Shown one piece after another: positions 1-64,000 of a stretch of DNA of 64,000 bases. Positions within the stretch are counted from its first letter, which is position 1. Every line of letters begins with the position of its first letter. Position numbers and translations under genes: made by a program. This DNA comes from a virus. The stretch spans positions 1 through 64,000 of IMG/VR virus record IMGVR_UViG_3300022534_000001; one strand, given 5' to 3'. The notes beneath the pieces are model-generated. The model was given only the letters and a program-made list of their open reading frames with translations. It ran no database searches and was not told the DNA's origin.

Positions 1-1
1 G

Positions 2-3000
2 AATTGCTGCCGGCGCCTGGACGCGGTAGTTATCGCGCATAGCACCTTCGGATTGATCGAAGACGACCCAGTGTTTCAGACAAAACACATGGAATCGCTC
101 GTGGACGAAGCGATGCAGAGTTTAACGGATCGCGGATACAACTCAGTCTCGGATGCCAAGAAATCGCGCGAACCCAGTGTGAAGCAACTAGTCAAGATGA
201 TCGAGCAGCTTGAGACGAAGATTCAGGCACTTTCCGAGCGAAAAACCGACACGGGCCTCTTGAATTTCCAACAACTCGGCGTGGACGCGCTGATCGTGGA
301 TGAAGTGCACAAGTTTAAGAAAATGCCGTTCTCGACCAAGCTGGACGTAAAAGGCATCGACAGCGGCATGAGCCAGCGCGGTTACGCCATGTTGCTCCGA
401 GCCAGGTCAATTCAGGAGCGTAACGGCGGCAAAAACGTGTTCTCGATGACTGGCACGCCAGTCACGAATACGCTGGGGGAAATCTGGAACCAGGTAAGAC
501 TGGTGGCGCCGCATCTCCTGAAAGAATACGGCGTTGAAACGTTCGATCAATTCGTCAGCAAGTTTGCCGAGGTCGAGACGATCAGCGAAGCCGGCCCGAG
601 CGGTGAACGCAAGATGGTGGAGCGCCTATCGAAGATCGTAAACCTGCCTGAGTGGTCCACATTTTTCCGGCAAGCTGCCGACGTGAAACTGGGCGACGAC
701 ATGGTGGTAAAGAATCGTCCGGGCATCAAAGGAGGCGGCGGACAACTGATCGCGCTGGAGCGCACACCTGGCACGGCCGCGTGGGTTAATTATATCCGCA
801 ACGTGCTCGAAGGGTTCAAAGAGCTAAAATACGACGATTTTAAGGATAATAAGAGCCTGTTTGCTGTGCCGGTGCAGGCTTACATCGCGAGCCGAGCCGC
901 AGCGATCGACATTCGGTTGATCGAACCGCGCGCCAAAGATGAGTCGGGCAGTAAGGCTAACAGGGCGGTTCGCGGCATAATCAAACTCTATCGAGAGACC
1001 ACGCCATACAACGGGACACAGGTGATCTTCTCCGACTCGTTCAACCAAGTCAAAACCAGTTTGTTTGATGCCGTGGTGCCACGGTCGAATCTCAACCTAG
1101 AGCTCGACCCCAGTAAACCGCCAGGAACGACATTTAATCTTTACGAAGACATCAAGGCGAAACTGATAGCTCTCGGCGTGCCGGCGGAAGAAATCGCGAT
1201 TGTTGCCGACAAAGAATTTGATAATGCCAAGCGAAAAAAATCACTCTTCGAGGATGTGAATAAGGGCAAGGTTCGCATCGTGATGGGCAGCACGGAGAAA
1301 CTCGGCACCGGCGTCAACATGCAGGAGCGGATGCTTGCGGCGTGGAACCTGGACGTTCCGTGGACAGCCGCAGGGTTAGAGCAACGCGACGGGCGCGTGT
1401 ATCGGCAAGGCAATGTGCACGCGGAGATGGGCGTACCCGTGGAATTGACGCGGTTGGGAATGAAAGACACGCTGGATGAATCGCTCTGGAAAATTATTGA
1501 GCGCAAACTGCGGATCCAGAAACAGGCGTTAAGCGGTAAGATCGTGGGGCGCGAACTCGAAGAGATGAGCGATGTCCTGAGTCTCGCGGAGCAAGCCTCG
1601 ATTTTAAGCGGCCCATACGGAGCCGAGAGTTTCGAGCTGGATAGCCGGATTCGGGAATTAGAAGGGAGCCGGGCCGGGCACGACCGTCAAGTTGCAAACC
1701 GAGATTCGGAGATCAGGTCGTCGAAAGAATGGCTGCGCCAGCAGGAAGCCGAAGAGGCGCGGTCTGAGCCGGCGATGCAGTTAATGGCAAAACTCGGTGA
1801 GCGCGTCTCGAAAGACGGTGCTCAGATCACGGTAGATGGCGATTCGTTTGAGACTAAGACGGCGATGGTGGAGCGTGTGAACGCGTTATTGGACGCGGAG
1901 AAAAACAAACCGACCAACGAAAAAAGCAAAGCCATTTTCTCAGTGGCGGTCAACGGCGTTCCGGTGCGGTTGGATGTTACTCCTACAGAATATGACGAAT
2001 GGGATGTTGCGGGTGTAGAAAGCAAGAGGGTAACGAAACCGTCCGCGCAGTTCGATCTGATGGCGACGGATTCCAATAGCCCGAAATTCGGGCGCGTAAC
2101 CAGCGCGGCGACGCTGTTGGCGCGCCTCGAGGAATTAAGCGGGACGGTGGACGGAATCAGGGAAGGCCGAAAGAATAACACGGCGCGATTACGGCAACTG
2201 GCCGAGATGCAGCAATTGGGTAAATGGCCGTTTAAAGAGGAATACCAGAGAGCACTTGCGCGACAGAAAGAGCTTTTGAAGCTGATGCGCGGGGAAGAAC
2301 TCAAAAAAACAGGAGAAGGAGAAGAAACGCCGAACGCTCAACGCCCAACGCCCAACGCTCAACCGGCAGAATTGCGAGCACAGGCGACGGCGGATGCTGC
2401 CAAGACGCCGGCGGAACGGTTTAAGGATGCGTGGCCGTTGGCTGAATCGATTGCACGCTCGTATTCGAATATCCCCGGCGTGACGCTGAAGGACGTGGAG
2501 CAACATGCCCGGATTGCTCTGGTGCGCGCGGCGCGTGAGTTTGATCCTGCTCGCGGGGCCGCAATGGACACGTTTGCGCGCAAAGTGGTCGGGAATGAGT
2601 TGCGCAGTCTTTACGGCAGGCAGATGCGAACGGCGGGGCGGGAATCGACGGTGCTGGATGTTCCCGTCTCCGCCGAAGGCTCTGCCGCGGTTTCACAAAA
2701 AGAAAACATCGTCGGGCCGAGCGATGTTCGGGCGGACGTGGCGCGGACTGAGGCGACACAAATGCTTTCGACCGCGATTGACGAGTTGCCGGACAAAATG
2801 CGAGACGTGATGAATGGAATCTTGTCCGGGAAAGAGACGCTGGGCGAGATCGGGGAACGGCTTGGCGGATTACCGAAACAAGCCGTAGGCCGGCTGGCGA
2901 GTGCGGCTATGCGCCGGTTGAAAGGGAAACTTGGTGAGAAAGGCGTTTCTGGTGTGACGGATCTGTTGAGTCAGGAAACGACCACGGATAACACGGATAC

Positions 3001-6000
3001 GGAGAAAAAGACGTTATCGGATTTCTTGGCGAAGCATGATGCGTCGAAGGGCACCGTTCCCGCTAAAAAGATAGCTGAGCCGACTAGGAGGAATGTTAAG
3101 TTAGCTGAGAAGCTCGGAAATCAATCAACGAGAGACTCGTCTGTTGTTCCTAATTTTCGGCCTGTGGAGCAGGAAATCGCGATTGGAAGGGCTTATGGCT
3201 ACAGCGATAACGACATCGCAGCATACTTGCAGCGCAATTACGTGGATCGAATACCCGAACGTGTTGCGCAAACGTCTGTAGGCGTTCGACCACCGCAGGA
3301 GCTAATTGACAAGTATCCAGAGTTAAAACACGCCATTAAAGTTTCCGAGAAATATGGGCATTTAGTGAAACTCAGCGAGCAACTGGAACTACTGAGTCAG
3401 GTCGTCGAGGATGAAGTGAAGCTGTCTGAATCGGCTGATCCGGTGGCGTCGTTCATGGAGCTTATGCGGGATGATCCGGTTGAGAAGTTGCGCGGTATAA
3501 AAGGCATTGGGCGGCCTGATCTGGCGCTGGGCGCGGAGCCTGCCATGCGGCCGGTGCACGAGTTTCATACTGCCACGGCTACGCCGCAAAAACTGGATGA
3601 TTGGGACAAACAAGGCGAAGCGATTTTGCGCAGCCGCGGCGACAAATTGCCAGCGGATGTTACTAAACGTTGGCTGGATGGCTCAGTGCTCGAGCCCGCG
3701 GAAGTGCGCGCGACACAGCAATATCTCATCGAAAAACAGGGGCAACCGAAGACGCCAGAGGAACAACGCGGGTATGACGCGTTGGCGTACGCTTATACCA
3801 AGATCGGGGAAGCGACCGCACGGGCGTTGTCTGCGCGCCGTGATCCGTTCAAAACGCCGGAGGAGAGGAACCGTGAATTTATCGGGAAAGCTCTTGTGCA
3901 TTTGTCGGCTACTGAAGATCGCGAACTGGACGCGATTGCCGATCACAAGGAGAAAGTGGCGCGCTTGGAGCAGATCGTTCAGGGGCGACGCACTCAGATC
4001 AACGCGGCGCTGGAGCATGTCGCCGGAAAGGGCGTGACGATTGACGATATTTTGTCCGGCGGCACGGAATTGCGGTTAAAAGGCGCCAAAATGATCGAGA
4101 ATCAGATGGCGGGTTACGGCGAATCGGAAAAGAAAGTGATCAAGCTGGCGCAGACCGGGGCGCGCAGCGCTGCGGAGATTGCGAAAGCGACAGGGCTCAG
4201 CGTCAAACAGGTCAACGACATCAACGACCAGTTCGTATCCGATCTGGAAACGAAATTGATGGCTAAGACTCGGGCCGGGGCGACGCTTGAGAATTTGGAT
4301 GCGCAGCAGATTGCACTTTTGGCGCAGGAGACGGAACGGCGGCCAGGGGCCTCCGCTACAGTATCCGAAGACGTTGCTCGCGCTGAGGCGCGAAAAATGA
4401 TCAAGGCGATGGGGTTTGTGGCGAGCAAGGATTTGGGCACGATGAAAGTGGTTAGGCGGAAGCGATCGAAATTGTTTATTCCTCCTTCGCCAAGACCTGC
4501 GGCCGACACGGCCGCCCCTACACCTGGTGAGTTGCCTACGGGACAAGAGACGCAGGCTCCGATGATGTTTGGCGGTGAGCGCAGTCCGGTGGCGCCGCGC
4601 GAAGGTGAGTTGCCGCGTCCGGCAGGACAGCAAGCGCCTTACACCGGACGCGTGCTGGGGCAGATCGGGTTGCCGCTTTATCAGGAAATGATGATTCGTA
4701 AAGGAGCGGACATGAGTGAGCCGACTGACGTGGCGCGGCTTGGGAACGTGATTCACGCGGCAACGAGCGGGAACGCGTTCGACATGGTTTATGAAGCGTG
4801 GATTAACAACATTCTTTCGGGGCCGGCTACGCACATGGCGAACATTACCGGCAACGCGGTCTCTACGGCGTGGGATTTTAGTTTACAACGCGGTTTGGAG
4901 TCGTTGGTGAACCTGGCTTATCGCGACGCGGATTCGGCGCAGCTCGGGGAGTTTAAGCATATCGTGAACGGCATTGTGCCGGGGTTGCGTCGCGGGTTGT
5001 CGATCGCGGTCAAGGCGTGGGGCGCAGAAGCCGATTTCTTCCGGAACGACGTGCTCAATGAGCAGGTGGAAATGTTCCAGGACTTCGAGAAAGGATCAGG
5101 CGGCGCTCTTGGTCCTGCTATTCCCGGCCGGACCGGACGCGTGATCAGGATGCCGGGACGCGCGCTGATGTTCATGGACGCGGCGTTCAAGGGGTTAATC
5201 GGGCAAATGGAAGCAGGCGCGGTCGCGTATCGGATCGCGAAGCGCGAAGGGTTGACCGGCGACGCGATGGCCACGCGTATGAACGAACTGGTCGCCACAC
5301 CGAACAGCGAAGCGTGGCAGCGCGCAGTGGATAAAGCTGTAAACCTCACGTTCCAAGATCAGATGCGAACCAAAGAAGAGGGCGGCAACCCGTTTGAGAA
5401 CGCCGTTGCGCGGTTTAACCAGATGCGGACCGGCAGCCATTTGCTGGGGTTCTTTTTCCCGTTTATCCGGACGCCATACAACATTTTCAAGATGGGCCTG
5501 CGCAAAACGCCATTGGGCAGCGCGAACATGGCCTGGCGCTTTTCGAAAGCGGGTTTTTACCGGTTCAAGGATGGCAAGCCGATGTTCGAAAGCTACGATA
5601 AAGGCGAGCAGGTGAGGCATTTGGCGGAGCAATTGATCGCATGGGCGACGTTCGCTGCGCTCTGGGCGGCGACGACCGGCGATGATGACGATGACAAAAA
5701 AGCGTTGCTCTTTACCGGGTCCACGCCGGTAACGGAAGTAAGGCGCAGTGAACGCGAGTTGAGGACGCGGTTGCACGGCGGGCAGTACCAGATTCGGGTA
5801 GGCGGCCGCAACGGTGTTTACATCAATTACGGGCGTTATGAGCCGTTCGCGACGGTGATCGGGACTGTGGTGGACGCGATTACGAACCTCAAAAAGATCA
5901 AGCGCGGCCAGACGCTCGGTGAAAGTCTGGACGCGATGTACGGTTATTTTCTGGCACAGGCGAAATCGAAAACGTTTTTACAGGGGTTTGCCGAGATTGC

Positions 6001-6646
6001 GGACTCGCTCGAGAGCGGCGGTGGCGTTAGGGGTGGCATCACTGAGGCGGGCAAAAAGATGTTGTTAAGCGCGCTAGTGCCGAATCTCGTCAGGCAACCG
6101 TTACGCAACCTCGATGAATGGGTGCGCGACACGAAAGGCGCTGCACCCATTTACCAGATGCTTCCCGCGGGTTCGTTAGCGGAAAGGAAAGCTGATCTGT
6201 GGGGGCGCGACGTGCAAAAGAGCGGAAACATCTTCAGCAGGTTATTCCTGGCGACCGGGACAAAGGTTGAGCCGGACGCGCAAAAGGTAGATTTGCTGTT
6301 GCAGAATTGGGTTCATCAAAACCCGGGTGGGGCGCGCGAATTGAGCGTGCCGTCGAGCGCGATCAACAGGACGTACAAGGACGCGATCGGTAAAGAAGCG
6401 CAAATGACACCCGAGCAGTTTCACCGGTTTACGGTGGACTCCGGGAAACTGGCGCTAACTCGGTTACGGGGGAAATTCACGCAACGTCAGATCGATCATC
6501 CGAAGGCGGAAGATGTGAAGATGATTCGGGGCGCGCTGGAAGATGCGCGGCGTGAAGTGAAAGAGCGGATGTTTCCGGCGGGACCACGCGGCTTCGGGCA
6601 TCCACGGCAGGCGATTAACTTACGCGAAGTGATGTGGGCCGCATGA
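2..6646 (+). CDS. Giant polyvalent phage protein, C-terminal part: SF2 helicase, sigma-70-like module, membrane-type C-terminus (5' end outside window)
   Basis: The frame is open from base 2 with no stop, so the gene starts before the window; the TTG at 53 is internal, since the upstream codons read AVVIAHSTFGLIED, a helicase-like stretch. Helicase motifs follow: DEVH (nt 299-310), SMTGTP (about nt 443-460), GTGVNMQ (nt 1300-1325) and QRDGRVYRQG (about nt 1382-1411). This pattern matches the Snf2/strawberry-notch-like helicases of phage and conjugative-element polyvalent proteins, thought to be delivered with DNA and to act early in the host. A sigma-70 region 2/region 4-like module lies at nt 2408-2935. 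The last 650 residues hold LSGPATHMANITGNA (about nt 4813) and hydrophobic segments near nt 5440-5500 and 5630-5670, like phage internal/ejection proteins. Two dispersed repeats are read in frame (2326-2363 and 2981-3005). Family assignment is from motif recognition; enzymatic activity is inferred. Confidence 0.9.
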   Translation, partial: NCCRRLDAVVIAHSTFGLIEDDPVFQTKHMESLVDEAMQSLTDRGYNSVSDAKKSREPSVKQLVKMIEQLETKIQALSERKTDTGLLNFQQLGVDALIVDEVHKFKKMPFSTKLDVKGIDSGMSQRGYAMLLRARSIQERNGGKNVFSMTGTPVTNTLGEIWNQVRLVAPHLLKEYGVETFDQFVSKFAEVETISEAGPSGERKMVERLSKIVNLPEWSTFFRQAADVKLGDDMVVKNRPGIKGGGGQLIALERTPGTAAWVNYIRNVLEGFKELKYDDFKDNKSLFAVPVQAYIASRAAAIDIRLIEPRAKDESGSKANRAVRGIIKLYRETTPYNGTQVIFSDSFNQVKTSLFDAVVPRSNLNLELDPSKPPGTTFNLYEDIKAKLIALGVPAEEIAIVADKEFDNAKRKKSLFEDVNKGKVRIVMGSTEKLGTGVNMQERMLAAWNLDVPWTAAGLEQRDGRVYRQGNVHAEMGVPVELTRLGMKDTLDESLWKIIERKLRIQKQALSGKIVGRELEEMSDVLSLAEQASILSGPYGAESFELDSRIRELEGSRAGHDRQVANRDSEIRSSKEWLRQQEAEEARSEPAMQLMAKLGERVSKDGAQITVDGDSFETKTAMVERVNALLDAEKNKPTNEKSKAIFSVAVNGVPVRLDVTPTEYDEWDVAGVESKRVTKPSAQFDLMATDSNSPKFGRVTSAATLLARLEELSGTVDGIREGRKNNTARLRQLAEMQQLGKWPFKEEYQRALARQKELLKLMRGEELKKTGEGEETPNAQRPTPNAQPAELRAQATADAAKTPAERFKDAWPLAESIARSYSNIPGVTLKDVEQHARIALVRAAREFDPARGAAMDTFARKVVGNELRSLYGRQMRTAGRESTVLDVPVSAEGSAAVSQKENIVGPSDVRADVARTEATQMLSTAIDELPDKMRDVMNGILSGKETLGEIGERLGGLPKQAVGRLASAAMRRLKGKLGEKGVSGVTDLLSQETTTDNTDTEKKTLSDFLAKHDASKGTVPAKKIAEPTRRNVKLAEKLGNQSTRDSSVVPNFRPVEQEIAIGRAYGYSDNDIAAYLQRNYVDRIPERVAQTSVGVRPPQELIDKYPELKHAIKVSEKYGHLVKLSEQLELLSQVVEDEVKLSESADPVASFMELMRDDPVEKLRGIKGIGRPDLALGAEPAMRPVHEFHTATATPQKLDDWDKQGEAILRSRGDKLPADVTKRWLDGSVLEPAEVRATQQYLIEKQGQPKTPEEQRGYDALAYAYTKIGEATARALSARRDPFKTPEERNREFIGKALVHLSATEDRELDAIADHKEKVARLEQIVQGRRTQINAALEHVAGKGVTIDDILSGGTELRLKGAKMIENQMAGYGESEKKVIKLAQTGARSAAEIAKATGLSVKQVNDINDQFVSDLETKLMAKTRAGATLENLDAQQIALLAQETERRPGASATVSEDVARAEARKMIKAMGFVASKDLGTMKVVRRKRSKLFIPPSPRPAADTAAPTPGELPTGQETQAPMMFGGERSPVAPREGELPRPAGQQAPYTGRVLGQIGLPLYQEMMIRKGADMSEPTDVARLGNVIHAATSGNAFDMVYEAWINNILSGPATHMANITGNAVSTAWDFSLQRGLESLVNLAYRDADSAQLGEFKHIVNGIVPGLRRGLSIAVKAWGAEADFFRNDVLNEQVEMFQDFEKGSGGALGPAIPGRTGRVIRMPGRALMFMDAAFKGLIGQMEAGAVAYRIAKREGLTGDAMATRMNELVATPNSEAWQRAVDKAVNLTFQDQMRTKEEGGNPFENAVARFNQMRTGSHLLGFFFPFIRTPYNIFKMGLRKTPLGSANMAWRFSKAGFYRFKDGKPMFESYDKGEQVRHLAEQLIAWATFAALWAATTGDDDDDKKALLFTGSTPVTEVRRSERELRTRLHGGQYQIRVGGRNGVYINYGRYEPFATVIGTVVDAITNLKKIKRGQTLGESLDAMYGYFLAQAKSKTFLQGFAEIADSLESGGGVRGGITEAGKKMLLSALVPNLVRQPLRNLDEWVRDTKGAAPIYQMLPAGSLAERKADLWGRDVQKSGNIFSRLFLATGTKVEPDAQKVDLLLQNWVHQNPGGARELSVPSSAINRTYKDAIGKEAQMTPEQFHRFTVDSGKLALTRLRGKFTQRQIDHPKAEDVKMIRGALEDARREVKERMFPAGPRGFGHPRQAINLREVMWAA
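2326..2363 (+). repeat. AACGYYS heptamer array inside giant gene
   Basis: Five consecutive 7-bp units (AACGCCG, AACGCTC, AACGCCC twice, AACGCTC). Read in frame it gives TPNAQRPTPNAQ, a low-complexity linker between the helicase part and the sigma-like module. Confidence 0.85.
2408..2935 (+). other. Embedded sigma-70-like module
   Basis: The translated segment has a region 2-like helix set (DVEQHARIALVRAAREFDP, then RGAAMDTFARKVV) followed about 70 residues later by a region 4-like helix-turn-helix (AIDELPDKMRDVM, then SGKETLGEIGERLGGLPKQ and AVGRLASAAMRRLK). Spacing and helix content copy group 3/ECF-like sigma factors. It is a domain of the surrounding giant protein and not a separate gene; no start site or gap separates it. 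Confidence 0.7.
2981..3005 (+). repeat. ACCACGGATAACACGGATA repeat, in frame
   Basis: Two CACGGATA words in tandem. The same word family recurs at 7552-7585 and near 15613-15635. It is translated here as TTTDNTDTEKK, a linker after the sigma-like module. Confidence 0.7.
4498..4523 (+). repeat. Short palindrome with CCCCTACA tail, in frame
   Basis: GCGGCCGACACGGCCGC followed by CCCTACA. A second element of the same design (GCAGGCG/CGCCTGC followed by CCTACA) lies at 62171-62194, in the other giant ORF. Confidence 0.5.
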
Positions 6647-6807
6647 AAAAGTTAGCAGTGGTTTATCTATGGTGTCTTCCATTCGTATGCTTTGCCGCCG
6701 CAGCCTTCATATTCATTAGATCGGAAACGATTCTGGAAAAGGTAGCAGTATTCGTCATTCTAGTTGGGGGTCTCAATGCGTTGCTTATGGCACGAACGGT
6801 AAGATAA
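6643..6807 (+). CDS. Small two-span membrane protein
   Basis: A 54-residue ORF whose ATG overlaps the stop of the giant gene (ATGA). It has two hydrophobic stretches, roughly residues 4-22 and 30-48, with a short RSETILE turn between them. No family is recognised. The overlap suggests coupled translation with the gene upstream. A role in the envelope (holin-like or superinfection-related) is possible but unsupported. Confidence 0.55.
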   Translation: MKKLAVVYLWCLPFVCFAAAAFIFIRSETILEKVAVFVILVGGLNALLMARTVR

Positions 6808-6812
6808 AAATG

Positions 6813-6830
6813 TGACAGCGGAAAGCAGTC
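6813..6830 (+). repeat. GACAGCG-type palindrome, 16 bp before a start codon
   Basis: TGACAGCGGAAAGCAGTC, an imperfect copy. A TATAAA hexamer follows the GACA half at 17-bp spacing, so this copy could also be read as a promoter for the gene at 6846. Confidence 0.6.
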
Positions 6831-6845
6831 CGGCTATAAAGCGAC

Positions 6846-7073
6846 ATGGGCGCTGATCAACAGACGTGGGACTATGGCGTGAAGTTCACCGGCAAGAAAA
6901 GCAAGCCGTTGACGCCGCTGGAGCGGGCGCACGACCACGACCTGAAGCTCGACAGCCGGGACAAGCGTTGGCGGTGCGCGTGCGGCTACGCGCTGGGCGA
7001 CGGGCGCGAGAAGTTTCTGGCGCGATGCCCGTTGTTGGGAGTCAATAATCCGGAACCGCAGCCAAGCCGTTAG
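6846..7073 (+). CDS. Hypothetical small protein with CxC motif
   Basis: 75 residues starting MGADQQTWDYGVKF. It is basic and ends in a cysteine-containing segment (RCACGY, later ARCP) that could bind a metal. Not recognised. A second frame from 6866 is also open but has no ATG-proximal support; this frame is preferred because its ATG sits 16 bp after the upstream palindrome, as at other genes in the window. Confidence 0.5.
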   Translation: MGADQQTWDYGVKFTGKKSKPLTPLERAHDHDLKLDSRDKRWRCACGYALGDGREKFLARCPLLGVNNPEPQPSR

Positions 7074-7085
7074 ATTTTTGTTTAC

Positions 7086-7104
7086 GACAGCGTTTCGCAG
7101 TCGT
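7086..7104 (+). repeat. GACAGCG-type palindrome upstream of 7119
   Basis: GACAGCGTTTCGCAGTCGT. The left arm is exact and the right arm has one change (CGCAGTC). It ends 15 bp before the ATG at 7119 and just before the tRNA-like sequence. Confidence 0.7.
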
Positions 7105-7118
7105 ATAACATCGGGGCA

Positions 7119-7328
7119 ATGATGAAGCTGGGTGGAGAAGTGGCAAGGCGTGAGCCTCATAAACTCAAAACCGCGGGTTCGATTCCCGCCCCTGCAATCC
7201 ACCTTTGCCAAGGCTACGGCGGACAGGCCATTTTCGACGAAGCCGAAGAGCACCGTCGCGATCTTGAATACGAAAGCGTGCGCGATTGGTACAGCCTCTA
7301 CGAGCCACAGAATGAGGATGAGCAATGA
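7119..7328 (+). CDS. Doubtful small ORF crossing the tRNA-like sequence
   Basis: 69 codons. The first part reads through the tRNA-like sequence and a CCTTTGCCAAGG repeat and looks non-protein-like. The last 31 residues (IFDEAEEHRRDLEYESVRDW and on to NEDEQ) are acidic and look like a real C-terminus. Its stop overlaps the next ATG. The true start is unclear; it may be a gene whose 5' end was replaced by repeat or tRNA sequence. Confidence 0.35.
   Translation: MMKLGGEVARREPHKLKTAGSIPAPAIHLCQGYGGQAIFDEAEEHRRDLEYESVRDWYSLYEPQNEDEQ
7126..7197 (+). tRNA. Degenerate tRNA-Met(CAU)-like sequence
   Basis: The T arm is perfect (GCGGG TTCGATT CCCGC, 7173-7189), the anticodon arm has CAT in a 7-base loop with four of five stem pairs, and the variable loop has the standard five bases. 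The acceptor pairs at five of seven positions (AGCTGGG with CCCTGCA) and ends without an encoded CCA. The D stem pairs at only one position. This could be a decayed tRNA or a divergent phage tRNA; function is doubtful. Confidence 0.4.
7202..7228 (+). repeat. CCTTTGCCAAGGCTACGG repeat
   Basis: Copy of a dispersed word with relatives at 16921-16953, 21261-21296 and, inverted, 37631-37656. It directly follows the tRNA-like sequence. Confidence 0.6.
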
Positions 7329-7417
7329 CCTGGCATCAAGGCATGGTCCTCCTTCAACTGCTGACCCTCGTGGGAGTGGTGATGTGCGCGTGTCTCATTT
7401 CCAGCATCCGACGATGA
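7325..7417 (+). CDS. 30-residue single-span membrane peptide
   Basis: MTWHQGMVLLQLLTLVGVVM followed by a short basic tail (SSIRR). One transmembrane segment, ATGA overlap with the preceding ORF. No family recognised. Peptides of this size and shape recur in the window (19129, 19663, 31528, 31608). Confidence 0.45.
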   Translation: MTWHQGMVLLQLLTLVGVVMCACLISSIRR

Positions 7418-7426
7418 AAGTTGTAA

Positions 7427-7606
7427 ATGCCGATTGATCCTTATTTCACCAGTGGGCACAAGGCGGAAATAATTCGGCCTACGGACAGGTATCTGGCTCG
7501 TGTGCGGTATCGGTCGAGCAGGTTTTCTAAGGATCATCCGAGTAGGAAAGCAACCACGGATTTCACGGATGGCACGGATAAGAAAGAGACCCCATCCGTG
7601 GGTTAG
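7427..7606 (+). CDS. Hypothetical protein with repeat-derived C-terminus
   Basis: 59 residues beginning MPIDPYFTSGHKAEIIRP. The first 40 residues look like an ordinary small basic phage protein. The last 20 (ATTDFTDGTDKKETPSVG) are translated from the CACGGAT repeat at 7552-7585, suggesting repeat insertion displaced the original end. Function unknown. Confidence 0.5.
   Translation: MPIDPYFTSGHKAEIIRPTDRYLARVRYRSSRFSKDHPSRKATTDFTDGTDKKETPSVG
7552..7585 (+). repeat. ACCACGGATTTCACGGATGGCACGG repeat
   Basis: Three CACGGAT words. The copy forms the 3' end of the small gene at 7427-7606 and lies just upstream of the methyltransferase gene. Confidence 0.7.
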
Positions 7607-7615
7607 TGGGCTACT

Positions 7616-8365
7616 TTGAATGAGCTACATCTATTTGCAGGAGCAGGGGGAGGAATCCTTGGCGGAATCCTTCTCGGACATACCTGCGTGTGTGCTGTCG
7701 AGATTGAACCTTATTGCCGACAGGTATTACTCCAACGGCAACGGGACGGAATCTTGCCAAAGTTCCCGATCTGGGATGATGTCCGAACTTTCGATGGAAA
7801 ACCGTGGCGAGGGAAAGTCGATGTCGTCTGCGGTGGCTTCCCCTGCCAAGACATCAGCGAGGCTGGCACGCGACGAGGAATATGTGGCCATCGAAGCTCC
7901 CTATGGATCGAAATGGCGCGTATTGTCCGAGAAATTAAACCGCGTTTCGTGTTCATCGAAAACAGCCGGAGAATTATTCAGTCAGGAATGGGAAGAGTTC
8001 TCAGCGACTTGGCCCAAATGGGGTATGATGCGCGCTGGGGTCTTGTGGGAGCATCCAGCGCCGGTGCTCCGCAAGGGCGGGAAAGGTTCTGGATGGTGGC
8101 CGACTCCAACGGCTTCGGATTCGATCCGCTGCCGGAAATGGCCGGAGTGGTTGGCTCGCCATCGGGACAAGCAACATTCACATGGAACGGGAGGAGCGTC
8201 GGGTATCTTCGAGGTCGCAGCCAGCGAGTTTTCCCGGCTACCGAAAGTGACTTTCTCGGAGTGGCTGAACGGCATCCCAGAGAAATGGTTGAACCATTCC
8301 GAGCCTCTGGAAATCTACAAGTTCCGGCAGTGGTTAAACTCGCTTGGGAGACACTAGCAGCATGA
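7616..8365 (+). CDS. C5-cytosine DNA methyltransferase (Dcm type)
   Basis: 249 residues with a TTG start (7616), the only start in frame after the preceding TAG. Motif I is LFAGAGGG (residues 6-13), motif IV GGFPCQ with catalytic C77, motif VI IENS (residues 114-117), motif VIII QGRER (residues 153-157), and a motif X-like NLQVPAV near the end. It would methylate cytosine at C5 in DNA, probably to shield phage DNA from host restriction; no endonuclease is adjacent. It is shorter than usual (about 300-400), with a reduced target-recognition region. Its stop overlaps the next ATG, supporting expression of this frame. The +1 frame is open over almost the same length (see 7620-8357). Confidence 0.85.
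   Translation: MNELHLFAGAGGGILGGILLGHTCVCAVEIEPYCRQVLLQRQRDGILPKFPIWDDVRTFDGKPWRGKVDVVCGGFPCQDISEAGTRRGICGHRSSLWIEMARIVREIKPRFVFIENSRRIIQSGMGRVLSDLAQMGYDARWGLVGASSAGAPQGRERFWMVADSNGFGFDPLPEMAGVVGSPSGQATFTWNGRSVGYLRGRSQRVFPATESDFLGVAERHPREMVEPFRASGNLQVPAVVKLAWETLAA
7620..8357 (+). CDS. Overlapping out-of-frame ORF within the Dcm gene
   Basis: 245 codons, ATG start four bases after the TTG of the methyltransferase frame, no stop until 8357. The product (MSYIYLQEQGEESLAESFSD; later WPKWGMMRAGVLWE, WWPTPTASD and FSEWLNGIPEKWL) resembles phage proteins I recall with WPRWGMMRNG, LPTPTASD and WVEWLMGWPIGWT motifs. Whether those proteins are real or are recurring mis-annotations of the same methyltransferase overlap I cannot tell. 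No independent function is known. Both frames share the same nucleotides, so conservation of one explains part of the other. Confidence 0.4.
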   Translation: MSYIYLQEQGEESLAESFSDIPACVLSRLNLIADRYYSNGNGTESCQSSRSGMMSELSMENRGEGKSMSSAVASPAKTSARLARDEEYVAIEAPYGSKWRVLSEKLNRVSCSSKTAGELFSQEWEEFSATWPKWGMMRAGVLWEHPAPVLRKGGKGSGWWPTPTASDSIRCRKWPEWLARHRDKQHSHGTGGASGIFEVAASEFSRLPKVTFSEWLNGIPEKWLNHSEPLEIYKFRQWLNSLGRH

Positions 8366-8649
8366 AGAAAAAAATTGTCGCGCCGGTTTATCCGAAATTT
8401 ATCGGGCCTGATGGCGCTGGGGTGACTGCGGTCCAGGCGGAACTTGATTACGAAGGGCGCAAGGCGCTTGGCCGGTTTTGTAATAGGATTGTGCAAAAGA
8501 CGTTTTCGAACCAGGGAACGTTTGTGTCCACGCCGGAGGGCGACGTGCAGGTGAACACTGGCGATTGGGTGATTAAGACCGGGGACGGGTTTCGGGTGGA
8601 AGGCGATCCGGTTTTTCGGGAGCACTATGAGGAAGTGACCGCGGAATGA
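8362..8649 (+). CDS. Hypothetical phage protein
   Basis: 95 residues from ATG 8362, overlapping the methyltransferase stop (ATGA). The second half (GDVQVNTGDWVIKTGDGFRV) has the look of the small beta-rich phage proteins that state what is done with a field value or ligand, but I do not recognise the family with certainty. The C-terminus is acidic (EHYEEVTAE) and overlaps the next start. Confidence 0.7.
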   Translation: MKKKIVAPVYPKFIGPDGAGVTAVQAELDYEGRKALGRFCNRIVQKTFSNQGTFVSTPEGDVQVNTGDWVIKTGDGFRVEGDPVFREHYEEVTAE

Positions 8650-9005
8650 CGATGACACCTGAAGCCCAACGAATAGCAATCGCGGAAGCGTGCCGCATTT
8701 CTCAAATCCGCACGAGCGGTAGATGGGAAGTTACAGACCCGCCAGAAAACCCTCGCATCCTTGTCGGTATGAACCAATCTAGAATCGTTGCTGTCCCCGA
8801 CTACCTAAACGACCTCAATGCCATGCACGAAGCGGAGAAGATATTCGTGACTCACGGAAATCCACATCGAGTTGCCTATAAACACGCACTCATGGACGTG
8901 GCTGGTGCGGACGATTGGTCTTTAATTCACGCCACCGCTGCTCAACGCGCAGAAGCCTTCCTGCGAACACTTGGACTGTGGAAAGATAGCCCACACGCGG
9001 AATGA
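8646..9005 (+). CDS. Phage ABA-sandwich domain protein
   Basis: 119 residues. The pattern PDYLNDLNAMHEAEK (about residues 51-65) followed by IHATAAQRAEAFLRTLGLW near the end matches the Phage_ABA_S family, a small domain common in phage genomes and of unknown role. Usual length for the family. Starts with an ATGA-type overlap and is itself overlapped by the next gene. Confidence 0.75.
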   Translation: MTMTPEAQRIAIAEACRISQIRTSGRWEVTDPPENPRILVGMNQSRIVAVPDYLNDLNAMHEAEKIFVTHGNPHRVAYKHALMDVAGADDWSLIHATAAQRAEAFLRTLGLWKDSPHAE

Positions 9006-9391
9006 CGATGACTTTATCTCTGGATGAAAAACGCCTCCGAGCCATGTTCCCAAGAGCAAGCGCCGATTTTATTAAAGCCAACAATCCGGTTGGTGCTGCA
9101 CGGGTATCTAACGCCGTCGTTAAACGCGATGCACCACAAGCATTGGACGGTGGCGTATCGGCAGAAGGAAACGGCAAGGCGCGCGCTCGTGTGCGCATTA
9201 CACGATTCGCTTGCCGCTTGCTTGACGAAGACAACCTCAGTGGAGGCGTCAAGCCGTTACTCGACAGCATTAAGCAGGCTGGTCTTATCGAAGACGATTC
9301 GCCGGAGTGCATCGAATTGTGTGTGCGCCAGGAGAAAGTGACTAACAAGGTGCATGAGCGGACGGAAGTGGAGATTGAGTGGGATGAATAA
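9002..9391 (+). CDS. RusA-like Holliday junction resolvase
   Basis: 129 residues. The core LLDEDNLSGGVKPLLDSIK (about residues 73-91) followed by AGLIEDDSPE carries the acidic residues (DED, then EDD) of RusA-type resolvases, which cut four-way junctions during phage recombination and packaging. The C-terminus VHERTEVEIEWDE also fits. The start is taken at the ATGA overlap. A second frame over the 5' half (9024 on) encodes a RusA-like N-terminus, LVLHGYLTPSLNAMHHKHW, so a frameshift between about 9150 and 9190 is possible. Confidence 0.65.
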   Translation: MTMTLSLDEKRLRAMFPRASADFIKANNPVGAARVSNAVVKRDAPQALDGGVSAEGNGKARARVRITRFACRLLDEDNLSGGVKPLLDSIKQAGLIEDDSPECIELCVRQEKVTNKVHERTEVEIEWDE

Positions 9392-9653
9392 GAAGGCAAA
9401 TACCGTTTGTATAGAGTGTGGCCACGAAATGAAACTCAAGTATGAGGACGTGTGGGGCAAAATCGTGCGCTGCACATCCTGCACTGCAGTAATCTTAAAC
9501 GGCCTGCATCTGCCACCGCCGAAATATCCTACTGAAGCGGAGAGACGGCGGAAGCTGAAGCTTGGGGTGCCGTTTATTAGCCGGCGCGAACTGCTCGAGA
9601 CTGCGCGGGCTTTGAGTGATCGCGATGATGAAATGCAGGCTTATGACGATTGA
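9384..9653 (+). CDS. Small zinc-ribbon protein
   Basis: 89 residues from ATG 9384 (MNKKANTVCIECGHEM). Two CxxC pairs, CIEC and CTSC, about 19 residues apart form a zinc ribbon. The second half is basic (TEAERRRKLKLGVPFISRRE). Probably nucleic-acid binding by fold; target unknown. Confidence 0.65.
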   Translation: MNKKANTVCIECGHEMKLKYEDVWGKIVRCTSCTAVILNGLHLPPPKYPTEAERRRKLKLGVPFISRRELLETARALSDRDDEMQAYDD

Positions 9654-9888
9654 AACGCACACACAAACCGAAAACGAAACGACTAGCAGCTTTCAGAAAG
9701 GCTACTTCAACGTCGTGGCTGGCATGGCGTGCATTTTAATTTCGATAATAAACATCGTTCAAGACAAAGCACCTGAATGGATGGTGCTGGGGGTTTTGGC
9801 TGGCCTATTCAGCATCTTGGCCGCGCCAGTAATTAGACGCGCGATAGCTCAACAACTCCGGGTGATCGCGAATTGGTTAAACTGCTAA
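9643..9888 (+). CDS. Small membrane protein
   Basis: 81 residues from ATG 9643 with two hydrophobic spans, about residues 22-40 (VVAGMACILISIINIV) and 47-62 (WMVLGVLAGLFSILAA). Holin-like in size and layout, but not in the lysis cluster. Overlaps the preceding gene and ends two bases before the portal start. Confidence 0.6.
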   Translation: MTIETHTQTENETTSSFQKGYFNVVAGMACILISIINIVQDKAPEWMVLGVLAGLFSILAAPVIRRAIAQQLRVIANWLNC

Positions 9889-9890
9889 CA

Positions 9891-12272
9891 ATGGCTACTC
9901 AAAACGATAAATCGCAGACGCAACAGTTCGTGGATCGGTTGCCGGAAACGCCACAGGACGAGGAGCAGGCTAATAAGCCGCGGATGCCGTTCAAGACTTC
10001 GTATGTGCTTGATCGCCTTCAGGAAGATGAATTGTGCCGGTATGTGTCGGACGCGGTGGAGCAGATGTCGAAACAGCTCGGGCGCGATGATGTGCTCGAT
10101 GACGCGAGCGCGGGCAGCGGTGCGTGGGGCCAGGGCGTTGCGCCGGGGAAGATCCGGAAACGCGGCGGCGCTTCCAAGGTTGAAAGTTGGATGGGGAAAC
10201 GGGCGCGATACACTGCGCGTTACGAGAATAATGTGGATGATCGGGTTGAACCGAAAACGCTTTTTGAGCACTCGAATCTTACGGCGTCGTTGTCGCAGCG
10301 GATTGTACGACAGATGGTGGCTCGGGCTGTGGCGTTCTTTTTCGGGCAACCGGATGACACTGATTGGTTCACCACTGAAGCGGTGGGCGAAGAGGACCAG
10401 GTACTGGCGGACAAGATTAAGAAACATTCCAGGTGGAAAGTGGACCAGTGCCAATCGAAAAAGACTTTGGTCAACTCATTTGAGTATGCCTTTGTGCGCG
10501 GCGAGGCGGTGGTGAAACCGACGCATCAACAGCGGTTCCAGATTTACAAGCGGACTTCGACGATTTTGGTGGACGCGCAAGGTCAGCCGGTGCTCGATGC
10601 GAACGGAGATTACATTGTGCAGGGAGACGCGTTTGTGGATGAAATGGCTCCAGCGGAGCCGGACCAACTTCCAACGTCCAACGCTCAACTCTCAACGCCA
10701 AATGAAGAGGCTCAGGGGATAACGCCAGATGTTGAAATGGGAGAGCCTCCGGTTCTCTTTGGCAGCGGGATGGGAATGGTAAACGAAGGCGGGATTCCGA
10801 ACGTCAGTCCTCAGTCCTCGGTCATCGGTCCTCCGCCTGCTCAGCCTACTGAGCGACAGGTGCTTAAGCGCGACGGGGTGACGGTGCTGCCGGAAGTGCC
10901 GATATGGCAGCAGCAGGAGATCGCCCGGAAACTGATCAAGTTCGAAGGGCCGGATACGTCGCTGGTGTATTACAAGGATTTTTTGTGCGGGCTCGCGGAA
11001 CCGGATATTCAGACTGCGCCGATCATTTGTCATCTCTACGACATGGATCTGATGCGGGTGGCGCAGATGTTTTCGGGCCAATTCGAGGAAGGCGACGGCG
11101 GTATAGCTGATTTTGCGGCGGCGGTGCAACGCTTAAAAGACCTGGCAGCGAACACGAATCAGCCAAAAGCGGCTGCGAAAAAGCCGAGGCGCGAGAAAAA
11201 GGAACAGGAAACGGACGCGCCTGATGGAGTGGCGGTCAGCGAATTTGCGGAGTGCTGGTTGACTTACAGTAAAGACGGCGACGGGATGAACGACGAGATA
11301 CTGGTGATTCTCGATCGCAGAAATAAGGCGCCGATTTATTACGAATACGCGGCGAACGTGACGGTGCGCGGTGATCGCCCGTTTTACGTGGTTCGTCCAA
11401 TGAACGTGGACGGTCGCTGGTGGGGCATGGGCGGGATGGAGTATTTCGATTCCGAACAGGAACCGATAGATCTGATGGTGAACCGTCACAATTTCGCGAC
11501 TGGCAAGAGTGGCCGGGTAACGTTCTGGCGTCCGTATAACACGCTGGAAGGCGACGCGAACCCGAACCTGATATTGAACGATGGGGGCACCTACACGCCA
11601 AAGCCCGGAATGAAAGATGAAGACGTGCTTTCCTACGTCACGCTGCCGTATGACAGCGAGCGGTTTGAGTTTCTTCTCAATTTTTACATGCAACTAGAGC
11701 AGACCAAGAGCGGGGTGCTCAATAGCGCGGACCAGGAAATGAGCGGGCTCCCGAGCAACCAGCTTGCGACCGGGATCAACGAGATACGCGATAGCGGGCA
11801 GGAACTGTTTTCTCTGATGTTAATGGAACTTTTCGCTTCGGTAAAAGCGATCTTGCTGGCGACGATTGACATTATCTACGCCAACATGAACAAGACCGAA
11901 GTGTTCAGTTATTTCAACGGGGAAGCGAACGAGATTTTGCAGTTGACCCCGGATGAAGTGCGCGATCTGACGTTGAACGTGGCGTTGTCGTTGACCAGAA
12001 GCCAAAAGAGTAAAGCGGTGGAGATGGGTCAAAACGCCACGGGTTTGATTGGATGGTTTTATGGGTTGCCGCCGGAGTTGCAGTTGCGCGTGGCGCAATT
12101 TGCCAGGAACCAGCTAAAGGCGTTCGGCGTGCCACAGGCGGATAAGGTGATTGAGCCGGTGCCGCCGATGGTGCCGCCCGATGGGGGAATGAACGGCAGC
12201 GTAAAAGACGAGGCGTCTCGCGCGGCTGAAAGCGTGGGTGTCGGGCGTGTGAGGGCTGTTCCGGCGATATGA
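9891..12272 (+). CDS. Portal protein
   Basis: 794 residues from ATG 9891. It would form the dodecameric ring at the head vertex through which DNA is packaged and ejected. Support is the length, the position before scaffold and capsid, and portal-like segments: an early RIVRQMVARAVAFFFGQPD stretch, WGMGGMEYFDSEQEPIDLMV in the wing/stem part, and a late GLPSNQLATGINEIRDSGQE. The C-terminal 100 residues are rich in leucine and glutamine. A heptamer repeat (10666-10700) and another repeat (10803-10832) are read in frame in a variable loop near residues 258-315, a place that evidently tolerates insertions. Stop overlaps the next gene (ATGA). Confidence 0.85.
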   Translation: MATQNDKSQTQQFVDRLPETPQDEEQANKPRMPFKTSYVLDRLQEDELCRYVSDAVEQMSKQLGRDDVLDDASAGSGAWGQGVAPGKIRKRGGASKVESWMGKRARYTARYENNVDDRVEPKTLFEHSNLTASLSQRIVRQMVARAVAFFFGQPDDTDWFTTEAVGEEDQVLADKIKKHSRWKVDQCQSKKTLVNSFEYAFVRGEAVVKPTHQQRFQIYKRTSTILVDAQGQPVLDANGDYIVQGDAFVDEMAPAEPDQLPTSNAQLSTPNEEAQGITPDVEMGEPPVLFGSGMGMVNEGGIPNVSPQSSVIGPPPAQPTERQVLKRDGVTVLPEVPIWQQQEIARKLIKFEGPDTSLVYYKDFLCGLAEPDIQTAPIICHLYDMDLMRVAQMFSGQFEEGDGGIADFAAAVQRLKDLAANTNQPKAAAKKPRREKKEQETDAPDGVAVSEFAECWLTYSKDGDGMNDEILVILDRRNKAPIYYEYAANVTVRGDRPFYVVRPMNVDGRWWGMGGMEYFDSEQEPIDLMVNRHNFATGKSGRVTFWRPYNTLEGDANPNLILNDGGTYTPKPGMKDEDVLSYVTLPYDSERFEFLLNFYMQLEQTKSGVLNSADQEMSGLPSNQLATGINEIRDSGQELFSLMLMELFASVKAILLATIDIIYANMNKTEVFSYFNGEANEILQLTPDEVRDLTLNVALSLTRSQKSKAVEMGQNATGLIGWFYGLPPELQLRVAQFARNQLKAFGVPQADKVIEPVPPMVPPDGGMNGSVKDEASRAAESVGVGRVRAVPAI
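10666..10700 (+). repeat. AACGYYS heptamer array inside portal gene
   Basis: Five units (AACTTCC, AACGTCC, AACGCTC, AACTCTC, AACGCCA), translated as LPTSNAQLSTPN. Confidence 0.8.
10803..10832 (+). repeat. GTCAGTCCTCAGTCCTCGG repeat inside portal gene
   Basis: Tandem GTCAGTCCTC/AGTCCTCGGTC words, translated as SPQSSVIGPP. Only one copy in the window; classed as a repeat because of its internal periodicity and similarity in style to the other word repeats. Confidence 0.4.
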
Positions 12273-12787
12273 ATCTCACAATTCGTGTTGCGTATGCCGA
12301 TCCGCCTTACATCGGACAAGCGAGGAAGCATTACAGCCACGATCCCAACTGTGCAGAAGTTGACCACGCCGAACTGATTGAGCGACTGAACCAATATGAT
12401 GCTTGGGCGCTCTCGCTCAGCTCGCCCTCATTAAAGGAAGTGCTTGCGCTATGTCCAGATGATGTGCGCGTCGGAGCGTGGGTTAAACCCTTTTGCGCAT
12501 TCAAAGCGAACGTAAACCCAGCCTACGCTTGGGAGCCGGTGATATTCCGTGGCGGAAGAAAGCTAACCCGAGAACAGGATACGGTTCGAGACTGGGTTAG
12601 CGAAGTCATCACGCTCAAAAAAGGACTGACGGGCGTTAAGCCAGAGAGGTTCTGCTATTGGATTTTTGAGTTTCTTGGAATGGTTCCAGGAGACCAACTC
12701 GATGATTTATACCCCGGCTCGGGCGCGGTCACTCGTGCGTGGCTTTCCTATTGCGACACTCCTCGCCTGAGCTTGCAAGTAGCATGA
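12269..12787 (+). CDS. Adenine DNA methyltransferase-like protein
   Basis: 172 residues. ADPPY (residues 10-14) is the catalytic DPPY of amino-methyltransferases; LYPGSGAV (about residues 147-154) is an FxGxG-like cofactor motif after it, giving beta-class order. The protein is short (usual 220-300) and probably compact. A role in masking phage DNA is inferred. ATGA overlap with the portal gene. Confidence 0.7.
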   Translation: MNLTIRVAYADPPYIGQARKHYSHDPNCAEVDHAELIERLNQYDAWALSLSSPSLKEVLALCPDDVRVGAWVKPFCAFKANVNPAYAWEPVIFRGGRKLTREQDTVRDWVSEVITLKKGLTGVKPERFCYWIFEFLGMVPGDQLDDLYPGSGAVTRAWLSYCDTPRLSLQVA

Positions 12788-12794
12788 AAATCTG

Positions 12795-13076
12795 ATGACT
12801 CCGGAAGAGGCCAAAGAGCAGAGCACCAACAAGCAGGTGCTTGAGGCCACGGAAACGCTGAAGCGTAACAAGGCGTTTACGGGATATTTCCTTGGCCGAC
12901 TCAAATCGAAGATCGACAAGTTGAAGCAATCGATTCTGTATAACGACAAGCTGACTGCGGAACAGATGCGCGACGCGCGTGTGCAACTGCGGACCTATGA
13001 GGAAATCCAGAAGCTGGTGGACAAGGATGAAGCAGCGGCCCGGAAAGGGCTGGGGATTAAGGATGGGGACGAGTAA
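12795..13076 (+). CDS. Small helical protein following the portal
   Basis: 93 residues, almost all predicted helix (KQVLEATETLKRNKAFTGYF and RVQLRTYEEIQKLVDKDEA). Likely a coiled-coil, conserved-looking partner of the portal or of packaging by position. No catalytic motif. Followed by a heptamer repeat and then a switch to minus-strand genes. Confidence 0.7.
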   Translation: MTPEEAKEQSTNKQVLEATETLKRNKAFTGYFLGRLKSKIDKLKQSILYNDKLTAEQMRDARVQLRTYEEIQKLVDKDEAAARKGLGIKDGDE

Positions 13077-13086
13077 GAGAGCGAAA

Positions 13087-13121
13087 AACGTCGAACGCTG
13101 AACGCCGAACATCCAATGTTT
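13087..13121 (+). repeat. AACGYYS heptamer array between convergent genes
   Basis: AACGTCG, AACGCTG, AACGCCG, AACATCC and a decayed unit. It fills the gap between the plus-strand gene ending at 13076 and the minus-strand gene ending at 13121. Confidence 0.75.
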
Positions 13122-13630
13122 CAATGATCTAGCCGCTTCGCGGTCTGTTTCGATGTTTTTCTCGCGTTTGAGATCGCGCGCTTGACGATAATCTTTGCCC
13201 CAATCTTGGTGAACGGCAGTTTCGCGCGATCGGCTTCCTCTTTAAGCCAGCCAACGATTGTATCGATGTGCTGTTTGCACCAATCAATGCCCATCTGATT
13301 CATCACGAGCATCCGAGTATTACATTTGCAATTAGGGGCTGGTTTTAGGCCTAGCTTTGATAGCAGTTTTTTCAGCTCGGTGCCCGGTCCAGATAGATTA
13401 ACGGGCTGTGTAGTTGGCGATTGCCGCGCGGGTAGAGCCGCCGAGGATAACTTGGGAACCACCGCCTTCGGCGCGTATTTCTTGCGCAAGACAGAATAAA
13501 CTGCGTGTTCGATATAAAGAATGTCTCCCTCAATTCGGCCAGCTGAAAGAAACTCATCTAAATATCTAGCAGGCCGATTACCAGCCTTGGCTTGCAAATC
13601 CGAAATTCGTATTTTGCCAGGTTCACTCAT
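13121..13630 (-). CDS. Phage protein with CxC-type C-terminal domain
   Basis: 169 residues; the start chosen is the ATG at 13630 (MSEPGKIRISDLQAKAGNRP). The C-terminal half (CKCNTRMLVMNQMG, DWCKQHIDTIVGWLKEEADR, LPFTKIGAKIIV) resembles a domain I have seen at the ends of phage structural or glycosyltransferase-linked proteins in similar genomes. Cysteines C-x-C and a later C may bind metal. Last gene of the minus-strand cassette and overlapping the stop of the one before it. Confidence 0.65.
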   Translation of the reverse strand: MSEPGKIRISDLQAKAGNRPARYLDEFLSAGRIEGDILYIEHAVYSVLRKKYAPKAVVPKLSSAALPARQSPTTQPVNLSGPGTELKKLLSKLGLKPAPNCKCNTRMLVMNQMGIDWCKQHIDTIVGWLKEEADRAKLPFTKIGAKIIVKRAISNARKTSKQTAKRLDH

Positions 13631-14880
13631 GGTGCTGGTAAAAAACCACATGGATCAGGATCACAGTCAGTTCCACTCCCCATAAAAGTTCCGCCATCGA
13701 CCTCACAAGCGAATTGAGTTACATCACTATAGCAAATACCGTCTAAACAGCACGCGCCCAGGCACGGATCAGGGTCACAGGTTGTTCCATCACCCTGATA
13801 AACTCCAGTAGGATTACTTATACACTCTGCTTCGCTAAGGATAAAACAACCATCACTCGTGCAACACGCGCCTGTTCCCGGCGGTGTCGTGCAAGTATCT
13901 TCTTCACACGGGACGTTATCACCCTGAAATGCTCCTTCGGCAGCGATGCACTCAGCCTCAGTTTTACAGGAGCAATCCTCACCCTCGCAGCACGCGCCTT
14001 TGCACTTGTCGGGACAGGCACCAACTACCCTAACGTTCGTGAGCGTAGTTTCGCCATTGACCTCTGGCGCTAAGACTTCATCCCCGATTATCTCAGTCTC
14101 TCCTACCGCAATCGTTACAGTCTTCGGTGTATCTACCAGGTCTCCATCATCATCAGGAACGAAGTGCTCATTATATTTAATGCGAATGTCGATGTCTTGC
14201 GGACAAGCTATTGTGAATTTCGGTTTGAATTTGGAAAGGCTGTCGCTGCTTCCCCCCTCAGTAATTATATCCCGGACAGCACTGCAAGAACCTCCAAAAG
14301 TCCCCGGATATGGAACATCATTTAGATGTTCAAGAAGCATCTCATCGGTGTATGGGTCAGATAGATACCAACTGCCAGAAGATACTGTGCGATAACCTTC
14401 AAAGGTGTGATCGGAATGCAACGTAGCGGATGTTGGCGATACATCCCAATCATCATCGCTCGCAAATGGCGGACTAAACCAATCCAAGCTACCATAGGTC
14501 GTTGTTGGCGGAGAGGCGTCACAATGAGTGGTAACGGTAGTGCAGTCGCCAAGGTGTGAATCAGGAAGAAAATCGCAATCAAGTGAAACATCTGGCACCA
14601 AACCAAGATGGTGCTCCATATTTGTGCATGTCTGGACTGCTCCTTCAACGTTCCCTCCACATGGGCCAACCCGCGTAACAGTGGATGTATAATCGTTTAT
14701 CCCGCGCCTGAGATAATGATCAGTTTCTGTGCCATCAAAATTGAAAAATCCGCATTTTTGCACCTGAACGGAATCGCAAACTACAGAAACAGCAGGACAA
14801 CACCCCGGAGCAAACAAAACCTTCTGCTCAGCAGGGTCATACAGGACCTTGCCCTCAGAATTAACTAAAACCCCGGGCAT
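13627..14880 (-). CDS. Virion surface-type protein with cysteine-rich tandem repeats
   Basis: 417 residues. Residues 1-290 form an unfamiliar beta-rich domain. The C-terminus holds three repeats of the form GACCxxDGxC, TEAEC, G-x-F-x-G-x-G-x-x-C, DPDPC, near residues 295-335, 340-370 and 373-412. Such repeats are common in secreted or surface proteins of Planctomycetes/Verrucomicrobia-type bacteria; here they probably form a disulphide-bonded extracellular stalk or adhesin on the virion. Starts in a TAATG overlap with the gene upstream. Confidence 0.7.
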   Translation of the reverse strand: MPGVLVNSEGKVLYDPAEQKVLFAPGCCPAVSVVCDSVQVQKCGFFNFDGTETDHYLRRGINDYTSTVTRVGPCGGNVEGAVQTCTNMEHHLGLVPDVSLDCDFLPDSHLGDCTTVTTHCDASPPTTTYGSLDWFSPPFASDDDWDVSPTSATLHSDHTFEGYRTVSSGSWYLSDPYTDEMLLEHLNDVPYPGTFGGSCSAVRDIITEGGSSDSLSKFKPKFTIACPQDIDIRIKYNEHFVPDDDGDLVDTPKTVTIAVGETEIIGDEVLAPEVNGETTLTNVRVVGACPDKCKGACCEGEDCSCKTEAECIAAEGAFQGDNVPCEEDTCTTPPGTGACCTSDGCFILSEAECISNPTGVYQGDGTTCDPDPCLGACCLDGICYSDVTQFACEVDGGTFMGSGTDCDPDPCGFLPAP

Positions 14881-15557
14881 TACGCGCAGCCTTCCCCATC
14901 ACCGCACTTGGTAGCGCCGCACTCAGCAACGCAAACGGCGATCCACTTTTGATTGCCGTCCGATGAATCGAAACCCCAGATCCAGTTTTTGTCTTCGTCG
15001 AGTCCTGTGGTGGGAAGCACTTCGAATACTATGTCGCCGCAGATTTCGTTGGTCGGGGTGACAACCGGTGTGGCTCCGGAGCTATCAACTTTTACGTGGC
15101 CTATTGTTTTGTAGGCAATGCCACCGGCGTTGTCTGGCGTGGCTGCGCCGTTGTTGAGCGAGACGCTGGTAATGGTTCCAGTGGATTGGTCTAGTGTGCA
15201 TTCAGCCCAGATTTCGTCGCCATCGGCTACTTCTAACTGATAAGTGTCGCCGCTAGGCATTCCGCTGGGGTCGATGCCGTCGCTGTTGGGATCGTAAACT
15301 ACGCCGTCGAGGATGAGCACCAGCGCGGTGCCTGGTTCGCTGGCATCGGAGAGACGGAAGGAGAAACGAACGCCATCTGCCGGATCAGCCCTGCCTGCGC
15401 GATCAGCGTCAACTGCCCATACTTTGCCGTCTGCGCCGACGATTCGCGCGGTCCTTGGCGATTTACTGGCCGGAACGTGGTCGGCGGCCCTGTGGATTTG
15501 TTGCAAGCCGCGAATGTGCGGCGGCGCATGTGACCAATTTGAGGGTTGCCAGGGCAT
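14880..15557 (-). CDS. Putative virion decoration or fibre protein
   Basis: 225 residues beginning MPWQPSNWSHAPPHIRGLQQ. It is beta-rich, acidic and ends with a short cysteine motif (VAECGATKCGDGEGCA). A central TYQLEVADGDEIWAECTLDQ stretch looks like a carbohydrate-binding or decoration-protein beta sandwich. Not recognised at family level. Translationally coupled to the cysteine-repeat gene after it. Confidence 0.65.
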   Translation of the reverse strand: MPWQPSNWSHAPPHIRGLQQIHRAADHVPASKSPRTARIVGADGKVWAVDADRAGRADPADGVRFSFRLSDASEPGTALVLILDGVVYDPNSDGIDPSGMPSGDTYQLEVADGDEIWAECTLDQSTGTITSVSLNNGAATPDNAGGIAYKTIGHVKVDSSGATPVVTPTNEICGDIVFEVLPTTGLDEDKNWIWGFDSSDGNQKWIAVCVAECGATKCGDGEGCA

Positions 15558-15570
15558 TTTAGGGAACCTT

Positions 15571-15605
15571 TTTAACCACGAATGGACACTAATTTACACG
15601 AATAG
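15571..15605 (+). repeat. ACCACGAATGGACAC repeat, left arm
   Basis: TTTAACCACGAATGGACAC, then TAATTTACACGAATAG. It is the inverted counterpart of the copy at 15807-15840; the two enclose a small minus-strand ORF. Confidence 0.75.
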
Positions 15606-15828
15606 CTGATTTCCCGGATGGCACGGATTTTGGTTTAGGAACACCGAGTAGGCTGTTTTGTTGGATAGGGATCGCTTCTGGATGCTCACGCCGATCAACA
15701 ATATTTCCGTTCGACAGACACCCGCCAAAACCAGCTTTGACTACCTCGCGGATCTTACACAAAGCATCCACCTTGGGTTGATCTTCGGGTCTGATCGCCT
15801 TCAGAGATTCGTGTTTATTCGTGTCCAT
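15589..15828 (-). CDS. Small ORF with both ends made of repeat sequence
   Basis: 79 codons. The start (MDTNKHES) is read from the CACGAATAAACACGAAT repeat and the end (SVPSGKSAIRVN) from the other repeat arm. The middle (IREVVKAGFGGCLSNGNIVD, then RREHPEAIPIQ) looks like an ordinary conserved small protein I think I have seen in related phage contigs. Function unknown. Confidence 0.45.
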   Translation of the reverse strand: MDTNKHESLKAIRPEDQPKVDALCKIREVVKAGFGGCLSNGNIVDRREHPEAIPIQQNSLLGVPKPKSVPSGKSAIRVN

Positions 15829-15840
15829 TCGTGGTTTTCT
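15807..15840 (+). repeat. ATTCGTGTCCATTCGTGG repeat, right arm
   Basis: Inverted copy of the 15571 arm. On the minus strand it supplies the last codons and stop of the glycosyltransferase (KKTTNGHE) and the first codons of the ORF at 15589-15828. Confidence 0.75.
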
Positions 15841-16921
15841 TTAAGAGGTCTGCCCACCAAGGCCAGCAGGCATCGGGGTTGCCGTGGCCTGTGGTGACGA
15901 GCTGCGCGTAAGCCTGGCTGGCGATGGCGCGCCGCATGTTTGGGTAAAAGGCCAGTTCGCTGGCGCGGAAAGCGGCTTCATCGGGTGAATCGACCAGAAA
16001 ACCGGTTTCTTTGTCGGTGATCAGTTCTTTGGCGCCGCCGCGGTTATCGGCTATGACCACTACGCCGGCAGCCTGCGCTTCGAGCATAATGCGACCCAAA
16101 GCTTCTTCCCATTGGTAATCGCACACGTGCACAAGCACATGGCTACGGGCGTAAAGCTCCGACAGCGTTTGGCTGTCGTGTATGTGCTGGTGCAACGTGA
16201 CGTTGAGTTCGTTGTGCCATTTACAGGAATTATCGGTTGCCGTTGGGTCGCCTACTTTTGCGGCGGCTTCCGGGCCGAACCCGGCAATTTCGATCTGGAC
16301 GCTGGCGCCCGCGGGCGCGGTGACACCGCAAAACATGCGCCACGTGTCGGGATGCCATTTATCGGGGTCGTCCCGGCAGATTTTCAGGGCGCGAAATGTT
16401 TTGTCGTCGCGCTCGGTTCTGAAACGCAGTGGCAGATAGCGGCTTTTGGTGTTGATGAAAGCTTTGTAACCTGAGCGGGCTTTAACGGCTTTATGAGCGC
16501 GCCGGGCGATGATGGGGCCGAGTTTGTCTGCCAACGCGCGGCTTTGAAAAAAAAACTCGTCGATTAAGCCTTCCCGGTGCGCGGCGATCTCGTCGTCGGT
16601 GGCGTAGTGCATACAATCGGAGTAAACGAAATAACCGGGGCGATCGTTATTTTCCCGGATGAGCGGGAACAGGCGGACGCCTTCACCGAAAGACATGAGG
16701 ACCTGGCACTCTTTGAACATGCCCGGTGTGTACTGAACCAGTGTTACGCCAAGTTTGTCCCGGAGATAATCGGCAGCGGGGTTGCCGTGGTCAATGATCG
16801 GATCGCCCGGCGGCACGATCATGCGCACAGGGACTTTGCGCGAGCGCAATAGCTCGATGGCGCCTAATATCTCGGTGCCGCAGCCGCCGCATTGGTGGAC
16901 GATGCCGAAGAAGTTGATCAT
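15815..16921 (-). CDS. GT-B glycosyltransferase
   Basis: 368 residues from the ATG at 16921 (MINFFGIVHQCGGCGTEILG). An upstream in-frame ATG at 16996 is less likely because the added residues come from the CCTTTGCCAAGG repeat. The C-terminal EALGRIMLEAQAAGVVVIAD followed by NRGGAKELITDKETGFLVDS is the nucleotide-sugar site of GT1/GT4-type enzymes, including the E-x7-E pattern. The neighbours in the cassette are Ser-rich surface proteins, so it may glycosylate virion proteins; DNA or host-surface targets cannot be excluded. Confidence 0.8.
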   Translation of the reverse strand: MINFFGIVHQCGGCGTEILGAIELLRSRKVPVRMIVPPGDPIIDHGNPAADYLRDKLGVTLVQYTPGMFKECQVLMSFGEGVRLFPLIRENNDRPGYFVYSDCMHYATDDEIAAHREGLIDEFFFQSRALADKLGPIIARRAHKAVKARSGYKAFINTKSRYLPLRFRTERDDKTFRALKICRDDPDKWHPDTWRMFCGVTAPAGASVQIEIAGFGPEAAAKVGDPTATDNSCKWHNELNVTLHQHIHDSQTLSELYARSHVLVHVCDYQWEEALGRIMLEAQAAGVVVIADNRGGAKELITDKETGFLVDSPDEAAFRASELAFYPNMRRAIASQAYAQLVTTGHGNPDACWPWWADLLKKTTNGHE

Positions 16922-16953
16922 CCTGCTTTGCCAAGGCTTCGCAGGACGAAGGA
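16921..16953 (+). repeat. CCTGCTTTGCCAAGGCTTCG repeat
   Basis: Forms a short hairpin (TCCTGC with GCAGGA around CTTTGCCAAGGCTTC). It sits right at the chosen start of the glycosyltransferase. Confidence 0.65.
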
Positions 16954-16976
16954 GATCGTCCAATGTTGAATTAAGA

Positions 16977-17702
16977 TCATGTGGGAACGCCTTCAAAGAA
17001 CAGGCCGCCGGCTACGGGGATTTCCATTTGGAAGTCTACGGACACGTCTTCGTAGCGTGTTGAAACTTCCGGGGCAGGATTTTCGGTGGTAGTGGAAGTG
17101 CGGCTGCCGTGCGTGGTGCTGGTGGTGCGGGTCGGATCGGTGTGGGTGGTTTGCCTGCTACTGGAACCGCTTTCAGAGGCTGAGCCGCTGCTAGAAGTGG
17201 ACGTGGAATGGGAACCACTGCGACTGCCGGAACTGGATCGGCTTGAACTGGTGCTGCTAGAATGCGTGCCGCTGCGACTAGAGGACGCACTGCGACTGCT
17301 CGATGTGCTGGCGCTATGCGTTCCGCTACGCGAACCGGTGCCACTACGCGACGACGATGTGCTTGCGCTGTGCGTCCCGCTACGCGAACCTGTTCCGCTG
17401 CGACTGCTCGACGTACTGGCGCTGTGTGTGCCACTGCGTGAGCCGGTGCCACTACGCGATGACGATGTGCTGGCACTATGCGTCCCGCTGCGGCTTGAAC
17501 TGGTGCTGCGACTGCCTGACGTGCTGGCGCTGTGCGTGGTAGCGCGGCTGGTGCTTCCGCTGCGGCTGCTGGACGTGCTACGGGTGCCGCTGCGGCTACC
17601 GGTGGCTGAGCGCGTAGAGGATTGGCTTGTCGAATGGCTAGATGAACTGTTTTCCGATGTGCCGTGCTCAGTTCTGCGTTGGTATAGACGGTAATCAGCC
17701 AT
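16977..17702 (-). CDS. Ser/Arg-rich low-complexity protein
   Basis: 241 residues. Residues about 15-190 are tandem variants of SRSGTHSASTSSSRSGTG, a period near 17-18 residues, with few other amino acids. The ends are not repetitive: MADYRLYQRRTEHG at the N-terminus and YEDVSVDFQMEIPVAGGLFF at the C-terminus, the latter a probable folded or binding part. An SR-like flexible linker with many possible glycosylation or phosphorylation sites. TAATG overlap with the gene upstream. Confidence 0.65.
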   Translation of the reverse strand: MADYRLYQRRTEHGTSENSSSSHSTSQSSTRSATGSRSGTRSTSSSRSGSTSRATTHSASTSGSRSTSSSRSGTHSASTSSSRSGTGSRSGTHSASTSSSRSGTGSRSGTHSASTSSSRSGTGSRSGTHSASTSSSRSASSSRSGTHSSSTSSSRSSSGSRSGSHSTSTSSSGSASESGSSSRQTTHTDPTRTTSTTHGSRTSTTTENPAPEVSTRYEDVSVDFQMEIPVAGGLFFEGVPT

Positions 17703-18523
17703 TATAGGGGTGGTTCCTCGTAATAAAGGGTTTCGACGTTAGCGCCGCCCGTAACATGATAGGTTACCTGGTCGCCGGCGGACGAACCGCTTTCGGACGA
17801 CGATTCATCGTGCGTCTCTGAATCCTCGCTGGTGCTGGTCTCGCTTGAGCTCTGGGTTTCGCCGCCGCCGTCGCCACCGGCGGTTTCAGAGTTTTCTGCG
17901 CCTGTAGAATTGTCAGCGGATTGCTCACCGCCGCTGGAAGCGCCTTCGTCGCTGGATTGGTTGCTTTCAGCGGATTCTTCGCCGCCGCTGGAAGCACCCT
18001 CGTCGCTGGATTGGTTGCTTTCAGCCGATTGCTCGCCTCCGCTGGACGCGCCTTCATCGCTGGATTGGTTAGTTTCGCTGGATTGCTCGCCGCCGGCGGT
18101 AGCTGAGTTATCGATGCCACCGCTTTGTTCGATGGAAGAATCGCCGCCTGCAGCGGATCCCGATTCGACGCCGGCACTGGCCTCGCTGCTTTGGTCGGTG
18201 CCGGTGTTGATGCCGTTATCAGTTGAGTTACGGGTGGAAGCGGTCACACCGGATTCGACACTGGTGGAAACGACGCCTTCGCGGACTTCGTAAACGGTGG
18301 AAGGATCGTCAACGGTGACGCGGACAATGGGGCCGGAGCGGGACGTGGAACTGATGCGGGTAAGATCGTCTTTGCGAATGATAGCTTCGCCGGAGATGCG
18401 AATGGTGGCAGGCTCGAGGACTTGCAGAATGTTATCGTCCCGCGTTTTGCGCAGGCCCACGCGTGTTTTATAGCAAAGCTGCGCGATAAAATCGGGCAGA
18501 TCATTTAGATGAATCTTTGCCAC
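17702..18523 (-). CDS. Surface-type protein with Ser/Glu/Gly tandem repeats
   Basis: 273 residues. Residues 1-90 form an ordinary folded N-domain (LPDFIAQLCYKTRVGLRKTR, VLEPATIRISGEAI, RVTVDDPSTVYEV). From about 100 to 245 the chain is Ser/Glu/Gly/Asn, with three near-identical 18-residue units SSDEGASSGGEQSAESNQ. The C-terminus (DQVTYHVTGGANVETLYYEE) is again non-repetitive. First gene of the minus-strand cassette; with the SR protein and the glycosyltransferase it suggests a set for heavily modified virion appendages. Confidence 0.65.
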   Translation of the reverse strand: MAKIHLNDLPDFIAQLCYKTRVGLRKTRDDNILQVLEPATIRISGEAIIRKDDLTRISSTSRSGPIVRVTVDDPSTVYEVREGVVSTSVESGVTASTRNSTDNGINTGTDQSSEASAGVESGSAAGGDSSIEQSGGIDNSATAGGEQSSETNQSSDEGASSGGEQSAESNQSSDEGASSGGEESAESNQSSDEGASSGGEQSADNSTGAENSETAGGDGGGETQSSSETSTSEDSETHDESSSESGSSAGDQVTYHVTGGANVETLYYEEPPL

Positions 18524-18542
18524 CTTGGGAAGTGAGCGTAGT

Positions 18543-18562
18543 TTGACAGCGGAGCGCAGTCA
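18543..18562 (+). repeat. GACAGCG-type palindrome upstream of the minus cassette
   Basis: TTGACAGCGGAGCGCAGTCA, 20 bp outside the start of the minus-strand gene beginning at 18523. Confidence 0.6.
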
Positions 18563-18592
18563 ATAGAGAATGGAAAGGCTAGGAATGAAGAA

Positions 18593-18628
18593 AACGCTCA
18601 AACGCCGAACGTCCAACGCTCAATTTGA
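18593..18628 (+). repeat. AACGYYS heptamer array, intergenic
   Basis: AACGCTC, one extra A, then AACGCCG, AACGTCC, AACGCTC and a decayed unit, in the divergent gap between the minus cassette and the capsid-side genes. Confidence 0.75.
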
Positions 18629-18644
18629 GAAAGATACTATGCTC

Positions 18645-18667
18645 TTGACAGCGGTTAGCTGTCGTGA
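18645..18667 (+). repeat. GACAGCG-type palindrome 15 bp before a start codon
   Basis: TTGACAGCGGTTAGCTGTCG followed by TGA. The arms are GACAGC and GCTGTC. It precedes the ATG at 18683. Confidence 0.7.
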
Positions 18668-18682
18668 GAAACAGCTTTGCTA

Positions 18683-19078
18683 ATGAAAGCGTTTCCGCGG
18701 TCGAACAGGATTTTTCGGCACGCGTTTGCGTTTGCGTTTGATGATGCGCCTAGCGTCTGGCTGGGGGTTGGTTACACCCTGGCTTCGCACAAGATTTCGT
18801 TGAACACCAACGATGCGACAAGTGATAAAACGCTGCCGCAGTTGACGGACGCCAAGGCTAACGCAACCACGGGCGACATTCGGACAGTGGCGTTTGCGAT
18901 AGCGGAAGCGTTGTTTCAGGCGTGGCTGGCACAGGGAGCCGGTGGGCAGCCACGAAACATGGTTATTCGCCGGAGCGCGAGCAGCGCAGGCACCAACGAC
19001 ACTGTTACCTACACCTACCAGTTGCAGTTCACGCTGGACCCGAGCGGGACGTACACTGTAGATGATGAGCCGGCGTAA
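18683..19078 (+). CDS. Hypothetical structural protein
   Basis: 131 residues from ATG 18683 (MKAFPRSNRIFRHAFAFAFD). It has the composition of a virion protein: SRSG-free, Thr/Ala-rich, with NDTVTYTYQLQFTLDPSGTY near the end that looks like beta strands of a head or neck protein. Position is between the divergent gap and the head genes. No family recognised. Confidence 0.65.
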   Translation: MKAFPRSNRIFRHAFAFAFDDAPSVWLGVGYTLASHKISLNTNDATSDKTLPQLTDAKANATTGDIRTVAFAIAEALFQAWLAQGAGGQPRNMVIRRSASSAGTNDTVTYTYQLQFTLDPSGTYTVDDEPA

Positions 19079-19089
19079 TGGCGGAAGAA

Positions 19090-19117
19090 AACGCCGAACG
19101 CCGAACGCTCAATGTAG
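19090..19117 (+). repeat. AACGYYS heptamer array, intergenic
   Basis: AACGCCG twice, AACGCTC and a decayed unit, between 18683-19078 and the membrane peptide at 19129. Confidence 0.7.
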
Positions 19118-19128
19118 AATAACAGAAA

Positions 19129-19224
19129 ATGACAATAAAAGGGATAGCAATAGCGTTTGGGGTGATTTTGCTCGTCATTTTCTTTCTTTGTTTTCTTTTC
19201 CTTTTTTTGCCTAGTGGATTGTGA
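19129..19224 (+). CDS. 31-residue membrane peptide
   Basis: MTIKGIAIAFGVILLVIFFL and on to LFLPSGL. One long hydrophobic span after a KGI start. No ribosome site is obvious. Could be a phage micro-protein or chance ORF. Confidence 0.35.
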   Translation: MTIKGIAIAFGVILLVIFFLCFLFLFLPSGL

Positions 19225-19265
19225 ACGCAGGCAACTGAGACGGTCGCGCTACCTTAAACTTGGCA

Positions 19266-19288
19266 TTGACAGCGTTTCGCAGTCGTGG
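19266..19288 (+). repeat. GACAGCG-type palindrome 13 bp before a start codon
   Basis: TTGACAGCGTTTCGCAGTCG then TGG. If read in frame from an upstream start it would add LTAFRSRG to the next protein; the ATG pair at 19302/19305 after it is preferred. Confidence 0.75.
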
Positions 19289-19301
19289 TAAGCGCGAGAA
19301 C

Positions 19302-19622
19302 ATGATGAAACATTTGCTTCGCTGGCTGCTGATTCTTTCGATTGTGCCGTTGGTGGCTTACGCTGCCACAATTTATGTGGGGCCGCAGACGGACGGTTAT
19401 CACATCGGGCTACAGTCGCATGACCGTGTGGGATTCCGCGGGGCAAAGCCTGTGGGCAAACCGATCATTACCGGTACGGCAACCGCAGACATTATCGCGG
19501 CGCTGGCAGCGCAGGGGCTTCTGGCCACGGCCACGCCAACCTCCACGGCCACTGCAACCTCTACGGCGACCTCAACGGCCACAGCGACCTCAACGGCAAC
19601 CGCGACTGCGACCGCGCCTTAA
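19302..19622 (+). CDS. Head fibre-like protein with signal peptide and TA-repeat tail
   Basis: 106 residues. The start (MMKHLLRWLLILSIVPLVAY, cut likely after AYA) is a good Sec signal peptide. Then comes a motif seen in phage head fibre or decoration proteins, VGFRGAKPVGKPIITGTAT followed by DIIAALAAQGLL. The C-terminus is a 40-residue TATATST repeat, a likely extended stalk. The position before scaffold and capsid fits a capsid-associated fibre. An exported form is unusual for a phage that assembles in the cytoplasm. Confidence 0.6.
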   Translation: MMKHLLRWLLILSIVPLVAYAATIYVGPQTDGYHIGLQSHDRVGFRGAKPVGKPIITGTATADIIAALAAQGLLATATPTSTATATSTATSTATATSTATATATAP

Positions 19623-19655
19623 CCACGTAAAGGCGCTTGCGCGCCCGCGTGGCAA
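19623..19655 (+). terminator. Possible hairpin after the TA-repeat gene
   Basis: CCACG...CGTGG encloses GGCGCTTGCGCGCC. A strong stem without a clear T-run, so it may be a structured spacer and not a terminator. Confidence 0.35.
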
Positions 19656-19662
19656 GGGACGC

Positions 19663-19758
19663 ATGTTTGCAGCGATGAAGTGGGTTGGTGACGTTTTTTG
19701 GATAGTGCTTGGGATTCTGTCGATCCTATTCATTTTCTACACTTTGCTGTTTTCGTAA
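19663..19758 (+). CDS. 31-residue membrane peptide
   Basis: MFAAMKWVGDVFWIVLGILS then ILFIFYTLLFS. One transmembrane span reaching the C-terminus. Not recognised. Confidence 0.4.
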   Translation: MFAAMKWVGDVFWIVLGILSILFIFYTLLFS

Positions 19759-19818
19759 CACTGCTTCGCTGAAGCTACGTAGGGGTACCCGCGCTCCTGT
19801 CGTTCCTGTTTTTCTTTG

Positions 19819-19840
19819 TTGACAGCGTTTCGCTGTCGTG
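19819..19840 (+). repeat. GACAGCG-type palindrome 2 bp before a start codon
   Basis: The arms GACAGCG and CGCTGTC are perfect, with a TTT loop. It ends almost on the ATG of the scaffold gene (19843), where a ribosome site would normally be. Confidence 0.8.
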
Positions 19841-19842
19841 AT

Positions 19843-21177
19843 ATGCCGCAGTCTCAAATGGATGAGACTCAAACCTCTGGCGAAAGCCGGGGCGAGCAAT
19901 CTTCTGGTCAAACGGCGGGCGAGAGTCAATCGCAAGCGGCTGGTGAAGTGAAGGCTGAAGATACGGCGCATAGCGCCGTGGCTACAGCGGGAACTGAATC
20001 GGGTGCTGCCACTGCGTCTGAGAAATCAACGACACCACAACAGGGCGAAGCTGAGGGGGAACGCGGCGAGGGCGCTGCGGCTACGGCGGCGAAGCCTGAG
20101 CGGTCCAAGACCGCAGTGGGTGTGGAAGATTATGAACGGATGAAGGCGGATGCGCTTAGTCCGAAGCCAGCAACTACGGGTCCGGCTGTTGTTTCCGGTG
20201 GCGAAAGCCCTGGGAAAACAGAGGAGCAGAAAACGTCCAACGCTGAACTTCCAACGTCGAACGCCCAAGTAGAAGAGCCGCCTAAAGGCGGGACTCCGAG
20301 CGAGGCTCAGGGCGAAGGCGGCGGCGAGGAGGAGAATAAACTTCCTGATCGGGTTCGGCTGGGCGGGCTTTCGGATGCGGACAAGGGGCACATAGTGGCG
20401 GCGAAAGCGATCGCTACGGCTGAAAAGATTCCGTTTGCGGATGCGTTATTTCGCGTGACTGGAAAGGCGACGGCGAAAGCTGAAGGCGCTACGGGTAGCG
20501 AAACGGCTACAGAGACGGCAGCGACGACGGAGGGTGCATCGAGAACGGTTGAGCAAATCCAGGCGGATATTGCGGCAAAAAAGGCGGAGAAGAAAGACGC
20601 GGCCGCGCAGCTTGATCTGAGTAGGACGGCTGAAATCGATGATGAACTGGATACGTTGCGCGACGAACTCGGTATGGCCCGCAGGGCGGTTGAGGAAGCG
20701 AACTGGCTGGCTGAGAACGAACGGCAAACGCAGTTTCAGACATCGGTGCGCGATTCCAAGAAGCGCCTGCTGGAAGCGTATCCGGACGCGGCAGACGATA
20801 ACAGCGCGCTCTCGAAAGAAATGCTGGCCATCGCAGACGTGATGGAGCAGCAGAATAATCCGCTGGTCTATGAGGCGGACGCGCCGTTTAAGATTGGGCA
20901 GATGGCTGCGAACAAGCGCGGGATACCGCCCCAGAGCGGACCAAGTAAGAAAGAATCTTCCACACCTGCTGCGGGAACACGGGCCGCGGCACCTGCCAAG
21001 CCGCAAGGCGTAAGGCAGGAAGCAGTGGTGTCCAAACCCGCAGGCGGACCGGCAGCAGCCGGGAGCGCCCGCACAACCAGCGGGGGGAACGGACAGACTG
21101 CTATTGACCCTGAAAAAATCAGGACGGTGGAAGATTACGAAGCGGTGAAGGCCGAAGTAACCGGCGCGCGCAGATAA
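19843..21177 (+). CDS. Scaffold-like internal head protein
   Basis: 444 residues from ATG 19843 (MPQSQMDETQTSGESRGEQS). Very acidic and low in hydrophobics, with a disordered first half and a long helical region (EQIQADIAAKKAEKKDAAAQ, ELDTLRDELGMARRAVEEAN, about residues 235-310) typical of phage scaffolds, and a short C-terminal KIRTVEDYEAVKAEVTGAR that may contact the capsid protein. Immediately upstream of the capsid gene, as scaffolds are. A heptamer repeat (20232-20266) is read in frame. No protease motif is seen. Confidence 0.65.
   Translation: MPQSQMDETQTSGESRGEQSSGQTAGESQSQAAGEVKAEDTAHSAVATAGTESGAATASEKSTTPQQGEAEGERGEGAAATAAKPERSKTAVGVEDYERMKADALSPKPATTGPAVVSGGESPGKTEEQKTSNAELPTSNAQVEEPPKGGTPSEAQGEGGGEEENKLPDRVRLGGLSDADKGHIVAAKAIATAEKIPFADALFRVTGKATAKAEGATGSETATETAATTEGASRTVEQIQADIAAKKAEKKDAAAQLDLSRTAEIDDELDTLRDELGMARRAVEEANWLAENERQTQFQTSVRDSKKRLLEAYPDAADDNSALSKEMLAIADVMEQQNNPLVYEADAPFKIGQMAANKRGIPPQSGPSKKESSTPAAGTRAAAPAKPQGVRQEAVVSKPAGGPAAAGSARTTSGGNGQTAIDPEKIRTVEDYEAVKAEVTGARR
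20232..20266 (+). repeat. AACGYYS heptamer array inside scaffold gene
   Basis: AACGTCC, AACGCTG, AACTTCC, AACGTCG, AACGCCC, translated as TSNAELPTSNAQ. Confidence 0.8.
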
Positions 21178-21260
21178 GTCTTTTCATTCGTTTTCCGGCG
21201 CACCTGAGCGGGTGGGCCAGGTCGATCAGCACAAGACCAATTCTCTCATTCAGAGAAACA

Positions 21261-21296
21261 TCCTGCTTCGCCAAAGGCTTCGCAGGACTACGGGAG
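21261..21296 (+). repeat. CCTGCTTCGCCAAAGGCTTC repeat before the capsid gene
   Basis: Hairpin with TCCTGC/GCAGGA arms. Followed by GGGAG, a usable ribosome site nine bases before the capsid ATG. Confidence 0.65.
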
Positions 21297-21305
21297 AACA
21301 AACTT

Positions 21306-22916
21306 ATGAAAACGATCAGAACTTATGGCGGATGGCTGCTCATGGCCGTCTGCTTTGTGGCAGCGAGCTACGCGCATGGGATAGGCCGCATCGTAGCGGA
21401 TGCGGTTCCGTTTCTACCGTTGCTCGGGACGGTATTTTACGAGGCGAACAACACAGGCACGGCGTTAGCTGCCATGTCACCGGAGGATGTCCGGAAGCTG
21501 TGGCAGGCAGGCGTGGATGTGTTCGAACAATCGAGCGATTACTTCAAAGATTTCGAAGGTGAGGGGGTGATGTCTTTGATTGATACAGTCACGGACACCA
21601 GTAAGGGCAAGGGCCAATCGATTCGGTTCACGGTGCAAAGCGGGTTCTACGATGAGCCGCACCTTGGCGAAGAACTCTTTGAGACCAAGGACGATTACGA
21701 AGAGATCCTAATCGACGGCAACGATCTTGAAGTGGATTGGGTGCGTCACGCATACCGATACACAGAGCGCATGGAAGAAGTAATGGGTATGCGCGGTGAG
21801 ATCGTGAACGGCACGAACGAAGAGCTTGGCAAATGGTTCGGGCGCCTCAAAACCGAGCAGATGTTTATGATGTTCCGTGAAAAACTGCCGGCAGTGAATA
21901 CGCTCTACGGCGGGAGTCACGCGCAAAACACGCTGGTTAGCGCCGATTCGCTTAACTGGAACTCGATCGTGCTCACCGGTTACATTCAGAAGCGCATGGG
22001 TGGCGCGCCGGCAAAAGTCGGCAGCATCAAAGGGCAACCGGTGTTCAAGAACGTGGTGGTCGCGCCGAGCGACGTACTGGCCAGCTTGGAAGTGGACCCT
22101 GAGTTTCGCCAGATTTTGCGCGAGACCAAGGATGAAGACGCGGCCAAACTGCTCTTTAGCGGTGGCTGGGCCAATGTGCGCGGGCACATCATCTCTGAGT
22201 ACACGCCGATCGATCACGACGGAGAAGGCGCGGTAGGCAGCCCGCTCAATGGGAAAGCGTTCCTGGGCGTAGCGATTACTGCCGGCACGGCCGTGTTCGA
22301 CATTAAAGGCGGCGGAAATGCGACTAGCGCGGCGAAGACCAAAAAGAAATACTTCAAGTATTTTCCTGGTTACGCCTATCGGTTCCTGCTCTCGGACATT
22401 CTCTCTGTGAGCAGCGCGGAGAAGTATTTGCTGATCATCAATCCGCCGGATGCCGTAACCGACCCGAACAAGGTGGGCATGTATGCCTACACGGTCGGGA
22501 ACAATGGTAACAAGATCACGATTACAAAGCGGCTGGGATCCGCTGCCAGTGTCGCGCGGGTCACAACGCTTGGTAACGTGACCTGGAACACGGGCGTATG
22601 GCTGGCAGGCGCGGACGGGTTTGCCGGGCACACCGATGACCATCCCGAAGGCGCGTTGATTCTTCCCTGTAACGCGAACGGGCAACCGTTTGCGGATGTG
22701 CTGATGCTCGGTGCGCGCTGCGCACGGCGCGGTTACGGAAAATACCGTAACAAGCGGATGAGCGACCAGCACGAGGGCGGGTTCATCCAGGAGAATTACA
22801 TTGTGAGCGTGTTCGGTCAGGCGCCGCGTAAGGACCGCTTGCAGCGTGTGCCCGGCGCCTTCCGGATCCGCGTCGCGGTCAATTACCCTGGCGTGCCGCT
22901 ACCGGTGATCGTCTAA
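21306..22916 (+). CDS. Major capsid protein
   Basis: 536 residues. It would form the head shell; assignment rests on position (after scaffold, before a terminator-like hairpin and the adaptor genes), size, and segments such as SGFYDEPHLGEELFETKDDY, VAPSDVLASLEVDPEF and a C-terminal MLGARCARRGYGKYRNKRMS, similar to N4-like and related capsid proteins with an HK97 fold. The N-terminus is odd: MKTIRTYGGWLLMAVCFVAA is a signal-peptide-like segment followed by a second hydrophobic stretch (DAVPFLPLLGTVF). Either it is cleaved or it acts as a membrane or delta-domain-like anchor. GGGAG nine bases upstream supports this start. Confidence 0.8.
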   Translation: MKTIRTYGGWLLMAVCFVAASYAHGIGRIVADAVPFLPLLGTVFYEANNTGTALAAMSPEDVRKLWQAGVDVFEQSSDYFKDFEGEGVMSLIDTVTDTSKGKGQSIRFTVQSGFYDEPHLGEELFETKDDYEEILIDGNDLEVDWVRHAYRYTERMEEVMGMRGEIVNGTNEELGKWFGRLKTEQMFMMFREKLPAVNTLYGGSHAQNTLVSADSLNWNSIVLTGYIQKRMGGAPAKVGSIKGQPVFKNVVVAPSDVLASLEVDPEFRQILRETKDEDAAKLLFSGGWANVRGHIISEYTPIDHDGEGAVGSPLNGKAFLGVAITAGTAVFDIKGGGNATSAAKTKKKYFKYFPGYAYRFLLSDILSVSSAEKYLLIINPPDAVTDPNKVGMYAYTVGNNGNKITITKRLGSAASVARVTTLGNVTWNTGVWLAGADGFAGHTDDHPEGALILPCNANGQPFADVLMLGARCARRGYGKYRNKRMSDQHEGGFIQENYIVSVFGQAPRKDRLQRVPGAFRIRVAVNYPGVPLPVIV

Positions 22917-22940
22917 AGCTGTTTCGTGGGTTGCTACACC

Positions 22941-22971
22941 GGGGGCCGCCTTGGGGTGTTGGGCGGCTCCC
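22941..22971 (+). terminator. Hairpin after the capsid gene
   Basis: GGGGGCCGCC and GGGCGGCTCCC pair around TTGGGGTGTT. A GC-rich stem of about ten pairs, with no strong T-run. Its position straight after the capsid gene suggests partial termination or 3' end protection of an abundant mRNA. Confidence 0.5.
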
Positions 22972-22999
22972 GGAAAGCAGCGTTAGAAACAGCAAACCT

Positions 23000-23443
23000 A
23001 TGAATACAGAACATAATCAGTACATCGTTACCCTTCGGTGGCCTAGCGCGCGGCCGGTGCCGAAATATGGGCAGTTCACTTGGAACGCGAACCTGCACCG
23101 GTTGGTGTGGCGCAATGAGATCGCGGAAACGCTTGGGCAACTGGCGGAGCTGGTGAACCAGGCGGTGGCGTTCGTTAAAGATCAGCGCAACGACATGCTC
23201 TTTGTGGAAGTCGTGCCGGTGCCGAAGGTGGAGATTCCGAAGGAAGCAGAGAAGATAGAAGATGGGAGTTCAGAGATGGGGGAAACACTGACGCTTGGCC
23301 GCGTACCAATCAGTGAGTGCAAGCTGCAACCGCAGGTGATTACACTTCAAGAGCAGATTACAGAACCCCAACTGCCACCCGCGCAGCCGACCCTCGCTGA
23401 GAAGATGGAGATGGCTGGGTTGCCGCGCAGGCAACCGGAATAA
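23000..23443 (+). CDS. Hypothetical protein after capsid
   Basis: 147 residues from ATG 23000 (MNTEHNQYIVTLRWPSARPV). N-terminal part beta-rich with TLGQLAELVNQAVAFVKDQR; C-terminal part Pro/Glu-rich and likely disordered. No family recognised. Possibly a head-completion accessory by position. Confidence 0.6.
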   Translation: MNTEHNQYIVTLRWPSARPVPKYGQFTWNANLHRLVWRNEIAETLGQLAELVNQAVAFVKDQRNDMLFVEVVPVPKVEIPKEAEKIEDGSSEMGETLTLGRVPISECKLQPQVITLQEQITEPQLPPAQPTLAEKMEMAGLPRRQPE

Positions 23444-23449
23444 CCAACC

Positions 23450-24232
23450 ATGACGTTGGCGGACGCATATTCGAATTTGTTGAAGGTGTTCGGGATGCCG
23501 AACCCGGCTAACGCTCCGGATTTTATGCCGTCGATCATTCTCAATGAGATCAATGCCACGCTGCAGATGATGCAGGCCGGTGGCGAAGATTTTTTTACCC
23601 GGGAAGCCTTGGAAGTGGCGCTGGTCACTGGCCAGGCTGCGTATGATCTGGACGATGACATACAAAGCATCATCAGTCCGGCGCGGTTGTCGGATGACGA
23701 ATTGCCGCTGCGGAAACTAACTACGCACGGGCAGCTCGTGCAGTTTGGCCAACTTTTCATGGGCAGGTTGAATAACGACGTGCCAAACGGTCGCCCGCTT
23801 GCCTATTTTTTGGATCCGGGGCGCCTTGTGCCAGATGGCGATGGCGGGGAGAACGTTATGATTACGGTGAACCTGGCGCCGGCGCCGGATTCAACGTTGG
23901 CAGATGCGAACGTTAAGTTGCTACTGGAAGTGATGAAAGAACCGGGAGCAATCAGCGCAGAGGATCTTGAGGACGCGTTAGACGAACCGCCCGATCCGGA
24001 GTTGGTGCTCCCTTGCCCGCACAAGTACGTGGAAAGCATTTTTCTGCCGATCGCGCGTTACAATCTCACGCACAGCTTTTTGTTTTACGATAAGGAGAAG
24101 AAACCGCAGTACGAGAGCGATTACGAGCGTGCACTGCGCGTGCTGGGAGTAGCTGACCCGCGGCGGCCGAAGCCTGTTGAATCGCGCGATGAAGCCTTGT
24201 CGAATCCGAAACCACAGATGGCCGCCAAATGA
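23450..24232 (+). CDS. Head-tail adaptor-like protein
   Basis: 260 residues beginning MTLADAYSNLLKVFGMPNPA. Contains a central Asp-rich QAAYDLDDDIQSIISPARL and a late HSFLFYDKEKKPQYESDYER. The gene order capsid, this gene, the next gene, tail fibre suggests a neck or adaptor role. No direct family recognition. Ends in an ATGA overlap. Confidence 0.55.
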   Translation: MTLADAYSNLLKVFGMPNPANAPDFMPSIILNEINATLQMMQAGGEDFFTREALEVALVTGQAAYDLDDDIQSIISPARLSDDELPLRKLTTHGQLVQFGQLFMGRLNNDVPNGRPLAYFLDPGRLVPDGDGGENVMITVNLAPAPDSTLADANVKLLLEVMKEPGAISAEDLEDALDEPPDPELVLPCPHKYVESIFLPIARYNLTHSFLFYDKEKKPQYESDYERALRVLGVADPRRPKPVESRDEALSNPKPQMAAK

Positions 24233-25167
24233 ACACCTTAGAATTATCGCAGCGGTTAGGGCGCAATCTGCGGGTGGAAGATTCCACCGATTTGCCGGCG
24301 GCCGCCGCGCTGGATGTGCTTAGCGCCATTAACGCCGGGGTAAGCTGTTTTTACAAGTATCTAGCCAGCGCGTATCGGCAGACCACGTTGAGCGTGGTGT
24401 TGCGCGCGCCGGAGATGATAACAGGCGTGACGTTTGCGGCCAGGTACAGCAGGAACCTGTCCGGGGACACGTTTGAAGATCGGCAGCGCGGTTGCACGGT
24501 GCGCTTTAACACCGGCGCGGACAACGAAATCACAGGGCGGAACACAGTGTTAGACGATTGGCTGGAAGACACGCTTACTGTGGATGCCACAGTGTATCAC
24601 GACGCGGTTGGCCTCGAGTATGTGATTAAGCGCATCATAGGCGACGTGCGGATTTACCTCGGGAACGGTCGCAGGGCCGTGCGGGTTCTAATGAGAGACG
24701 AACGTCTCCGGCGCGGTTATTGGAATGTGTCTCCATACGGACCTGGGGAAGCAGGCATTTGGGACATTTACGGGTTTACCAACGCGAGCACGATTGGGTG
24801 TCCGCGGTATTATTACATTGACCCGGTAGGGGCAAGCCAGGGGGGCGATCCGCAGTTTTATCTGCGCGTGTTGCCGTTGCCTGACATCGATTACACGGTG
24901 CGCTTTGAAGCTGAGCTAGGGCCGCGCAAGATCACGTTTGGCGAGCTGAAGCAGGCTGTGCGCGTCCCGGTCGCGGAAGATTACGCCGAAGACATGCTGG
25001 TGCCGCTTTGCGAAGCGCAACTGACCAGGAGCAGATTTTGGGCGGACGCTGACAGCAAAAAAGACGTGCTGGCAAAAGCTGAGGAAGTGAAAACGCGGGA
25101 ATTGGCAATGGTAGCGCCGGAGGTCGGGATGCGCTGGAACCAGGTTGGAACGCCGGCGGGATTTTAA
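24229..25167 (+). CDS. Tail tube/neck-type structural protein
   Basis: 312 residues beginning MNTLELSQRLGRNLRVEDST. It resembles podovirus-type tail tubular/adaptor proteins in size, position and beta-rich pattern (RYYYIDPVGASQGGDPQFYL, LRVLPLPDIDYTVRFEAELG), with a helical C-terminus. Function inferred from context. Overlaps the previous gene by four bases. Confidence 0.6.
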   Translation: MNTLELSQRLGRNLRVEDSTDLPAAAALDVLSAINAGVSCFYKYLASAYRQTTLSVVLRAPEMITGVTFAARYSRNLSGDTFEDRQRGCTVRFNTGADNEITGRNTVLDDWLEDTLTVDATVYHDAVGLEYVIKRIIGDVRIYLGNGRRAVRVLMRDERLRRGYWNVSPYGPGEAGIWDIYGFTNASTIGCPRYYYIDPVGASQGGDPQFYLRVLPLPDIDYTVRFEAELGPRKITFGELKQAVRVPVAEDYAEDMLVPLCEAQLTRSRFWADADSKKDVLAKAEEVKTRELAMVAPEVGMRWNQVGTPAGF

Positions 25168-25168
25168 A

Positions 25169-25522
25169 ATGAACGCACGAGTAGTTAACGCGGATACGCA
25201 ACTGGCGATGGTGCCGCTTGCGGATGAAGTGCTGGTGCCCGCGGGCACGCCGGCGGCTCCGCAGGCTTCTCCTAACTTGTTGTTCGTGTGGGATGTTAGC
25301 TCGCTTAAAGGCACGCCGCCGTCGTTGTGCTCGGAAGTGGACACGTTTTATCTGCCAACAAAGGCGATGCGAGAGATCGTGGCGGAAGTTGGCGAGTCGC
25401 ATCAACGGCAGACCTACCAGTTGCTCGGAGGCGCTGCTGATCCGGATGACGATGGCCAGGGGGAACCGCATGATTACGATGCTGATAGAAATGATCGGCA
25501 CTGGGAAAGGGTTGGCTCATAA
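25169..25522 (+). CDS. Hypothetical neck or tail accessory protein
   Basis: 117 residues from ATG 25169 (MNARVVNADTQLAMVPLADE). Contains LFVWDVSSLKGTPPSLCSEV and a very acidic, His-containing end (PDDDGQGEPHDYDADRNDRH). Not recognised. Directly precedes the fibre gene. Confidence 0.55.
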   Translation: MNARVVNADTQLAMVPLADEVLVPAGTPAAPQASPNLLFVWDVSSLKGTPPSLCSEVDTFYLPTKAMREIVAEVGESHQRQTYQLLGGAADPDDDGQGEPHDYDADRNDRHWERVGS

Positions 25523-28084
25523 ATGAAGCAAACGCCGAACACTCAACGTCGAACGTCCAACGCTCAATGGAAGATGGTTTGGTGTGTGACTGCGTTTCTA
25601 TGTCACTTGTCGCTTGTCACTGCTTTTGCGGAAGGGACTGAGCCTCTTTTACTCGGTACAAAGACGCACAGGATAATTTCGCCGCTTACGATTGACTTCG
25701 GCGGCGTGACCATCCTTAATTTCCCAAGCTCTGGTTTGAATTTCACGCAGTCGCTGGTGAACAACAGCGGCACGGTCACGCTGGTAAACGATTCATTGGC
25801 CCCTGGGAACTCGAAGTATTACGGGACGAACGGGAGCGGGACACGCGGGTATTTCAACCTTCCATCTAGCGGTGGCATCGGCGGCAGCATCGCCGATCAG
25901 CAGGTCGCGTTTGGAAACGGGGCGGACACCATAACAGGGAGCGATACTTTTAAGTTTATCTCAGGTTTATTGAACGCTCCGGCGTCAGTGACGCTTCATT
26001 CCACCGGCGACAGCGACGATCCCGTCACGCATCCATACACAATGTTGAACTCAGGTATCTATGTCACGGACGCGAACGGCGAAGAAGTGTTCAGGCTTTG
26101 GGCGAGCGATCCCAATGCTGGTAGCCATGTGAATGATGCTCAAAATCTGTATCTAGGTTTCCAAGCGGGTTATTCGCAGCCGTCTCCTGACCTTAATGAG
26201 GATGCAGGATATAGTAATATCGGAATTGGTTGGCAGTCGATGTATTCTGTTATTGATGGGTCAGAAAATACAGCTTTAGGTGTGATAGCATTGCAACAAA
26301 ATACCATAGGTAGCAGTAATACCGCCATTGGTTACGCAGCATTAAACAGTAATATCGACGGCACCAGTAATGTAGCAGTTGGTGAAGATGCACTGGCTAG
26401 TAATCTAAATGGCAACCACAATACAGGAATTGGTTTCTCATCGGGAAATGTTGACGGAGATAACAACACCTTTGTTGGCTATAATGCCACTGCCTTGTCT
26501 GATGGATTGTCCAATGTCATCGCCGTTGGAAACGCAGTCACTGTTTCAACTAGTAACACCTTCGTTGGCGGAAATGATGCTGTCGGCGATGCTTGGTTTG
26601 GTGGTCAGAATGTCGGCAACGCAATTCTGCACGGCATCGGAACAGGCATAACCGGCTTAACGACCGCCAACGTCGCAGATTCAAGCAATAAACGTTACGT
26701 CACCGACGCACAACTAACTGTATTAGGAAACACCAGCGGCACAAACACCGGCGATCAAACTAGCGTCGTCGGCATCACGGGGACGAAAGCCCAGTTCGAC
26801 ACTGCTCTTACTGACGGCAATTTTCTTTATGTCGGCGACGTGAGCCAATACACGGACGAGTTAGCGCAGGATGCGGTGGGCGCGATGATTGATTCGTCGC
26901 TTAATTACGTTGACGTCACGCCACTCCTGCAAAGGGCAGCACTTACCGGAGCGATAACGGCGTCTGCTGGTTCAAACACGACGGCACTCGGATCGTTCAA
27001 CACGGCGCAATTAAACACAGCGTTGTCAGATAATGACATCGCCACGGGCGGCGGAACCGCTACGGGGACAAACACTGGGGACCAAACGAGCATTGTTGGC
27101 ATCACGGGATCACTTTCTGAGTTCAATACAGCTTTAACCGGGGCAGATTTTGCAACAGGCGGCGGCACAGTAACGGGCGCGAGCAGTGGGACGAACACCG
27201 GCGACCAAACTTTGGTCGGACTCGGCGGCGTGCCAACGAGCCGCGCACTAACGATTGGCGGAACGGCACTGGATTTGAGCGCGGATCGGTCGTGGCTGGG
27301 CAATGTTACTAATGACGCGCAAACGAAGGCGGCAATCGTCCCGAATACCGCCCCAAGCGCAGGTCAACTTCCTATCGGCAACGCTGGGGGCTCGGCTTAC
27401 GCGCCAGTATCGCTGTCTGGCCCGGTGTCAATCACGTCTGCCGGCGTCACGTCGGTGGGGACACTGAACCAAAATACGACCGGAAGCGCGGCGACCTTAA
27501 CAACCGGCCGCACAATCGCGACTACCGGAGATGTAACATACACTTCCGGTTCATTTAATGGTTCTGACAATGTGACCGGCACCGCAACCGTAGCCAATGT
27601 TCCAGCAACAGCTACTTTCGGAAGTGATCTTGCGACTGCCCCATTGAACACTGGCGGCTGGACTGAATATCACGTTTCTGGTTCTAACTACACCAATTCC
27701 ACGAATGGATTTACGGACATTTTGGTTTCAGGAACACTTCAAAATTCTACGCTGTATGAATGGGAATTTGGGTTTCAGGCGCAATGTAATGGTGCTGGTG
27801 GTTTTGCGTTTACCTTGCATGGAGCTGGAACAGGAAGCGCGGCTGTGGGCGCAGGTGTCGGTTTAGTAGGAAATAACGCAGCTTTCGCTATAACAGCCGT
27901 TGACGTAGCTGGGCCAACCGCAGGGACTGCAACCACGAAATTAACAGGGTGGCTTAGGGGGTTTATGACTACGACCAGCACTGGCACATCAACACTCTCG
28001 ATCCAAGCCAAGTCCATTACCAACACCCAAACCACTACCGTTTACATCGGCGGCGTATTAAGAGTCAGAAAGGCTGGAACATGA
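25523..28084 (+). CDS. Tail fibre with YadA-head-like repeats
   Basis: 853 residues. The N-terminus is repeat-derived (TPNTQRRTSNAQW) and then signal-like (MVWCVTAFLCHLSLVTAFA). Residues about 230-345 carry SNTAIGYAAL, STNVAVGEDAL and GNNTFVGY-type units, the beta-roll repeats of trimeric autotransporter heads also used in phage fibres. Then come GTNTGDQTSVVGITG-type units (three copies, about residues 410-565) and a jelly-roll-like receptor-binding C-terminus. It would recognise the host surface. If the ATG at 25574 is used instead, the repeat-derived part is skipped and the signal sequence is terminal. Stop overlaps the next ATG. Confidence 0.8.
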   Translation: MKQTPNTQRRTSNAQWKMVWCVTAFLCHLSLVTAFAEGTEPLLLGTKTHRIISPLTIDFGGVTILNFPSSGLNFTQSLVNNSGTVTLVNDSLAPGNSKYYGTNGSGTRGYFNLPSSGGIGGSIADQQVAFGNGADTITGSDTFKFISGLLNAPASVTLHSTGDSDDPVTHPYTMLNSGIYVTDANGEEVFRLWASDPNAGSHVNDAQNLYLGFQAGYSQPSPDLNEDAGYSNIGIGWQSMYSVIDGSENTALGVIALQQNTIGSSNTAIGYAALNSNIDGTSNVAVGEDALASNLNGNHNTGIGFSSGNVDGDNNTFVGYNATALSDGLSNVIAVGNAVTVSTSNTFVGGNDAVGDAWFGGQNVGNAILHGIGTGITGLTTANVADSSNKRYVTDAQLTVLGNTSGTNTGDQTSVVGITGTKAQFDTALTDGNFLYVGDVSQYTDELAQDAVGAMIDSSLNYVDVTPLLQRAALTGAITASAGSNTTALGSFNTAQLNTALSDNDIATGGGTATGTNTGDQTSIVGITGSLSEFNTALTGADFATGGGTVTGASSGTNTGDQTLVGLGGVPTSRALTIGGTALDLSADRSWLGNVTNDAQTKAAIVPNTAPSAGQLPIGNAGGSAYAPVSLSGPVSITSAGVTSVGTLNQNTTGSAATLTTGRTIATTGDVTYTSGSFNGSDNVTGTATVANVPATATFGSDLATAPLNTGGWTEYHVSGSNYTNSTNGFTDILVSGTLQNSTLYEWEFGFQAQCNGAGGFAFTLHGAGTGSAAVGAGVGLVGNNAAFAITAVDVAGPTAGTATTKLTGWLRGFMTTTSTGTSTLSIQAKSITNTQTTTVYIGGVLRVRKAGT
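25531..25565 (+). repeat. AACGYYS heptamer array at the fibre gene start
   Basis: AACGCCG, AACACTC, AACGTCG, AACGTCC, AACGCTC. It begins two codons after the annotated ATG and ends just before a second possible ATG. Confidence 0.8.
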
Positions 28085-28482
28085 AACTAGAGGCTATTGA
28101 CCGGGGGGAATACAAGCTTTGGGGTATCACGGCGAACGCAACTCCAAAAGTCCTGACCTTCGATTCAAACAGTGTAACCAGCACCAATCAAATTGCCGTG
28201 CCAGCCGCGAGCGGCATGGGGTTTTTGGCGGAGGTAATAGGTCTCTCCGGCGCAATCGTGTTTCGGCAAAGGATCAAAGGCACAATTAAAACGACTGGCG
28301 GCACGACCGCGCTGGTGGGCAGCAACATAGTGAGCGACAAATGGGCCGATGCCGGTGCAAGCACATGGGCGGCCACGGCGATAGCCGATAATGTGAACAA
28401 GGCTCTAAAGATCACGGTTACGGGCCAGGCAGGGACCTCGATTAACTGGTTCGCTCTTGTTGTCACTTTGGAGGTTGCATGA
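28081..28482 (+). CDS. Short fibre or fibre-cap protein
   Basis: 133 residues beginning MKLEAIDRGEYKLWGITANA. Beta-rich, Thr/Ala-rich, similar in style to the C-terminal fibre domain (VVTLEVA end). ATGA overlap suggests co-translation with the fibre, perhaps as a chaperone or trimer cap. Confidence 0.6.
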   Translation: MKLEAIDRGEYKLWGITANATPKVLTFDSNSVTSTNQIAVPAASGMGFLAEVIGLSGAIVFRQRIKGTIKTTGGTTALVGSNIVSDKWADAGASTWAATAIADNVNKALKITVTGQAGTSINWFALVVTLEVA

Positions 28483-28557
28483 CAGCGCCAATACAGCACT
28501 CGTGCACATTTGGAGATTGAAAATGAAAGGTTTCAACCATCCTCTTTAATTGTTCCG

Positions 28558-28899
28558 ATGAATAATCACGAGCGGCAAGTGTGGTTTATCAAGTGGGCCA
28601 TTCGGGTTTCCGTCGTTCTCGGTATTGTGTTCATCGTGGTCGTGCTGTTTTTCTTTACAGGGTTTACTGTTAAGTGGCTGATCTCGATTAAGACGAAAGC
28701 AGAAAACGCAACCACTCAAGCCGTCGAGAACACCACTGCTATCCAAGAAAACAGCGATGACATACAGGAGTTGCAAGAAGCCAGCCCGGCGCCTACCGCT
28801 ACGGCAACGCCGCGAGTTACGGCTGGTCGATCAGAGAGGCAGCATAATAAACCGAAACCTCGGCAGCGTTCCTGGCTGGAAAGACTATTCAGGCCGTGA
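28558..28899 (+). CDS. Membrane protein with periplasmic-type tail (spanin-like)
   Basis: 113 residues from ATG 28558. One N-terminal span (WAIRVSVVLGIVFIVVVLFF), then a helical NATTQAVENTTAIQENSDDI stretch, then a Pro/Arg-rich end. This is the layout of inner-membrane spanins, but sequence similarity to known ones is not evident. An upstream TTG at 28510 is a weaker start. Confidence 0.5.
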   Translation: MNNHERQVWFIKWAIRVSVVLGIVFIVVVLFFFTGFTVKWLISIKTKAENATTQAVENTTAIQENSDDIQELQEASPAPTATATPRVTAGRSERQHNKPKPRQRSWLERLFRP

Positions 28900-29396
28900 T
28901 CGCCTACCTAATCTATCACTGGAAGATCTTGCCAGTAGCGATAACGCTATGGGTGGCGGCAGCGTTGTTGGCGGTCGAGTCGTCGCTAACGCCTTGGATA
29001 TTCGGGGCGCTTGTGCCAATCGGAATTTTCATCTTGGGCGTGTTGGGTGCGATCTTGAAAGCGGCGTGGACGATTCAAGGGCGCATGAGTACGATGGAAG
29101 CGCAGGTGTCGCCGCTCTGGTCGGCTTTCCAGCAAACGGTAGCAAAGAGCTTACATAATCCCGAAATCCGAGACAAAGAGGCTGACGACCTGATCGACGA
29201 CTTGGAACACCGGATGACCCCCGCGAAGATGGAACGGCTCAGAGTGCTGATGACCGCGCGCGCTGCCGACCCATCCCGTGGCGAACAGGAGCGCAAGCGC
29301 GCAGAGCTACTATTGTTCATCATGTCACAGATTAAGGAAGAGAACATAAAAAAGGCGGTCACACCCGCGATGAAAAACGGTAACACAATAAAATGA
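28896..29396 (+). CDS. Membrane protein with cytoplasmic coiled coil
   Basis: 166 residues, GTG start overlapping the previous stop. Two N-terminal spans (about residues 8-26 and 31-53) followed by a long helix (MEAQVSPLWSAFQQTVAKSL, DDLIDDLEHRMTPAKMERLR). In the lysis region; may be a holin accessory or antiholin. Family not recognised. Confidence 0.55.
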   Translation: MIAYLIYHWKILPVAITLWVAAALLAVESSLTPWIFGALVPIGIFILGVLGAILKAAWTIQGRMSTMEAQVSPLWSAFQQTVAKSLHNPEIRDKEADDLIDDLEHRMTPAKMERLRVLMTARAADPSRGEQERKRAELLLFIMSQIKEENIKKAVTPAMKNGNTIK

Positions 29397-29731
29397 GTAA
29401 ACTATTCGGAGCAAATTGGCAGACAACACTATGGGGCGGCATCTTCGCGCTCTCAACGGCAATCGCTACAAGTCCGGCGCTTGTAGAATTTCTACCTGAC
29501 GCCATTGAGGGATGGGTGCGAGGGTTAGCTGGAGTAATTGTCGCGGTGTCGGGATTGAAATTCGCTAAAGAAGCAAAATCCAAGGACGTGACAGGCGGTG
29601 TGGTGCAACAGACCGCAAGCGGAGCGCCAGCAGCTAAAGGAACGCAGGACATGGTGGACCTAACTGTAAAGGCAACAGAAGAATCTGGCGAGAAGGTTCC
29701 CGACAACCTCAAGACGCCTCCACCAAATTAG
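29393..29731 (+). CDS. Holin-like protein
   Basis: 112 residues. FGANWQTTLWGGIFALSTAI followed by a second span (WVRGLAGVIVAVSGLKFAKE) and a soluble tail is typical of phage holins that begin NWKTTLxG. It would permeabilise the membrane to release the lysin. ATGA overlap with the preceding gene. Confidence 0.65.
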   Translation: MSKLFGANWQTTLWGGIFALSTAIATSPALVEFLPDAIEGWVRGLAGVIVAVSGLKFAKEAKSKDVTGGVVQQTASGAPAAKGTQDMVDLTVKATEESGEKVPDNLKTPPPN

Positions 29732-29779
29732 ATGATTTCTTGTCAGTAAACCAAAACCAAAAACGAAAGGAAAAAAAGT

Positions 29780-30001
29780 ATGACGCTAATTTTAATGGTA
29801 ATCGCTTGTGTGTGTCTGTTGCTTCAGGCGCTGCAGGTAAACATCAAACGGATCGAGATTGGCTGGCTGGGGCTGTTTTTTTGGTGCCTGGCGGTGACGC
29901 TCCCGATGTTGCTCTCCGGGCAAGTTACGCCGCTCTACGTTCTGGTGGTGGTGCTGGTGATCGTCGTATTGGTGGTATTCTACCGGAGGCCGAGAGCATG
30001 A
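29780..30001 (+). CDS. Three-span small membrane protein
   Basis: 73 residues, nearly all hydrophobic (MTLILMVIACVCLLLQALQV, LGLFFWCLAVTLPMLL, LYVLVVVLVIVVLVVFY) ending RRPRA. AAAGGAAA lies about eight bases upstream. A second holin or antiholin is possible. Confidence 0.6.
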   Translation: MTLILMVIACVCLLLQALQVNIKRIEIGWLGLFFWCLAVTLPMLLSGQVTPLYVLVVVLVIVVLVVFYRRPRA

Positions 30002-30171
30002 GCGCCAAGGGTACTACGAAGAAGAAGAAATCACGCCGTGGAAAACAGCATCCGGCGCACGCCGCGAGTTTTGCGAACATTGCCAAAGACTTAAAGCAGT
30101 TGCCTGGGTATTACGGCGCCGCGGCGGTATTTGAAAAGGAAGCGAACCGGCTGCGGGGCATAGTGCGATAG
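29998..30171 (+). CDS. Small basic protein
   Basis: 57 residues, MSAKGTTKKKKSRRGKQHPA then a helical end (FANIAKDLKQLPGYYGAAAV). Starts in an ATGA overlap. Lys-rich N-terminus may bind nucleic acid. Not recognised. Confidence 0.5.
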   Translation: MSAKGTTKKKKSRRGKQHPAHAASFANIAKDLKQLPGYYGAAAVFEKEANRLRGIVR

Positions 30172-30174
30172 GTA

Positions 30175-30195
30175 TTGACAGCGAAACGCTGTCAG
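30175..30195 (+). repeat. GACAGCG-type palindrome with promoter-like spacing
   Basis: TTGACAGCGAAACGCTGTCA; perfect arms with an AAA loop. TTGACA is followed at 17 bp by GATAAA, 28 bp before the ATG at 30223. Confidence 0.8.
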
Positions 30196-30222
30196 TGGAT
30201 AAAGCGAAAGGTGATTCAGTTT

Positions 30223-30846
30223 ATGAAAAAGAGACCGAAATGGGTTGCGCTGGGAATTGTGGCTGCGCTCTGGGCTGCGGCCGCCGTGACCGCACTGGCT
30301 ACAGATGGCAGCGTGAAGGACACGACCGCCACGGATAACGGCACGAGTAAGGCTGCGGTTTTTAAGACGCAACTGGTCACGGATCCAATCGGCGGGAAAC
30401 GTGCCAATGTGCCGTATGTGCGTTTGGATGCGCCGATCGATCTTGACGGGGCCACGGTCAATTTCGATTTAACCGATGTCACCGCCGCGCCCGGGGCGAC
30501 GCCCAGTCCGAGCCCGGCCAACGCGTTGATTGTGCAAGGTATCGCCGGTGGCACAGCTTTGCCTGTTAATACCGGTGGCTGGAGCGTTTCGCATAAAGCT
30601 ACTAATGCCACGACGACGGCGAAATCTGGCGCGGGCGTGTTGCACGCGATAACGATCAACACCAAGGGAGCCAGCTCGAATACGATCACGGTTTACGATA
30701 ATACGGCCGGGAGCGGGACCGTGATGGCAGTGATCGATTCGACAGCGAGCGTCGGCACGCTGATCTATGACGCTTCGTTCGCTACTGGTCTCACGGTGGT
30801 TACGGCAACCGGCACGGCGCCGGATATTACGGTCACATACCGGTGA
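30223..30846 (+). CDS. Exported structural-type protein
   Basis: 207 residues from ATG 30223. Signal peptide MKKRPKWVALGIVAALWAAA with likely cleavage near TALA. The mature part is Thr/Ser/Ala-rich and beta-like (ITINTKGASSNTITVYDNTA, TVVTATGTAPDITVTYR), similar to phage decoration proteins. Starts before this ATG are in the palindrome. Location in the lysis block leaves its role open. Confidence 0.6.
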   Translation: MKKRPKWVALGIVAALWAAAAVTALATDGSVKDTTATDNGTSKAAVFKTQLVTDPIGGKRANVPYVRLDAPIDLDGATVNFDLTDVTAAPGATPSPSPANALIVQGIAGGTALPVNTGGWSVSHKATNATTTAKSGAGVLHAITINTKGASSNTITVYDNTAGSGTVMAVIDSTASVGTLIYDASFATGLTVVTATGTAPDITVTYR

Positions 30847-30875
30847 ACAAAAACAACGAAAGGAAACCAAAAACC

Positions 30876-31328
30876 ATGAAAATAAAAAAATACATACCAT
30901 TAGGCGTTGCGATTGCGGGGTCGTGGCTACTTGCTACGGCAACGTTAATCGGGCCGAGTGGTTGCCAGAGTTACCCGTGGCCATCAGGTCAGCCATCGCT
31001 GACAGAAGCGTCCACGGATCAGGTGATTCTGCGAGCCGAACAGACCGCGCAAACTGCACGGTTGACGTTCGACACGCTGGTCACATTGGAACGCCAAAAC
31101 GACGCGTTTCTCAGGCAAGTTAATCCGGCGATTCATGCTTATGCGAACAAACTGCGCGCGCATGGACTCGATTGGGTTGACTCGCTTCGAGCGGCTACGA
31201 GAACGTTCAAGGCCAACCGCACAGCGGAAAACCAAGCGAACCTAACCACGTGGTTAGCGACGCTCACAAACGCAATAACCGAAACAAACAAGTACATTGC
31301 AGAAGCCAAGAAAGTAAGCCAACCATGA
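30876..31328 (+). CDS. Possible lipoprotein (outer spanin-like)
   Basis: 150 residues. AAGGAAA stands before ATG 30876. Signal-like MKIKKYIPLGVAIAGSWLLA, then a cysteine at residue 30 (GPSGC) that is only a weak lipobox. The rest is helical (VILRAEQTAQTARLTFDTLV, LTNAITETNKYIAEAKKV). The combination fits an outer-membrane spanin or inhibitor, but this is inference from layout. Confidence 0.5.
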   Translation: MKIKKYIPLGVAIAGSWLLATATLIGPSGCQSYPWPSGQPSLTEASTDQVILRAEQTAQTARLTFDTLVTLERQNDAFLRQVNPAIHAYANKLRAHGLDWVDSLRAATRTFKANRTAENQANLTTWLATLTNAITETNKYIAEAKKVSQP

Positions 31329-31528
31329 CATCGATTGTAGCACTAATACTCAAGTATCTACCGTACCTCATCACTGCGTCAGCATCGGTTCCGCAAATCA
31401 TCACTTTTCTTGCGCAACTGAAGGAAATCTTCAAACGCGAGAAAATCTGGACACCGGAACAGGAAGCCGAGTTTGATGCGAAGACGACAGCGATGCGCAG
31501 CAAACCTGAGTGGCAGATCATCGACTGA
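31325..31528 (+). CDS. Small phage protein in lysis cluster
   Basis: 67 residues, MTSIVALILKYLPYLITASA then a soluble helical end (EIFKREKIWTPEQEAEFDAK). ATGA overlap on the left. One weak membrane span. Not recognised. Confidence 0.55.
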   Translation: MTSIVALILKYLPYLITASASVPQIITFLAQLKEIFKREKIWTPEQEAEFDAKTTAMRSKPEWQIID

Positions 31529-31611
31529 TGCTGCGAATCATCGCAACCGTTATCATTGTGGTTCTGTTGCTTACAGCCGTCTTTGGTATGATCGGTCAAT
31601 GTTTAGGATGA
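31528..31611 (+). CDS. 27-residue membrane peptide
   Basis: MLRIIATVIIVVLLLTAVFG followed by MIGQCLG. Starts on the last base of the preceding stop and overlaps the following gene by four bases, so it is part of a continuous coupled chain. Confidence 0.45.
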   Translation: MLRIIATVIIVVLLLTAVFGMIGQCLG

Positions 31612-31688
31612 GAACGGCGTACTATCCGGTTTTCGGACTGCTATCGAGTGTCGTCCTGATCGTGATTGTTAAATGTCTTTCTGGGTAA
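31608..31688 (+). CDS. 26-residue membrane peptide
   Basis: MRTAYYPVFGLLSSVVLIVI then VKCLSG. Starts in an ATGA overlap with the peptide gene before it. One span. Confidence 0.4.
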   Translation: MRTAYYPVFGLLSSVVLIVIVKCLSG

Positions 31689-31695
31689 CATAGAC

Positions 31696-31893
31696 ATGCC
31701 AACGCAGCGCAAGGTAAATCTGCCCGAAATGACTTTACGATTTGTTAGGCGCAGTAGATTTAATAATTCCTCGCAGAGTATTTTACTGGTCCTACAACAA
31801 AAGGTCTGTGGCGAATGGTGCGATGTGACAATTGAGGAAGAAGATTATCCGTTACCCTATGGTCCGACAAACAGGGGCCGTCTAAGAAAATGA
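31696..31893 (+). CDS. Hypothetical small protein
   Basis: 65 residues from ATG 31696 (MPTQRKVNLPEMTLRFVRRS). Basic N-terminal half, acidic WCDVTIEEEDYPLPYG near the end. Two cysteines. Stop overlaps the next tiny ORF. Function unknown. Confidence 0.5.
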   Translation: MPTQRKVNLPEMTLRFVRRSRFNNSSQSILLVLQQKVCGEWCDVTIEEEDYPLPYGPTNRGRLRK

Positions 31894-31940
31894 ATCTCAC
31901 CGACGAACTACGCGCCGAATACATCCGGCTTTTCAAATGA
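31890..31940 (+). pseudogene. 16-codon ORF resembling a lysozyme N-terminus remnant
   Basis: MNLTDELRAEYIRLFK with ATGA overlaps at both ends. It reads like the first residues of phage muramidase-type proteins (LRAEYERLF) but stops at once, directly before the GH75-like gene. It may be a relic left when the lysin gene was replaced, or only a coupling leader. Confidence 0.3.
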
Positions 31941-32458
31941 AACTAATGTTCACCCATCGCAGTGCAGAGAACGCGGGCTACATCTATTACGCTAATGTCA
32001 TTCTCGATGACACGCGTATCCTCAACGGGAAACCGTGTTACTTCTGGTTTGGCGACGCTGACAACGACGTGGATGGCGCTCCGTACTGGCACGAGGATCA
32101 GTACGGCCAAGCTGGAACTCGCTGGACGTATAACGGAAAGCCTATCAATGGGGATGTGATTCCTTACATCGTTGTACCGCCGCAAGTGATCAAAATGACA
32201 CCTGAAATTGTGGGCGGATGTATCGGTTCGATGTACTACAAGGACAAAGAAGTAGCTTGCGTGGTTGGCGATTCCGGTCCTACCAGCAAGATCGGGGAAG
32301 CGAGCCCTGCCGCGCTGCGCGCTCTAGGGTTGCCGGCGCCACACAACGGTAACGGTGGTCTGGATACTCAGGAGATTCTGTACAGAATTTGGCCGGGCGT
32401 CAAAAGCGTATTGCAAATAAACGGTCAAACCTACGCATTCGAACTACAACCCTCATAA
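31937..32458 (+). CDS. GH75 chitosanase-like hydrolase (probable lysin)
   Basis: 173 residues. CVVGDSGPTSKIGEASPAAL (about residues 114-133) is the hallmark region of glycoside hydrolase family 75, with an upstream FGDADNDVDG acidic cluster. Family members cut beta-1,4-linked glucosamine polymers; in phages such domains sit where endolysins do. Here it lies after the holin-like genes, so a role in cell-wall breakdown is likely. No signal peptide, so export would depend on holin. Overlaps both neighbours. Confidence 0.7.
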   Translation: MKLMFTHRSAENAGYIYYANVILDDTRILNGKPCYFWFGDADNDVDGAPYWHEDQYGQAGTRWTYNGKPINGDVIPYIVVPPQVIKMTPEIVGGCIGSMYYKDKEVACVVGDSGPTSKIGEASPAALRALGLPAPHNGNGGLDTQEILYRIWPGVKSVLQINGQTYAFELQPS

Positions 32459-33060
32459 TGTTTGACGTTGCGAAAGAAATCACGGGACAGACTTTGGGAC
32501 GACTGATAGTTCTAAAGCGTAGCGGAACTGCCAAAGGCAGGGCGATGTGGGAATGCCTATGCGATTGTGGGAATAAAATCGTAATCAGTGGTCACGGACT
32601 ACGAAGCGGTAACGCCAAGTCATGCGGCTGCTGGCAACGCGATTGGGCGAAGATCAACTGCGCGAAGATGCATCAACTACCGCACGGATCATTGAAACAC
32701 GGCGAAGCGATGGTAGGAAAGAAAACCGCGCGATGGCTGATGTTTCAAGGAGCAAAGAGCCGTGCAAGGCGTGACGGTGTTGACTTCAGTATTTCACTGA
32801 ATGACATCAAGATACCTACTCATTGTCCAGTTTTGGGCGTTTCTATAGAACGGCATGTCGGAGGACGTGGCCCTGCTCGAAATAGCCCTACGCTTGATCG
32901 TATTTCCGCTTCAGATGGATACGTGAAGGATAATGTTCGCGTCGTTAGTCATCGCGCAAACCGTCTAAAAGCAGACGCGAACTCGGATGAATTGAGCGCA
33001 ATCTTGCGTGATTTGATTATGATTGAGCAGGAGGAAGTTGACCACTTATGCCGAAGCTGA
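32458..33060 (+). CDS. HNH-type endonuclease, free-standing
   Basis: 200 residues from ATG 32458 (TAATG overlap). CLCDCGNKIVISGHGLRSGN followed by KSCGCW is the zinc-binding N-part, and SPTLDRISASDGYVKDNVRV then VSHRANRLKADA the catalytic HNH-like part common in phage homing endonucleases. Probably a mobile homing gene inserted after the lysin gene. No intron is seen. Confidence 0.75.
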   Translation: MFDVAKEITGQTLGRLIVLKRSGTAKGRAMWECLCDCGNKIVISGHGLRSGNAKSCGCWQRDWAKINCAKMHQLPHGSLKHGEAMVGKKTARWLMFQGAKSRARRDGVDFSISLNDIKIPTHCPVLGVSIERHVGGRGPARNSPTLDRISASDGYVKDNVRVVSHRANRLKADANSDELSAILRDLIMIEQEEVDHLCRS

Positions 33061-33132
33061 TTCAGGAAGTCTAGTTTGCCCTGCAACACTCATAACGACG
33101 ACGAGGATTCGGTGTCGCGTGCGCGTTTTCTC

Positions 33133-33291
33133 ATGTCGCCGTGGAACGTGCGCGAGGCTCGGAGGCGCAGGCGCAATGACAGGCTGTGGATTGCGTTGGC
33201 CGTCATTGTGTTCGCGGTTGTGGAACTCATTTTGATTTACGCGTTTGCCCTCCAGTGCGGCTGGATCGGGAGCGTAGCGCTGCCAGGGTAG
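33133..33291 (+). CDS. Small single-span membrane protein
   Basis: 52 residues from ATG 33133 (MSPWNVREARRRRRNDRLWI), then a span (ALAVIVFAVVELILIYAFAL). Other starts (GTG 33112, TTG 33076) are possible. Its 3' end overlaps the end of the opposite-strand gene. Confidence 0.5.
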   Translation: MSPWNVREARRRRRNDRLWIALAVIVFAVVELILIYAFALQCGWIGSVALPG

Positions 33292-33682
33292 CTTCGCGCA
33301 GCCGCAACACGTGGCCCATGCCGCGGAGTTCTGCCACGGGTAGCATGGTTTCAAGGCAACGGCGCAACACGTCGGCGTGCAACAAGTAGCGATCGCGCTG
33401 GCTCATGCGCTCATGGATCTCGCGCAATGTTTTGGCGATTGCTTTGGACGTGCGCACGGTCATCATGGCGTCAAGGGTGTGATCGCCCACTGGCCGGAGG
33501 AGGCGCACTTTGCCGGCGTGCGCCAGGAGGGCAGCGGCTTCCATGCTGTAGCGCAGCACGTCGGCTTCCGGCATTTCGCACGCCTTGCAGATTCTATTGA
33601 CGGCTTTCCGCAGTCGTTGCGGGACGCGCGGCGCGAATTTCACACTGAGGTCCGGTTTGTGCTGGCGTGTCATGGCCGACAA
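33227..33682 (-). CDS. Putative DNA-binding regulator
   Basis: 151 residues. DLSVKFAPRVPQRLRKAVNR and EMPEADVLRYSMEAAALLA look like a ribbon-helix-helix-type N-terminus; the rest is helical and basic. Second gene after the RHH gene at 33670, which it overlaps by 13 bases, so the two are co-transcribed leftward. Likely a regulator or its partner. Confidence 0.5.
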   Translation of the reverse strand: MSAMTRQHKPDLSVKFAPRVPQRLRKAVNRICKACEMPEADVLRYSMEAAALLAHAGKVRLLRPVGDHTLDAMMTVRTSKAIAKTLREIHERMSQRDRYLLHADVLRRCLETMLPVAELRGMGHVLRLREATLAALRSRSSRTGGQTRKSK

Positions 33683-33876
33683 TATTTTATTTGTTTCTTG
33701 GGAAGCGCCTGCAATCCTTCATTCGTGGACTCTTCGGGGGTTTCCATTATACGCTGGAGCCTTTGAAGAGCCGCGTCTTCGAGCCATTTAGACGCGGACT
33801 CGCGGCGAAGTTTTGCAGCGGCTGCAATCTTTTTGATCACTTCCGTGTCCATACTGACACTCTTCGGAACCTTCAT
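33670..33876 (-). CDS. Ribbon-helix-helix regulator
   Basis: 68 residues, MKVPKSVSMDTEVIKKIAAA then RRESASKWLEDAALQRLQR. This is an RHH fold: a short beta strand (KSVSM) and two helices. It aligns along its length with the divergent gene at 33959 (SVSQWLTDAAMERLSR), so the pair look like paralogs. Such proteins bind operators as dimers of dimers; probably half of a phage switch. Confidence 0.6.
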   Translation of the reverse strand: MKVPKSVSMDTEVIKKIAAAAKLRRESASKWLEDAALQRLQRIMETPEESTNEGLQALPKKQIKYCRP

Positions 33877-33958
33877 TTTGCTGAATTTTCTAATAATTTA
33901 ATCAAATCGCAAGTTTTTTCTTGCGAAGTCTTATTAAGAGTTAATAATCCACATTTAT
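33877..33958 (+). promoter_or_regulatory. AT-rich divergent control region with two inverted repeats
   Basis: Between the divergent RHH genes. TCGCAAG/CTTGCGA (33907-33926, six-T spacer) and the perfect TTATTAA-GAG-TTAATAA (33931-33947). The composition is far more AT-rich than the flanks. Likely holds promoters for both directions and RHH operators; the first repeat could also act as a leftward hairpin. Confidence 0.6.
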
Positions 33959-34159
33959 ATGGCACAGACTCCGGAAGCTAATGCGAGAACGAAAAAGCGA
34001 GGTAGACCGCAGATGATGCAGTCGCCAGCAACGACCAGCATTAGTGTCGAAAAAAAGCTACTTCAAAGGATTCAAAAAATTGCGTATGCAGGGCGGCAAT
34101 CTGTGAGTCAATGGCTGACTGACGCAGCGATGGAGCGATTATCGCGTGAGAACAGATGA
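33959..34159 (+). CDS. Ribbon-helix-helix regulator (rightward)
   Basis: 66 residues. A basic N-terminus (RTKKRGRPQMMQ) precedes TTSISVEKKLLQRIQKIAYA and GRQSVSQWLTDAAMERLSRE, an RHH fold. First gene of the rightward early block. Paralogous in appearance to the protein encoded at 33670-33876 on the other strand. Confidence 0.6.
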   Translation: MAQTPEANARTKKRGRPQMMQSPATTSISVEKKLLQRIQKIAYAGRQSVSQWLTDAAMERLSRENR

Positions 34160-34626
34160 TTGATTACGCTAATCTTCCAAACGTAGCTAATCTGCCGACT
34201 GTCGAAATCCCGGCACGAACAGAAAACATTCGCGGAATGTCGCGACGCGAAAAACAAAATTACGCGCACAATGAATTATCTAGGGCACGCCGGAAACGTT
34301 TAGTGCTGATTGGTCCGTGCGCGATGTGCGGTTCGGATGAGAAAATTCAAGGACATCACCCGAGCTACGATCATCCTAGGCTAATTGTCTGGCTCTGCCC
34401 GAAGTGCCACGGGGCGATTCACCGAAAGCATAAAGTCCCGATCAATCTTTCGATACGGGCTGACATCACTTTGGCGATTAAGGTACACGTAACGGCGCAT
34501 CCTGAATGTGGATTCCGCAATGTTTCCGAACTTACCGAGAATCTATGGATTTCTTACCTGCGGCGCAAAGGGGCCAAACTCCCGACACTTTTCAAGCAAT
34601 CCAGCAATGGGAAGGCGCGTAAGTGA
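34156..34626 (+). CDS. HNH-like zinc protein
   Basis: 156 residues. CAMCGSDEKIQGHHPSYDHP and WLCPKCHGAIHRKH form a zinc site (CxxC, HH, CxxCH) typical of HNH-like phage proteins; this subgroup is often annotated only as hypothetical. The N-terminal 35 residues include MSRREKQNYAHNELSRARRK. Could be a nuclease or nucleic-acid binding protein. ATGA overlap with the RHH gene. Confidence 0.6.
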   Translation: MIDYANLPNVANLPTVEIPARTENIRGMSRREKQNYAHNELSRARRKRLVLIGPCAMCGSDEKIQGHHPSYDHPRLIVWLCPKCHGAIHRKHKVPINLSIRADITLAIKVHVTAHPECGFRNVSELTENLWISYLRRKGAKLPTLFKQSSNGKARK

Positions 34627-35018
34627 ACGTGTTCGATGAACTGGCTACGGTGGGCGTCCCTGCGCCTACGGATGCTCTGCACGTGGGGAGCAAAGCCGAA
34701 GCTGAAAAGGTGAGCCGGATGGATTGCCGTGAGATGCAGCCCGATGAGAAATACGTGTTTTTAACCTGCCAGATCGGGAAGCAAGGGTTTGGCCGGTTTC
34801 ATTTGAAAGCGTTCGGTGCGACGTGGAACGCGGCGCTGATGATGCTCTGGATGGCGGGAGCGATCAAAAAACCAATTTCAGCCGGAAATAATAAACGGCG
34901 TCCAACCGTTGCGCATACTGGGGAAGCAAAGGAGCCGGGGAGAAATCCGAGCTCGCCGGCTGAAAATCTTTCGCAGGAAGAAATCGAACACCTGCCGTAC
35001 CAAATAGCGCGCAAATGA
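34623..35018 (+). CDS. Hypothetical early protein
   Basis: 131 residues, GTG start. Residues 45-85 look folded (YVFLTCQIGKQGFGRFHLKA, NAALMMLWMAGAI); the C-terminal 50 are disordered. Not recognised. Confidence 0.6.
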   Translation: MNVFDELATVGVPAPTDALHVGSKAEAEKVSRMDCREMQPDEKYVFLTCQIGKQGFGRFHLKAFGATWNAALMMLWMAGAIKKPISAGNNKRRPTVAHTGEAKEPGRNPSSPAENLSQEEIEHLPYQIARK

Positions 35019-35215
35019 AAGCTGATAAGGCGATACGATTTTTGCAGAGACTGTGCGCCGCTCGCTTCGGAAACAAACGCGGCCAGGATTCCAGTGGTGA
35101 AGCTACGCTTTATATCGGGTGCGATCATGTGGAGTTGACCAACAACGAGTCAGTGATTTCAGCGCGCGGTCCGGCGCAGGTGGCGCGGGTGTTGAGAAGG
35201 AGGCGGCGGAAATGA
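35015..35215 (+). CDS. Hypothetical small basic protein
   Basis: 66 residues, MKADKAIRFLQRLCAARFGN, ending VARVLRRRRRK. Start and end both in ATGA overlaps. Function unknown. Confidence 0.55.
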   Translation: MKADKAIRFLQRLCAARFGNKRGQDSSGEATLYIGCDHVELTNNESVISARGPAQVARVLRRRRRK

Positions 35216-35424
35216 AAGATCAAAGAGAAAACGTCCAACGCTCAACGCTGAACGTCCAACGTCGAATGGAAGAGCGTGGACTCGAACTGCTTTACTGGAC
35301 GTGCCGCTGCCACGGTTTCCGTTACTGCTATCCGGGTGCGTGTATGCACACCGACGAATCCAATTTAATACCGTCACACGAGATTTTTAGCGGCGGAACG
35401 ACAGCGAAAGGCAGTCGAAAATGA
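35212..35424 (+). CDS. Small Cys-rich protein with repeat-derived ends
   Basis: 70 residues. The N-terminus (ENVQRSTLNVQRRME) is the heptamer repeat and the C-terminus (TTAKGSRK) is the palindrome. The middle, LLYWTCRCHGFRYCYPGACM, could bind zinc. The gene appears to have gained both ends from repeats while keeping ATGA-type overlaps. Confidence 0.5.
   Translation: MKDQRENVQRSTLNVQRRMEERGLELLYWTCRCHGFRYCYPGACMHTDESNLIPSHEIFSGGTTAKGSRK
35230..35264 (+). repeat. AACGYYS heptamer array at a gene start
   Basis: AACGTCC, AACGCTC, AACGCTG, AACGTCC, AACGTCG, beginning six codons after the ATG at 35212. Confidence 0.8.
35400..35417 (+). repeat. GACAGCG-type palindrome before 35421
   Basis: GACAGCGAAAGGCAGTCG, imperfect right arm, three bases before the next ATG and within the end of the preceding gene. 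Confidence 0.65.
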
Positions 35425-35819
35425 CACCTTGCACCGGAAATCATTCACTGAAGGCGCCCTGCGACGATCCGGACTGCCCGAAGAGCAGGAAGGTGGTGCC
35501 GATGGAGCCGGAGACGCCCATGGCCAAGACCGAACCGGACAATGTGATGGTGACGCTGGTTATTCTGCTGGCGCGGTTCCTGGGGCTTGTTCAACGCACG
35601 CTTGGCCGGCTGCAGACGCGACTGCTCACGATCGCGCAATCGTGGGGTTGGCAACCAGATTCGCGTTACGCCGCACTCATGTTGCAAAAACGGCAGGTGG
35701 CATTGTCCATCCGCGAAGGGATGCGGGAAGTAACGCGGCGCGAGGCGCGGTTGAAAGAACAACTCAGCGAAGAGACGACTCGCAAAAAGCGGTTCACCAA
35801 AACTTATCCTAGCGAATGA
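35421..35819 (+). CDS. Hypothetical protein with Cys/His N-terminus
   Basis: 132 residues. MTPCTGNHSLKAPCDDPDCP carries several Cys/His; a hydrophobic stretch follows (VMVTLVILLARFLGLV) and a basic helical C-terminus (REVTRREARLKEQLSEETTR). May be a monotopic membrane protein. Unknown role. Confidence 0.55.
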   Translation: MTPCTGNHSLKAPCDDPDCPKSRKVVPMEPETPMAKTEPDNVMVTLVILLARFLGLVQRTLGRLQTRLLTIAQSWGWQPDSRYAALMLQKRQVALSIREGMREVTRREARLKEQLSEETTRKKRFTKTYPSE

Positions 35820-36010
35820 ACGGTTTTGCTTTCAAGGCTTCAATAACGCAGTCCTGCGGCAAGAACCGCTATCCGGACCGGAAGGCGGCGCAATCGCAGT
35901 TGAACATTTCAATGCGGAAGCGTGGGCGGCACGGCCGCGCGGAATCGCTGCGGGCGTATCCGTGCCCGAATTGTCACGGCTGGCACATTACAAAGCGAAC
36001 ATCACCATGA
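35816..36010 (+). CDS. Small zinc-finger phage protein
   Basis: 64 residues. AYPCPNCHGWHITKR with an upstream SCGKNRYPDRKAAQSQ is a common phage micro-family with C-x-x-CH zinc ligands. Function unknown. ATGA overlaps at both ends. Confidence 0.65.
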   Translation: MNGFAFKASITQSCGKNRYPDRKAAQSQLNISMRKRGRHGRAESLRAYPCPNCHGWHITKRTSP

Positions 36011-36312
36011 ACTTTCTAACGAGCGATCTGGCTGGCGTGGTGGCGCTGATCTTGGCTGTGCTCACTTATCTTATCACGCGACAGGCGCTAAAGAATCGGA
36101 AGCTGAAAAAGCGGCTCAAAATTGCGCTGCGCGATTGCATGGCCTTTTGCGAGATCGAACAAACGTTTTGCCAGATGCTCTTCGAAATGCACGGAGTCGC
36201 TACGTTCGAAATGAAACGCGCGGTGCGCACCAAGCTCCGGTTACAGCACGTCAATACTCCCAGCGAACTGGCTACGCCGGTGCAACTGGAACGTGAATTG
36301 GAACGTCTATGA
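36007..36312 (+). CDS. Membrane-anchored helical protein
   Basis: 101 residues, MNFLTSDLAGVVALILAVLT span, then basic RQALKNRKLKKRLK and a cysteine-containing helix (DCMAFCEIEQTFCQMLF). Not recognised. Confidence 0.55.
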   Translation: MNFLTSDLAGVVALILAVLTYLITRQALKNRKLKKRLKIALRDCMAFCEIEQTFCQMLFEMHGVATFEMKRAVRTKLRLQHVNTPSELATPVQLERELERL

Positions 36313-36620
36313 GCACAAAAACAAAAATAGAAGATAAAGCCGTCGCGGCGGCACTTTCTGAGATTCGAGAGAAACTCGATACGGTCGAGAACTACATGAT
36401 TTGGCTGATTACACCTGATCAGCGTTTCCGTATCGGTCAGCGGGTAAAGTGGAGTCGGCGCGCCCACAAAAGAGGCTTTCCGAAAAGGAAATGCGCGCAG
36501 AAAGGCGTTATAAAATCGATCGATGGGTTCAGCGTCGTCGTGCAATTAGACGGCTTAAAGCAGCCTCGCTCCTATCATCACGCGTTCTTCAATCCCATCA
36601 ATGGATCAAAATTGTTCTGA
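36309..36620 (+). CDS. Hypothetical early protein
   Basis: 103 residues. QRFRIGQRVKWSRRA and GVIKSIDGFSVVVQLDGLKQ look like a small SH3/KOW-like beta barrel, as in nucleic-acid-associated proteins. ATGA overlap upstream. Function unknown. Confidence 0.55.
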   Translation: MSTKTKIEDKAVAAALSEIREKLDTVENYMIWLITPDQRFRIGQRVKWSRRAHKRGFPKRKCAQKGVIKSIDGFSVVVQLDGLKQPRSYHHAFFNPINGSKLF

Positions 36621-36637
36621 TTAACCGAAACAACTCT

Positions 36638-36697
36638 ATGTCAAAACAAGAAGTAGCAACCCAACCGCCGCCTAACAGAGATAACCAGCTCTCATAA
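36638..36697 (+). CDS. 19-residue possible leader ORF
   Basis: MSKQEVATQPPPNRDNQLS. Lies just before the strong ribosome site (AAAGGAG) of the recombination gene. May be a leader peptide or chance. Confidence 0.25.
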   Translation: MSKQEVATQPPPNRDNQLS

Positions 36698-36715
36698 CCC
36701 TAAAGGAGTAATTAT

Positions 36716-37888
36716 ATGAACAACGAAAACGCACAAGAAGGACAATACGAAATCGTAACCACCACACCCACCGCGCTCGAATCAATGGAGCGTGCTGGAA
36801 TAGATATGCAGATTTCCACAGCGAAGCGATACCCGCGCAGTCTCGCCGTCGTGAAAAAGCGGATGCTCGATCTAGCGACTCTAGACCAAGAAACCGCTGC
36901 GAGTTGTTTTTACCGGCTGAATCGACAAGGGCGAAATATCGAAGGTCCAACGATTCGCCTTGCCGAAATCGCTGTCAGTTCATTCGGAAACCTTCGGTAC
37001 GGGGCTCGTGTCATTTCAAACGACAAAAAGGTTATCACGGCACAAGGCTACTGCTTCGATCTTGAATCTAATGTGATGAGTCAGGTCGAAGTGCAGCGGC
37101 GCATCACAGACAAAAACGGCAATACTTACTCCGACGATATGCAGGTTGTCACTGGCAACGCTGCTTGCGCTATAGCGGCGCGTAATGCCGTGTTCAAAGT
37201 CGTGCCGTTCGCTTTCATAAAGCCGATATTCTCGGCAGCGAAGAAAGCGGCTGTTGGCGACATCAAAACGTTAGTGGAGCGCCGAACCACAATGCTTAAA
37301 ACCTTCGCGGCGCTAGGCGTCAATGAGAAAAGAGTGCTGGCCGTACTTGGTAAAAACGGTCTCGAGGAAATTGGGTTGGCTGAATTGGAAATCCTGATCG
37401 GATTACACAACGCAATCGAAGACAAAGAGCAAACCGTCGAGGAAGCGTTTCCGTCTGTCATAATCGAACGCGCGAAAATCAACGGCAACGCTGCCGCTAC
37501 GGCAACTCCGCCATCGGACCCAGCGCCGACGGGCGAGAAATCGGCTAATCCAAAGGGCCGTAAGAGAGCGCAACAGCCACAAGCTCAAACGCCCAACGCG
37601 GCAACTGAGCCCCCTGTCAATGGCGCAACGTCCTCCGAAGCCTTGGCGAAGGAGGATGAATCACTCGCCGTGCAGGTCGCCGTGAAGTTGAAAGAAGGCG
37701 GCTACGATGAATCGGAGTTGGTAGAGCTGGCCATCGCTAACAACTGGTGCGAGACCACCACCAAAAACCTTTCGCAGATCAGTGAGACGAATCTGCAGGT
37801 ATTCGTCGATAACTGGCAATCAACGGTCACTGAGTTGGACAGCCAACGCGCGGATAAAGCGAAGAAAGAAAAAAGTCCACTGGATTGA
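36716..37888 (+). CDS. Phage recombination-type protein (candidate annealing protein)
   Basis: 390 residues; AAAGGAG about nine bases upstream sets the start. The N-terminal 240 residues (STAKRYPRSLAVVKKRMLDL, QETAASCFYRLNRQGRNIEG, PTIRLAEIAVSSFGNLRYGA, NAACAIAARNAVFKVVPFAF) match a family I know from phages, always near exonuclease genes, that behaves by context as a single-strand annealing partner. The C-terminal part is a flexible linker with a Cas-like repeat insert (37631-37656) and a short helical domain. Function is inferred from the neighbouring PD-(D/E)XK nuclease. Confidence 0.6.
   Translation: MNNENAQEGQYEIVTTTPTALESMERAGIDMQISTAKRYPRSLAVVKKRMLDLATLDQETAASCFYRLNRQGRNIEGPTIRLAEIAVSSFGNLRYGARVISNDKKVITAQGYCFDLESNVMSQVEVQRRITDKNGNTYSDDMQVVTGNAACAIAARNAVFKVVPFAFIKPIFSAAKKAAVGDIKTLVERRTTMLKTFAALGVNEKRVLAVLGKNGLEEIGLAELEILIGLHNAIEDKEQTVEEAFPSVIIERAKINGNAAATATPPSDPAPTGEKSANPKGRKRAQQPQAQTPNAATEPPVNGATSSEALAKEDESLAVQVAVKLKEGGYDESELVELAIANNWCETTTKNLSQISETNLQVFVDNWQSTVTELDSQRADKAKKEKSPLD
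37631..37656 (-). repeat. CCTTCGCCAAGG repeat, inverted, in frame
   Basis: TCCTCCGAAGCCTTGGCGAA on the plus strand; the reverse complement matches the 7202, 16921 and 21261 copies. Translated as SSEALAKEDE in the linker of the recombination protein. Confidence 0.65.
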
Positions 37889-37912
37889 GGGAACCTTAAA
37901 CCCACGAAACAA

Positions 37913-38626
37913 ATGAGCGCAATATACTCCAAAGCGCCGGAAGAAGTGTCCGAGCGCGCCAAGCCGTTGCTTGAAAAACATCACTTCGAACTGTTCAACC
38001 ACGAACTGAAAATCGATTTCATTTTCGCTAACGCGTCGGTGGACGATGCCGGGGCGCCGAGCGGGCCTGCCGTGTCGCACAACGGCTACCCGGCAGCAGC
38101 AGTGGCGCGGATCCTGTCAATTAAAGACCGGGTGATGGGCCGGGGCGATTGCGAGATTGTCATCGATGCGGATCGCTGGCCGGTTTACTCCGACGAGGAA
38201 AAAGACGCGCTACTCGATCACGAGCTAGAACACTTTCAGATTGCCGTGGACAAATACGGCGCGCCGAAGCTGGACGACATTCACCGGCCGAAACTCAAAC
38301 TGAAGAAACACGATCACCAGTTTGGATGGTTTGATAATATCGCGCGGCGCTATGGCCTGGCATCGGGCGAAGTGCGCCAGTTCCAGATGCTCTGTTACGA
38401 TGAGAGCGGCCAGTATTATCTGCCTCACATAGGCGTTGGCGATCACGACAGAGTTAAGCAGTCAATTCGCGCGCTGATGCCGCCGCGTCCGGAGCCAGAG
38501 CAGAAGATCGGGCAAATCGCAAAAAGATTCGTGAAGAACATTCGGAAGAGTATCGCCAAGGGCGAGATCGGTTCTGTCACGATCAGCACGCCTGGCATGG
38601 AGCCTGTCGAGATCAAAGGCGAGTAA
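37913..38626 (+). CDS. Putative phage metallopeptidase
   Basis: 237 residues. LLDHELEHF contains H103-E-L-E-H107, an HExxH zinc site, as in the PhageMetallopep family (usual length 200-250). RVMGRGDCEIVIDADRW and HDHQFGWFDNIARRYGL are also typical. Target unknown; the family often travels with recombination genes, as here. Confidence 0.8.
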   Translation: MSAIYSKAPEEVSERAKPLLEKHHFELFNHELKIDFIFANASVDDAGAPSGPAVSHNGYPAAAVARILSIKDRVMGRGDCEIVIDADRWPVYSDEEKDALLDHELEHFQIAVDKYGAPKLDDIHRPKLKLKKHDHQFGWFDNIARRYGLASGEVRQFQMLCYDESGQYYLPHIGVGDHDRVKQSIRALMPPRPEPEQKIGQIAKRFVKNIRKSIAKGEIGSVTISTPGMEPVEIKGE

Positions 38627-38633
38627 CAATCTC

Positions 38634-39137
38634 GTGCTGTCCTTGGAATTAACGCCGGAACAGTCGGCTCGATTTTGGAAGAAAGTCGATAAAATCGGTT
38701 TCTCTGGTTGTTGGATTTGGACAGGCGCTGTTCGTCGTGACGGCTATGGACTGTTCGCGCTGAAACCGGGTATCAGGTTAAGCAGTCACCGAATTTCATT
38801 CCTTTTGGCGGGTGGTCTCCTGTCAGATGAGAAGCCATGCGTTTTACATCGTTGTGATGTTAGACTTTGCGTAAATCCAGATCATTTATTTGCTGGCAGT
38901 TTCTCGGATAATAGTCGGGACATGGCCGCAAAGGGGCGGCATCCATCGACGCTGTATCCAGAAAAATATCGCGGCGAAAATAACGGTAATGCGCGTCTTT
39001 GCGCGCAGGACATTCTCGATATTAGGCAGCGGTATTCGGAGGGTTGTATTAGTTACGCTGGGCTTGGCCGAGAATATGGCGTTCCGAAGTCACACATCTC
39101 TCGCATCATTCTTAGGAAGGCTTGGACGCACATATGA
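38634..39137 (+). CDS. HNH homing endonuclease
   Basis: 167 residues, GTG start. CWIWTGAVRRDGYGLFALKP, then PCVLHRCDVRLCVNPDHLFA is the HNH_3 core, followed by a C-terminal DNA-binding part with RQRYSEGCISYAGLGREYGV (HTH). Inserted between the metallopeptidase and nuclease genes and overlapping the latter by four bases. Confidence 0.85.
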   Translation: MLSLELTPEQSARFWKKVDKIGFSGCWIWTGAVRRDGYGLFALKPGIRLSSHRISFLLAGGLLSDEKPCVLHRCDVRLCVNPDHLFAGSFSDNSRDMAAKGRHPSTLYPEKYRGENNGNARLCAQDILDIRQRYSEGCISYAGLGREYGVPKSHISRIILRKAWTHI

Positions 39138-40327
39138 GACCTGTTACTAGCGCCAGTAACATCGACCGGCGCCGGCAATGCCCCGGCAGTGAGCGGATGG
39201 AAGCTGGTTTTACGGACGAAGATTCGAAGGAATCTCGCGAAGGCACACTCCTGCATAAACTCGATGCTGATCCGTCGCTTGATCGATCAAAACTGAAACC
39301 AAATCAGCGCGACCTACTGGAAACGGCTGCACGGCTGGATGAAGTGATTTTTGAAGCAGTGGACCGGCAGTTTGGCGTCGGTGATCTGAAACACACTAAG
39401 GCTTGGCATATGGGTAGGGTAATGGGTGGCCGGGAGCGAACAATGTTTTTACATAGGGGCATTAAGTCGCTCTTCCCAGGCACGTGCGATCTGTGGGCCT
39501 ATTTCCCGGATAAGAAGCTGCTGGTCATCATCGATAAGAAGTTTGGATATAAAGAACAGACTTTTGCTGCTGCCAATATGCAGTTGCGCGCTTACGCAGT
39601 AATGGGAGCTGAGCAGCACGATGTCGAGCATTGTGTTGTGGCTATTACCCAACCGCGGCTGGAGTTTAAAAAACGCCTAACGATGGCGGTTTACGGCCGG
39701 GACGAGATCAAAGCGTCACGGGAGCAGTTGTATGAAATTTGGGACAACTCCAAAAAGCCGGACGCGCCGTTGGTCGTTGGCGAAGAGCAATGCCGCTATT
39801 GCAAGGCCAAAGACCACGGAATCTGCCCGGCTTACAACGCAGCGGTGAAGGATGGATTGGCCATTATCCCGTCACCCACTGGGAATGAAACAGTTGCAGC
39901 CCGTGAGTCGAGAATTGAACAGGCGGCGGCTCAGGCCAGCGACCCCGAACTAGCAGAAGTATACAGAGCTATCCAGCTAGCGGGATTTGCCAAAGACCCA
40001 GTGTCCGATGAGATCCGACGTCGCATACAGGCTGGCGGAATGCCGGGGTTCCGACTGGGCAAAGCAAAGGATATGCGCAACGTGATCGACGTAGCGGCTG
40101 CGGTGGAGCGTTTGGAATCGGCTGGCATCGCAAAGGAAAAGATCATGGCCTGCTGTTCGATGTCGCTTGGCGACGATGGCGGGATTGCCGAAGTCTGGCG
40201 CGATACCAAGGGCGGCACCTGGAAAGCCGCCAAAGACGGCATCAACGCACTCTTAGGCGATGCGATTGAGCATAGCACGTCGCGGCCATCGATCGAGAAG
40301 GTGAAGGAGGCGCTGCCGGAGCGATGA
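39134..40327 (+). CDS. PD-(D/E)XK nuclease with Cas4/AddB-like iron-sulphur ligands
   Basis: 397 residues from ATG 39134. H41 in GTLLH, D119 in PGTCDLW, D134-x-K136 in IIDKK and Q150-LRAY make up a RecB-type active site. C16 together with C220-x2-C223-x7-C231 reproduces the four-cysteine pattern of AddB and Cas4 [4Fe-4S] nucleases. This corresponds to the DUF2800-type phage exonucleases. It would resect double-strand ends for annealing-based recombination with the 36716 product. ATGA overlaps on both sides. Confidence 0.8.
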   Translation: MRPVTSASNIDRRRQCPGSERMEAGFTDEDSKESREGTLLHKLDADPSLDRSKLKPNQRDLLETAARLDEVIFEAVDRQFGVGDLKHTKAWHMGRVMGGRERTMFLHRGIKSLFPGTCDLWAYFPDKKLLVIIDKKFGYKEQTFAAANMQLRAYAVMGAEQHDVEHCVVAITQPRLEFKKRLTMAVYGRDEIKASREQLYEIWDNSKKPDAPLVVGEEQCRYCKAKDHGICPAYNAAVKDGLAIIPSPTGNETVAARESRIEQAAAQASDPELAEVYRAIQLAGFAKDPVSDEIRRRIQAGGMPGFRLGKAKDMRNVIDVAAAVERLESAGIAKEKIMACCSMSLGDDGGIAEVWRDTKGGTWKAAKDGINALLGDAIEHSTSRPSIEKVKEALPER

Positions 40328-42117
40328 GCGCTCAATTAAGAGTGTTGCACGGCAACGCGCTGGAAAAGCTCCGGGAGTTGCCGGATGAGAGCGTTCATTG
40401 CATCGTGAGCAGCCCTCCATACTGGGGTTTACGCGATTACAAATTGCCGCCGGTTATTTGGCCGCGTAAAACTGATGATTCAGCCACGCGGCTTTGTCGG
40501 CATAAATGGGGCGCGAACGGCAGGGCATATCATCCCGGCCAAGTCGAGCAAACGAAGTGGAAATCGGCTGACGCAGCGGGGGCAGGACAAAACGCGCACA
40601 GTGGCGCTTTCTGTGCGAAATGCGGGGCGTGGCGGGGATCGCTTGGGCTGGAGCCGACGCCGGAGCTCTACGTGGAACATTTGGTGGCCGTCTTACGCGA
40701 GGCGAAACGGGTTTTGCGTAAGGATGGGACGCTCTGGCTGAATCTGGGGGATAGTTACGTTTCAAGCGCGCAAGGAACGATGGGTGATCCGTTACATCAA
40801 CGAGGCGTGTTGGCTGGTGTATCAGAGCGACGGGCGTTGGCATCGAAGCATTTTAGGAACAAGGTGCCTAGTCTTAAATCAGGCGATCTTGTCGGGATTC
40901 CGTGGCGGGTTGTATTCGCGCTGCAAGCTGATGGCTGGTGGCATCGCCGGGACAATATCTGGTTCAAGCCGAATCCGATGCCGGAAAGCGTGAATGGCTG
41001 GCGGTGGGAGAAGCACCGCGTAAAAGTCCAGCCATCGACTCGATACGATTGCGGTAAGAATTTCGCTCACGCGCATTCGACGCCTCAGTCGGCTGGACTC
41101 ACGCGGGCTGCCCGTGAAGGTCGCGTCGATCATCTAGCGGAGTATGCAGATTGTCTTGGCTGCGAGAAGTGCGCGCCGAATGGCGGATTGATTTTGCGGA
41201 AGGGGAACTGGCGGTGCACGACGAGCCATGAATACGTGTTTCAGTTTTCCAAGAGCGCGTCTTATTTTTGCGATGCGGAAGCGGCAAGAGAGCGGCAGCA
41301 ATCCGAACCGAAGGCTTGTGGCAGAAACTCGCGAGAGTTTGTCGACCGCGACGTGGCGCATCTGCGTCGGAGCGGAAACAAAGAGCGATTCCGCTCTCGG
41401 CTAAATAATCATCTCGGCAGTGGCGTGCCTTGGACTGGATTCGCGGGCAATCGAAACCGGCGCTCGGTGTGGACTGCGGACGGTGAGAATCCGCTGCTTT
41501 GGTGGTTAGGCGAGAAGTATCCGGACGTTGCGATTGAGTTTTTGGAGCAGGCAATTGCGATGGAGGATGTGTGGCGCATTGCGACTGCGCCGTATCCTGA
41601 AGCGCATTTTGCTACGTTCCCGCCGGCGTTGGTGCGGCCGATTATTCTAGCGGCAACGAGTCCGAAAGTCTGTGCTGAATGCGGGGCGCCGTACGCGCCG
41701 GTAATCGAGCGCGGTGAGCCGCGGCGGGAACAGCAAATCGCGTGCGGTAGCGATAAGGATGGAACATACACCGGCGAAGCGACAAAAGATTTCTTGAGCA
41801 ATAGTGCGGAAGACGCAAGCGCGGTTAAGGCGCGAATCCTAGCCGGGATGGTGGAGAAGCGCGTAATCGGTTATCGCGCGACGTGCGGATGCAACTGCGC
41901 TGAGACAGCGCGCGCTACAGTACTCGATCCGTTTGGCGGCTCTGGAACGGTCGGGCAAGTCGCGCTCGAGGCTGGGCGCGCCGCGATCCTGATTGAATTG
42001 GCTGAGCATTATCTGCCGCTCATCGCGAAACGCTGCGGTGAACTCCTACCACTCGGATTCGCTTCCACGATTCAACCCTTAAACGCTTCAACGAACATTT
42101 TATGCCGAAAAACATAG
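40324..42117 (+). CDS. DNA methyltransferase, SPPYW type (N4-cytosine/N6-adenine)
   Basis: 597 residues. Catalytic SSPPYW at residues 29-34 and cofactor motif LDPFGGSGT near residue 533, i.e. beta-class order. The middle has several CxxC pairs (CAKCGAW, CLGCEKC, CAECGAPY, CGCNC) that form zinc-ribbon inserts common in large phage modification methylases. Long for the family (300-450). No cognate endonuclease is near, so DNA protection or regulation is likely. Four-base overlap with the nuclease gene; overlaps the next gene by 16 bases. Confidence 0.85.
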   Translation: MSAQLRVLHGNALEKLRELPDESVHCIVSSPPYWGLRDYKLPPVIWPRKTDDSATRLCRHKWGANGRAYHPGQVEQTKWKSADAAGAGQNAHSGAFCAKCGAWRGSLGLEPTPELYVEHLVAVLREAKRVLRKDGTLWLNLGDSYVSSAQGTMGDPLHQRGVLAGVSERRALASKHFRNKVPSLKSGDLVGIPWRVVFALQADGWWHRRDNIWFKPNPMPESVNGWRWEKHRVKVQPSTRYDCGKNFAHAHSTPQSAGLTRAAREGRVDHLAEYADCLGCEKCAPNGGLILRKGNWRCTTSHEYVFQFSKSASYFCDAEAARERQQSEPKACGRNSREFVDRDVAHLRRSGNKERFRSRLNNHLGSGVPWTGFAGNRNRRSVWTADGENPLLWWLGEKYPDVAIEFLEQAIAMEDVWRIATAPYPEAHFATFPPALVRPIILAATSPKVCAECGAPYAPVIERGEPRREQQIACGSDKDGTYTGEATKDFLSNSAEDASAVKARILAGMVEKRVIGYRATCGCNCAETARATVLDPFGGSGTVGQVALEAGRAAILIELAEHYLPLIAKRCGELLPLGFASTIQPLNASTNILCRKT

Positions 42118-42719
42118 GCGAACAGGCAGCTTATCCGCTCTCATGGCCGACGGGTTGGCCTCGACACAAAACGCGAACGCACTCGCGATTCGGCAGGTTT
42201 AATAGGCCGCCGACTGTCGCCCAAGCGCGCGATGCCATTCTTACTGAATTGAGCAGGATAAACATCGGTGATTGGAATGTTGTCATTTCGACCAATTTAC
42301 CTCTTCGACGCGACGGATTGCCTTACAGCGATCGCAGCCAACCAGAAGATACCGGCGCATCAGTCTGGTGGAAGCGGAAAGAAAAGCAGTACGTCATGGC
42401 GTGCGACAAGTACAACACCGTCGGCGACAACCTATGGGCGATCGCTAAAACCATCGAAGCAACGCGCGGAATCGAGCGTTGGGGATCTGTTACGGCGGAG
42501 CAGGCTTTCTCCGGTTACACGACGCTAGTGGAAAAGACTGGCCCGAGTTGCTGGGAAACGCTGGATATTTCGATAGACGCAACCGAGCAGCAAATTCTCG
42601 ACGCCTACCGGCGTAAAGCGCGCGAGACGCACCCCGATAACGGTGGCTCAAGTGAAGCGTTCTCCGCTGTGGTAGCAGCTAAAGACATCGCGCTGGCAAC
42701 ACGGAGGCAAGCAGCATGA
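42102..42719 (+). CDS. Phage protein with C-terminal J-domain
   Basis: 205 residues. Residues 1-130 form a phage domain (YPLSWPTGWPRHKTRTHSRF, ELSRINIGDWNVVISTNLPL) known from early regions. Residues about 148-203 are a J-domain: CWETLDISIDATEQQILDAY and ETHPDNGG with the HPD motif that stimulates Hsp70/DnaK. It would recruit host DnaK, perhaps to remodel a phage replication complex, as lambda does with host DnaJ. Confidence 0.75.
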   Translation: MPKNIGEQAAYPLSWPTGWPRHKTRTHSRFGRFNRPPTVAQARDAILTELSRINIGDWNVVISTNLPLRRDGLPYSDRSQPEDTGASVWWKRKEKQYVMACDKYNTVGDNLWAIAKTIEATRGIERWGSVTAEQAFSGYTTLVEKTGPSCWETLDISIDATEQQILDAYRRKARETHPDNGGSSEAFSAVVAAKDIALATRRQAA

Positions 42720-43492
42720 GCGCGAACAGCAAAATTCAGTGGTGCCATCACACGCACAATCCGTGGCTAGGATGCCGTAAGGTGGCGCCGGAGTGCGACA
42801 ACTGTTACATCGTGCATCAGACTCCGTTGCGCGTTCGAAACATCGTGCATGGCTCCGAACGGCATAGATGCGCCGAGAGCACCCTGCGACAGCCGTTCTC
42901 ATGGAATCGAAAGGCCATCAAAGCAGGAGAGCGGCATCGCGTGTTTTGCCTGAGTTTAGGCGATTGGGCGGACGGCGAAGTATCGGATGAATGGCGAGAC
43001 CATCTTTTCAAAGTTATCACACTGACGCCGCAACTGGACTGGTTGCTTTTAACGAAACGACCGAAGCTCGCGTTACGCTATCTCGATAGCAGATTTGTTC
43101 CTTTGAATGTCTGGATGGGCGTTTCGGCCGGCGTAGATCCTGAACCGATTTTCGATATTCCGGCACGGATTCACTTCCTAAGCTGCGAGCCGATGTTGCG
43201 CCCTATGGACGAAAAACACGCCGAACGATTCAGTTGGATCATATTCGGAGGCGAAAGTGATCCCGGGGGCAATGCCCGTTTGTGCTACGTACGATGGATT
43301 CTAGACGGAGTTGGATTTTGCTTAAAGCACGGAATACCAGCGTTTGTGAAACAGCTAGGCGCAAAGCCATATTATCTAGCAGAAATCCTTAAATTGAAGG
43401 ATTCGCATGGCGGCGATCCGGATGAGTGGCCGGAAGAGTTGCGAGGTTTTCTTGTCCGTGAATTTCCAAAGCCTACGGAGGCCGCAATATGA
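42716..43492 (+). CDS. Phage Gp37/Gp68 family protein (DUF5131)
   Basis: 258 residues. IQWCHHTHNPWLGC, then ECDNCY gives a CxxxxxC...CxxC pattern, with LLLTKRPKLALRYL and FGGESDPGG later; these are signatures of the Gp37/Gp68 phage family, distantly like radical-SAM enzymes, whose role is not established. Usual length. ATGA overlap with the J-domain gene. Confidence 0.85.
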   Translation: MSANSKIQWCHHTHNPWLGCRKVAPECDNCYIVHQTPLRVRNIVHGSERHRCAESTLRQPFSWNRKAIKAGERHRVFCLSLGDWADGEVSDEWRDHLFKVITLTPQLDWLLLTKRPKLALRYLDSRFVPLNVWMGVSAGVDPEPIFDIPARIHFLSCEPMLRPMDEKHAERFSWIIFGGESDPGGNARLCYVRWILDGVGFCLKHGIPAFVKQLGAKPYYLAEILKLKDSHGGDPDEWPEELRGFLVREFPKPTEAAI

Positions 43493-43683
43493 CTACCATA
43501 ATCGGTTGGCCGCGCTTCATGCCCACTGATTGGGCGATGGTGTACGTCGGCGGGCAGACCATCTTTGATGATTTGAAGGCTAAAGACCTTCTCAAAGCCC
43601 GCGTGCAAAGGAAAGGATTAACGCGCTACGACCGTGTGGAATTAGATGATGCGCTCGATAAATGGGAGGGATTCTCGGAGTGA
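43489..43683 (+). CDS. Hypothetical small protein
   Basis: 64 residues, MTTIIGWPRFMPTDWAMVYV, then a helical end (YDRVELDDALDKWEGF). ATGA overlap upstream. Not recognised. Confidence 0.55.
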   Translation: MTTIIGWPRFMPTDWAMVYVGGQTIFDDLKAKDLLKARVQRKGLTRYDRVELDDALDKWEGFSE

Positions 43684-43940
43684 ACTCACTAACTCTTAAA
43701 TGGGGTACAGTTAAGGGCTGGAATCTTGACTCACCAGAGGCGCAAGCTGCCCTGCAAAAATGGGCTGACTTCGGTCATTCAGTAAGTGCTGCGTGTCAGC
43801 ACGACACTCCGGAACAGAAACAAGCTCTTTTGGAAGCCATCGACCACATGGATGAAATCTACTTGGATTGGGACGGGAAATATGTGTCCCGGGAAGAAGC
43901 CAAGGAATACGTGCGTAATTACGGCAAGGCTACTGCATGA
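43680..43940 (+). CDS. Hypothetical small helical protein
   Basis: 86 residues, GTG start overlapping the previous stop. Helical and acidic (EQKQALLEAIDHMDEIYLDW). Its 3' end overlaps the 3' end of the integrase gene by 22 bases. Confidence 0.55.
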   Translation: MNSLTLKWGTVKGWNLDSPEAQAALQKWADFGHSVSAACQHDTPEQKQALLEAIDHMDEIYLDWDGKYVSREEAKEYVRNYGKATA

Positions 43941-44992
43941 AAGGCTTTATCCAGAGCGCCGCGGCGCGGTCGCAGTTTGGCGTAGGTGCGCTGGTACGTG
44001 CGAAGGTCTATTCCCATCCACGTGCAAATCTCAAAATCGCTCGGACCGCCCAGCATAGGGTCCATCGATGCCAGCAAACTAGCGAATGTATGTCGCATGA
44101 TGTGCGGTGTTACCCAGGCGCATTTCTGTTCTTTCATGTAGAGCGTGAACGGCCGCTTGAAATCGTAGCGATACCGGTTTTTTCCGTGCTTGTTTTCCGG
44201 ATGCAACATGAACGGCTCCTGCAGGCCGTAATCATCCCGCAGGAACGTTTGGAAATCACTCGTCAACGGAATCGTGCGCTCTTCCAAATCTTTGAAATTG
44301 ATCGTCGGCGTCTTGCGCAAGTGCAGGTGCCCGCGTTTCAGGTCGAACCACCAAGGCACCGATTCAACTATCTCAAGCGCGCGCAGGCCGGTGTGAAACC
44401 CGCAGTAGAGCACGTATTTCAGATCGGCGCGCGGACATTCACTAATGAGTTTCGCCACCAGTTCAAGCGAGCAAAAGTCTTTGCGAGCCGCACGCGGCGG
44501 CGTTTCCACCTTTACCAGGATACAAGGATTCTCGCGCGCCAAGTGTTCGGTCACGCACCAGTTAAAGAAGCTGCGCACCGTCATGTAATTGCCGTAGGCA
44601 GTCTGGGCGTTGAGCGAGCGCAGCCGCATCTGATAAAACTTGCGGATATGCTCGCTGGTTACACGCTCCGGAGTGAGCTTTCCGACGTAATCGGAAAACT
44701 GGCGCAGCGTGTAAATCTTAGAATCAGCCGTGCGCCGGGCCCAGCCTTTGCGGGCACCACGTTCGCGCGCTGCGGCCATGTCGCGCACGAATCGGTCAAC
44801 GCAGTTAATCAACAGCAGGCCAGACGTGATTGTTGGCGAATGGCGGATCTGCGCGGCCTTGCGAATCGCAGTCGCCAGGTCCGCAGTGTTAAGCGAGAAA
44901 AATTTGCGCTTTTTATCCTTCTGATGGCTAAACCAGTACAGATTCCCGCGCTTATAGATGCCGCGGGTAAGCCGTTTGTCGCTGACTGTCAC
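43919..44992 (-). CDS. int: Tyrosine-family integrase
   Basis: 357 residues, GTG start at 44992. Catalytic R204 (HTGLRALEI), H297 and R300 (TPHIMRHTF), W325 in place of the second His (ICTWMG) and Tyr near 337 (QRTYAKL). N-terminal arm-binding region with basic RLTRGIYKRGNLYWFSHQKD. It would integrate the phage at a host tRNA gene; the likely attP is directly upstream of its start, and TGTCACA repeats overlap the start codon. Convergent to the early block. Confidence 0.85.
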   Translation of the reverse strand: MTVSDKRLTRGIYKRGNLYWFSHQKDKKRKFFSLNTADLATAIRKAAQIRHSPTITSGLLLINCVDRFVRDMAAARERGARKGWARRTADSKIYTLRQFSDYVGKLTPERVTSEHIRKFYQMRLRSLNAQTAYGNYMTVRSFFNWCVTEHLARENPCILVKVETPPRAARKDFCSLELVAKLISECPRADLKYVLYCGFHTGLRALEIVESVPWWFDLKRGHLHLRKTPTINFKDLEERTIPLTSDFQTFLRDDYGLQEPFMLHPENKHGKNRYRYDFKRPFTLYMKEQKCAWVTPHIMRHTFASLLASMDPMLGGPSDFEICTWMGIDLRTYQRTYAKLRPRRGALDKAFHAVALP

Positions 44993-45014
44993 ATTTTTAG
45001 TGTCACATTTTTAG
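44987..45014 (+). repeat. Tandem 14-bp direct repeat at the integrase start
   Basis: TGTCACATTTTTAG twice without spacer. With the TGTCACA copies at 45121 and 45135 on the other side of the tRNA-derived core, these are good candidates for integrase arm-binding sites. Confidence 0.75.
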
Positions 45015-45057
45015 GTGTTTCTTTTGGCCTGTGCAAGTCTCTACAGGGTAAACTCAC

Positions 45058-45112
45058 CGGAGCCTACGGGGCTCGAACCCGCAACCTCCGCCGTGACAGG
45101 GCTGTGGTCTGC
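45058..45112 (-). other. Probable attP: 3' half of a tRNA-Asp(GTC)-like sequence
   Basis: On the minus strand it reads an anticodon arm CAGCC-CTGTCAC-GGCGG with GTC in the loop, a T arm GCGGG-TTCGAGC-CCCGT and an acceptor strand AGGCTCC plus discriminator G. The 5' half (acceptor, D arm) is absent. This is the usual identity segment of phages that integrate into a tRNA gene and restore its 3' end. One anticodon-stem mismatch is present. Confidence 0.75.
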
Positions 45113-45120
45113 ATAGGTGT

Positions 45121-45142
45121 TGTCACACCGTTTTTGTCACAC
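45121..45142 (+). repeat. TGTCACA direct repeats on the right side of attP
   Basis: TGTCACACCG and TGTCACACTT, 14 bp apart, the same orientation as the left-side pair. Confidence 0.65.
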
Positions 45143-45165
45143 TTTGATGACGAAAGGGGCGAACC

Positions 45166-45477
45166 GTGAAGCATTGGGTTTCACTTTGGCGGGTGCCGCC
45201 GCCGGCAAACCAGGTCATCAGCGTCCGGCATGGATCTTCTGTCTGTTTTGCGGCTTATTCCAGGGTACTGGACCAGTGGTTCTTGATCGCTAATGGTAGC
45301 GAGGAGGAGATAGCCGCCCCGGAGATGTGGTTTTGTGATGATGAATACGCGGCGCAACATCAGATCAACGGCGCCGTGGAACCGCAGCGCGAGCGCGTGT
45401 CGCTGCGGGTAGATCGTCGGCCACGGCAACTACAGTTATTTGGTGACAGCGTTTCGCTGTCTGGGAGAGCGGCGTGA
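45166..45477 (+). CDS. Hypothetical protein after attP
   Basis: 103 residues, GTG start. VSLWRVPPPANQVISVRHGS and VCFAAYSRVLDQWFLIANGS suggest a small beta-rich fold. The last residues (GDSVSLSGRA) come from the palindrome at 45445. Unknown function. Confidence 0.5.
   Translation: MKHWVSLWRVPPPANQVISVRHGSSVCFAAYSRVLDQWFLIANGSEEEIAAPEMWFCDDEYAAQHQINGAVEPQRERVSLRVDRRPRQLQLFGDSVSLSGRAA
45445..45461 (+). repeat. GACAGCG-type palindrome 12 bp before a start codon
   Basis: GACAGCGTTTCGCTGTC, both arms perfect with a TTT loop. It precedes the GTG of the Dam-like gene (45474). Confidence 0.8.
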
Positions 45478-45908
45478 ATAAATTTCATCGTGGCAATAGC
45501 TCGGATGGCAAACACTACTGGCTCACGCCACCGGAGCTGTATGCGGATCTGGACGCTGAATTTGATTTCGATTTCGACCCGTGCCCTTATCCCGTGCCTG
45601 ATGGCTTCGATGGGCTGACGTGTGAATGGGGGCAACGAAATTATGTCAATCCTCCGTTTGGATCGATCACGCATGAAGGCCGTAAAAAGGGGCCGACAGC
45701 GTGGATGAAGAAGGCCATCGCTGAGCAGTCTAAGGGGAAGCTGTCGGTCGTAGTGTATCCAATAGACAAATGGGTTTTGATGATGCTGAAAGCCATCGGT
45801 GTGACAGAGGTTCGCAATCTCGGCGATGTGCGGTGGCTTTCGTGCGAGGATGGCTTGCCCGGGCTTGGAACGGGGCGCCATATCGCGGCTTTCGTTCTGA
45901 GACCTTAA
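45474..45908 (+). CDS. Phage Dam-type N6-adenine methyltransferase
   Basis: 144 residues, GTG start. YWLTPPELYADLDAEFDFDF, then DPCP and YVNPPFG (NPPF about residues 59-62) match the phage DNA N-6-adenine-methyltransferase family; length is normal to short. It probably protects phage DNA. GTGA overlap with the gene before it. Confidence 0.85.
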   Translation: MNKFHRGNSSDGKHYWLTPPELYADLDAEFDFDFDPCPYPVPDGFDGLTCEWGQRNYVNPPFGSITHEGRKKGPTAWMKKAIAEQSKGKLSVVVYPIDKWVLMMLKAIGVTEVRNLGDVRWLSCEDGLPGLGTGRHIAAFVLRP

Positions 45909-45916
45909 AAATCGTC

Positions 45917-47461
45917 ATGCCAAAATCCCCGGACGAAATCAGGCAGGATCTTGAGCGCCGAGAACGACAGCGTTCGGCTGTCGCCAAGCCCGCCGATAAC
46001 GGGGCACAGGCTGCTCACACGCCACGCCAGAAGGCGCAACGCGCTTCCGCCTGGTCAGGAGAGCGGCCAACTCGTTCACGGGCATCTACGGGCGTTTCGC
46101 AAGACATTCACCGGACCCCGCCGCACTCGGTCGAAGCTGAGCAAGGCGTGATTGGATCGATGTTACTTTCGCCGCGGGACACCATTGCTGAAGTGGTGGC
46201 CCAGGTGAATGAGAATTACTTCTACGTGCCTGCGCACGTCACGATCTACAACGCGTTGGTCAAAATGTGGGATTCGTCTCAAGCCATTGATATGATCACG
46301 CTTACAGAGTATCTCCGTAACGTGGGTCAGCTTGAGGCTGTAGGTGGGCCAGCTTTCTTGGCGCATGTCCAAACGTTCGTTCCGACAGCCGCAAACGTCC
46401 TCTATTACGTCGGGATTGTCATCGATAAGTTCCTTTTGCGGCAGATGATCGCCGGCGCCACAGAGACCGTGCGACGCGCTTACGAAGAGCAGGATGAAGT
46501 CAGGCTGTTACTGGACGACGTAGAGCAGCGGTTTATCTCGATCGGCGACACAGTGACTTCGGTCAGCGTCACGTCCATGAAGGATAATGTCATGCACGCG
46601 ATCGAGGTCATCGAAAGCGCGCACGAACGTAAGGGCATCACAGGACTTTCAACCGGCTTCGTCGAGTTTGACCGGATGACCAACGGTTTGCAGCCGTCTG
46701 AAATGATCGTGATCGCGGGGCGGCCGAGCATGGGGAAAACCGGACTCTGCATGAACATCGTGGAACACGTAGCACTGGTGAACAAAACGGCAGTGGGCGT
46801 GTTCAGTCTTGAAATGAGCACCAATCAGTTGACCCAGCGCCTATTGTGTTCCCGGGCTCGCGTCAATTCGCAGAAGGTCCGCGATGGTTTTCTATCAGAG
46901 CGCGATTTTCCGGCTCTAACTGCGGCAGCATCTAAATTTGGGGAAGCTCCAATCTACATCGACGACAGCTCGAGCATGAGCATCCTTGAACTGCGTGCCA
47001 AGGCTCGCCGGCTAAAGTCGCGTTACGATATTGGATTGGTCGTTGTCGATTATCTACAGCTGTTGTCCTCAATGTCGAAGCGCGGCCAGGAGAATCGACA
47101 GGTGGAAGTCTCTGAGATTTCTAAGGGGCTAAAAAGTCTGGCCAAGGAGTTAAAGCTACCTGTATTGGTCGCCGCGCAGCTTAACCGGCAACCAGAGGGC
47201 CGCTACCACGGCAAGCCGCGTCTGAGCGATCTTCGCGAGTCAGGATCCATCGAGCAGGATAGCGATACCGTTTGTTTGCTCACACGCCCTGAAGTTTACG
47301 AGGATGACCAGGAGCTTAGGCATGAAATGGCCGGCGAAGCCGAGCTTATCATTGCCAAACAACGCAATGGGCCAACTGGCGAAGTGTACCTTACTTTTAT
47401 CAAGGAATTCACGCGCTTCGAGACGCGAGCGCGCAACATTGGAATAGAGGAGGAGTTTTGA
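45917..47461 (+). CDS. dnaB: Replicative DNA helicase DnaB
   Basis: 514 residues from ATG 45917. DnaB N-domain (PHSVEAEQGVIGSMLLSPRD, about residues 69-88), Walker A GRPSMGKT (268-275), Walker B-type VVVDYLQL and late RLSDLRESGSIEQDSD. Ring helicase at the phage fork; a helicase loader may be the gene at 48798. The N-terminal tail to residue 65 is disordered and includes the palindrome at 45966 read in frame (RQRSAVAK). An ATG extension further upstream would overlap the Dam gene and is rejected. Confidence 0.9.
   Translation: MPKSPDEIRQDLERRERQRSAVAKPADNGAQAAHTPRQKAQRASAWSGERPTRSRASTGVSQDIHRTPPHSVEAEQGVIGSMLLSPRDTIAEVVAQVNENYFYVPAHVTIYNALVKMWDSSQAIDMITLTEYLRNVGQLEAVGGPAFLAHVQTFVPTAANVLYYVGIVIDKFLLRQMIAGATETVRRAYEEQDEVRLLLDDVEQRFISIGDTVTSVSVTSMKDNVMHAIEVIESAHERKGITGLSTGFVEFDRMTNGLQPSEMIVIAGRPSMGKTGLCMNIVEHVALVNKTAVGVFSLEMSTNQLTQRLLCSRARVNSQKVRDGFLSERDFPALTAAASKFGEAPIYIDDSSSMSILELRAKARRLKSRYDIGLVVVDYLQLLSSMSKRGQENRQVEVSEISKGLKSLAKELKLPVLVAAQLNRQPEGRYHGKPRLSDLRESGSIEQDSDTVCLLTRPEVYEDDQELRHEMAGEAELIIAKQRNGPTGEVYLTFIKEFTRFETRARNIGIEEEF
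45966..45983 (+). repeat. GACAGCG-type palindrome inside dnaB
   Basis: GACAGCGTTCGGCTGTCG, in the disordered N-terminal tail; one of few copies not upstream of a start. Confidence 0.55.
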
Positions 47462-48159
47462 ACACCGAAGTATATCAGGAAATAGCGCAAGTAGCGCGCG
47501 AACAGGAGCTAGCCGCAAATGAAAAGAAGGCTGTCGCAATGACGCGCGTTTGCCTTTGGTATTTGAAAGAACAACGTCGTGCTATTCAAGATAGTAAAGG
47601 TGATAACGCTATTCCTGCTTATCTGAACCGCTGCATTGACAAACTCTCATGCTTTGAGCCAGCCGCACAACCGCAGCGTAGTGAGCAATGCACCTGCGAT
47701 AACGCATCTGGACTACATTGGGGTAGATGTCCGTTGAACGTTAAGCTGCTACCAGCTACGGACGACAAGTGTTGGATATGGAAAGGTTCATTAAATAGCA
47801 ATGGGTATGGGCAGCTAAAAGTATCAGGCAAGTGGAAAGCCGCCCATCGTGTCTCATGGGAAGCGTTTAAGGGAGCAATTCCAGATGGGAAATTCGTGTG
47901 TCACAAATGTGATACTCCGGCTTGCGTGAATCCACGCCACCTGTTTCTTGGAACACACTCCGAAAACATTAAGGACTCTTACAACAAGGGCAGAAGTAAT
48001 CAACGCGGAGAGCGCAACGGGAATTGCAAGCTAAACCAAACCCAAGTCCAAGAAATACGATCATCTACGGAATCTTGCCGTGTTCTGTCCGAACGCTTCG
48101 GGGTTGGGAAATCCCAAATCGCAAATATAAAGAAAGGACTCAAATGGACGAATCTTTGA
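47458..48159 (+). CDS. Phage protein with fused HNH homing endonuclease
   Basis: 233 residues, TTG start overlapping the dnaB stop. Residues 1-95 are a separate phage domain ending CTCDNASGLHWGRCPL; from about residue 102, CWIWKGSLNSNGYGQLKVSG and CHKCDTPACVNPRHLFLGTH are an HNH_3 core, and a C-terminal HTH (ESCRVLSERFGVGKSQIANI) follows. The junction suggests an HNH gene landed in, and replaced the end of, a helical replication-region gene. Confidence 0.75.
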   Translation: MNTEVYQEIAQVAREQELAANEKKAVAMTRVCLWYLKEQRRAIQDSKGDNAIPAYLNRCIDKLSCFEPAAQPQRSEQCTCDNASGLHWGRCPLNVKLLPATDDKCWIWKGSLNSNGYGQLKVSGKWKAAHRVSWEAFKGAIPDGKFVCHKCDTPACVNPRHLFLGTHSENIKDSYNKGRSNQRGERNGNCKLNQTQVQEIRSSTESCRVLSERFGVGKSQIANIKKGLKWTNL

Positions 48160-48554
48160 AGCAGGCGTGGACACCGGAATATGTCGCTGGTCTAATGGCG
48201 CGTTCGCCGCTGGAAAGTAGAGAAGCATCGATTCTTAGAGGCTACGGGGTGGTATCATACGCCCACAACGCCGCACTCGCCGCCGAGCGTGAGAAACGCC
48301 CCACCCTAAGATGGGAACACGGCAATGCGGAGGATCAACTTCTCGCAGCACAGGCGGCGATAGAGAGGCACAATGAACTGAATTGGAATACCTGTGACGT
48401 AATAGAATTTGACCTCTCACTACTCCACGCCCACGACGAACAGGTGCGAAAGCCGCTGGTGGAGGCGCTGGAGCAGATTGCCGAAAATGACACGATTGGC
48501 AGCTTTGAAGCGTGTAATCTCGCTGCCGACGCGCTGGCAAAGGTGAAGCCATGA
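48144..48554 (+). CDS. Hypothetical helical protein
   Basis: 136 residues from ATG 48144; AAAGGA six bases upstream lies inside the end of the HNH gene. Helical throughout (AYAHNAALAAEREKRP-like, EDQLLAAQAAIERHNELNWN). Contains a TPEYVAGLMARSPLESREAS N-part. Not recognised. Confidence 0.6.
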   Translation: MDESLKQAWTPEYVAGLMARSPLESREASILRGYGVVSYAHNAALAAEREKRPTLRWEHGNAEDQLLAAQAAIERHNELNWNTCDVIEFDLSLLHAHDEQVRKPLVEALEQIAENDTIGSFEACNLAADALAKVKP

Positions 48555-48733
48555 AACGTCGCTGGCGACCTATCCCGTTACAGGGTTTCATCCACACTTG
48601 CTGCACCTGCGGAGCAAAGCATGATGTCGATGTGCGCCTGCACCGCGGCGTATTGGACTTCCGTTGGACACCAATAATTACCCCCAAGAGGAGGAAGACT
48701 AAGCTCAAAAACGCACGCAATGATGCCAAGTGA
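48551..48733 (+). CDS. Small zinc-finger-like basic protein
   Basis: 60 residues. HTCCTCGAKHDVDVRLH could bind zinc; C-terminus is Lys/Arg-rich (PKRRKTKLKNARND). ATGA overlap. A recurrent phage micro-protein type by appearance. Confidence 0.6.
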   Translation: MKRRWRPIPLQGFIHTCCTCGAKHDVDVRLHRGVLDFRWTPIITPKRRKTKLKNARNDAK

Positions 48734-48797
48734 CAGAGAAACGCAGTCAAAGCAACTTGACACGGTTGACACGCCGTGATTACCGTAGCGAAACTAT

Positions 48798-49472
48798 ATG
48801 CCATACGTCAAAATTGATACCGGAATCCTTAATTCAACGCTGTGGTTCGAGAAGATGTGTCGTGACGTTTTTCTTACCGCCTTATTCATGGCCGAACCCT
48901 TCACGACAGACAAAGAAATGGAGCAGATCGAAGTTCAGTCTCTCAACAAAACAGGGTGGAAAATTCCGCCTGGTTTATACGGCTTCGTTCATGCCGCTGG
49001 CATAGGTATTTTACGTCGCGCGTTGATTGACAATGAAGATGCGGGACTTACTGCGCTCGAACAACTTGGGAGTCCAGAGAACACAAGCCGAAGTCAGGAC
49101 TTTGAAGGCAGGCGTTTGGTCCGAGTTGATGGTGGATATTTGGTCCTAAATTACTTCAAATATCGCGACCGCGATTACACCGCCGCCACTCGCTCAAAAC
49201 GATACAGAGAACGCCTCAAACGTCACACCGTTGCGTCACAGGAACACACCGTGGCGACACGTAACATCACGCATGCAGTAAGCATAAGCAATAAAGAGAA
49301 ATCTATAAAGAGAAAAAACCTCGTAAGCCAAGAACAAGAAAACCCAGACCCACATTACTCCGAAACTCCACAGGTCTTGTCAGAAGAACAAAAAGATGCA
49401 AATCGAAAACGTCTCTCCGATCTCTGCAAACCACTCATCCAGAAACTCAAAGCCGGTGAGAAAATCGAATGA
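48798..49472 (+). CDS. Phage replication-type protein (possible helicase loader)
   Basis: 224 residues. YVKIDTGILNSTLWFEKMCR and GGYLVLNYFKYRDRDYTAAT then SKRYRERLKR resemble phage replisome-organiser proteins with a winged-helix N-domain and a basic linker. The C-terminus is disordered then helical. Following dnaB, it may load the helicase at the origin. No origin repeats are obvious nearby. Confidence 0.6.
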   Translation: MPYVKIDTGILNSTLWFEKMCRDVFLTALFMAEPFTTDKEMEQIEVQSLNKTGWKIPPGLYGFVHAAGIGILRRALIDNEDAGLTALEQLGSPENTSRSQDFEGRRLVRVDGGYLVLNYFKYRDRDYTAATRSKRYRERLKRHTVASQEHTVATRNITHAVSISNKEKSIKRKNLVSQEQENPDPHYSETPQVLSEEQKDANRKRLSDLCKPLIQKLKAGEKIE

Positions 49473-49675
49473 GCCTCAAAGAGATTATCAAACCGCACAT
49501 CGAAGCCATGAAGCATCGTGAGCAAAACGAGATGAGACTTCGTGATGAGGCGATCATTCGCTATGACCGCATTTTTAAAGAACGCCGCGAACTCGAAGAC
49601 TTCATTGATCGCTTGGATGAGCAATCAGAGTCGATTGTTGAAAAAATGAGATCATTGGCCGGAGAACCATTGTGA
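49469..49675 (+). CDS. Small coiled-coil protein
   Basis: 68 residues, a single long helix (EAMKHREQNEMRLRDEAIIR, ERRELEDFIDRLDEQSESIV). ATGA overlap upstream, GTGA downstream. May tie the replication gene to the packaging genes. Confidence 0.6.
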   Translation: MSLKEIIKPHIEAMKHREQNEMRLRDEAIIRYDRIFKERRELEDFIDRLDEQSESIVEKMRSLAGEPL

Positions 49676-50247
49676 GCCTCCAACAACTCATCGAACAGGC
49701 GAATAAAGAGAATAAAGGTAGCGGCTTCGTCAGAGAGAAGATGGCCAGATATAATGTGACAAAGCCAAAAAAGGGCGATCCTGACGCGCGCGCGGGCCTG
49801 CGCATCGGTCAAGAGGCACGCAAAAGTAACGCGAAGATGGTAAAAATCCCAAAAGTGATTCGGACGCTCTTGGATGCCATGAACGACGACGATCTTGACC
49901 AAGTGGCCAGGGTGTGGCGCGAGGCAATGAACGCGACGCAACAACGCTGGATCGATCAAGGAAAAGATGAAAGTGGCCGGGCCCAAGGTTACGTAGACGA
50001 GACTCCGGACCACAAGACGCGATTGGCGGCCGCGAACATGGTTGCAGCCTACAAGGAAGGGTTGCCGGTGCAGCGCCAGATCCGATTAGACGCGCATTTC
50101 GACGAGTTGAGTGATGTGGTGGAGCGATTCAAGCGATCGCCGGCGGCTCAGGATTTCGTTCGGCGCATGGCTGCAGGCCAGGTTCAAAAATCGGGGGGTG
50201 AAAAGCCGGTGGAAAATGCGAGGGAGATCGAGCCCAGCGAAGGGTAA
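49672..50247 (+). CDS. Candidate small terminase subunit
   Basis: 191 residues, GTG start. A helical core (LRIGQEARKSNAKMVKIPKV, ATQQRWIDQGKDESGRAQGY, TRLAAANMVAAYKEGLPV) with a disordered C-terminus resembles phage small terminases that bind pac sites as rings. It lies about 2 kb upstream of the large subunit with small genes and the recombinase between. Inference from context and helical pattern. Confidence 0.5.
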   Translation: MSLQQLIEQANKENKGSGFVREKMARYNVTKPKKGDPDARAGLRIGQEARKSNAKMVKIPKVIRTLLDAMNDDDLDQVARVWREAMNATQQRWIDQGKDESGRAQGYVDETPDHKTRLAAANMVAAYKEGLPVQRQIRLDAHFDELSDVVERFKRSPAAQDFVRRMAAGQVQKSGGEKPVENAREIEPSEG

Positions 50248-50278
50248 TCATTTTTGGAGCCTTTAATGAAGATAACTG

Positions 50279-50488
50279 ATGACGCTGGCCAAGTTGGTTT
50301 GTAATGGCTCAGTGATGAAAACAACACGGTTAGAATACGAGGACGGTGACTGTTCCGAGTCTGCGGATGATCTTCGAGAGTTTTTCACTCCCGAAGAGCG
50401 ACGCACAATCGACGTTAGCGATTACATATCATCCATGACTAAACGTGGCGACTGGCGCGACCCAAGCGAAATCAGGATGGGCGCATGA
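50279..50488 (+). CDS. Hypothetical small acidic protein
   Basis: 69 residues, MTLAKLVCNGSVMKTTRLEY, acidic middle (DGDCSESADDLREFFTPEER). ATGA overlap with the next gene. Unknown. Confidence 0.5.
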   Translation: MTLAKLVCNGSVMKTTRLEYEDGDCSESADDLREFFTPEERRTIDVSDYISSMTKRGDWRDPSEIRMGA

Positions 50489-50682
50489 AGCCGAGTTACC
50501 CAAACATGAGCAACGAGGAGTTTAAGGACCGCATCAAAGCGATCTGCGGTCCGGCGCCAAAGGCTGACCGGCCTTGCGTGCGCAAACCCACTGACCGCGG
50601 CTACCATCCGCCACCGACGGCTGTATGGGTTGAGAACTCGACTATGTGTGTGCTCTACGGTCCACCGAAGGAGGCAGTATGA
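50485..50682 (+). CDS. Hypothetical small protein
   Basis: 65 residues, MKPSYPNMSNEEFKDRIKAI, Pro-rich. Overlaps both neighbours by four bases. Unknown. Confidence 0.5.
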   Translation: MKPSYPNMSNEEFKDRIKAICGPAPKADRPCVRKPTDRGYHPPPTAVWVENSTMCVLYGPPKEAV

Positions 50683-50915
50683 GTCCAACCGCGCACGAAA
50701 TGGAACTTGAACCAGAGCCACCGGACCCGAGCGAGCTATGCCCGGTCTGCGGCAAGCTGGACTGCGTATGTCCGGCTGACAGCGAAAAGCAGTCGCTTGA
50801 GAAGACGTTTTACCGTGACGGTTCGCGCGAGATCGGGAAAGAGGATGCAATCACTCGTTCCGACATTCAAACCACTGGCGAGAAGATCCCCTTCTTCCGA
50901 AGGAGGAAGCAATGA
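50679..50915 (+). CDS. Small zinc-binding-type protein
   Basis: 78 residues from ATG 50679, AAGGAGG upstream. CPVCGKLDCVC is a compact metal site; ADSEKQS beyond it is read from the palindrome at 50778. Very acidic N-part (ELEPEPPDPSELC). Unknown. Confidence 0.55.
   Translation: MSPTAHEMELEPEPPDPSELCPVCGKLDCVCPADSEKQSLEKTFYRDGSREIGKEDAITRSDIQTTGEKIPFFRRRKQ
50778..50795 (+). repeat. GACAGCG-type palindrome inside 50679 gene
   Basis: GACAGCGAAAAGCAGTCG, imperfect right arm, read in frame as DSEKQS. Confidence 0.6.
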
Positions 50916-51145
50916 ACAAAACCTATCTGGGTGATGGCGTTTACGCTGCCATAGAGAATGGCATGATTAAACTCACGACCGAGAACGGCATCTCTCCAAC
51001 GAACACGATCTATCTTGAGCCGCAGGTTTACGACTCCCTCACGAAATGGGTGGCTCACATCAGTGAACAGGCGACAGAGGAACGCAGGCGTCCGCATGAG
51101 GCCAGGGGGTCAAGTGCGTCCAATGCTTGCTTTGGCGCGTTATGA
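50912..51145 (+). CDS. Small conserved phage protein
   Basis: 77 residues, MNKTYLGDGVYAAIENGMIK then LTTENGISPTNTIYLEPQVY. This N-terminus is frequent in phages as a tiny protein of unknown function. AGGAGG lies a few bases before its ATG. Ends in an ATGA overlap with the recombinase. Confidence 0.7.
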   Translation: MNKTYLGDGVYAAIENGMIKLTTENGISPTNTIYLEPQVYDSLTKWVAHISEQATEERRRPHEARGSSASNACFGAL

Positions 51146-51744
51146 AGCGCGTGGCCCTTTACTATCGGGTCTCGACTTACGAGCAATCTGTTGATTCGCA
51201 GGCATTGACGTTACGCGAGTATTGCCGGCGCCGGGGGTGGTCTGAGATCAGGGAGTATTCGGATACTGTGAGCGGCGCGAAGTTTAGCCGTAAAGGACTG
51301 GACAAACTGATGGCCGACGTGCGCCGGCGTAGCGTCGATGCAGTGCTTTGCGTGAAACTGGACAGACTTGGGCGATCGTTACCGCATTTGGCGCAGTTGG
51401 TAGGAGAATTAACATCGCATCGTGTGGCTTTGATTTGTCCGGAGCAAGGCATCGACACGAGCGAAGAAAATCCGGCTGGCAGATTACAGATGCACGTACT
51501 GATGGCTATTGCGGAGTTTGAACGGGAGTTGATCAGGGATCGGACCAGGGCTGGGTTACAAATGGCGCTGGCTCGAGGGGTAAAGCTGGGGCGCCGAAAA
51601 TTTGAGATGACGATTGATCGCAAGATAATTCTGGCCAACTGGCGAGAGGGTCGCGGGAACGGGAATGGGTGCACGATCGAGAGCTTGTCGAAAGAGCTTG
51701 GCTGCTCGGTCGGAACGGCGCACGCATTGGCGAAGGAACCATGA
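51142..51744 (+). CDS. Serine recombinase (resolvase/invertase type)
   Basis: 200 residues from ATG 51142. YYRVST puts the catalytic serine at residue 11; KLDRLGRS and EFERELIRDRTRAGL are the family's conserved arginines and E-helix. C-terminal HTH (IESLSKELGCSVGTAHALAK). Normal resolvase length, so not a large integrase. Between terminase-linked genes; may resolve dimers or invert a segment, but no crossover site with clear dyads was identified. Confidence 0.85.
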   Translation: MKRVALYYRVSTYEQSVDSQALTLREYCRRRGWSEIREYSDTVSGAKFSRKGLDKLMADVRRRSVDAVLCVKLDRLGRSLPHLAQLVGELTSHRVALICPEQGIDTSEENPAGRLQMHVLMAIAEFERELIRDRTRAGLQMALARGVKLGRRKFEMTIDRKIILANWREGRGNGNGCTIESLSKELGCSVGTAHALAKEP

Positions 51745-51914
51745 GTCTTCACGAAACAAACCAGCTTCGTAAATGGAGTAAAGAAAACCGTGGTAGCGGA
51801 TCGCGGCGACGCGCTCCGATGTGTGGTCTTTGCGGTAAACGCCACCGATATGAGGTCCCATGTAAACAAACGCGGACCAACCCAGAACTTCTTGACAGCG
51901 AAAAGCAGTCGTGA
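51741..51914 (+). CDS. Small zinc-knuckle-like protein
   Basis: 57 residues, MSLHETNQLRKWSKENRGSG then CGLCGKRHRYEVPC. The end (LDSEKQS) comes from the palindrome at 51892. Overlaps the recombinase stop. Unknown role. Confidence 0.5.
   Translation: MSLHETNQLRKWSKENRGSGSRRRAPMCGLCGKRHRYEVPCKQTRTNPELLDSEKQS
51892..51913 (+). repeat. GACAGCG-type palindrome 17 bp before a start codon
   Basis: TTGACAGCGAAAAGCAGTCG then TG. It closes the preceding gene and precedes the ATG at 51931. Confidence 0.65.
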
Positions 51915-51930
51915 TTGACTGCGTAGCGTT

Positions 51931-52152
51931 ATGGCAAGATTCATCGTTTCTCGTGATACCCGGTCCAAGGTTGCCGTTGAAGCTGACGACGCGCAGAAGG
52001 CGCAGGAGATGGTGAAAACAGGCAAGGGCGACGTGATCGACTACGACGAGACGTTTCGCGCGTCGGCGGACAAACGGCCGTTGACAGCATTGCCGACTGA
52101 ACCGCCAGGTGTGGCGCCCGATGTGGTGCCCAAGACGGCTTTGCGTAAGTAA
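51931..52152 (+). CDS. Hypothetical small protein
   Basis: 73 residues, MARFIVSRDTRSKVAVEADD then a helical KAQEMVKTGKG stretch and a Pro-rich end. Unknown; immediately before the large terminase. Confidence 0.55.
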   Translation: MARFIVSRDTRSKVAVEADDAQKAQEMVKTGKGDVIDYDETFRASADKRPLTALPTEPPGVAPDVVPKTALRK

Positions 52153-52159
52153 GGCCAGG

Positions 52160-53974
52160 ATGCCAGCGGCAGCCACGGACGAGCGCGAGATTGTTCTTGA
52201 GGCGTTAAAGCTCAATCGCGCGGCGAGCTTCGAAGTGCTTGGGGCGATAAAGCCGAAGGTTGGTCCGATCATTGAGGCACCAGAATTACAGGCCAATTAC
52301 CTGCAGCGACTGGAGAGCGAAGTTGTCGAGCATTGCCTGGTCAACGAGATTCCGTGTCGCATCATCAAATTAAAACCACGGCAGAAAGGCAGCTCTACGT
52401 TTTCGGTGTGGAATTTGTTTTGCCACTGCGGGGATTCACAGAGTAACGCGGCGATCATCGGGAGCACGCACACGCAGGGCGACAATCTGATGAAGATGTT
52501 GCGGGTGTATGCCGAGCACAACAAAACGAAGAACCCGTGTCGGGTGATTGATCGGTTCGCGGACTGGGCGAACGGGAGCATGTGCGACCAGTTGACGGCG
52601 AAGAACAAGGAAGCCGGTCGGTCCGGCACGTATCAAGTGGTGATTGTGACCGAGTATGCGCGTTGGGCTGAGGAAGGCGTAGCGAACGCGGCCGACGTGT
52701 TATCGGGGTTAATCAAGACGGTGGCCGATTCGCCATTTACGCTGATCGAGATTGAGAGCACGGCGAATGGCGCAAGTGGAGATTTCTACCAGCGTTGGAC
52801 TGACGCGATTACGTTCGAAGAATTGAAGGCTGGGAAGCAAGGGTATGTGCGCGTGTTCGCGGCATGGTGGCAGTTCAAAGATTCGCGGCGGGATCCGGCG
52901 AAGGAAGCCGACCAGGAGCAGTGCATACCTCCGGATAAAGTCGAGGAAGTCCGACAGAAATTTAACTTGGACGACTGGCAGATTGCGTGGATGCAATGGG
53001 CGTGTCGCGAGGAGTGCAAAAAGGATTTCGACGTTTTCTGTGAGGAATATCCGTTTGACGCGGAGAGCGCGTTTCGCGTGAGTGGCCGGCGCCGGTTCAA
53101 CATCCGCAATTTAGAGGCGATGAAAGAGCGGGCACGCAGTTTCAGTCCGGCGTTTGGGATATTGGACAGCTTTAAGGACGGGAACCAGGAGAAAGTGGTG
53201 TGGCGTCCGTGTTCGGTGGAAGAGTGCCGGGTACTACGATGGGAGCAACCGAAAGTCGGTGCGAAATATCTGCTTTCGGCTGACACGATGACTGGTGAGA
53301 CGCAGGTTAGCGGGAAAGATCCTGACAACCACGGGGTAGGCGTGATTCGGGCCGGGATGATTCAGCAAGGCGTGGGATGGGTGCCGCCGCGGTTGGTGGC
53401 GCGGTTAGTGGACGATTACAGCGAATGGGAGCGCAACAAACGTTACGCGTTACGATGGGACATCGACGTGTTGGAAGAACAAGTCTGGCGACTGGCCGCC
53501 TATTACGGCAACTGCATGATCGTGCCGGAGATCAACATGGACCGCGGGTTAGTGGAACTGTTGAAGTTGAGGACTGGGGCGCGGCTGTACGAAGAGGAAC
53601 GTTTTAACCGCCGTGAGCAGACCAAAACGAAAATGCTGGGTTGGCGGACGGACCAGCACACGCGCGAAATGATGATTGAGAACCTGGCGCGGGCGATACG
53701 CGAGCAGGGCAGGCCCGGGGAAGGCGTGGACATTTTCTGCGAGATTACGTTGAGCGAGCTACGCGATTTCGTGGTGAAAATGAACGGGCGCAGTGAAGCG
53801 ATGGCTGGCCGGCACGACGACACAGTGCTTCAAATGGCGATTGGGTTGATGTGCATTAACGCGGCGACGACGTATGCGCAGCAGCGAATCGAGATCGCGT
53901 TGCCGCGGGAATTACAGTTACTGGAAAAGATGGAGCGCAGCCAGGAGAACGAGGCGTTAGCGATGAAATGGTGA
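52160..53974 (+). CDS. terL: Large terminase subunit
   Basis: 604 residues from ATG 52160. Walker A-like KPRQKGSST (residues 72-80), Walker B-like VVIVTEYARW (160-169), coupling motif ESTANG (199-204). The C-terminal RNase H-like nuclease shows LLSADTMTGE, an acidic VPEINMDRG and MAGRHDDTVLQ. It packages concatemeric DNA into heads; with the portal at 9891 this marks the packaging machine. The Walker B aspartate position is T-E in place of D-E, an unusual but tolerable variant. The downstream ATG at 53981 follows at seven bases. Confidence 0.9.
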   Translation: MPAAATDEREIVLEALKLNRAASFEVLGAIKPKVGPIIEAPELQANYLQRLESEVVEHCLVNEIPCRIIKLKPRQKGSSTFSVWNLFCHCGDSQSNAAIIGSTHTQGDNLMKMLRVYAEHNKTKNPCRVIDRFADWANGSMCDQLTAKNKEAGRSGTYQVVIVTEYARWAEEGVANAADVLSGLIKTVADSPFTLIEIESTANGASGDFYQRWTDAITFEELKAGKQGYVRVFAAWWQFKDSRRDPAKEADQEQCIPPDKVEEVRQKFNLDDWQIAWMQWACREECKKDFDVFCEEYPFDAESAFRVSGRRRFNIRNLEAMKERARSFSPAFGILDSFKDGNQEKVVWRPCSVEECRVLRWEQPKVGAKYLLSADTMTGETQVSGKDPDNHGVGVIRAGMIQQGVGWVPPRLVARLVDDYSEWERNKRYALRWDIDVLEEQVWRLAAYYGNCMIVPEINMDRGLVELLKLRTGARLYEEERFNRREQTKTKMLGWRTDQHTREMMIENLARAIREQGRPGEGVDIFCEITLSELRDFVVKMNGRSEAMAGRHDDTVLQMAIGLMCINAATTYAQQRIEIALPRELQLLEKMERSQENEALAMKW

Positions 53975-53980
53975 AGGTCT

Positions 53981-54169
53981 ATGGGATTTCCCATAAACAT
54001 CAAAAATCTGTCTGATGACTGGCCGGCTGGAAGTTTTGACGAGAAAGGAAACATAACCGGCACGGGTGCTCGGGCGCTGCATGAAGAACTTTGGCGTCAG
54101 TCTGGCATGACGGCTGATGAGATAATTGCGACTTGGAATGAAAAATCTGATCCTGACGACCAATGGTGA
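53981..54169 (+). CDS. Hypothetical small protein
   Basis: 62 residues, MGFPINIKNLSDDWPAGSFD, helical acidic end (ALHEELWRQSGMTADEIIAT). Unknown. Confidence 0.5.
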   Translation: MGFPINIKNLSDDWPAGSFDEKGNITGTGARALHEELWRQSGMTADEIIATWNEKSDPDDQW

Positions 54170-54458
54170 AGACGGCGTTGCCGACATTATTCTCCCGGAT
54201 TCGAGAGTTTCAAGCGGCGGCTATTGGTCAGGGACGGAAAACAGGCATCATCAGGGCTATATCACTGTCATTCCTGAATCGAGATACATTGATGAGCCGT
54301 ATTATGGTCGCCCAAAACTAAGTGCCGCTGCCGAGCGCGCTCAATACGATCGCGTTCACTTCGCTCCAAAATCAAAGGTTGAGAAGAAGCCACCACGCCC
54401 ATTGATTCAATGGGCGCGAGGACGGCGGCCGACGGCTGCTGATGTTTGGAGTCACTGA
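54138..54458 (+). CDS. Hypothetical protein
   Basis: 106 residues from ATG 54138 inside the previous gene (MKNLILTTNGEDGVADIILP). Tyr/Arg-rich middle (IPESRYIDEPYYGRPK). Long overlap with its neighbour makes the start uncertain. Confidence 0.5.
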   Translation: MKNLILTTNGEDGVADIILPDSRVSSGGYWSGTENRHHQGYITVIPESRYIDEPYYGRPKLSAAAERAQYDRVHFAPKSKVEKKPPRPLIQWARGRRPTAADVWSH

Positions 54459-54807
54459 ATCCATGAGAAATGCGCGTAAGATCAACACCGGGTTCAAAGC
54501 GGCAGCAATCATGCCGCCACTGCCGGCAACCGAGGTCGAGGAGTGGCTTGCTAATCAGCCACAGATTCAACAGGCAATCCGCGTCATGTACGAGAGAAGC
54601 GGAGCAATCATCTGGGATGATGAAAGAAAGACCTGGCATGGTAAAGATTGGTTTCCGGGTCTAAGGGTAGTCGTGAAAGCTCGTTCTAAGGGGTGGACGT
54701 GGGCTTCCACAAACGGTGTTGACAGCCAAAGGCCGACGACGGAAACGCGCGGAACCATTATAGGGGAGAAGATTCGACAGGCACACCAGCGACTGAAACC
54801 TGCTTGA
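54442..54807 (+). CDS. Hypothetical protein
   Basis: 121 residues, MFGVTESMRNARKINTGFKA; WLANQPQIQQAIRVMYERSG and RVVVKARSKGWTWASTNG suggest a small alpha/beta fold. The C-terminus contains a variant of the palindrome word at 54719 (DSQRPTTETRG). Unknown. Confidence 0.5.
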   Translation: MFGVTESMRNARKINTGFKAAAIMPPLPATEVEEWLANQPQIQQAIRVMYERSGAIIWDDERKTWHGKDWFPGLRVVVKARSKGWTWASTNGVDSQRPTTETRGTIIGEKIRQAHQRLKPA

Positions 54808-54824
54808 CAGCCAAAGGCAGTCGG
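54804..54824 (+). repeat. GACAGCC-type palindrome 18 bp before a start codon
   Basis: TTGACAGCCAAAGGCAGTCG, a variant in which both arms changed (GCC/GGC), keeping the pairing. The compensatory change argues that pairing matters. Confidence 0.7.
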
Positions 54825-54842
54825 CTTAACGAATCAAGCTAT

Positions 54843-55019
54843 ATGAGCAAAAAAGCATCGACAGCGAAACCGAAGGCAGCGAAAAAGGCAGTGAAGAAAA
54901 AAAGTTCCACGGGGAACACGGTCACGCCGGCGGCGGACATCCCGATTACCCCGAGCAAGACGCCTTATCGTGACATAAACGAAGCGGACCACCAGCAGCA
55001 GATCGAAGCCAAAGCCTAA
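54843..55019 (+). CDS. Lys/Ala-rich basic protein
   Basis: 58 residues from ATG 54843 (MSKKASTAKPKAAKKAVKKK). Histone-like or DNA-binding tail followed by a short acidic end. Starting earlier would only add repeat-coded residues. Confidence 0.5.
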   Translation: MSKKASTAKPKAAKKAVKKKSSTGNTVTPAADIPITPSKTPYRDINEADHQQQIEAKA

Positions 55020-55023
55020 GTTT

Positions 55024-55200
55024 TCAGTATCTGGTGGTAACTTTGCCCGTCCAGCGGTCGAGGATAACGATGCGACTGGGGCCGCGGGATTTGTCTATCA
55101 TGGCGTGGTAACGGTGGGTGACACTATAGATCAGGGCAAAAGCGATGATGGCCACGGCGATAATGAGTGCGCGCGAGTTCTCTTTTAGGAAGGCAACCAC
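55024..55200 (-). CDS. Small membrane protein, minus strand
   Basis: 58 residues if GTG at 55200 is the start. AFLKENSRALIIAVAIIAFA is the span; HRYHAMIDKSRGPSRIVILD then RWTGKVTTRY a soluble end resembling small phage membrane proteins. Isolated leftward gene facing the plus-strand block; start uncertain. Confidence 0.45.
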   Translation of the reverse strand: MVAFLKENSRALIIAVAIIAFALIYSVTHRYHAMIDKSRGPSRIVILDRWTGKVTTRY

Positions 55201-55248
55201 TGTGGCGGGGTGTAGCACCGGTTCTGGACTGGCGCAAACGAATCGTGA

Positions 55249-55270
55249 TTGACAGCGAACCGCTGTCGTG
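55249..55270 (+). repeat. GACAGCG-type palindrome 14 bp before a start codon
   Basis: TTGACAGCGAACCGCTGTCG then TG; arms GACAGCG/CGCTGTC with a loop of AAC. It stands before the ATG at 55285 and lies between divergent genes. Confidence 0.75.
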
Positions 55271-55284
55271 ATAGTCGCGTTTAC

Positions 55285-56433
55285 ATGCCCGAACCGAACG
55301 AAGACGAGCTGAGGAAGCATCCAGCTTACCAATTAGCGATGCGCGATGCTTCAAGCGGCGCCGTTGACCCACAGAAATTCGGACCACCGGCAGCACTTGG
55401 GGCTACTGCAACGCCGACAGCGACCGCCACGGCATCGCCGCCGACTGGCGCTACGACGGGCACGACTCCCAGAATAAACCCGCCGGCATCACGTCTCGGT
55501 CCAGTTGCGCAGGCAGCGGCTGGCGGACTGGCAGGTATTCCGCGGCAGGCTCCGGTTGGTGTTGTTGATCGTCCTCCTCCGGTGGGACCGCCTGGAACCG
55601 CGCAGCTTTCTCGGATTCTGACTGCGAAGGCGGCGGGTCAACCGTATGTAGAAGGTGGCCGCGTGAACAATCAGCCTGCCGGAACGGCTGGGATGGATTT
55701 CAATACGAACACTGGCGATTGGATCCCTAAGAGCACAGTTGGAACGATCAATGGGCAACCGGCCAGTGAAGCCATTGCCGCCGCGCGGGCGCGTAACGTT
55801 GAGCGACGTGCGCAAATAGCTGGAGCTGCTGGTGCGTTGCCGCGAGTGCAAACTGCCGGTCCGACGCCTCCAGTTGGCGGGACACAGGCGGTAAAGATCA
55901 TACCGACTTCCTACTACGCGAAAGGCGGGATGGTCCGTCGTCCGGTGATGCGTATGCAGGACGGCGGAATAGTGGACACGATCAGGGATCGAAACCGCGA
56001 CATATCATCGTTGACAAACGACGGCGACTTTCCTGCGGCGGCTCAACCTAGCCCGACTCCTACACCAACTCCGCTGGCGTCGGCTCCTCCGGTAACAGGG
56101 CAAGAAGCAGCCGCCGTTGATCGCACTATAGTTGCTGCGGACAAATTCGCCACGGTTGCTCGAGGAGACTTCGACAGGCGTGCTAGAACGTATGCCGGCG
56201 GCGGAAAGGTTGCCGGGCCACCGGTAAAACGGGACGTGGTTCCGGCGATGCTCACGCCTGGGGAAGCGGTGTTGAACTCGAACCAGCAACAGGCGGTTCG
56301 TATAATGCCAAATTTCCGCGATCAGATGAGTCCTGATGAAGCGGACGCGATGGATAAAATGAATCTGCCGCGAATGCGAACGAGAAATCAGAAGGCTATC
56401 AATCCGGTAAACAGATTCGCTAAAGCAGCATGA
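55285..56433 (+). CDS. Virion structural-type protein
   Basis: 382 residues from ATG 55285 (MPEPNEDELRKHPAYQLAMR). Pro/Ala/Gly-rich and mostly disordered, with a TATATASPPTGATTG stretch, YYAKGGMVRRPVMRMQDGGI and DVVPAMLTPGEAVLNSNQQQ. The VPAMLTPGE phrase recurs in tail or virion-internal proteins of many phages. May be an internal virion protein paired with the giant protein that follows. The stop TGA (56431-56433) precedes the next ATG by one base. Confidence 0.65.
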   Translation: MPEPNEDELRKHPAYQLAMRDASSGAVDPQKFGPPAALGATATPTATATASPPTGATTGTTPRINPPASRLGPVAQAAAGGLAGIPRQAPVGVVDRPPPVGPPGTAQLSRILTAKAAGQPYVEGGRVNNQPAGTAGMDFNTNTGDWIPKSTVGTINGQPASEAIAAARARNVERRAQIAGAAGALPRVQTAGPTPPVGGTQAVKIIPTSYYAKGGMVRRPVMRMQDGGIVDTIRDRNRDISSLTNDGDFPAAAQPSPTPTPTPLASAPPVTGQEAAAVDRTIVAADKFATVARGDFDRRARTYAGGGKVAGPPVKRDVVPAMLTPGEAVLNSNQQQAVRIMPNFRDQMSPDEADAMDKMNLPRMRTRNQKAINPVNRFAKAA

Positions 56434-56434
56434 G

Positions 56435-59400
56435 ATGGCTGATGAGAATGACGAGCAGCAGCCAGAGCCGCCGGTAATCAACCGGGAGATCGGTCAGAAT
56501 CCCCTAGTTCCGAGCGCGCCGGCAGACGCCGAAGAGGCCGCGCCGTTATCGTCGTTCATTCCTCCGGATCAACCTGCGCCACGGGTAATCGTGTTACCGC
56601 GGCCACGGCGACAAGGACCGTTGTATCCGCGCGACAGAATCAATCCGAGTTGGCATCCGAGGGATCGGGCGCCGAAGTACGGGCGTGCTGTAGATCAATT
56701 TGATGAAGCGGCCATGTACCGCGAGCAGCATCCAGTCGAACGGGATCCAGAGACGGGTGCACTGCGACCGATGCGCGCTGATCAATATCGTCCCGGAAAA
56801 AACGTCATTAGTTACGACCAGCAGGGGCGCCCGAAACCCTTCGATATAGAGGACATGTACCGTGAGGAACAGGGGCAACGGACGAAATTAAACCGTGAAG
56901 CCGCGCAGACGTTAAAAGAAGCGCATGTTCAACTCGAGCGAGATCCGGACACGGGGGTAGTTAGCCCGGTACGCGACGATTCCGGCAACATTCAATATCG
57001 TCCGGGGAAAGGCGCGGTCAGTTACGACCAGCAAGGGCGCGCCATTCAAACACAGTACGACACCAGCGGTCCGAAGCAGGTGGAATTGGATAAGGACTCG
57101 GAGATTGGGCCAATCGAAGGGCGACCGCCTAACGAGCTTTACAAGCAGAACAAGTATTCCCCTTTTGAATACGTCGGCACGATTGATGAAGGCCTGAAAC
57201 ATTCGGACAAGAACATTCAGCAGGCTGCACAAACGGCAAAATTGAAGCTGGAACACCGATTGCACGCCGCGGTGGCTAACGACCTGGGCCAGACAGTCAG
57301 CGAGCAATCGTTAGTGGTCCAGGGAAAGATCAGCGATTTCAAGAGTAAGGGGAAATTACTCGGGCAGTTGAGTCAGCAACTCGATAATTTCGACGCTGAA
57401 CATCCGGGCATTACCGAAACGGAAGGCGGTTTTCTGGGGATGGGCGCGCGGCCTAGTCAGACGGCGACAACGTTGCAGGCGCAAAAGGCTGATTTGCAAA
57501 AGCAGATCGAAGATTTACAAGGGCAAGGCTATTCGACGGACCCGAAGGCGGTAACTGAGTTCACAAAAACCGATCGTGAATCGTTGGCGGCAACGCGCGC
57601 GGTGCACGGGGAGTGGTCGTCTGGCACACCGAAGGAACCCGGCGATTTTGACAGGCTGATTGACAGGCGCAAAGCGATCTTGGCCGAGCAAGGCGTTGAC
57701 GTGGGCGAAGATCCAATTTTGCAATCGCTTGAGAAACGGCGCGCGGAGCTTGGGGTTGGAGCGCCGACACCGAAAGATCACGCGGCGGAGGATGAACTGC
57801 GCAAAGACGCTACGTTTGGGCCGTTACTGCAGGAGCGCGACCAGTTGCACTCCGCGCATGAGGCTGCCAGCAACGAGTTGCAAGGTATTCAGGACGAATA
57901 CGACAAAGTGATCGGTCCGGTCCGCGAACGATTGCGCGTGGGCCAGGCGCAGATCGCGCCGATACAAGCCGAAGTCGAGGCTTACAGCCACAAACTCGAT
58001 CAGGTGCTAGGGATGCCGACGCCAGCGGCGGGCGACGAACAGGCGCTTGCGGCGCGTGAAGCTGAGTGGAGCACTCGAATCTCGCAGTTGACCGATCCGC
58101 GACAAAAAGCGCGGGTGCAAACAGTGTTGAACGCTCTGGAGCCTGCAAAACAGCAACTCAGGATGGCGCAAGCGCAGTTGCAACCGGTGCAGGATACGCA
58201 TGACGCGCTGGTAGAAGAGAACCAGCGGATGATCGCGGACCGCCATGCGCAATTTGAGAACGAGTTGGGGCCGCAGAGAGAGGATCTGCAGGCGCGAATG
58301 GGTGCTGCGCATCAGCAACGGACCGTGACTGAGGCTGTGCGTAAAAGCGATGTGCTCGCAAACGTGCTTGGGCCGTTAATGGTGAACCCTAACGACCCAG
58401 GGTTTACGCCGTCGTTAGTCCAATCGATTCAAGAAAATTTAGATCGCCGGAAGCAGGAAGCGATCAAGTCTTGGGATTTTGAGCCAAACGATTTCGAGCG
58501 GGAATTATTCGGTGCGCCGTTTCGCATGGTCGGGGAAGGCTTAAAAGGCTTCGCGCATCTCTCTGAAGGTTTGTTAAAGCTGTTCCCGCAGGAAAAGAAC
58601 GTTTCTGATCACGAGCAACACGCGGTCTTAACCCGATGGGTGGCTGACCAACTTCTGAAAGTGCCAGGGGTGCTTTCGACGCCGCAAAGCGAGAAATCGT
58701 TAGCCGGCAAGGCTGGTGGATTTATCGGGGGCGTTGCTGGCGCAGTCGGCGCGGGGTTAATCGACCCGGCGATATTGGTGCCACAGTTTTTCGGTCAAGG
58801 TGTCAACGGTCAGATGGAAGCGGCGAAGCAAGCGGGAGCTGACGACGCGACGGCGCTAAAGGCTGGTGTTCTCGGTGGCACAATCAACGCGCTTCTGGCA
58901 ATTCCGTTCGAAGGATTCGGTAAGGCGCTCACGGAGACGTTTGGCAGCGCGAAACAGAGCGCGATTCAGAAAGCGTTAAAGGAATCATACGAGCGCGGAG
59001 GCGCGGAAGCTGTTGCCAATGATTTAACGATTCTGCGTAACTCGATGATAAAAACCGCCGGGCGGTCCGCGTTTCAAAAGACTGCCGTGGATGCGTTGCA
59101 GCCCATCATTGAAGAAATCACCAAAACACCGTTGCAACGGGCGGGACAGGTTGGAATCGAAGTGCTAAAAGATAGCGCGCTTTTTGCCGGCGTTCAGGCA
59201 GCTCAAAACGCGGTTACAAAGACGTACAATCCGGACACCGGGCTTTTCGAGAATGTTCCGACAGCGGCCTTTGAAGGCGGAGTGCTTGGGGCGTTCTTTG
59301 GTGGGTTACGGCAGGTTGGCCGGGCGCAAAAGGCTGGGGCGGCACGTGAAGAAATTGCGACTGGCTTGGCGAAACAGGCGCGTGCTGGCGAAGTGCAGCC

Positions 59401-62400
59401 GATGGGTGTGGAGAGAGCTTTGCCGGAGACGGGGGTTACGGAGGGGCCGACCGAAACGCATGAACAGGCTTCTCGTAATGCTGGGGTTAGTCCGGTTGAA
59501 GGTGTTGATGAAGCGGGCCAAGGGCCAGGACCGATCGAACAGGCGCACGGCGAGATAAACAATCTTGTGGTGCCGGATGTGTCGCCGGCTGTGAATACGG
59601 CGACGCAACATGCGTTGCGCGGGCTGATCAAAATTGCCAACGGCGAATCGATGGAAGCGTTGACCACGGCAGAAAAGGCGGCGGTGAACGCAAAGACGAC
59701 CGATGGATTGCCTCGAGTTGTGATGGTGAAAAGGGCTGACGGCAAACAACAGCCGGTTATCACGGACGCGACGCTCGAACGGATCCGGCAGATTGCGCCG
59801 GTTACTGCACAAGTGATGCCGCAGAGCGAGGGTGAGCAACGGCAGCGGATACTTAATCCTGTTGAAGAAATAACGCCGGAATCTGGTTCAGTTGAAAAGG
59901 GAGAGATTCAACCAAACAAGAAAACTCCTGAGATTTCTCAACCGAGCTTCGAAGTGGCCATTGAGCGGCCGAGTGGCGAAGTGGAGACGCGGACGGTGCA
60001 GGCTGCGAGTGCAGAGGCCGCAAAGGGACAGGTCGCTGGTTCAATTTCTCCCGGACAGGGGATGGTGCGCGATGTTTCCGAAGTTCCACAGGCGATGTCC
60101 GGTTTTGTCCCCTTAGATGAGGGGCAAAAAATGGACACGGCTACAGCCTTGTCGGATGAGATGGTGGGCCAGGTGCGGGAGCAGGCTGGCCGCGAGCTCC
60201 AACCGGAAGAGGAGCAGGCGGTGCGCGGTATCGCGGAACGCGTTACGCCTGCGATTGAGAAGTTTCGAGGGGCGTTCAGTTCGATTCAGGCCACGCTTGA
60301 GCCGCGGGGGTCGATGGGTGCGTTCACGACTATTCCCGAAGGTAAATTAGTGCTTTCGCTGCCGGACATTGTGCGGCACGCGCAGGAATGGGGCGAGCCG
60401 GAAGGTCCGGACCTGGTTGTTGAACAGGAAGCGATTCATGCGGTCGCGGACCAACTGCATCAGCAGGGCAAGATCGATCCGGAAGGTATTGCGCGCGATA
60501 TGCCCGCTGAACTGCGGGAGCATGTGGCCGGCGTTTACAACCCGGACGTTCCGATGGAGGAGCGGAATGATCTCGAGGACGGCCACGAATTTTTGCGCTT
60601 ACTGGTGCAACACCAGTTGAGAGTGGACGAAGGCAAAGTGGTCGATGCCGACGGGAAAGTAATCACCGAAAACTTGTCGCCTGGCTTTATCGCACGGATC
60701 CGGCAGGCGTTGGTGCGCTTGTTCGAAGTGTTTCGGGACATGGCGAAACGGCTCGGGGAGATGGGCGCGAAACCGGAGTACGTCGAGCAGGTGCAAAAAG
60801 CGCGGGATTTAATCGTTACCCGATTAAGAGAAGTTGACGCTGGCAGCCGCGGTGCGTATGAGACAACCAATGGCGGTAAGACGGCTCAGGTCAAAGGTAA
60901 AGGTGGTAAAGCTCCCGCAGAACGATCTGTGGAAGGGGAATTACGTGTCGAGCCTAAGCCGACAGCAGGCCAGGGACAAGTTGCGGGTGCTGGTGTTGGT
61001 GGAGCAGTTGGACAACCACATGGAGTCATGTCGGCTGCGACGAAAACTCTTACTGGCCAGGCTGGATCAGGTGCCGGAGCGGAACTGACCTCCAAGGAGA
61101 TCGCTCAGGCGGCAATCGCGATTGGTGCTCCTCGGGATAAGATTACAAAACCGTGGTGGGATAAGGTCGGCAATAAGCACGTTCTCTCTCAGGGTGGGCG
61201 CTCGGTGAACGTGGCGTATGTTGCCCAGGAAGCCAGCAAGGGGCGCACGTCGCATGACGCGCTGGGTAATGCGTCGTCCGGTTACGATCTGAGTTTGCAG
61301 CCGCGTGACCGGAGCTTGGCGCAGTACCGGAAGCAATCGCAAAATATCGCGCAGAATTTGGACTTTGCGCAGGCGGCTTTCTTTCCCGAAACGACTACGC
61401 CGGCGACGACGGGCGACATCGGCGCGCCAGTGATGACGCCTACGGGAGACACGCTGATTGGGAACGGACGCGAGATAGGGATTAAAGCTGCGTACGCTGC
61501 GAACAGCCCGCAGGCGCGCGCTTACAAGCGAGATTTTGTGCATAACGCTGCCAGGTTCGGGATTGACCCTGCCGCTGTGATGAAGATGCGGCAGCCGGTG
61601 TTGAAACGGGTGATTCTGGATGATTTGCCGAAGGACGAGCTGATCAGGCTCAGCCAGGAATCCAATGAAGGCGTGGCGATGGGTGTGAACGCGACTGAGA
61701 TCGCGAATCGCGACGCGACGCGGCTGACTCCTGAGATACTTTCCGAGTTTGATCCGAATTACGCGCTGGACGCGGCGAAGAATCGCGGGTTTTTGCGGAG
61801 TTACCTGCAGAACGTGGTCAGCGGCGCGGGCGCGAACGAGGCAAATATCAACTGGCCGGACCTTGCGCGGCGGGTGCGCGCTGCGGTGTTCACGTATGCG
61901 TATGGCGCGGATGAAGCGGGTCGGGCCGCGCTCGAGCGGTTACAAGGCGAAGACTCGAGCCGCAAAATCACGGACGGGCTTTTAACGGTGGCGCCGATCG
62001 TGGCTCGGATGAAGGCCGATATTGCCAGTGGCGATTTGTTTCCGCTGGATATTTCTCCGGAAATCGCGCGGGCGGTCCAGGATATTTCGGAGGCGCTTCG
62101 GGACAGGCCGAAAGGACAGAGCGCGAGCGTGGCGTTGGATGGGCTTGTTGCGCAGGGCGAGTTAATTCCGGCAGGCGACGCGCCTGCCCTACAACAATCG
62201 GTTCGTGATTTTGTGATTGCGAACCGCGGGAACCGGGCGGCGATCGAGGAGGCGTTGAGCAATTACGTCGAATCGGTGTATGAGATTGGGAATCCGAAGC
62301 AGCCGAACTTGTTTGGTGAACAGGCGGGAGAAGAATCGGATCGGACGCAACTTTGGAATTTAGCGACCAAGCCAGAAGCGATTGCGCCGAAGACAGAGCA

Positions 62401-64000
62401 GAGAGAACTTGCTGCGCAAGCTCTCAGAAGTCGGATGTCAGAGGACAGAGGGCAGCTTACGCCTCTGGATCACGTGATTCATCGGAAACTACGTGCCGGA
62501 AAGAGCGTGGAAACGGTCGCGAAAGAACACGGCATGAAAGTGGAGCATGTCGAGCGGACTTATGACCGGGTGAATCGATCCCAGGAAATTCGAACTCTCC
62601 TATCACAACAAACATTTCGATCTGAAACCGATGCTTTTGCTGCGGCAGAGAAGGCTAAACCGAGTTTCGATCAGACATTGGAAGACGTAGCTAAGGCTAC
62701 CGGGGCGCGCGCAATGACTACGCCAATCAAGAGCAGGGAGCGCGCTGCGGCGAAGGTGGCGGCAGATTACAGGGGCGATTGGAGCAAGATCAAAGATTTG
62801 GTTCGCGGAACGATTGTGGTGCGCGATCTCGACCAGGCGAAGGCAGTCGTCGGAGCGTTGGCGCAACGGTTCGGAGTGGAACCCAAGCGTGACTTCAATC
62901 AGCCGTTACAGAGCGGCTACAGGGACGCTTTGTTTAATCCGATTATCAATGGCTACGTCGCCGAGATTCAGGTTCATATCGAACCGATCATTCACGCGAA
63001 AAGCACGTCGCACACATTTTACAAAAGACATCAAGAAATTCAGCGCGCTGCGCAGGTAGAAAATCGTGCGTTAAACAGCCAGGAACTTCGGACTATCGAG
63101 CGTCTTAATATGGCGCAGCAGAGAATTTACGCGGCGGCTTTCGGCAACATCTCGGGAGAGATCAGTTCGACGGCATCTGAAGGCTTGCAAGGAAAGGCAC
63201 CGACCGATTTGATTTCTTCTGGCGTTATTGGTCGCGGAGAATCGCCGTCGAAAGCCCAAGCGGTCCCGTCCTTATCTACCACGATTCCGAAGCCGGCGGG
63301 GGCTTCCATGAAGGATTTAGCGTCGGGGAAGGCGGCGATTGCTTCTTCGTCTGTCATTCCACCTTCTCTTACACCGACTGGTGGTGTTCGTCATCAAGAA
63401 GTTTTGCTGGCGCAGAAACTCAAAGACACTGGGACGCTAGACCTATTCGGGGATTACGTGGGCGCGTTGCCGGCGGCGGCGAAAGCGAGTAAACCGGCGC
63501 TCAAACGCGAGGTTGAAAAGGATGTGCCGAGCCTTGCGGAGAGCGGGGCGGCGCTGAGCAATCTTTTTGAGTTGGCGCAGCCGGGGAAGACCTATGAGGT
63601 TTCTAACCCAGTCCAATTCCCGAAAGTTCTTTCGGCTACGAGATACAGTGACTCGACTGTTGCGAAGGTGGCACATAACTATGTTACCCACCAAACGGAA
63701 TACGGATACCGTGTCGAGCTAGAGGATGGGCGTCAGTGGATCGGTTCGGCCAAGAATCGAGACGCAGCCATCACGAAAGCGCAATACGAGTTTCGAAAAA
63801 CGTTGACGGAAGCGCCTGCGGCGGGTATTCCACAGGCAAATGAAGACGCAGTTCGAAAAACCGCCAGAGCTAACCGAAAAGCGAAGGTTGGCACTGAGAC
63901 AGCAACCGGAGTGGATGACTTGTTTTCGCTCCTGGCTGAACAGCACGGATCCGAGCGAGATACGGGATTGGCTGGGGGGGTCGTACAAGACGCTATTGGA
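56435..64000 (+). CDS. Giant polyvalent phage protein, N-terminal part: coiled coils, membrane segment, zincin-like, DdrB/ParB-like and RelA/SpoT-like domains (3' end outside window)
   Basis: Starts MADENDEQQPEPPVINREIG at 56435 and stays open for 2522 codons to the last base. In order: disordered N-terminus with two copies of a YRPGK, SYDQQGR unit (about residues 109-215); long coiled coils (about 260-640, e.g. ATTLQAQKADLQKQIEDL-like); a Gly/Ala-rich membrane-type part (about 750-970); a zincin-like AVEQEAIH region with Q1331 where His is expected; a DdrB-like ParB domain (GNGREIGIKAAYAANSPQAR on, about 1676-1890); a RelA/SpoT-like domain (about 2075-2205). The layout fits proteins ejected into the host with phage DNA. 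It may be the first half of the gene at 2-6646. Domain names are from recognition of motifs only. Confidence 0.85.
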   Translation, partial: MADENDEQQPEPPVINREIGQNPLVPSAPADAEEAAPLSSFIPPDQPAPRVIVLPRPRRQGPLYPRDRINPSWHPRDRAPKYGRAVDQFDEAAMYREQHPVERDPETGALRPMRADQYRPGKNVISYDQQGRPKPFDIEDMYREEQGQRTKLNREAAQTLKEAHVQLERDPDTGVVSPVRDDSGNIQYRPGKGAVSYDQQGRAIQTQYDTSGPKQVELDKDSEIGPIEGRPPNELYKQNKYSPFEYVGTIDEGLKHSDKNIQQAAQTAKLKLEHRLHAAVANDLGQTVSEQSLVVQGKISDFKSKGKLLGQLSQQLDNFDAEHPGITETEGGFLGMGARPSQTATTLQAQKADLQKQIEDLQGQGYSTDPKAVTEFTKTDRESLAATRAVHGEWSSGTPKEPGDFDRLIDRRKAILAEQGVDVGEDPILQSLEKRRAELGVGAPTPKDHAAEDELRKDATFGPLLQERDQLHSAHEAASNELQGIQDEYDKVIGPVRERLRVGQAQIAPIQAEVEAYSHKLDQVLGMPTPAAGDEQALAAREAEWSTRISQLTDPRQKARVQTVLNALEPAKQQLRMAQAQLQPVQDTHDALVEENQRMIADRHAQFENELGPQREDLQARMGAAHQQRTVTEAVRKSDVLANVLGPLMVNPNDPGFTPSLVQSIQENLDRRKQEAIKSWDFEPNDFERELFGAPFRMVGEGLKGFAHLSEGLLKLFPQEKNVSDHEQHAVLTRWVADQLLKVPGVLSTPQSEKSLAGKAGGFIGGVAGAVGAGLIDPAILVPQFFGQGVNGQMEAAKQAGADDATALKAGVLGGTINALLAIPFEGFGKALTETFGSAKQSAIQKALKESYERGGAEAVANDLTILRNSMIKTAGRSAFQKTAVDALQPIIEEITKTPLQRAGQVGIEVLKDSALFAGVQAAQNAVTKTYNPDTGLFENVPTAAFEGGVLGAFFGGLRQVGRAQKAGAAREEIATGLAKQARAGEVQPMGVERALPETGVTEGPTETHEQASRNAGVSPVEGVDEAGQGPGPIEQAHGEINNLVVPDVSPAVNTATQHALRGLIKIANGESMEALTTAEKAAVNAKTTDGLPRVVMVKRADGKQQPVITDATLERIRQIAPVTAQVMPQSEGEQRQRILNPVEEITPESGSVEKGEIQPNKKTPEISQPSFEVAIERPSGEVETRTVQAASAEAAKGQVAGSISPGQGMVRDVSEVPQAMSGFVPLDEGQKMDTATALSDEMVGQVREQAGRELQPEEEQAVRGIAERVTPAIEKFRGAFSSIQATLEPRGSMGAFTTIPEGKLVLSLPDIVRHAQEWGEPEGPDLVVEQEAIHAVADQLHQQGKIDPEGIARDMPAELREHVAGVYNPDVPMEERNDLEDGHEFLRLLVQHQLRVDEGKVVDADGKVITENLSPGFIARIRQALVRLFEVFRDMAKRLGEMGAKPEYVEQVQKARDLIVTRLREVDAGSRGAYETTNGGKTAQVKGKGGKAPAERSVEGELRVEPKPTAGQGQVAGAGVGGAVGQPHGVMSAATKTLTGQAGSGAGAELTSKEIAQAAIAIGAPRDKITKPWWDKVGNKHVLSQGGRSVNVAYVAQEASKGRTSHDALGNASSGYDLSLQPRDRSLAQYRKQSQNIAQNLDFAQAAFFPETTTPATTGDIGAPVMTPTGDTLIGNGREIGIKAAYAANSPQARAYKRDFVHNAARFGIDPAAVMKMRQPVLKRVILDDLPKDELIRLSQESNEGVAMGVNATEIANRDATRLTPEILSEFDPNYALDAAKNRGFLRSYLQNVVSGAGANEANINWPDLARRVRAAVFTYAYGADEAGRAALERLQGEDSSRKITDGLLTVAPIVARMKADIASGDLFPLDISPEIARAVQDISEALRDRPKGQSASVALDGLVAQGELIPAGDAPALQQSVRDFVIANRGNRAAIEEALSNYVESVYEIGNPKQPNLFGEQAGEESDRTQLWNLATKPEAIAPKTEQRELAAQALRSRMSEDRGQLTPLDHVIHRKLRAGKSVETVAKEHGMKVEHVERTYDRVNRSQEIRTLLSQQTFRSETDAFAAAEKAKPSFDQTLEDVAKATGARAMTTPIKSRERAAAKVAADYRGDWSKIKDLVRGTIVVRDLDQAKAVVGALAQRFGVEPKRDFNQPLQSGYRDALFNPIINGYVAEIQVHIEPIIHAKSTSHTFYKRHQEIQRAAQVENRALNSQELRTIERLNMAQQRIYAAAFGNISGEISSTASEGLQGKAPTDLISSGVIGRGESPSKAQAVPSLSTTIPKPAGASMKDLASGKAAIASSSVIPPSLTPTGGVRHQEVLLAQKLKDTGTLDLFGDYVGALPAAAKASKPALKREVEKDVPSLAESGAALSNLFELAQPGKTYEVSNPVQFPKVLSATRYSDSTVAKVAHNYVTHQTEYGYRVELEDGRQWIGSAKNRDAAITKAQYEFRKTLTEAPAAGIPQANEDAVRKTARANRKAKVGTETATGVDDLFSLLAEQHGSERDTGLAGGVVQDAIG
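62171..62194 (+). repeat. GCAGGCG/CGCCTGC palindrome with CCCTACA tail, in frame
   Basis: Same architecture as 4498-4523. Translated as AGDAPALQQ between the DdrB-like domain helices. Confidence 0.5.
62422..62454 (+). repeat. CAGAAGTCGGATGTCAGAGG word repeat, in frame
   Basis: A run of GTCGGATGTCAGAGGACAGA-style words; in this frame it gives LRSRMSEDRGQ. Single copy in the window, of the same style as the other dispersed words. Confidence 0.35.

Follow-up and report, generated by a model that had tools for sequence, protein, structure and literature searches.

A pair of small divergent genes, called A and B here, lies at the junction of late and early genes in a phage record and probably controls the choice between lysis and lysogeny in a temperate phage, through two proteins of the ribbon-helix-helix (RHH) type that descend from one duplicated gene; we hold this reading with moderate confidence. 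The window, i.e., the stretch of DNA analyzed, comprises 64 kb of a 66,947-base IMG/VR phage record. A switch in the style of cI/Cro, built from a duplicated RHH gene, had been proposed in the first-pass annotation. The RHH-type fold, the paralogy and the divergence of the two genes, their late/early position and the integrase/attP context speak for that proposal, whereas the A+T-rich palindrome is weak evidence for it.

In the mechanism proposed, A would be co-transcribed leftward with gene C and would keep the early operon silent in the lysogen; from a site in the 82-bp gap it would block the rightward promoter that serves B and the recombination and replication genes behind B. On the lytic path B would be made first, bind the same gap and turn A off, and later it would dampen its own promoter in the manner of Arc and Cro. 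From the layout and by analogy with Arc/Mnt and Cro we infer DNA binding by A and B, the sites and promoters concerned, the opposing roles of the two proteins and their primary role in lysogeny.

Organization of the proposed control region

Genes A and B are read away from the gap with the coordinates and sequences that had already been given for them (Table 1). Over its own stretch each of the two has the best codon score among the six frames. The stop codon of A overlaps the start of C in a 4-bp ATGA (33670-33673), and that of B overlaps the start of the HNH gene in the same way (34156-34159). From the codon scores and the overlaps on both sides, A and B look like real genes. B is the first gene of the rightward early operon and has a basic N-terminal tail, KKRGRP. 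B might also start downstream at 34013, behind a better Shine-Dalgarno sequence (AGGT at 34000); the protein would then be Arc-like with 48 aa, and the gap would widen to 136 bp. The tail has a counterpart, KIGRPKRK, in G009_B of a related phage, which speaks somewhat for the longer form of B.

Table 1. Features of the window and of the corresponding loci in related phages
Feature	Position	Strand	Remarks
Endolysin-like (GH75-type) late gene	31937..32458	+	Glyco_hydro_75 E 9e-5, below the Pfam cut-off; convergent with C-A
Gene C	33227..33673	-	148 aa; in one operon with A (4-bp ATGA overlap)
Gene A	33670..33876	-	68 aa, RHH-type, sequence SASKWLEDAALQRLQR; candidate lysogeny-side (Mnt/cI-like) repressor
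Divergent intergenic region	33877..33958		82 bp, 24% G+C; presumed shared operator/promoter region
Inverted repeat TCGCAAG-TTTTTT-CTTGCGA	33907..33926		Candidate operator
Inverted repeat TTATTAA-GAG-TTAATAA	33931..33947		Candidate second operator; overlaps -10-like AATAAT, 33943-33948
Gene B	33959..34159	+	66 aa, RHH-type, sequence SVSQWLTDAAMERLSR; candidate Cro/Arc-like regulator
HNH-type endonuclease	34156..34626	+	phrog_2340 E 1.1e-12; second gene of the rightward operon
phrog_3657 protein	36716..37888	+	E 8.3e-53; rightward early operon
Tyrosine integrase	43919..44992	-	phrog_1 E 2.8e-31
tRNA-Asp 3'-half, attP-like	45058..45100	-	43 bp; adjoins the integrase start
RHH locus of G009 (L068)			Endolysin, C-like 3629-4045, A-like 3335-3622, divergent B-like 3059-3232, RecT
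RHH locus of G022 (L083)			Endolysin, HTH_31-like gene, RHH gene, divergent RHH gene, exonuclease; start codons uncertain
RHH locus of L110 (G043)			C, divergent RHH pair over 102 bp, RecT, metallopeptidase

Gene C belongs to a family (MKPHKPDLNEKLTIRMS...) that related phages retain next to their endolysin gene (z = 10.5 against the C of G009), and the N-terminus of this family resembles RHH in the alignment. Searches of C against Pfam, NCBIfam and PADLOC gave no family match, and the AlphaFold model of C alone is of low confidence. Late genes lie to the left of C, the last of them being the endolysin-like gene, and to the right of B follow the HNH gene, small ORFs, the phrog_3657 protein, a metallopeptidase, a PD-(D/E)XK exonuclease, a methyltransferase and DnaB. 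In the codon-score map all substantial genes between 18.5 and 56 kb run rightward save C-A and the tyrosine integrase. The part of the operon that holds the phrog_3657 protein in the window holds RecT in G009 and L110. Relatives found through the phrog_3657 protein have other control regions in which an A/B-like pair is absent.

Probable temperate lifestyle and further features of the genome

The tyrosine integrase and, next to it, a 3'-half of tRNA-Asp make it very likely that the phage is temperate. The integrase ORF is hidden beneath a longer rightward ORF (43937-45169), and the tRNA-like segment, 83.7% identical to the annotated tRNA-Asp of E. coli genomes, is likely to be attP. Temperate phages keep cI/cro between late and early genes. 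A profile search of the record gave no HTH_3, HTH_31 or S24 domain and no ANT-domain antirepressor; an HTH repressor from some other family could exist in it. This result agrees with the first-pass view that RHH proteins stand in for HTH repressors, but the arrangement was already known from mnt/arc of P22.

Besides the tyrosine integrase, a serine recombinase of the invertase/resolvase type is encoded at 51127-51744, and a phage-encoded tRNA-Met (anticodon CAT) is located at 7126-7197. A leftward block (13121-18523, -) that separates the portal-like gene from the capsid genes has a weak glycosyltransferase match and looks like a cargo region. Giant DarB-like ORFs are found at both ends of the record (53-6646 in the window, 60000-66947 in the record, L014); they are not exactly joinable in frame, and the record probably represents a near-complete genome opened within one very large gene. 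L017, a contig of another sample, has a capsid protein of 100% identity; the portion examined does not hold the A/B region.

Relationship of A and B to RHH proteins and to each other

RHH_1 (PF01402) is the best RHH model of Pfam for both proteins, with 12.3 bits for A and 18.9 bits for B, each below the curated cut-off of 20.5 bits. B matches phrog_2639 (Arc-like repressor) with an E-value of 0.08, and a sequence search of PDB gave no RHH match. In the AlphaFold model of B, helices are formed at residues 30-44 and 49-65 with a pLDDT of about 90, and the strand region at 25-29 is unformed in the monomer. Foldseek with this model placed Arc and other RHH chains on top and returned mostly Arc, CopG and RHH antitoxins, yet all with E > 1, which is not significant for a chain of this length. 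The assignment to the RHH (MetJ/Arc/CopG) superfamily, although below the formal threshold, is well supported by the pattern together with the homology of A and B to each other.

A and B had been described as alignable paralogues, and BLASTP joins them with an E-value of 3e-9 (15/37 identical). Their local score of 82 compares with about 27 +/- 5 for shuffles (z about 10) and was reached by none of 3000 shuffles. At third codon positions the two genes are 35% identical, close to saturation, which rules out A and B as recent duplicates; with third positions near saturation within pairs, the resemblance must be ancient or maintained by selection rather than that of a fresh copy. The viral and genome scans gave no relatives of A, B or the A/B alignment, and by tblastn neither protein had relatives among phages, nor B among plasmids, beyond weak matches.

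When the proteins are aligned to Arc without gaps, A and B agree at two of the three positions by which the Arc ribbon contacts DNA (Ser, Ser), and the same two are equal in Arc and Mnt (Asn, Arg). The shared ribbon residues fit a related yet distinct operator choice of A and B.

The intergenic region

The two palindromes previously pointed out in the gap are both present and perfect. A 7-bp hairpin rich in A+T occurs in 14% of dinucleotide shuffles of the gap, so that the TTATTAA repeat alone is compatible with chance. The TCGCAAG repeat is notable because a 7-bp hairpin with at least 4 G/C per arm, a class picked post hoc, occurred in 0 of 5000 gap shuffles. Two 7-bp hairpins together are found in 5% of the dinucleotide shuffles (P 0.05), and as a set the palindromes are mildly unusual. 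Neither recurs exactly elsewhere in the 64-kb window. For the longest repeat at any spacing the gap of the window gives P 0.44, in a test that is weak because even the P22 gap with its mapped operators scores only P 0.07.

The arms of the TCGCAAG repeat supply a -35-like TTGCGA on both strands. On the + strand this hexamer is followed after 16 bases by AATAAT, and the promoter predicted from it would place the transcript start just ahead of B, by a few bases. A promoter scan gave one 9-of-12 site within the gap and, over 2 kb, about the number expected by chance, without excess. A terminator scan listed the TCGCAAG hairpin on both strands, but a role as terminator was rejected, as its T-run sits in the loop and terminator-like sites in the region number 5, against 2.6 +/- 1.8 in shuffles, which is no clear excess. 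Rfam gave no match at 33000-35100.

Related phages and their RHH pairs

A scan with the major capsid protein delivered 36 related contigs, three of which were picked by Pfam RHH_1, and L110 (record G043) was added by a scan with the C family. Selection of the phages relied on matches to the capsid, the C family or Pfam, never on likeness within a pair. Three related uncultured phages, G009, G022 and G043/L110, possess a divergent RHH pair of their own in the same kind of locus (Table 1). The RHH_1 score of G022_A is 18.1 bits, and RecT and the metallopeptidase of L110 were named by sequence likeness to proteins of the window and of G009. Integrases are present in G022 and G043, an endolysin stands beside the pair in G009 and G022, and in L110 a small ORF separates A and C. 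In G022 the neighboring HTH_31-like gene suggests that the RHH pair may act jointly there and not alone. G011 (L070:2923-3253, -) has two RHH genes in tandem in the early operon and no divergent pair; they overlap by about 115 bases in different frames, and C is found elsewhere, without an adjacent A. Among most of the related contigs, many of which are fragments, a recognizable RHH pair is absent.

The gap of G009 contains a 10-bp inverted repeat (P 0.003) and that of L110 a 12-bp direct repeat (P < 0.001); gap sequences and repeats of the window differ from those of the G009, G022 and L110 pairs. After B, another small protein of similar pattern is encoded in the early operon of G009 (L068:2603-2797, -; ITLTVPRGTRQWLRDVERKTDITPEDILRLG) and of L110 (within 3048-3551, -; ITILAPRGTRKLLQELRESCGLTTEDVFSLG); both are possibly further RHH proteins.

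In the window, G009, G022 and L110, the best match of every RHH protein is its own partner (8/8, z 8.9 to 10.9), and the pairing of A with B within each genome ranks best among the 24 possible pairings, or among 120 with P22 included. The A proteins are hardly alike across phages: A of the window reaches z 0.7 with G009_A, at most 3.2 with any RHH protein of the three divergent-pair phages, and 4.4 with G011_1. The B proteins are somewhat alike (B of the window with L110 B, z 8.7; with G009 B, 6.5). Unrelated RHH families for A and B would have spoken against the first-pass annotation; in the trees the two group as sisters (support 91-96/95-96), as do A and B of G009 (82-93/95-98) and Mnt and Arc (96/96-98), and the G022 and L110 pairs show no supported grouping. 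The AU test speaks against grouping the four A proteins in one clade and rejects such a tree (p 0.016; 0.0003 when Mnt is added), so a single ancient duplication does not account for the pairs, which look repeatedly formed or homogenized. With long branches and few columns the tree result is suggestive rather than final. In G009 both members of the pair carry the N-terminal tail RPKxKDxxQK, and the matching tails favor duplication over convergence. It is a tentative proposal, possible but short of probable, that these phages are one temperate lineage with an RHH/RHH primary switch, in which the repressor has repeatedly been replaced by, or homogenized with, a copy of its antagonist, each phage having a private pair and operator.

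Alternative explanations

The likeness of A and B could be one of fold only, the two genes having been acquired independently, since RHH domains are small and occur widely; trees with long branches and few columns leave some room for this. The z of about 10 between A and B, set against the much lower values of A with the RHH proteins of related phages, the support for the A+B clade and the tail shared by the G009 pair nevertheless make independent acquisition very unlikely. Hardly any credence is given to the reading in which A would be the RHH antitoxin of an A-C toxin-antitoxin operon and B an unconnected, autoregulated early gene. In operons of that kind a short gene for the RHH antitoxin usually comes first and overlaps the longer gene behind it, and A-C fits this plan. 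However, C matches nothing in the three databases searched and its family begins with an RHH-like N-terminus, A and B are sisters, and A and C are separated by a small ORF in L110 and apart in G011; on the C family, the A/B sisterhood and these layouts the toxin-antitoxin reading was rejected.

An arrangement like immI of P22, in which the pair would fine-tune a few early genes and an unrecognized repressor elsewhere would keep lysogeny, is unlikely but deserves serious consideration. P22 itself uses mnt/arc as a module secondary to C2/Cro (PMC11016777), an HTH_31-like protein adjoins the RHH pair of G022, and several ORFs of the window have no family match. Against a secondary module stand the profile search of the record, negative for HTH_3, HTH_31, S24 and the ANT-domain antirepressor, and the position of the pair, which heads the early operon whereas that of P22 lies inside the late operon. 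We retain lysis-lysogeny control by the A/B pair as the preferred reading.

Implications

If A and B form the primary switch, two RHH sisters would suffice for a bistable phage decision, with no HTH repressor, S24 domain or antirepressor involved, and induction would then have to take another route. The sister-pair pattern bears on the origin of immunity specificities, with a regulator being duplicated and copies and operator diverging together, and it predicts many mutually non-immune phages in one lineage. The A/B pairs are small proteins suited to testing this idea of specificity divergence.

Comparison with known systems

In the immI region of P22 (NC_002371, 14519-15022), mnt (-) and arc (+) diverge over 90 bp, and both there and in the window two paralogous RHH genes are read away from a short gap. 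Mnt and Arc are likewise sisters (19/40 identical). Oarc and Omnt lie 27-47 and 51-73 bases from mnt, the palindromes of the window 30-49 and 54-70 bases from A; in both gaps the two elements are adjacent and 3-4 bp apart, and in both systems a longer gene stands on one side and the shorter gene heads the rightward operon. Mnt acts as the repressor of arc-ant; Arc in turn represses mnt and also moderates ant (PMC11016777). By its layout the pair of the window would function like mnt/arc, and since mnt/arc is known, divergent paralogous RHH repressors are no new idea. Kinship to the P22 proteins is weak (B with Arc, z about 5; A with Mnt, z about 2). P22 has ant downstream of arc, whereas an HNH gene follows B and ant is absent; sar is present in P22 and not annotated in the window. 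Unlike in immI, a recombination and replication operon lies behind the HNH gene of B and C lies behind A, and immI is situated inside the late operon, between genes 16 and 9, whereas A and B are at the late/early junction. With ant absent and the locus different, the pair falls outside immI as defined. As far as the sequences go, what is new relative to P22 is the location, the partner genes and the repeated sister-pair pattern.

SSV1 F55 is a small RHH protein that holds lysogeny by repressing early promoters (PMC5569661); it is described as a single regulator, belongs to an archaeal virus and has no known kinship to A or B. With the cI/cro switch of the lambda type the window shares a divergent repressor and early regulator, the latter heading the early operon, a shared control region and an integrase. 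The lambda-type switch consists of HTH proteins, whereas the window has an RHH-type pair instead, and as no S24 autoproteolysis domain is found in the window, induction would differ from that of the lambda type.
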